From positions 1 to 20,884 of the IMG/VR virus record IMGVR_UViG_3300010885_006581: DNA of 20,884 nucleotides; one strand, given 5' to 3'. The translations under genes were made by a program, and so were the position numbers. The number at the start of each line of letters is the position of its first letter. Position 1 is the stretch's first letter. Source of the stretch: a virus. Of this stretch, positions 1-20,884 are shown piece after piece. A model generated the notes under the pieces. It saw only the letters and a list, made by a program, of their open reading frames with translations. It ran no database searches and had not been told where the DNA came from.

Positions 1-848
1 CGGCTGCGATAGATAGCGTTCTGCAACTGGAAGCCGGCGTTAGCAGAGCCAGGGGGATTCTCTTCAGCACGTCGTGGCTCGTCTTGTGCTGTGCGCGCAG
101 TGCGATGGATCTCATTGTCCATGCCCATGCGCAGCTTCACGCCCATCTCGAGCACGTCGAGCATTGATTCTTTGAGCCCAACGTCTGTTACAAGGTCTGC
201 TGTGTATGAGAACAATGACAACGTAAATGGAATAGCTGCCACAATGTAGAGCGAACCAGCAAACATTGGCTGAATTGAACGAAGAAGCAAACCTGAAGTA
301 GCTGCGCCCGTCCATGTTGTGCCCACGCCACGTTGGAATCGAAACTCAAGTTCTGGCCATGCCGTTGAATCAGTTAACGTCCAGTTACGGCGCACACTTA
401 CCACGCCATAACAATCAGCCATTGCAATTGGAAGCTCAACTGTTTGCTGTGACTCAACTACAGCTTGAGTCACACCAGTCATAGCGTAAAGATGCGGGCC
501 CCACGACTGAAGCTCAGCCATCATGCCGTCATAGATGTCAATCGAAGAGAACCGTGGGTTGATCCACACTTCATCATTGACATCGTGAGCCGCTGCATCA
601 GAGTCAAGCCAGCCACGAATAACTGTTACTTGAAGTGAAGGACTATTTACAGCAGTAACTCGCATGGTTTCAATACCAATGCAAAGTACTGCACCTACCT
701 GCACATTGGCAGTAAGGGTTGATGCCAGCGTCACAGTTGTAGTGCTGGTGTCCATTGCAACCGCTAAGACATTTGTCTCGTTGCGGTAACCGGATGCTGC
801 CTGACGACGTATCCGTTGAATTGTGTTAGCTACTGATGTACGCGCCAT
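1..848 (-). CDS. Putative neck/head-tail connector structural protein (3' end off window)
   Basis: The reading frame is open from ATG at 848 to the window edge, about 282 codons, starting MARTSVANTIQRIRRQAASG. The start is supported by GGAG five bases upstream (ACAGGAGAAGGCATG). Residues about 32-100 form a beta-rich module with the pattern VGAVLCIGIETMRVTAV, then TVIRGW, then AAAH and DEVWINP; a similar module is inserted in the capsid protein next door. Later parts (WTLTDSTAWPELEFRF, then a hydrophobic beta stretch, then VGLKESMLDVLEMGVKLRMG) resemble virion proteins encoded directly after MCP genes, whose C-terminal helices carry a pattern of Arg/Glu and a Pro-Gly turn (here RRAEENPPGS). 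By position it probably joins head to tail or lines the neck. The function is inferred from position and fold style; no catalytic motif is visible. Confidence 0.8.
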   Translation of the reverse strand, partial: MARTSVANTIQRIRRQAASGYRNETNVLAVAMDTSTTTVTLASTLTANVQVGAVLCIGIETMRVTAVNSPSLQVTVIRGWLDSDAAAHDVNDEVWINPRFSSIDIYDGMMAELQSWGPHLYAMTGVTQAVVESQQTVELPIAMADCYGVVSVRRNWTLTDSTAWPELEFRFQRGVGTTWTGAATSGLLLRSIQPMFAGSLYIVAAIPFTLSLFSYTADLVTDVGLKESMLDVLEMGVKLRMGMDNEIHRTARTAQDEPRRAEENPPGSANAGFQLQNAIYRS

Positions 849-871
849 GCCTTCTCCTGTGTGACCGAGTA

Positions 872-901
872 GCCCCGGCACCTCCTAAGAGATGCCGGGG
901 C
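872..901 (-). terminator. Strong GC-rich hairpin between MCP and the neck gene
   Basis: On the minus strand GCCCCGGCATCTC pairs with GAGGTGCCGGGGC around a TTAG loop: 13 pairs, one of them G-U. It begins about 20 bases after the MCP stop codon. No T-run follows on the minus strand (TACTCGG follows), so it is not a classical intrinsic terminator. It could be a partial terminator, an RNA-processing site or a 3' stabiliser of the capsid transcript. It ends 23 bases before the next start codon, clear of that gene's ribosome binding site. Confidence 0.7.
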
Positions 902-923
902 CAAAAGGATTGGCTGCTTCGGT

Positions 924-2108
924 TTAGACGAGAGCCGTTGGCAACGTCTGCGTTGAATCGAGGCCAGTGAACTTGCCCATGTGAGCCTGTCCCTTTACCT
1001 CAAAACCGCACTCAGTAACCATCATGTACTTGTCAGTGTCATCAGTCTTGGCAAGACGCTCAGTCACCATTGGCTGGAACTGACGCATGATGAAGTTCTC
1101 AGGGTTATAGCAGTATGCCTCGTTGTTGCGAATCCAACGAGAGCGGTACAACTCAACTTCACCAAACTCGGTCATGACGGTACGTGCAGTTGAACGACCA
1201 CGGCGAGCATCATCAATCGTTACGGTTGAGATTCGCTCACTACCTGACAAGTTGTTCAATGCGCCAAAGATCTGCGGCTTGCCAATCAACGTGGTGAACA
1301 TGCCGCCACGGTTGAATGCCAACTGCTGCATTGCTTCAAGGCGAGCCAACGTAATCCAAGTGTCAGATGAGTTGATGTTGGTAGTGATAAAGCTGTCAAG
1401 GCCACCAGTCTGGCGAAGCTTGCTAGCACCAAGTTCATACTGACGGCCATATACAGCAGCCTGCTCAACTGCCTGCCACACAGCATGCATCGAGTTGGCC
1501 ATCTGACGGTTCAGTTCATTTGGCACACCGTACTTGGGAATGCGCTGCTCGGTGCGAGACACCTGCACAGTTGACGAGAAGATCTGCGTGATATTGCTGT
1601 ACTTGGTACGGCCAGTGTAGTTGCTAGTGCCAACTGAACCTTCAGCAATAACAGTGCCAACACCAACTACTTCAGTGCCAATTGCGTATGTACCAGCATT
1701 CATGGTTGAGCCAGATGATGCACGCGTAACTGTGTACGACAAGCCAGTAGTGCTTGCATCAGTACATGCAGTGACATACACAATTTCCGAACCAAGACGA
1801 ACCGCATCGCCAATGTGAAAGCGAAACCCTTGTCCAGCAGTAAGTGTCATAGCCGTTGCTGCAGTAGCAAGTGTGGAACCCAACGTGCCGGTAGGAAGTG
1901 GGACTTCATCTTCAAGCCAGTAGAACGTGGTCGTATCGACCGGGCTGCGAGGGATGATTGGGTTGCCAGTGCCACCCACGCCAGTAAGCAGTGGAAGGTC
2001 AAGCGGCGAGAGGGTGTAGATCAACTCATCAATGTTGATCTTGGTTTCGACCTGAAGGTCATACGAGTAGAACGGCGACGTGCCTGTGCCAATAATGTTT
2101 TCAGCCAC
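924..2108 (-). CDS. Major capsid protein, SU10 type (DUF5309-like)
   Basis: This 394-residue protein forms the head shell. The N-terminus (IDELIYTLSPLDLPLLTGVG), the stretch TQIFSSTVQVSRTEQ near residue 174 followed by a long helix around 196-224, the FTTLIGKPQIFGALNNL segment near 271-287, and the closing MRQFQPMVTERLAKTDDTDKY near 341-360 match the general build of the SU10-like MCP family. The length is normal for that family. A beta-rich insertion at residues about 80-151 (HIGDAVRLGSEIVYVTA, then YTVTRA, then IGTEVVGVG) looks like a separate surface domain. The start codon is GTG at 2108, overlapping the preceding TAG stop by one base (TAGTG), with AGGAG seven bases upstream. The scaffold-like gene two positions upstream supports the call. 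A hairpin follows the gene. Confidence 0.92.
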   Translation of the reverse strand: MAENIIGTGTSPFYSYDLQVETKINIDELIYTLSPLDLPLLTGVGGTGNPIIPRSPVDTTTFYWLEDEVPLPTGTLGSTLATAATAMTLTAGQGFRFHIGDAVRLGSEIVYVTACTDASTTGLSYTVTRASSGSTMNAGTYAIGTEVVGVGTVIAEGSVGTSNYTGRTKYSNITQIFSSTVQVSRTEQRIPKYGVPNELNRQMANSMHAVWQAVEQAAVYGRQYELGASKLRQTGGLDSFITTNINSSDTWITLARLEAMQQLAFNRGGMFTTLIGKPQIFGALNNLSGSERISTVTIDDARRGRSTARTVMTEFGEVELYRSRWIRNNEAYCYNPENFIMRQFQPMVTERLAKTDDTDKYMMVTECGFEVKGQAHMGKFTGLDSTQTLPTALV

Positions 2109-2407
2109 TAGAGGGCTCCTTCTGTGAGGGATTTGATACGGTGCAATTTCTTGTCAAAATTGGGGTCAATCATCTTGTCGTACCGTTGCAAATGCGTACC
2201 ATCGGGCCCAAGTAGCGGCATTTTTGTGCCGTCCCTGCGCTCGTCATATAGATAATCGCCATTGCTTTTAACAGGTACGGAAGGTGTTGGCTTCCAGTTC
2301 TGTGTCCGTGACATCTGCGCCCGAGGGGAGATGTTCAATCCCTTGTTGCGAAGTCTGCACCCATAGTGCTCTTCACAATCAGGTATCTCACACCAATCTC
2401 TAGGCAT
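2108..2407 (-). CDS. Small Cys/His protein between scaffold and MCP
   Basis: A 99-residue basic protein. Its N-terminus has a compact cluster C6-x4-C11-x2-H14-x2-C17 (WCEIPDCEEHYGCRLR) that could bind a metal ion, followed by a Pro-, Arg- and Lys-rich body (SRTQNWKPTPSVPVK, MPLLGPDGTHLQRYDK). I recall similar small proteins with a Cys/His N-terminus and a GCxLRxKG motif next to MCP genes in actinobacterial phages, but no function is known to me. The ATG at 2407 overlaps the scaffold stop by eight bases (ATGCCTAG), and the stop overlaps the MCP start by one base. With no clear Shine-Dalgarno of its own, it is probably translated by coupling. It may be a capsid assembly or minor capsid component; that is inference from position only. 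Confidence 0.8.
   Translation of the reverse strand: MPRDWCEIPDCEEHYGCRLRNKGLNISPRAQMSRTQNWKPTPSVPVKSNGDYLYDERRDGTKMPLLGPDGTHLQRYDKMIDPNFDKKLHRIKSLTEGAL
2116..2120 (-). promoter_or_regulatory. Ribosome binding site of the MCP gene
   Basis: AGGAG on the minus strand sits seven bases before the GTG start codon of the capsid gene. It supports the GTG start at 2108 rather than any internal ATG, and lies within the end of the upstream gene, so capsid translation can initiate strongly despite the coupling. Confidence 0.75.
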
Positions 2408-2882
2408 ATTTGCGCGGGTTGTAGATCACTCGCTCATCTTTATTGACACCTGCGACCAAGATGCGGTCAATTGCAGCAAGCTGCGCATTCTCTCGGGTTG
2501 AACCCTTCTTCAGATCAGTCTGGAATTCCCGCAAAGCGGTGTCCATTGGATCAGGTGTTGGGGTTTCGTATGCGTCCGGTGCGCGTCCCGCAGAAATTGC
2601 ATCTCGAAAGTCTGCTTGTCCTGAAGCTTCTCGAGTTGCTTGCTGACGAGTAGCGGCTTGGAACAATCCAAGCTCTTGCCCTTCAGCCTTAAGCGATTCA
2701 AGATCTTCGCCATCCCATGTCTTGTAAAGCATCGACCCGATACGGGAGTCCGTATCAATGCCGGCCTTCACAAACAGAAGTTGACGCTTCAATTCAGCGT
2801 TCTCACTGAGTGCTGCTTTGCCATCCTTAGCTGCTCGACGCAGGGAAGGAATGTCTTGTTCGTCGTTGTCAATGTTTGACAT
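2400..2882 (-). CDS. Capsid scaffolding protein candidate
   Basis: A 160-residue hydrophilic, mainly helical protein rich in Glu, Asp, Ala and Lys. The N-terminal region (SLRRAAKDGKAALSENAELK) predicts a coiled coil and runs into AGIDTDSRIGSMLYKTWDG, a pattern typical of scaffolding proteins of actinobacterial phages; the middle is flexible and Pro-containing (PTPDPMDT). Scaffold proteins nucleate coat assembly inside the procapsid and then leave. Position two genes upstream of the MCP fits. I chose ATG at 2882, not an upstream TTG at 2960, because AAGGAG lies seven bases before it and the extra 26 residues look non-coding. It is the first gene after a 140-base gap with a hairpin and AT-rich DNA. 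No protease gene is seen nearby. Confidence 0.75.
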   Translation of the reverse strand: MSNIDNDEQDIPSLRRAAKDGKAALSENAELKRQLLFVKAGIDTDSRIGSMLYKTWDGEDLESLKAEGQELGLFQAATRQQATREASGQADFRDAISAGRAPDAYETPTPDPMDTALREFQTDLKKGSTRENAQLAAIDRILVAGVNKDERVIYNPRKYA

Positions 2883-2889
2883 GCGTGTG

Positions 2890-2895
2890 CTCCTT
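2890..2895 (-). promoter_or_regulatory. Ribosome binding site that fixes the scaffold start
   Basis: AAGGAG on the minus strand lies seven bases before ATG at 2882 (AAGGAGCACACGCATG). This decides the start of the scaffold gene in favour of a 160-residue product over a longer frame opening at TTG 2960. Confidence 0.8.
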
Positions 2896-3059
2896 GGTAA
2901 GTAGTGCCGTATCGCCTTGCCTACACCCCACATGCGGCGATGTGTGGAGGATGCTCCCAAGCGGCCACTGTTGTAGCTCCACTGGTATTCCGAGGGCCCT
3001 AAGAGCTCACCCCGTTAGTTGAATAATATACACAATCAAGTGTATTTGTGTTGGATATA

Positions 3060-3098
3060 TGTAGCTGGGACACCTGTGAAGTAAATGTCCCAGCTACA
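3060..3098 (-). terminator. Long hairpin after the small basic gene
   Basis: Minus-strand TGTAGCTGGGACA at 3098-3086 pairs perfectly with TGTCCCAGCTACA at 3072-3060, giving a 13-pair stem around a 13-base loop. It begins three bases after the stop codon of the small basic gene, where a 3' end would be expected. No T-run follows on the minus strand (TATATCC), so a classical intrinsic terminator is not shown; it may be a partial terminator, an RNA-processing signal or a transcript stabiliser. Confidence 0.65.
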
Positions 3099-3101
3099 CA
3101 C

Positions 3102-3281
3102 TCACTTTTTTGGGTGGCTTTTTGTTCCACTTTCCTTGCCCTTGCCGCCTGCAATTGTGCGGCTTGCGGCTGCGCCAATCTTGCCGGTCAAACTAGGGGC
3201 CGTGACAAACTTGGCACCAGCACCTACGTTTGCAATGCCGCCAGTAGCGACAGCACCACCATTCTTGTTTCCTTTACTCAT
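3102..3281 (-). CDS. Small basic Gly/Lys-rich protein
   Basis: A 59-residue protein, MSKGNKNGGAVATGG at the start and GKGKESGTKSHPKK at the end, with Lys-rich ends and a Gly/Ala-rich middle. No domain is recognised. The composition suggests a flexible cationic peptide that could contact DNA or an acidic partner, for example inside the head, but this is inference. The start is ATG at 3281 because GGAGG lies five bases before it; a GTG at 3287 overlaps that Shine-Dalgarno and is less likely. The gene begins ten bases after the preceding stop and ends next to a hairpin, so it seems to be the last gene of its coupled run. Confidence 0.6.
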   Translation of the reverse strand: MSKGNKNGGAVATGGIANVGAGAKFVTAPSLTGKIGAAASRTIAGGKGKESGTKSHPKK

Positions 3282-3286
3282 TTTCA

Positions 3287-3291
3287 CCTCC
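3287..3291 (-). promoter_or_regulatory. Ribosome binding site of the small basic gene
   Basis: GGAGG on the minus strand, inside TAAGGAGGTGAAAATG, is the most complete Shine-Dalgarno in the window. It overlaps the stop codon region of the upstream gene and fixes ATG 3281 as the start. Its strength suggests this short protein is made in quantity. Confidence 0.7.
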
Positions 3292-4368
3292 TTACGAAGT
3301 TCCGAGTCCAGTTAAACCTTGGTTAGTTCCAACAGCGCCACCTGTTGCGGCACGCGCATTAGCTTGACGCTCTAAGAGTCTGCGTTCAATTGCACTACTA
3401 GCTTGTCCATCGCCAAGCGCAATTGCCTGCATGCCAGTGTCAGTAGACAAATCTTGTGTCTCGCCAAGACTTTCGCTAAACACACCGCTCATGCGAGAAA
3501 CTGTTTGAATATCTTGGATAATGCCAGCTTCAGACTTTGGCAATTGGCCAATAGCTTCTGCTGTGGCTCGAGACATGCCGACTCCAACTTTTGAACCCAT
3601 GCCAGAGGCGTAAGCAGTCAATGACCGCTTATCAAGATCGGACTGCATGTGTTCAGGGTCAAGAAAACTTGCAGCTAATGCACCGGGTGCATCGAGAATG
3701 CCATAAAAATCTTGGTATGCCTTGAGCACAGCAGGATCAGTATCAGCTACACGCGTATATGACTGTCCAAGTCTTTCCCGAACCTCAGGTGCGTTAAGTC
3801 CTCGTCCCATCAAACTTTGAATGTAACTGTTTGAGGTCATGGAGGGTGGCATCCCGGCCGCAATCAAATCAGAACGTACAGCATTTTCGTAGTTCAAAAC
3901 ATCAGTAGCTGTTGGCACTACATGAGCGTGTTCTGGATCAGCTTTATTGTTTTTTCGCACTTGATCAATGACTGGAAAGCGTTGTTGATAGACCGGCGTT
4001 TGTTCAAGGCGAGGCAAGATTGACTCAAATGAAGTGTCGCTTGGGTTATTAATGACTTCTTTCCACAACCACGATTCTGGATCTGGCGTGCCATCTGCAT
4101 TGAGTTTAAACAAACTACCCAAACCAGCATCATCAAGCATTTTTGCTAGATCACTAAAGGTTTGATTGTTAGCCTTTTCCTTAGCAGGATCAGTTGCTAC
4201 TCCTTTGGGCTCCATTGATTTTGCAATAGCACCCCAGCCCAAAGGATCAGCCGGATCAACGGCGCCATTTTTTGAAAAGTCGTCCCACTCTGCCTGCGAA
4301 TGAGGCCCACTAGCAGCAAGCGCATCCCATTGTGCTTGCGAGTAGCCCATGTATCCAGTGTCAGACAT
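3292..4368 (-). CDS. Putative internal virion/structural protein (358 residues)
   Basis: A soluble, helical-looking protein of unknown function. The N-terminus has a short repeated motif with Tyr/Ser-x-Ala/Gln-x-Trp-Asp (GYSQAQWDALAAS and PHSQAEWDDFSKNG). Residues about 72-135 contain LAKMLDDAGLGSL, then WLWKEVINN, then ILPRLEQTPVYQQRFP, a helical module with a Thr-Pro-x-Tyr-x-x-Arg-Phe-Pro end that I recall from large structural proteins of actinobacterial phages; a looser version occurs in the neighbouring 304-residue protein. The C-terminus is Gly/Ala-rich and includes RRLLERQANARAATGG. ATG at 4368 follows the upstream TGA by one base, with GGGAG six bases before it. The role is inferred from the gene cluster: probably a virion component, perhaps ejected with the DNA. 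Confidence 0.7.
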   Translation of the reverse strand: MSDTGYMGYSQAQWDALAASGPHSQAEWDDFSKNGAVDPADPLGWGAIAKSMEPKGVATDPAKEKANNQTFSDLAKMLDDAGLGSLFKLNADGTPDPESWLWKEVINNPSDTSFESILPRLEQTPVYQQRFPVIDQVRKNNKADPEHAHVVPTATDVLNYENAVRSDLIAAGMPPSMTSNSYIQSLMGRGLNAPEVRERLGQSYTRVADTDPAVLKAYQDFYGILDAPGALAASFLDPEHMQSDLDKRSLTAYASGMGSKVGVGMSRATAEAIGQLPKSEAGIIQDIQTVSRMSGVFSESLGETQDLSTDTGMQAIALGDGQASSAIERRLLERQANARAATGGAVGTNQGLTGLGTS

Positions 4369-4369
4369 G

Positions 4370-5284
4370 TCAAGCTCCCATAAACGATCGGATAGCCGAC
4401 GCAGCGGATTGTGTCATTGAACGCGCTGCATTGGTTTTAGCAAAATCTGGATCAGAACGTGCGTTTACCATTACTTCTGATTGCGTAGCAGCACGCACGA
4501 GCCCCGTCTTTGCGTCTACCGTTTGCATCATTGACAGATACTTTGGATCCATCATGCTGATTGCTTCAGGTGGTTTCTCAAGATACGAAGCAATCCTGTC
4601 TCGAGTAGGCATCAAATAGGTTGACATACTGATCCCCTTATCAATGGCCGGCGCAGCCCAAGAGTAATCTTTCCGTGCTTGTTCTTGAAACAAGGCCATC
4701 AATCCATTTTTGTCAAGCTCTCCAGAAGAAACGCGACGAGAATAATTTTGAGCAGAAAGATCTGAGATAGTAAGCAATTGATCTGCAGCCATCTGTTTAA
4801 TCTGTTCAAGATTGCCGGTCAAAGTGCCAGGGCGCAACTTAGTGAAGTCCAAGCCTTGCGTTAAGTAATCGGTGAGTTGTGCTGATTCCCATTTATTAGC
4901 CACGCTTGTCTTTGCTATTGCGGTAACTTGATCATCGCTCAAAGACAAGCCAAGAGTGTCAGACTCATTGCGGATTGCAGCAGCACTAGCTTGAATCTGT
5001 TGAGCTTTTGTTGCAACACTTGCCCCAGTGCCACTACCTTTTGGCGCTGCTCCTTTATTGAGAAGCTCGCTAACTTTTGCTGAGTTGGTTGCTTTAATAT
5101 CTGCAACCATCGCTACTGGATCAAATGTTGGAGCAGATTTGTAACTTACAATTACTGCACGAATGTCCGGATAGATAAGGTTTCCTAGCTGGCTTCCAAA
5201 TCCGTGGTCTATCAGCCATACGCCTAGTGCTGCATCATCAGTTGCCGATGGATCTGGCGTAATTTGCTTTGGCTTTGGTGCCAT
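4370..5284 (-). CDS. Putative internal virion/structural protein (304 residues)
   Basis: A soluble helical protein without recognised catalytic motif. The N-terminal third holds WLIDHGFGSQLGNL and a following Ile-rich helix pair, resembling the module of the 358-residue protein next to it. The middle is a low-complexity Ala/Gln/Lys helix (about residues 80-110), and the C-terminus ends DPDFAKTNAARSMTQSAASA, a Trp/Phe-x-x-Thr-x-x-Ala-type tail I recall from internal or tape-measure-like proteins of actinobacterial phages. The ATG at 5284 overlaps the preceding TAA by one base (TAATG), with GGGAGG nine bases upstream. Like its neighbours it probably belongs to a set of proteins packaged near the portal; this rests on position only. 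Confidence 0.7.
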   Translation of the reverse strand: MAPKPKQITPDPSATDDAALGVWLIDHGFGSQLGNLIYPDIRAVIVSYKSAPTFDPVAMVADIKATNSAKVSELLNKGAAPKGSGTGASVATKAQQIQASAAAIRNESDTLGLSLSDDQVTAIAKTSVANKWESAQLTDYLTQGLDFTKLRPGTLTGNLEQIKQMAADQLLTISDLSAQNYSRRVSSGELDKNGLMALFQEQARKDYSWAAPAIDKGISMSTYLMPTRDRIASYLEKPPEAISMMDPKYLSMMQTVDAKTGLVRAATQSEVMVNARSDPDFAKTNAARSMTQSAASAIRSFMGA

Positions 5285-7164
5285 TATGGTGTGCCTCCCG
5301 ATGCCTTTATAGCGGCTAACGAATCATCAAGTTGTTTGTAAATGCCACCTCCTGATCGTGCTGAAGATAACACTGAATAGATTGCAGACTGATGATCAAA
5401 TGCTTGCAATTTTCCATCTGCACTTGGTGCTGTGCGCGGGTCATAGGCCATCTGCATATCCCAAATTAAATTAGACAAGGCATTTGATTGTTCAGTAGTC
5501 AAATCTGTGTTGCTCAACGATTGAGAAGCCCTATTTCCATACTGAATAATGTCAGCTGGCGAAGTGAGATCAGCACTTGTGGTAACTACTTTTCCAGTGG
5601 CATCGTAATGCATTACATGGCCAGCACTGTTGTAGTTGGGTCTGCCTTGACTTAGGCCCGGAGCTTCAATAAAAGTTGGCAACATTCCAGAACTTGTTAG
5701 TTCAGCTTTATGTCTTACCTCGAGGTCTGTCAATACTTCGTCAACGCCCATGTTCCTCAATGCTGCTTGGCTCAACAACCAATCCCACCCTGCAATGTTT
5801 GCTGGATCATGTGCGTTCCCATCCATTTGTGGAATTAGGTTTTGGGGAAGATTGTCGTACACTCCCGCTTTAATCATTCTGTCCTCCCAATTTTGAACCT
5901 CAGCATTTGATCGGGTATACAAAAATGAAAGAGCGTCATAAACACTGAGCGGCTTTGAGTCAATATTTACAGTAAATTCGTCACCAAAGAATTTCGGCGC
6001 AGCATCTGTGCCAACATTTTGTCTGGCGAAATCAGTTACATCACGCGATTGTGAACCACGAAATGCACGCAACATGCTGTCTCGATTTTGCACAGGACTA
6101 ACGCCAGTATCTGTTTCTAAATTAGCATTTGGATCAAAATCCATAGAATTAGTGCCGCCAGAGGGCGTTGTTGCTGGCGGTGCTGTAGGCGGTGTTGTTG
6201 CTGGCGTTGTGGTTGGCGGCATGGTTGAACTTGTAGCTGTTGTAGTTCCTGTAGGCGACGCAATTGTTGTAGTCGTTGGTGGAACTGTTGAAGTGCTTGT
6301 AGTTGAAGGCGACAAAGTAGTCGTTGTTGGCGCTAATGACGTAGTTGTGATGGGTTCGTTGTTAGTGCTAGTCGTAGGCGTAGTTGAGACTGGTTTATTG
6401 TTTGCCGCTGTGTACTGCCGCACTGCATCTGCTGCTTGTACCGTGGGAGATAGCCCAACAATGCTTGGCTTAGATTTCCAAGCATCCACAGAGTTTTTTA
6501 CATATGCATCAATTTGTTGCGGGGTATAACCGGGGGCATCTGCTGAGCCGCCGTGCAGTAGTTTGGCAATGCTCGTTGCCATTGTTTTAGCCACTTTGTC
6601 TTGCTCTTTAATCAGATAATTGCTCCATGATTTATCTGATATTTCTGTTAGCGCAGGTCGCAAATCCATTTGCGTAGCTACGCCGGCCGTCCACATTGAT
6701 GCGGGAATCCGATCCACAATCTCAAAAGCAGCTTTGCCTATATTGTTTTGGTGCCACGGTGTAGGTGTTGAATCGCCAGTCAACAACAAGGGCATTGAAA
6801 TTAAGCCAAGAACAGGTGCAGCATTTACCACACCCATTGTTACTCGAGCCGCCATTCCAGCATTGGCAGAACCAAAACCTGCACCTCCGGCTCCAAGTTC
6901 TCCTGCCGCTGCTGCTGCTGTTGCGGTTGATGCTGCCGCAACTCCGGTAGCTGCGATACCTGCCATCCCAGCTGCAAACGCAGTGCCATACCAATCATTG
7001 AGTTGCTCACGAGTGGATACGGCTGTTTTGTCATCCATCAATTTGTAAACAAGCGCTGCCATTTCTTCGCGCTTGAGCATTGGTTCACCATTGATTGGCT
7101 GAAGGGCCCTATCAAATTGCAATGGGTTACCGGGCTTTGGAAGTGGCCAATCATTGCGTGACAT
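5284..7164 (-). CDS. Putative ejection-type protein with hydrophobic N-terminus and Thr/Pro linker
   Basis: A 626-residue protein in three parts. Residues about 59-128 are Gly/Ala-rich and hydrophobic (FAAGMAGIAATGVAAAS, later VLGLISMPLLL), able to form glycine-zipper-like membrane helices. Residues about 258-340 are an almost pure Thr/Pro/Ser linker. The C-terminal part, about 341-626, is polar and globular with no recognised motif; a lytic enzyme was looked for and not seen. A plausible role is a virion protein ejected with the DNA that inserts in the host envelope, or a structural protein with a flexible tether. The start abuts the stop of the giant gene (TAA then ATG) with only a weak Shine-Dalgarno, so translation is probably coupled. 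Thr/Pro linkers of this style are common in exported proteins of Actinobacteria. Confidence 0.75.
   Translation of the reverse strand: MSRNDWPLPKPGNPLQFDRALQPINGEPMLKREEMAALVYKLMDDKTAVSTREQLNDWYGTAFAAGMAGIAATGVAAASTATAAAAAGELGAGGAGFGSANAGMAARVTMGVVNAAPVLGLISMPLLLTGDSTPTPWHQNNIGKAAFEIVDRIPASMWTAGVATQMDLRPALTEISDKSWSNYLIKEQDKVAKTMATSIAKLLHGGSADAPGYTPQQIDAYVKNSVDAWKSKPSIVGLSPTVQAADAVRQYTAANNKPVSTTPTTSTNNEPITTTSLAPTTTTLSPSTTSTSTVPPTTTTIASPTGTTTATSSTMPPTTTPATTPPTAPPATTPSGGTNSMDFDPNANLETDTGVSPVQNRDSMLRAFRGSQSRDVTDFARQNVGTDAAPKFFGDEFTVNIDSKPLSVYDALSFLYTRSNAEVQNWEDRMIKAGVYDNLPQNLIPQMDGNAHDPANIAGWDWLLSQAALRNMGVDEVLTDLEVRHKAELTSSGMLPTFIEAPGLSQGRPNYNSAGHVMHYDATGKVVTTSADLTSPADIIQYGNRASQSLSNTDLTTEQSNALSNLIWDMQMAYDPRTAPSADGKLQAFDHQSAIYSVLSSARSGGGIYKQLDDSLAAIKASGGTP
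6145..6393 (-). repeat. Low-complexity Thr/Pro/Ser-coding tract
   Basis: This in-frame tract encodes residues about 258-340 of the 626-residue protein, dominated by short runs such as TTTTLSP, VPPTTTT and MPPTTT. At DNA level it is a degenerate ACA/ACN-CCN repeat that reads GTT/TGG-rich on the plus strand. It forms an extended flexible linker between the hydrophobic N-terminal half and the C-terminal domain, and is prone to length change by slippage. An open frame of 173 codons on the opposite strand is a by-product of this composition. Confidence 0.85.
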
Positions 7165-10100
7165 TTACAATCCCGATTCTGGAATAATGATGGTCAAAAT
7201 AAAACTCTGCATTGCAGGACGCTGAGCTTGCATGTTGTCTAGGTAAAGCTTCCAATTGGCCTTCAACTTGTTGCGCTTAACTGACCCTTCAGTTGTTCGG
7301 TCATTGGAAAGATCATTTAATTTGCTCTCGTATGCTTCAAAACCATTCATAACACGGATCAGATCTGGCATTTGAGGTGGTTGAGGGGCTTGCGGATCCT
7401 TGATGATTAGTCTCATTTCCGTGAGGACATCTGCTCGCCTCTGCTTAGCGTCTGAATTTTGTAGTTGCGCTGTAAAAGTTGGGTGAGCAGCTTTAAATAC
7501 AGCCGACTTGGTGTCCCAATTCTCTTGCAAGATTGCTTGACCTGCTTTGTTGTTGGCAAGTTTGAGCTCTTGCATTTTTGCATCGAACTGATCTTTGGCT
7601 TTAAAGTACATAATGCTTCCCTGCTTAAACAGCATTGCATTTAAAAACTCTTCAGGAGTTCGTTTGTCTCGAAGATCAGAAATGGTTTGCTGATCGTAGG
7701 CATACTGTGAATGTTCTCCTGCACCTGTTGGGTCTTGCGGCAACAGCCAAGGCCCAGCATTTGGAAAGCTCAAAATGTAGTCACTGTTCTGATCAAAGAA
7801 TGCGCCGGCCTCTTTGGTAGCTGGCAATGGGGCACCACTCTTGGAAGTTGATTGACCAACTGTGTATACAATCGGGTTCAAAAGATCACCAAGTTTTGCA
7901 TTGGGAGTAGCTTTAAGGAATGCAATTGTGCCCTCTTCGATGCCAAGGTTCTGCACAAGTGTTGCATAGGACTTAGCTAATACAGAGCGTGGGTCTTTGA
8001 TTGGCGTAAATGGATCAAGATCATTCTGAGCAGATGACATAAGTCCTGGAGGGCCCGGCGTAATCCAGCCAGCTAACGCTTGTGCTATAAACACAATGCG
8101 TGACCAGTTGCGCACGCGATCTAGATATTGTTCTTTTTGATGAGCGGTTGCATTATCTGGCAGTCCATGTCCAGTTGCTTGAAGTTGTGCAAGAGCTGAG
8201 TTTTGGGCTGCCATATACTTGGCATTGCCATCAGGGTTTGAGAACAACGCCTTAAAAGTACTCAGGAACTGCGTTGGGATTATCTGCTCCAACATGCTGT
8301 CCGTTGTGGTGTAGTCGCCCTGTAGCGCTTGTTTGATTGGCGTGAGTTCTGGGGCTAGCGAAGTAAGAAAGCTAAGCGGCAGAGAAACAATTGGGCCAAT
8401 AGCTGGTTTGCCAATTGACGAATGGAAACCGGGCAACAGTTTGTCTGTTGGTGTTTGAAATTCTGCACCGACTACAGACGCTGCTGTTGTGCCAAGATTT
8501 TCCCAACCAAGCGCATTGCCAATTTTTTCCAAAGCATCAATAAGCAAACCCGAACCGGGATAATGAAAGAAGTCTTTACCGTTTTCATCAGTACGAATGA
8601 CACCAGCCGACTTCAATCCCATATAGCCAAGACGCGCTTTCTCAATTGACTGCGGGCTTTCAAGCACTGTTGTAGCCCAGCGTCGAAGGAAGTTCTCTTC
8701 TGCATACTGGAATGGCAAGAAGCCTTTACCGTACTCAGCAAATTGTGTACGCATTTCATGGCTATCCACAAGCGGCATGATGTCATTGATGGCAGCTTCA
8801 GCAGCGTATTCACCAGCAGCATTGTCAATGTGTTGCCAGTTGCGTTCGGCAGCAGCCAAGGCTTCCCAATCTTCATAGGCAAAGTTATGGAATGGCCCGC
8901 CTACACGCAGGATCTGAGTTACTTCATCGTAGTCATCCATCTTCTTTGCTGATCTCATTGCAGCGCCAGCATTGTCCAACACATTTTGATCAGGCAAACT
9001 TGATCGTACAAATGCAAGGTAATCGCCTACATCTGTTGGCGAAACCAGTTTGGCCAGTGCCTGTGGATCTCGAGCCTTGATTGCATTAGCAGAAACCATT
9101 GTCTGAAGGTTTTGCTGACGAACCGCATCTGACCAGTTGCCTGGATTTCCTTGGATAGCAACACGTTGGCGAACAGCATCAAGCATGTTGTTCAAGTCGT
9201 CGCCCTTGTAACTACGCAACCATGACAACGCTTGGTTATCTGTCCAACCTAAAGCGTGCGAGTTGGGATCAACATCGTTAGCCAAGTTGCGAGCGTGTTG
9301 GGACACCGCAGCAATTTCATCTTGCATGCCTTCTGTTTGTCGAGCCATTACATTCAACACCGAGTCACGAATTTCAGGATCAACAAGCCAATCTAGGAAC
9401 TTGATGTTTTGCTGATACCGCTGTTGAAAGAAATGGAATGCAAGAGGCTTGCGCGCTAGAGCATCAATGCCGGGCCCAAGCACTTTGTCAAACCCGTAAT
9501 TGACAAATCGTTCCCAAATGTTTTTCTTATCAACAGGAACAAGAGTTTCAGCAAATGTCCAGTTGGGAACACCATCTCCAACATTTTGCACATGCGCTGC
9601 TTTTGACCGATAGGCACGCACTACATCAGTTGTAGGCACCATCTGCCCTGCTTCAAATGCAAACTGGTCTTTAGGTATAAGCCTGCTCATACCAGTACGA
9701 AGATCATGACCATCTTCAATCATTGGCCCCAACAGCGGCCACATGGCTTCGCTCTTTGCGCCAACCTTTACGTCATGAGGCTTGAAGTAAGCAACGTCAG
9801 CTAGTCGAATTGGCTTTTTGTCTGCTGTAAAGAACTTGGCAGCCTTGTCATTAAAGACATCTGTTTCTTTAACTGCAACCAATTGACCCATGTCGTCTTT
9901 TACATAGACAAGCGGTACTGAACCATTGCCAAATCGCGCTACAAATGATTCTGTAGTTCCTCGAGTATGAACTTGCTGTGCTCTACCAAACATCAGTTCA
10001 GCCCACGACTGAGCTTTATCGGTGAGCTCAGAACTAATTGGTTGCAACTGCACTACACCTTTGTCAGCCCTAAATATTTCAGTTGGGCCGGCATTGCTTT

Positions 10101-13100
10101 TTGATCCAGAGTAATAAGGCTGAATTGCACCATCGCTACTTGTGTATTTACCACGCAGCACATCTCGTTCAACTGATGCGACGTTTACTGGCTCGATGGG
10201 AATATTCATCAATCGTGAATACGTAGCCGTAAGCTCTTCGGCCAATTGAAAATCAGCAAGTAGTGCTTGTGATCCGTTAATAGCACCAGGATTTGCGTCA
10301 TGCACAAGCAGTGCTCGTACTGCCCCCTCGTTGCGTTGCAAAATTCTTGGATCGTCTGATTGGCTAAGGAGCATTTCAAATGTCAATGGCTCACCATGAA
10401 CTGGCCCTTGGGCCATTCTAGGAACTGCAAACAGTTTGATTTGACCTGAAGTAAAACTCCCAGCAGCATCTGATGCACCACCATTAGGATCCATCATCCG
10501 CTGACTAAACATTGCCTTGTCTTGATTGTGTGCGTTCAGTGCTCGAGCACGCAGATCAGGAATAATTTGATCTCCCAAAGCGTGATAGTCCTTAACGAAC
10601 AATGCCTCTGGATCAGGTGCTGGCCGCAACGTTGTGTGTTGCCACCGGATCAATTGAGCTTCCCATTCTTTTGCAGCAAGATCTCTTTTGCTTGTTTGCT
10701 CGCTTACTAAATCATCAAGAGAAGCGTCGTACGCCGCTCGAGCATCAGCTTCTTTTTGCATATCTGCCCATGCTGCATCTTCAGCACGCTTTAAATTTGC
10801 TATTGCGTCAACTTCTGCTTCATTAATTGTCCCTGATGCTTTGTATTGGGCATTTAGCTCTTTGTGATCTCGAATATCCTGAAGTTGTTGTTCAAGACCC
10901 ATTACTTTATTTTGTGCGTGTTCGTGATCACGTAGCAGTTCTGAACCAAAATGTTCCTCAAGAGGTGCCACATAGTCAGCGGTACGCGCCCGAGAATTTA
11001 GATCCTCTAGCGCTGATTGATGTAGTTTTATTTCTGCTTCAATAGCTTTCTTTTCAAAAAAGGTCTGGCGCAGAATGTCCTGATCATCTTGCGGCCAAGT
11101 GGCCACCCAATCCCCAGCAGATTGTCCGGGCTTAGGTGGATTTCGAAAATTATGTTGTCCAAAAAGCCACTCCATCACCGCTTCATGGTCATCAAGTTCT
11201 TTTTGAGCATGATCCAATAAACCATTAGTGCGAGCAAAATCTCCACCAATTGTTGCATGACTAATTTGATCTTCAATTGCTAATTCTTCTGGAGTCATTG
11301 CTCTAACTGCATCGGCTTTTGCTCTAGCCGCAGTTTCTTCCATGAGTGCTACATCAAGTTGTTCTTGCGTTGCACGGATTTTTGCTTCAAAATCTTGAGG
11401 CGTACCTTGGATTACTTCAAGTTCATCTCGTGCTTTGACAACGCGACGATCAAACTCAACTCGCCACGTATCAAGGTCACTTTCTCCTCCCGTATCCGGT
11501 CGCGAGTCATTTAAGTCACGCTGAACTTGTTGTCGTTCTAGATCCCTAAGTTTCGCTTCAGTTTCTCGTAGCGCTTGAGATTGGTTAACAAGGTCTAATT
11601 GTCGTTGATTCAATTCTGATGCGTTGACCCATTTGTCGTCTGTTAACAATTCTGGATGAGCCGCTACTAATCTGCCATTTAATTCGGCAGGCGAAATCTC
11701 TTGGCCATGCGTAGAAACACCAGCGGCAATGACATGATGTCGTGTATCAAGATGTTCAATGCTGTTAATGCGATCTGAATACTGTGCTGCGTCATCCCAC
11801 TTCAATGCAATGAAATTGAGTTCAGCATCCTTTGGAAATTGCTTTGCCATAAAATCGAGAACTTTGCCAACTTCTTCTGTTGACGGGCCAGCCGCACTTT
11901 CACGAATCGTGCTTAGTACCTCACCAAGGCGCTCATTATGTTTCCTGACACCAGCAACGGCAGCTTTCCATGAGCCTGCGTTGCTTGTGTGGGCCACTTC
12001 ATCAACAAGCAGTTTGATGATTGGATCACTATTTGCAACACGTTGATAATGAATGATGTGGTCAACAATCTCAGCATCATCCATTTGGCTTGCGCCCTTA
12101 GTGCGCCATAGCGAGTTGTGAAACACTTCGCCGGCAATTGGATCTTCAAATGGTTGGTACGCGCGGTTGTGTACTGCATTTGCGAAATAAGGATCATCAA
12201 GGCTTAGCCGTCGCTGCTGATGACGCAAAGCAACAAATTGTTCTTCTCGCAATACGCCATCATCACCCTTAACCATGTAGCGCTTGGTGTTGTTTGCGTT
12301 ATAGCCCCTATCAAAGACCCCAGCATTGCTTGCTGAAATCTCACGCATAATTACTGTTTGCCATTTTTTTTGATAAGCGCGTGCAGCATTCACAAGGCCA
12401 TCATCTACGCCACCCATAACCATGCGTCGCCATGAATGCTGGCCACCAAGCATCAGTTGCTCTGCATTGCCTCGACCATTGTTAAGTAGCTTCTCGAGTC
12501 CAGTTGCATCTTTAGATAACATGTACTTAGGAATTCGTTGGCTGTATTCGCCAAGACGCACTGTGCCACCAGTTGCAGCGCCGCTTACACCACCACGCAA
12601 ACTTTCGGTAAGGAATTCTCCATACCGTTCCATGACGTTACGCATTGGTGCAGTCCACTCGGCATGTGCCATTGCATGCCACAAACCTCTGAGATGCGCT
12701 GGAGCCGGGCCCTGCGCAAGCAGAACCTTTTGCCCATCGGTCAAAAGATCAGGTCTAATCTTTAGCCTGCCTGCGTTAAAAAGCATGTTTTGCTCACGCA
12801 ATTCAAGGGCAATTTTGTATTCATCAAAGTGGGCAATGTTCCTTGCACCAAATTCTTGAACAATTGAACCAAACCCACCATGCACAAGCAGGCCAAGAAA
12901 TTCATCGCCTGCTGCTCGCAAAATAAATGCTGGCCTCAACAGCACTGCTGGTTTCCAAATCTTGCTCATACCTGCTTCAAGCATTGGATTGTCAACTAAA
13001 CCAAATGCTTTTGCCCAAGTACCTTGCGCTGCAACTTTTTGCAATTCTTTTAGGTCAGGCATAACCATTTCTGAAGCACTGTCACTTGCCCAAATATGTG

Positions 13101-15300
13101 AGGCTTGGTGCATGCGACCGTCAATCAGCATGATCTCTTCGCCACCCTGACCATAAACATGGAAGAAACGCTCGAGAACTTTCTTAGCAATCTCTTGACC
13201 TTCTTCAGTTGCCTTAAGACCAGTCAATGTCAGAGCATTATCCATATAGCCCGACAGCAACCGCATACGAGCGGCAGGGTTCTCTGCTGCAATAATTGCA
13301 TCTGCCCATGCACGTCGCGTATACGACGGCATGCCAAGAACTGCACCTAATTCAGTAACGCCTTTAATGTCTTTGTAAGCGTTCTTTCCTACAATGCTAA
13401 TTACATGACGACCTGGGGTCATGGTAGTGATTGCATTGAGGACATCAGGAATACTTCGAACACCGGGAATTCGTTGTGTCGTTTCACCTAACTTGCGGCC
13501 GGCATACATAGACCACGGATGAGCTTGGTCATACATCCAAGCGTTAGCAATCATTCCATCGTCAGACAACACGCCATGCACATCGGCAGGAACAAACGTT
13601 TCAAGAATGTCTTTGTTAATCATTTGCCCATCTGCGTGATATGGCGAACGAACTTGTTGTGCATTTGGAAGTGTTGAGTACGTGTTTGCCATTTCATCAA
13701 TGGCTTTGCCAATATGACCTTCTTTTACAATGTCCGACCAACCATTTGTAAACGAGCGGACTCGGCCAAACAAGTCAGTCATCATTTCGCTGCGCTTGCT
13801 TTGACCTGAAAGAATAATGCCGGGACGCGAGGAACTACGCACAGTGCCCATGCCCTGCATCAAAGGCGACAAGTTTGATTTGCTAGTAAACATTTCAACA
13901 AAATCAGCATGACTAAATGTTCCATCAGCAATTCGTCCGCTTGCCCATTCAGCATTTCGATATTCCTGAAATTGCAATACCATGCCACGCATAGTTGGAA
14001 ACTCTTGTCCAAGTTTCATAAAGTCGCCTGCCGCAATATACGCTGCGGCTTTTTCATGAAGTCGTTTTACCGCAGGATTATTGAACGAAATATCCGCAAA
14101 ACGAGCTATTGCTTCAGCCCCATCTGGAACAAGAATGCCTCGTCTGGCAAATCTTAGGGCTTCGCTTGCTTTGCCAAGTAAAAGTGTTGGGTCAAGACTC
14201 ATCACCCAAGCAGCATCTACTGCCCCTGAAACAATGTTGTATTCGGTACTGCCCATTGGCAGACCAATAGTTTCAGCCACATCTCGACCAGCAGATATTT
14301 TGCCATTACGCAGCGCGCTCACTGCTTCTTGGAATGTTGAATCTTGCGCAAGGTTAAGAAGGTTGCTGTAAACCGTTTTATATTCAGGAGTTCCTTCAAC
14401 TGCAATATCAGTTGCAACTGATTTAATAACGTCTAACTGCTTAGTGCCAAACTCTTCGGCATCAGCTGCAGCAAGATCCCGAGCAAAAAGAGCCACGTCA
14501 TAGTCTTGTTCTGCAAGTGCTTTAGCAATTGTGAGTACTCGTGGATCTCCAAGCAGATCATTAGCTTTTGCCACAGCGGAGTTAGCAAATGTTTTGTCAC
14601 CATCCCATGAATTAGCAAATGCGTGATACCAATCATTTGGATGACCAGTTACAACAGCAGCAGTTTCACCGGCGAGTGTTCCTCCCGCAAGGGCTCCAGC
14701 AGCTACTGCACCAAATACAGCAAGCGAACCACCACCTGTAATTGGTGCAAGTAACGCTGCAGCAGTTCCTCCTACAGCCATACCAGTCATGGCTGCTGCT
14801 TGTTCCCAGCTATTCATTGTTCGAAGAGTGCGATACAGATGAGCGGGCTGATCTGATGCCCAAGTCAATGCATGCAAAGTTGGTCGGATAGCAGGGCCGG
14901 CTACATAATCCACTGCATTTGCAATGGGCTGCAGTATTTTCCCAGCCACAGTTCCTACGCCTGATAAGGCTTTTTCAAAATTAGATTTTGCAGCACCGGG
15001 AGGTGAATACCCCGAAGCTGATAGTGCAAGGCGTTCTGGGGTTCCAAGTGTTGCAACAATTCCTCGTTGAGCAGCAGGATCTAATTTAGACAAGTTGTCA
15101 GCCAAATTTTGAGCGGTAACTTGCCCATATAGAGCGCCAGCATGAGAAATTAATTGCACTGTTGGCGTACTCGATGTAGCTAAAGCAAGTACGCCAGCCG
15201 GATCACTTGCCATGTAGGGATTTTGATGGACAATTGCACGGACGCGATTGCCTACATCAATGGAATTGCCAAGATCATCAACGGGATCAATGTTGCTCAT
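7165..15300 (-). CDS. Giant 2711-residue putative virion/ejection protein
   Basis: The largest gene in the window, one uninterrupted frame. Visible parts: a soluble N-terminus; residues about 162-217 Gly/Ala-rich and hydrophobic (MTGMAVGGTAAALLAP, AVFGAVAAGALAGG), possibly membrane-active; around residue 782 a striking WKPAVLLRPAFILRAAGDEF stretch; about 1225-1555 highly charged coiled coil (LRETEAKLRDLERQQ, IRATQEQLDVALMEETAA); a mixed region to about 2280; and a C-terminus with Pro/Gly hydrophobic segments (AIGPIVSLPLSFL, AGWITPGPPG) before a charged helical end. Lytic transglycosylase, peptidase, ADP-ribosyltransferase and single-subunit RNA polymerase motifs were sought and not found. The start overlaps the upstream stop (ATGA) with no good Shine-Dalgarno, so it is coupled to the portal transcript. 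Its size and place suggest a virion protein injected with the genome, comparable in style to giant polyvalent or internal phage proteins; a tape measure is the main alternative. Confidence 0.8.
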   Translation of the reverse strand: MSNIDPVDDLGNSIDVGNRVRAIVHQNPYMASDPAGVLALATSSTPTVQLISHAGALYGQVTAQNLADNLSKLDPAAQRGIVATLGTPERLALSASGYSPPGAAKSNFEKALSGVGTVAGKILQPIANAVDYVAGPAIRPTLHALTWASDQPAHLYRTLRTMNSWEQAAAMTGMAVGGTAAALLAPITGGGSLAVFGAVAAGALAGGTLAGETAAVVTGHPNDWYHAFANSWDGDKTFANSAVAKANDLLGDPRVLTIAKALAEQDYDVALFARDLAAADAEEFGTKQLDVIKSVATDIAVEGTPEYKTVYSNLLNLAQDSTFQEAVSALRNGKISAGRDVAETIGLPMGSTEYNIVSGAVDAAWVMSLDPTLLLGKASEALRFARRGILVPDGAEAIARFADISFNNPAVKRLHEKAAAYIAAGDFMKLGQEFPTMRGMVLQFQEYRNAEWASGRIADGTFSHADFVEMFTSKSNLSPLMQGMGTVRSSSRPGIILSGQSKRSEMMTDLFGRVRSFTNGWSDIVKEGHIGKAIDEMANTYSTLPNAQQVRSPYHADGQMINKDILETFVPADVHGVLSDDGMIANAWMYDQAHPWSMYAGRKLGETTQRIPGVRSIPDVLNAITTMTPGRHVISIVGKNAYKDIKGVTELGAVLGMPSYTRRAWADAIIAAENPAARMRLLSGYMDNALTLTGLKATEEGQEIAKKVLERFFHVYGQGGEEIMLIDGRMHQASHIWASDSASEMVMPDLKELQKVAAQGTWAKAFGLVDNPMLEAGMSKIWKPAVLLRPAFILRAAGDEFLGLLVHGGFGSIVQEFGARNIAHFDEYKIALELREQNMLFNAGRLKIRPDLLTDGQKVLLAQGPAPAHLRGLWHAMAHAEWTAPMRNVMERYGEFLTESLRGGVSGAATGGTVRLGEYSQRIPKYMLSKDATGLEKLLNNGRGNAEQLMLGGQHSWRRMVMGGVDDGLVNAARAYQKKWQTVIMREISASNAGVFDRGYNANNTKRYMVKGDDGVLREEQFVALRHQQRRLSLDDPYFANAVHNRAYQPFEDPIAGEVFHNSLWRTKGASQMDDAEIVDHIIHYQRVANSDPIIKLLVDEVAHTSNAGSWKAAVAGVRKHNERLGEVLSTIRESAAGPSTEEVGKVLDFMAKQFPKDAELNFIALKWDDAAQYSDRINSIEHLDTRHHVIAAGVSTHGQEISPAELNGRLVAAHPELLTDDKWVNASELNQRQLDLVNQSQALRETEAKLRDLERQQVQRDLNDSRPDTGGESDLDTWRVEFDRRVVKARDELEVIQGTPQDFEAKIRATQEQLDVALMEETAARAKADAVRAMTPEELAIEDQISHATIGGDFARTNGLLDHAQKELDDHEAVMEWLFGQHNFRNPPKPGQSAGDWVATWPQDDQDILRQTFFEKKAIEAEIKLHQSALEDLNSRARTADYVAPLEEHFGSELLRDHEHAQNKVMGLEQQLQDIRDHKELNAQYKASGTINEAEVDAIANLKRAEDAAWADMQKEADARAAYDASLDDLVSEQTSKRDLAAKEWEAQLIRWQHTTLRPAPDPEALFVKDYHALGDQIIPDLRARALNAHNQDKAMFSQRMMDPNGGASDAAGSFTSGQIKLFAVPRMAQGPVHGEPLTFEMLLSQSDDPRILQRNEGAVRALLVHDANPGAINGSQALLADFQLAEELTATYSRLMNIPIEPVNVASVERDVLRGKYTSSDGAIQPYYSGSKSNAGPTEIFRADKGVVQLQPISSELTDKAQSWAELMFGRAQQVHTRGTTESFVARFGNGSVPLVYVKDDMGQLVAVKETDVFNDKAAKFFTADKKPIRLADVAYFKPHDVKVGAKSEAMWPLLGPMIEDGHDLRTGMSRLIPKDQFAFEAGQMVPTTDVVRAYRSKAAHVQNVGDGVPNWTFAETLVPVDKKNIWERFVNYGFDKVLGPGIDALARKPLAFHFFQQRYQQNIKFLDWLVDPEIRDSVLNVMARQTEGMQDEIAAVSQHARNLANDVDPNSHALGWTDNQALSWLRSYKGDDLNNMLDAVRQRVAIQGNPGNWSDAVRQQNLQTMVSANAIKARDPQALAKLVSPTDVGDYLAFVRSSLPDQNVLDNAGAAMRSAKKMDDYDEVTQILRVGGPFHNFAYEDWEALAAAERNWQHIDNAAGEYAAEAAINDIMPLVDSHEMRTQFAEYGKGFLPFQYAEENFLRRWATTVLESPQSIEKARLGYMGLKSAGVIRTDENGKDFFHYPGSGLLIDALEKIGNALGWENLGTTAASVVGAEFQTPTDKLLPGFHSSIGKPAIGPIVSLPLSFLTSLAPELTPIKQALQGDYTTTDSMLEQIIPTQFLSTFKALFSNPDGNAKYMAAQNSALAQLQATGHGLPDNATAHQKEQYLDRVRNWSRIVFIAQALAGWITPGPPGLMSSAQNDLDPFTPIKDPRSVLAKSYATLVQNLGIEEGTIAFLKATPNAKLGDLLNPIVYTVGQSTSKSGAPLPATKEAGAFFDQNSDYILSFPNAGPWLLPQDPTGAGEHSQYAYDQQTISDLRDKRTPEEFLNAMLFKQGSIMYFKAKDQFDAKMQELKLANNKAGQAILQENWDTKSAVFKAAHPTFTAQLQNSDAKQRRADVLTEMRLIIKDPQAPQPPQMPDLIRVMNGFEAYESKLNDLSNDRTTEGSVKRNKLKANWKLYLDNMQAQRPAMQSFILTIIIPESGL

Positions 15301-15740
15301 ACCAAGCCATTTCGTCGCGCTAGATCAGTAAAAAATGAATCGCCAGTTCGATCGCTCAACAACTGCATTGTTCGTGCTAATGGTGACACGGCAGATGGGC
15401 CCATAACTTCAGGGCCAGCACCGGGGCCAGAAGGGAGTCCTTCCGTTAGGGGACGCGTGGAGGTTCTTGGTAATTGAAACAATCCTGGCCCACCTTGCAT
15501 TGCGGCAGCAGCAGCCATTGGATCTGGCGCAGGTTGTTCAGGCACCCCCGGCGCAGTTTGAGGATGAACCGCAGCAGGCTGAGGCGAGGCAGCACTCGGA
15601 GATGCCTGAACATTTGGGGCAGGTAGTTGTCGTTGCAGATCCATCTGCGCAACACCCATGCCGTATTCTTGACCAGCTACAGCGCCAATAGGCTGCGCAG
15701 GTTGGCCTGTCATTGTCTTTGGTTTAGCGGCACGAGGCAT
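15297..15740 (-). CDS. Pro/Ala/Gln-rich protein between portal and giant gene
   Basis: A 147-residue protein that is mostly disordered: residues 1-110 are rich in Pro, Ala, Gln and Gly (QASPSAASPQPAAVHPQTAP, PDPMAAAAAMQGGPG). Only the last 35 residues look ordered (SPLARTMQLLSDRTGDSFFT, then DLARRNGLV), resembling a short helical docking segment. It starts three bases after the portal stop and overlaps the giant gene by four bases (ATGA). The similar Pro/Gln-rich tail of the portal suggests that the two work together, for example as a flexible tether at the portal vertex. No family is recognised. The frame is credible because it fits exactly between two real genes. Confidence 0.7.
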   Translation of the reverse strand: MPRAAKPKTMTGQPAQPIGAVAGQEYGMGVAQMDLQRQLPAPNVQASPSAASPQPAAVHPQTAPGVPEQPAPDPMAAAAAMQGGPGLFQLPRTSTRPLTEGLPSGPGAGPEVMGPSAVSPLARTMQLLSDRTGDSFFTDLARRNGLV

Positions 15741-15743
15741 GAG

Positions 15744-17609
15744 TTAGACACCTGCCGGTGTTGGCGATGGCTGCGTAGCCGGCTGCTGCATGACGCTCAT
15801 TAGTTTACGCATTCTTGATACATCGCCCGGTACTTCAATCTGCTGCTGCGGCTGGGGCGCAGGAGGCTGCTGCATCATCTCAGGGCCACCGGAGAGGCCC
15901 GGCATGGACTCTGGCGCACCAACTTGACCTTCTTGTGGTGGAGGCGCTTGTGTGGCTTGTAGCTCTCGTGCTGCTTTGTCTGCTTTAGCAACAGCTTTGA
16001 AGATGTCGTCACCTTTAGACATGAAGTCTCGGATCATTACAGCAACCGTCAAAGGCATCTGGCCTTGCGAAAGTTGCTGAAGCATTGACTGCTTGAGTGC
16101 TTCTTCAAACTGTTCCTCATCAACAAGCTGACCTTCCGACTCAGGGTTGTTGATCCAAGGATGTTTGTCACGGAACGTGCGCCTCGAGATAGTGCCAGTA
16201 CCAAGCAGTGATCCAAGGATCTGTGTCTGCTGCGTTACGTCAGCCCCAGCAACTGCATACGAAACAGTGTTGTCGTATATGCCTTCAATATGTACCTCGG
16301 GCGTGAACTCAACAATGCCTTGCGAGCCCGGCCAACCGGAGAACAACGAATACTTCTTGTCGGGCCAGTACGCCTCGTACATGGAAAGGATTGCAGAGTT
16401 GAGATGAGGCATGTATGCCTCAGAAATCTCATGCAGTTCCTGTACTCGTGGGTCTACGGCAATGCCTTCCATTGCTCCAAGAGCTCGGCCTGTGCGTAGG
16501 TTGGAGTAGTTCTCGCCACCTGTTGCTGCAGTTAAGCCAGTTGAAATACGGAAGTTGCGCTCAAGACGGTCAATAACTTGTGATGTGCGCTGGTCAGGGG
16601 TGTTGCGCAACATACCGACTGACTCGATGTCTTGCAGCAAGTTGATGTTGCCTTCGCGCCCATCTTGCCAACGACCACCAATAATCATTGGCTGACCTGA
16701 TTGCCGGCCAATGGCATACATGTCAGGGAAGATTGCTTTCTCCTGAGCCATGATGTCGAGTGCCATCATTTTTGCCTGAAGATCAACATTGCCTACCATT
16801 GAGCCAATGCGTGATGCAATCTTGCCAAGTGACACGTTGGTTGGCACAACAACTGGAATGAAGTCAGTACTGTTTGGGTATACCGGCGATAATTGCATCC
16901 ATGTCCCACGCTGTCCACCAACAGGGTAGTAACTCTGCGTTTGATCAATAACCGGGCCAACAAGACCAAAGACCAACTGATCTTCGTCGTACCACTCCAC
17001 CGTGTCCCACATCATGGTCATGTCAGTAGTTGGGATTGGCCCGCCATTTTCTTGACGCACCTTTGGGAATCGCTTGCGTAGGTCATCAGCTGAGTGACGA
17101 GTCACAAACGCTGCATACCGTGGAGGACGAAGCTGCTCGTGAGCTTGTGGTTCCACAAAAGTGCTGAGTGGATCACGCACTTCAATCTGTGGCATTGATG
17201 TGACGAAGTTGGGGACAACAACAAGCGAACCCGTATGGTAGGCAGCAAGCTGCCGGTAAAACCGACGACGGCCAAGGATCCACTTAGAGTTGTGGTACGT
17301 CGCAGCAATGATCTGCTCACGACGATGGGCATACAACCTTGAGCCTGCACCAGTATCACGGCTTGCTTTGAGCGCAGGGCTTGTGGTTGTCGGTCGAACC
17401 GAACATGCTCGAGTAGCCATTGAGTCAACAGCTTCGCCAATCAATGCTGGTGTAAGTGGTGGCAGAGTGGGCTCAGAGGCAACTGATGGAATAGGGATAA
17501 CCCAATCACCGTCATAACGATCTAGCACCTCACGCATAGCGCGAATAGTTGGCCCTTGCCGACGCTGCATATCCAAAACAATTTGAATAATCTCGTCAAA
17601 TGATCTCAT
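15744..17609 (-). CDS. Portal protein
   Basis: A 621-residue protein immediately after the terminase, the usual portal position and length. Portals form the twelve-subunit ring through which DNA enters and leaves the head. The N-terminus (MRSFDEIIQIVLDMQRRQGP, then REVLDRYDGDW) and the following LTPALIGEAVDSMATRA, the beta-rich wing (residues about 120-270) and the helical stem-like region (FRISTGLTAATGG through RTGRALGAMEGIAVDPRVQE) fit actinophage portal proteins. The last 70 residues are Pro/Gln-rich and probably disordered, reaching into the head or toward the next gene product. The ATG at 17609 overlaps the terminase stop (ATGA) and has GGAG seven bases upstream. Identity rests on position plus sequence style; no single diagnostic motif exists for this family. 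Confidence 0.88.
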   Translation of the reverse strand: MRSFDEIIQIVLDMQRRQGPTIRAMREVLDRYDGDWVIPIPSVASEPTLPPLTPALIGEAVDSMATRACSVRPTTTSPALKASRDTGAGSRLYAHRREQIIAATYHNSKWILGRRRFYRQLAAYHTGSLVVVPNFVTSMPQIEVRDPLSTFVEPQAHEQLRPPRYAAFVTRHSADDLRKRFPKVRQENGGPIPTTDMTMMWDTVEWYDEDQLVFGLVGPVIDQTQSYYPVGGQRGTWMQLSPVYPNSTDFIPVVVPTNVSLGKIASRIGSMVGNVDLQAKMMALDIMAQEKAIFPDMYAIGRQSGQPMIIGGRWQDGREGNINLLQDIESVGMLRNTPDQRTSQVIDRLERNFRISTGLTAATGGENYSNLRTGRALGAMEGIAVDPRVQELHEISEAYMPHLNSAILSMYEAYWPDKKYSLFSGWPGSQGIVEFTPEVHIEGIYDNTVSYAVAGADVTQQTQILGSLLGTGTISRRTFRDKHPWINNPESEGQLVDEEQFEEALKQSMLQQLSQGQMPLTVAVMIRDFMSKGDDIFKAVAKADKAARELQATQAPPPQEGQVGAPESMPGLSGGPEMMQQPPAPQPQQQIEVPGDVSRMRKLMSVMQQPATQPSPTPAGV

Positions 17610-19393
17610 ACTCGTACTCCAATCGGCAGAACCAAGCCTGATCTAGTTCCTGACCAGGGTAATGCTTTAGTTTTCCAGCCATCGAGATTCATTTGGCCAG
17701 CTTCATCTGACTTCCAACGCTGTCTCCAAAGGATCCAGATAAACCATAATGCCATTACCCGGTCTTGTCGCAGCTTTGTGCCTCGTTTGCCCGGCTTCCA
17801 CGCACGAAGTTGCCTGCAGAGTTCTTCCATTTCGTTGCGCGTCGTAGGGTCGTCTGCCCACGGTATGACGATTTCACCACGGAGGAACGATTCGCACATC
17901 GAGGGCACGCCAACATCCTCGTCGTACTTGTTCCAGCCGGTGAGATGCTCACGCATCGCAAATCCATAATGGCGTTGCATATCGAGCAGACGTTCATCGC
18001 GTGCAAGTCCCTTTTGAAAGTTCATTGTTTCAATAACAACATCAGAAACTCTGCCAGTGAGATTGCATGAAGAGACAACATGGTTGAGTTCTTGCATGAT
18101 CTGCTCGTTAGTCCGCAGTCCTGCCTGCTCACGAATGCGACGAATGATCAACTTGCCCTTTGGCGACACTTCGCAAGCAATAACGCAGTTTTGCCCGCCC
18201 AATGCAGGGTCAAGACCAATGTAAACAATGTGGCCTTGAGGGATTTCATGCTCTAAAGAGATCAACGGGTCTTTGCATTTGTCGATCATGTCGTCAGAGA
18301 ACGTACGGTTTAGTGGGTTAGCGCCTGGGTTCTGCATGTAGTTGCGATCCCATGCGTCTTGGCCGACCTTGCGGCGCTGACGATCTAGCTGATCCAAGTT
18401 GTAGCGCTCAGGCCACAAGGCTTCCTGCTCACCAGTGATGGCATTGGTTGAAATGGCCTTGAACTTGACCACTTTGAGGATGTCATGCAGGTCAGGATCG
18501 TTAGCAAGGCGTTCGTAGAAGTCATCTTCACCCACACGAGTGCCGGCAATTGTGGTGATGCCATGCTCACCCGGTCGAGAGAGTGCATCTTGTCGAAACC
18601 ACTCTTCAATCTTGTCGGTTTGGGTATACGTTTTTGTTGATTGAACGTCATCCACATGCAAGTGATCGGTACGAGTAGACACAATTGAGGATTTCCAGCC
18701 CAACGCAATCATGGAATAGTCACGCTCGTCTTGCGTGTCTTTCTTTTTGACGTTGAAATAGCCGGCACCCCAAGGCTGTGCTTGTTTGTTGTCCTTGCCT
18801 TGACCAGTGTCAGGCTTGAATGGGCCCCATTTTTCAACGTAATAGGGGTATGGCCCGGCTGGTTCCATGCGATGTTTGATTCGCCCAATGATCTTTTGGG
18901 CAATACGCAAGTTCTCAGATGCTACGGAAAGGCGTTTCTCGGGGAATCGTGCCAGTGTTTCCGATGCGTAGTTCTCATACGTTGTGGTCTTACCATGCTC
19001 AGGTGGCCACAACGCCATAAGGATCCCACCGGGAGGAACCTGCTCGAGCAGATTGATGTACTCGAGTTGGAACCATGCGTACTCCATGCCAAAATAGGTC
19101 TTGGCAAAGTCGGCATGAGTCCCAACAATGTCAGGCCCATTGTCGGACGCGTGGACGCGAGCAATATCCACCTTGGCGGCAAACTTCTTATCAGTCTGCC
19201 GCCACTTCTTGTAAGTGCCATGAGCACTTGATACTTCAGGGTGAGCTAATGCTTGGTCAATTGAGTCGCCCGCAGCAATGCGTTTAATAAACCACGCTTT
19301 GCGTTCCTGACTTTGCAGGCTGCGTGCTACTTGAGCCTTCTCAATTGGCTTTAAGGTTTGACCAATTTCGTTCACGAGTCCTTGATTACCCAT
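17606..19393 (-). CDS. terL: Terminase large subunit (packaging ATPase-nuclease)
   Basis: A 595-residue motor that pumps DNA through the portal and cuts it. ATPase part: Walker A WPPEHGKTT (residues about 129-137), Walker B HLHVDD (about 244-249), coupling motif TIAGTR (about 281-286). Nuclease part with RNase H fold: acidic residues in IGLDPALGG (Asp about 395), VVIETMNFQ (Glu about 455) and LRQDRVMAL (Asp about 544). All the expected motifs are in order and spacing is normal. The N-terminal 90 residues look like a helix-turn-helix type extension (SIDQALAHPEVSSAHGTYKK), often seen when no separate small subunit has been recognised. ATG at 19393 overlaps the previous stop by one base (TAATG), and lacks a clear Shine-Dalgarno, so it depends on coupling. 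No small terminase gene is visible in the window. Confidence 0.96.
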   Translation of the reverse strand: MGNQGLVNEIGQTLKPIEKAQVARSLQSQERKAWFIKRIAAGDSIDQALAHPEVSSAHGTYKKWRQTDKKFAAKVDIARVHASDNGPDIVGTHADFAKTYFGMEYAWFQLEYINLLEQVPPGGILMALWPPEHGKTTTYENYASETLARFPEKRLSVASENLRIAQKIIGRIKHRMEPAGPYPYYVEKWGPFKPDTGQGKDNKQAQPWGAGYFNVKKKDTQDERDYSMIALGWKSSIVSTRTDHLHVDDVQSTKTYTQTDKIEEWFRQDALSRPGEHGITTIAGTRVGEDDFYERLANDPDLHDILKVVKFKAISTNAITGEQEALWPERYNLDQLDRQRRKVGQDAWDRNYMQNPGANPLNRTFSDDMIDKCKDPLISLEHEIPQGHIVYIGLDPALGGQNCVIACEVSPKGKLIIRRIREQAGLRTNEQIMQELNHVVSSCNLTGRVSDVVIETMNFQKGLARDERLLDMQRHYGFAMREHLTGWNKYDEDVGVPSMCESFLRGEIVIPWADDPTTRNEMEELCRQLRAWKPGKRGTKLRQDRVMALWFIWILWRQRWKSDEAGQMNLDGWKTKALPWSGTRSGLVLPIGVRV

Positions 19394-19731
19394 TAGTTGG
19401 TGAAAAAGACTGTGCCTTCAACGGTTGAAGTATTGGCTGCAGCAGAAACAAGACTCACTGCAATAAAAGTATCAGCAGGAGATTTGTGAATTACCTTGGT
19501 TGATGTGGCAAGAATGGCTTGGTTTTCTAGTGCAGCACCTACGGCAGGAGTGGCAGCAGCCAATGCCGATGCAGCAGCGGCAGTCTCAGCGGCAAACACA
19601 CGCGCATACACAACGCCTGTTCCTTGATTAGTGATCCGCACTTGGTTCACCGGCTTTACAAATGAAACAATGTCGGCAACTGCAGCAGCACCTGTAAGAG
19701 TTGCGTGATAATTGGGACTAAAAGTAGCCAT
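19393..19731 (-). CDS. Small beta-rich structural protein upstream of terminase
   Basis: A 112-residue protein, MATFSPNYHATLTGAAAV at the start. It alternates short hydrophobic strands (VNQVRITNQGTGVVYARV, IAVSLVSAAANTSTVEGTVF) with a long Ala-rich loop in the middle (residues about 47-70), a pattern like a small beta-sandwich with an inserted helix. Such proteins are often head decoration or fibre-associated proteins, but no family is identified. AAGGGG lies six bases before ATG at 19731, and the stop overlaps the terminase start, so it is the first gene of the coupled terminase run. The gap to the upstream repeat gene is 47 bases. Confidence 0.75.
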   Translation of the reverse strand: MATFSPNYHATLTGAAAVADIVSFVKPVNQVRITNQGTGVVYARVFAAETAAAASALAAATPAVGAALENQAILATSTKVIHKSPADTFIAVSLVSAAANTSTVEGTVFFTN

Positions 19732-19778
19732 GACAAACCCCTTGGTTCTGGACTGATGGTGATGTTAGCGAATAAATC

Positions 19779-20884
19779 TTATTGCTGAAGTGATAGTTGT
19801 ATCTTGTTAGCAAAGTCAGCTTGGCGCAACATGGTTTCTGCAAGCGCTACCAAGCTGCGGTAATACACATCATTTGATGCTGCAAGATGAATGAAGTCTG
19901 CAAGTGCGGCAGATCTTGTGGCGTAAGAGTTGGCATCAAATGCCGACTCAGCCCAATCATTGCGTGCTCGAGATACTTGTTCAGCAGCACGAGTCATGCG
20001 CGCTAATAGTTTGACGGACTCAGGGACAGGCGGCGCAATGTATTGCAATGGATAGATCGAGCTATCCATCATCATCAACCACTCATCATCAAGGTAACTA
20101 GCAGCCGTAACTGTGGCGTGCATCGTGACGATTGGCAACTCAGCAGTGATTTGCAAGTTGTTGGTACGAAAACGGTTTGATCGTTCACGAGGTCCGGCCG
20201 GTACTTCGCCAGAACCATGTCGAGTTGTAATTGGTGTTGGGTTGCTTGACGTAAAATTTTGCAGGACAATGGCAAAAGTGCCGGCCGTATCTTGAACTGT
20301 TGTGCCATTGTTATTTGATGTTGTATTGCCAAGCGTTATTGCACTGTTTCCAGCAATATTTACTGTGCCAGCGGCACTTGATGTTGCGTTTGCCAGTACA
20401 ACAGCAATGGTTCCGCTTGAACCATTACCACCATTTGTTGTAGTTGTCGCAGGTGCAAGTTGATTAGCTGAACTACCAGCAATACTGACAAGACCATTTG
20501 CAGATGATGTTGTATTGGCTAACGTCGTTGCACTAGTGCCAGCCGCAGGTGCGGCATTGACACCTGTTGTAGATGTGGTTGCCGCACCTAATGTTGGCGT
20601 TGAGCTACCACTTATTCCAACTGAACCAGTTGTGCTAGTTGTTGCATTAGCAAGAGTTGTTGCGCTTGTTCCAGCAACTGCAGCAACAATAGTTCCAGCA
20701 GTAGATGTTGTTGCATTAGCAAGAGTGATCGCACTACTGCCTATAACGCCTGCAGCAAGAACGGATCCAGTAGTAGATGTTGTCGCATTCCCAAGTGTTG
20801 TTGCACTTGTTCCAGCAACATTGATTGTGCCGGAAGTAGAACTTGTGGCATTGCCAAGAGTTGTTGTGCTTGTACCTGCAATAC
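19779..20884 (-). CDS. Tandem-repeat Ser/Thr/Gly/Ala-rich protein (5' end off window)
   Basis: The frame is open from the window edge to TAA at 19779, at least 367 codons, with no stop. A short internal frame opening at TTG 20156 is only its C-terminal part. From the window edge to about residue 215 it consists of about ten degenerate repeats of 21-24 residues, typified by AGTSATTLANATTSTTGSV. It then has a linker (ITTRHGSGEVPAGPRERSNR) and a polar helical C-terminal domain of about 125 residues (LITAELPIV-like start, EQVSRARNDWAES, ALAETMLRQADFANK). Repeats of this kind form beta-solenoid or beta-roll shafts in phage fibres and surface proteins. Lying upstream of the terminase, it may be an adhesive or decoration component; the N-terminus needed to judge it is missing. 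Confidence 0.75.
   Translation of the reverse strand, partial: IAGTSTTTLGNATSSTSGTINVAGTSATTLGNATTSTTGSVLAAGVIGSSAITLANATTSTAGTIVAAVAGTSATTLANATTSTTGSVGISGSSTPTLGAATTSTTGVNAAPAAGTSATTLANTTSSANGLVSIAGSSANQLAPATTTTNGGNGSSGTIAVVLANATSSAAGTVNIAGNSAITLGNTTSNNNGTTVQDTAGTFAIVLQNFTSSNPTPITTRHGSGEVPAGPRERSNRFRTNNLQITAELPIVTMHATVTAASYLDDEWLMMMDSSIYPLQYIAPPVPESVKLLARMTRAAEQVSRARNDWAESAFDANSYATRSAALADFIHLAASNDVYYRSLVALAETMLRQADFANKIQLSLQQ
20235..20884 (-). repeat. Coding tandem repeats of about 63-72 bases
   Basis: About ten in-frame, degenerate repeats, each encoding a motif near [AGTS]-x-x-L-[AG]-N-A-T-[TS]-S-x-x-G. Units lengthen or shorten by whole codons, and the last two (GNSAITLGNTTSNNNG, GTFAIVLQNFTSS) are the most decayed. 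No spacers or exact copies are present, so this is protein-level repetition, probably maintained by structural demand and unequal recombination. The array continues beyond the window edge. Confidence 0.85.

Follow-up and report, generated by a model that had tools for sequence, protein, structure and literature searches.

A giant protein encoded between portal and scaffold genes as a candidate DNA-ejection protein of a short-tailed phage

Why would a phage devote 8.1 kb, between the genes for its portal and its scaffold, to a single protein of 2711 residues? The question is raised by a fragment of an uncultured virus, whose whole length of 20,884 bp is here called the window. For short-tailed phages, most of what is understood about the machines of DNA entry comes from phages that infect Gram-negative bacteria; in these machines, internal ejection proteins that sit above or around the portal exit first and build a conduit (PMC8954989, PMC12633501). 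We ask whether the giant, P0001, is best understood as a component of such a machine.

The giant gene and its neighbours

Read along the coding strand, the window carries a partial repeat-rich protein, a 112-aa protein, the terminase large subunit (TerL), the portal, P0005, P0001, P0002, P0003 and P0004. After P0004 comes a gap of about 330-410 bp, followed by the scaffold-like P0012, P0011 (99 aa), a capsid gene of the SU10_MCP family and P0013. The features needed below are these, with E-values from the comparison with Streptomyces phage Immanuel3 coming from a small test set:

17606..19393, minus strand: terminase large subunit P0007 (phrog_38, E 5e-43; matches Streptomyces podophage terminases)
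15744..17609, minus strand: portal P0006 (weak SPP1_portal match; Immanuel3 portal profile match, E 4e-28)
15297..15740, minus strand: P0005, 147 aa, Pro/Ala-rich (homologous to Immanuel3 gp07, E 1e-8)
7165..15300, minus strand: giant protein P0001, 2711 aa, with a conserved N part, a variable middle and a conserved C part
12001..15300, minus strand: conserved N part of P0001 (aa 1-1100), holding the Gly/Ala stretch 162-217 and WKPAVLLRPAFILR at 782-795
9901..12000, minus strand: variable middle of P0001 (about aa 1101-1800), in which residues 1225-1555 are charged and low in Gly/Pro
7168..9918, minus strand: conserved C part of P0001 (aa 1795-2711), with motifs PFxYAEENFLxRW and YPGS; modelled as mostly helical at low confidence
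5284..7164, minus strand: P0002, 626 aa (weak profile match to Immanuel3 gp10, E 5e-6)
4370..5284, minus strand: P0003, 304 aa (phrog_6654; matches the C-terminal domain of Streptomyces phage gp11 and gp12, E 2e-35 and 8e-33)
3292..4368, minus strand: P0004, 358 aa (phrog_8424; homologous to Immanuel3 gp13, E 2e-44)
2400..2882, minus strand: scaffold-like P0012, named scaffold by position only
924..2108, minus strand: major capsid protein of the SU10_MCP family (PF17236, E 7.5e-52)

In the stretch from TerL to P0004, each ORF abuts the next or overlaps it by just a few bases, and these coordinates suggest that the genes form one translationally coupled operon. A sequence-only reading of this DNA had placed the giant between portal and scaffold; it does lie between them, without being directly adjacent to either, since the 147-aa gene precedes it and three conserved genes (626, 304 and 358 aa) separate it from the scaffold-like gene. 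The latter likely starts with the ATG at 2882, the mechanical ORF opening with a TTG at 2960. Scanning the window for Rfam families and tRNAs gave no hit, and a search for promoters in the gap ahead of the scaffold gene returned nothing above chance. The partial upstream ORF (19779-20882) contains repeats of about 20 residues (IAGTSATTLGNATSST...) and resembles a repeat-rich fibre or decoration protein.

The single uninterrupted frame described earlier is confirmed, as it opens with ATG and contains no internal stop over its 2711 residues. Across the whole giant, dN/dS among three close relatives is 0.10-0.17, indicating strong purifying selection. Because the relatives keep one long frame at such ratios, P0001 is, judged by its pattern of substitution, a real and functional gene. 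The Gly/Ala-rich hydrophobic stretch reported at about 162-217 is present (G+A 50% vs 20% in the entire protein) and is the sole long, strongly hydrophobic segment in P0001. The motif reported near residue 782, WKPAVLLRPAFILR, begins exactly at that residue, spans 782-795 and includes the family-invariant W782 and R795. The region 1225-1555, earlier called a charged coiled coil, is indeed charged (DEKR 33% vs 20-26% elsewhere) and poor in Gly/Pro (just 6%), but a continuous coiled coil is not borne out: a crude heptad scan finds a short stretch only, at about 1304-1336, and "charged, probably helical" is the safer label.

Searches with P0001 as a single sequence return nothing. Neither Pfam nor PHROGs yields a family above noise or a recognised enzymatic domain, in agreement with the earlier remark that no enzymatic motif could be recognised, and tblastn against phages and plasmids as well as a pattern scan of viral contigs returned nothing. 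The literature yielded no experimental study of the giant family, nor virion proteomics for any of its members.

A family of giants and its cultured relatives

Relatives were reached through the terminase first, which gave 14 related uncultured phage contigs, and then through an alignment of the family. In those terminase-found contigs that reach far enough, the giant comes after terminase, portal and P0005. An alignment of ten giants was turned into a family profile, which retrieved 32 loci; removal of near-identical copies left 30 entries, among them the window itself, several fragmentary members and an antisense ORF (locus L008), and we take the family to comprise about 25-30 uncultured phages. 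Complete members measure 2158-3289 aa. A portal homologue lies just upstream of the giant in all 29 loci fetched with the giant's own family profile (L044-L072), and a terminase is present in all but one of them, the exception being cut by the contig end. Homologues of P0003 and P0004 follow downstream wherever the locus is long enough, except in one that ends near there, and an SU10-type capsid gene likewise lies downstream in loci of sufficient length.

Conservation is unevenly spread along the giants. It peaks in the N part at 751-800, around the WKPAVLLR motif, and in the C part at 2151-2250, where PFxYAEENFLxRW (2196-2208) and YPGS (about 2247-2250) are found. The middle is poorly conserved, varies in content and ranges from about 330 to 1140 residues among relatives. 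AF2 models of residues 1-1100 (25 sequences; pLDDT 62, pTM 0.33) and 1795-2711 (22 sequences; pLDDT 65, pTM 0.31) are mostly helical and of low confidence. Searches of the PDB, whether by fold with these two models or by sequence for the giant family, gave no credible match. Five BFVD fold matches with low E-values were set aside as carrying no functional information: the proteins matched are unnamed ones from phages, and no TM-score exceeds 0.2.

Several observations on individual relatives can be recorded here. In L068 (6156-15089) the giant is divided between two ORFs, one of 2462 aa and one of 483 aa, through either a contig frameshift or a real split. A 193-aa protein in L018 (2129-2710, minus strand) shows a short inner match to phrog_16823 (tape measure) together with a metallo-endopeptidase family match, and is probably a peptidase domain rather than a tape measure. 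A scan of genome collections hit two short MAG contigs from different phyla and was rejected as giving no reliable host; a PF18897 recombination-directionality-factor-like protein in one relative is at most a hint towards Actinobacteria.

The link to cultured phages comes from profile comparison. The family profile matches gp09 of six Streptomyces phages of the Beephvirinae at 22-42 bits, shuffled and reversed decoys reaching at most 5.8. With hhalign, a stretch of P0001 of about 190 residues that starts at aa 629 and contains the WKPAVLLR region aligns with gp09 465-687 (probability 96, E 1e-9), and in a profile-profile comparison the C part of the giants falls on gp09 1025-1572 (E 9e-5, probability 60). 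In the unannotated phage ct2KA10, a 1764-aa ORF matches the family profile at 194 bits; it was the sole match when consensus N and C parts were compared with annotated phages. The gp09 proteins belong to phrog_10618, which is listed as of unknown function, and when the ten giants were compared with PHROGs, the same phrog_10618 independently gave the best match (one member, E 3e-4). By these profiles, P0001 belongs, if distantly, to the family of gp09 (phrog_10618).

The neighbourhood agrees in order as well. Portal, P0005, P0002 (weakly), P0003 and P0004 have colinear homologues in Immanuel3, namely its portal, gp07, gp10, gp11/gp12 and gp13. Like the giant, gp09 of Immanuel3, Manuel and FlowerPower occupies the same slot in a module that runs TerL, portal, small genes, giant, gp10, gp11, gp12, gp13. 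Unlike P0001, the gp09 proteins of Beephvirinae measure 1332-1648 aa and lack most of the middle, although at 1,648 aa gp09 is still by far the longest protein in the complete Immanuel3 genome. Two of its neighbours carry peptidoglycan-directed domains: gp11 has an N-terminal NLPC_P60 domain (E 4e-30) and gp12 an N-terminal SLT domain (E 2.5e-5), each fused to a P0003-type domain and annotated in the record as peptidase and glycosylase, respectively. Fusions of this kind would be expected in virion proteins whose task is to open the peptidoglycan layer as the phage enters. Pfam found no hydrolase domain in the window's own cassette, and the hydrolase argument draws on the domains of the Streptomyces relatives.

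The capsid genes tell a different story from the rest of the module. The window encodes a capsid protein of the SU10_MCP family, whereas those of Immanuel3 and ct2KA10 belong to Phage_capsid_3, and profiles of P0010 and P0012 found no capsid or scaffold match in these two phages. Co-occurrence of the giant with the SU10-type capsid, which had been proposed as a check, is seen in uncultured relatives whose loci are long enough, and not in Immanuel3 and ct2KA10. With capsid genes from two Pfam families on the two sides, what is conserved is the unit of packaging and ejection and not the shell; and since this module is kept while the capsid family differs, the packaging-ejection and shell modules appear to have evolved separately. 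The boundary between them is the gap before the scaffold gene. At the corresponding boundary between ejection cassette and scaffold-capsid genes, the Streptomyces relatives (Immanuel3, L002 16040-17988; L074-L077) carry about 20 tRNA genes, where the window has only the gap.

What the giant may do

We consider that P0001 is probably a large internal virion protein (an ejection or "pilot" protein) that forms the large subunit of the DNA-ejection apparatus of a short-tailed phage. That it is an injected virion protein is the best-supported reading because it is encoded in the portal operon and has a remote podophage homologue with a hydrolase-bearing neighbour, and because podovirus morphology is seen in the group of that homologue: under the microscope, Abafar (Manuelvirus, Beephvirinae) has the form of a podovirus, with a very short tail (PMC11536984). 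The role of conduit subunit fits because the protein is giant, probably helical, encoded in the portal operon, and conserved alongside a family to which peptidoglycan hydrolases are fused in other phages. In the N4-like phage DEV, the characterised channel-forming ejection proteins are described as entirely alpha-helical (PMC12633501). P0001 itself lies among virion genes, the short tail being seen solely in a relative of its remote homologue, and the presence of just one clearly hydrophobic region counts against the ejection reading, as do the low confidence of the models, the missing match to the ejection proteins of T7, N4 and SU10 or to the PDB, the different placement of the ejection genes in those three phages, and the reliance of the hydrolase argument on the Streptomyces relatives. 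The sequence-only reading had proposed that the protein is packaged into virions at the portal, is injected with the genome and acts as a channel, a DNA escort or a multi-function effector. It is probably right, in broad terms, in its first two options; the third finds no support in P0001, the one weak lead being in the middle region of some relatives.

A possible sequence of events can be outlined, in which packaging, ejection, membrane insertion, channel formation and stoichiometry are all what we infer for P0001. A few copies would be packed in the head near the portal and would exit via portal and tail, either before the DNA or along with it. P0001 would then insert in the host membrane via the Gly/Ala-rich hydrophobic segment near 162-217, a plausible membrane-insertion site that resembles the N part of P0002. 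Together with P0002, P0003 and P0004, it would form a transient DNA-entry conduit of which P0001 is the large subunit, and its variable middle could serve as a spacer or as an exchangeable, host-facing part. P0002, the proposed second protein of this ejection cassette, has a Gly/Ala-rich hydrophobic segment in its N part, followed, at about aa 255-335, by a low-complexity linker rich in Thr, Pro and Ser; similarity among its homologues in relatives is weak, weaker than for the other cassette proteins.

The middle of the giants invites other readings. An optional domain of about 165 aa occurs there in 8-9 of about 25 giants and is absent from P0001; leave-one-out profiles recover 6 of the 7 aligned members. 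Examples are located as follows:

L069 13670-14194: optional domain
L063 7997-8527: optional domain
L058 7106-7585: optional domain
L048 13973-14440: optional domain
L056 10975-11475: optional domain
L061 9219-9713: optional domain

Its pattern, Y-R-G, then S-x-S, then E-I/F, resembles that of ADP-ribosyltransferases (R-S-E); the putative catalytic Arg is Met in two members, and comparison of the domain profile with PDB and Pfam found no ADP-ribosyltransferase. On one reading, which we hold to be unlikely, the giant serves as a scaffold for ejection that has a payload bay with exchangeable contents: its N and C parts do the entry while the middle is swapped and in some phages carries an ADP-ribosyltransferase-like or other effector for delivery into the host. 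If true, a single polypeptide would combine ejection protein and injected effector, and would do so in a lineage whose relatives are podophages of Streptomyces, a Gram-positive host. The position between portal and scaffold is the usual place of MuF-type proteins, which speaks for a separate reading, namely a packaged polyvalent or MuF-type effector whose main purpose, once injected, is to act on host targets through an exchangeable enzymatic middle rather than to form a conduit. Packaged polyvalent proteins are known for portal-terminase phages (PMC5512222), and the variable length and content of the middle, with its ADP-ribosyltransferase-reminiscent insert, would suit them. Yet ten members gave no trustworthy enzymatic match in Pfam or PHROGs and no MuF or known effector domain, the optional domain has the defects just described and is missing from P0001, and it is the N and C parts, rather than the middle, that are best conserved, all of which makes this reading quite unlikely.

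Length, helical content and a hydrophobic segment are all typical of the tape-measure protein of a long-tailed phage, and several tape measures appear among weak, non-significant BFVD fold matches (E about 0.5-1); but neither P0001 nor the members tested matched a PHROG tape measure, so that the match which had been named in advance as refuting the injected virion protein did not occur. Moreover, the gene precedes the capsid gene, length among relatives runs from 2158 to 3289 aa, and the reading becomes very unlikely because one member of the Beephvirinae, the short-tailed Abafar, is a podovirus by microscopy. The size of P0001 is comparable to that of the N4 virion RNA polymerase (gp50, about 3,500 aa), and a stretch of 40 residues resembles RPC2, a subunit of RNA polymerase III (E 0.01-0.05); we discarded this as spurious-looking, and with no match to a solved RNA polymerase beyond those 40 residues, no Pfam polymerase match and none when the family profile was compared with a segment of N4 gp50 (first 2342 aa), a packaged polymerase or other replication or transcription enzyme is hardly to be expected. 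A non-virion assembly factor, such as a giant chaperone for portal or procapsid assembly, would suit a gene near the portal and upstream of the scaffold, and no proteomics excluding it was found; conservation together with the hydrolase-fused family, independent of capsid family, makes it decidedly improbable.

The DNA-ejection reading, if right, makes the giant family a testable candidate for the ejection apparatus in phages of a monoderm host. The family also links an unannotated giant and its three partners to cultured Streptomyces podophages, and shows a packaging-ejection module that persists in phages whose capsid genes fall into different families.

Comparison with known ejection and giant proteins

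Profiles of the giant and its partner families were compared with T7 gp13-16, N4 gp50 (first 2342 aa) to gp52 and SU10 gp19-24, and none scored above decoys. Gene order differs too: the ejection genes of T7, SU10 and N4 are all downstream of the capsid gene, whereas the giant's gene comes before it. The likeness to T7 gp14-gp15-gp16 lies in a proposed large internal virion protein beside smaller partners; gp16 (1318 aa) has its own transglycosylase domain (PMC8954989), the T7 genes follow both capsid and tail genes, and homology is not detectable. N4 likewise encodes a giant, gp50, with the smaller gp51 and gp52, and this giant is packaged and ejected (PMC12633501); P0001, in contrast, lacks a polymerase domain and shows no homology to the part of gp50 tested, whose gene is downstream of the capsid gene. 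SU10 is a podovirus of the same capsid family as the window, and its 163-kDa gp24, of unknown function, is present in virions by mass spectrometry (PMC4281155); the gp24 gene, however, is far downstream of the capsid gene, and neither gp24 nor gp20/gp22 shows detectable homology.

Among other giants, Microbacterium phage Akoni (cluster EK2), a podovirus of Actinobacteria, encodes an unannotated protein of 4,487 aa beside its portal gene (PMC8281081), although upstream of it; it was rejected as a homologue, with no family-profile match above decoys. Polyvalent phage proteins are large, are encoded among virion genes and are thought to be injected (PMC5512222), but P0001 has no recognised enzymatic or polyvalent-associated domain. 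The earlier impression of an unusual and poorly described system is therefore apt for the placement of the gene and for the unannotated family, and less so for size, as giant ejection proteins such as the N4 polymerase were already known. Altogether, P0001 may work like T7 gp16 or N4 gp50 by analogy, while not being a detectable member of their families, and is best described as a large, previously unannotated version of the ejection apparatus of podoviruses, one that goes with more than a single capsid family.
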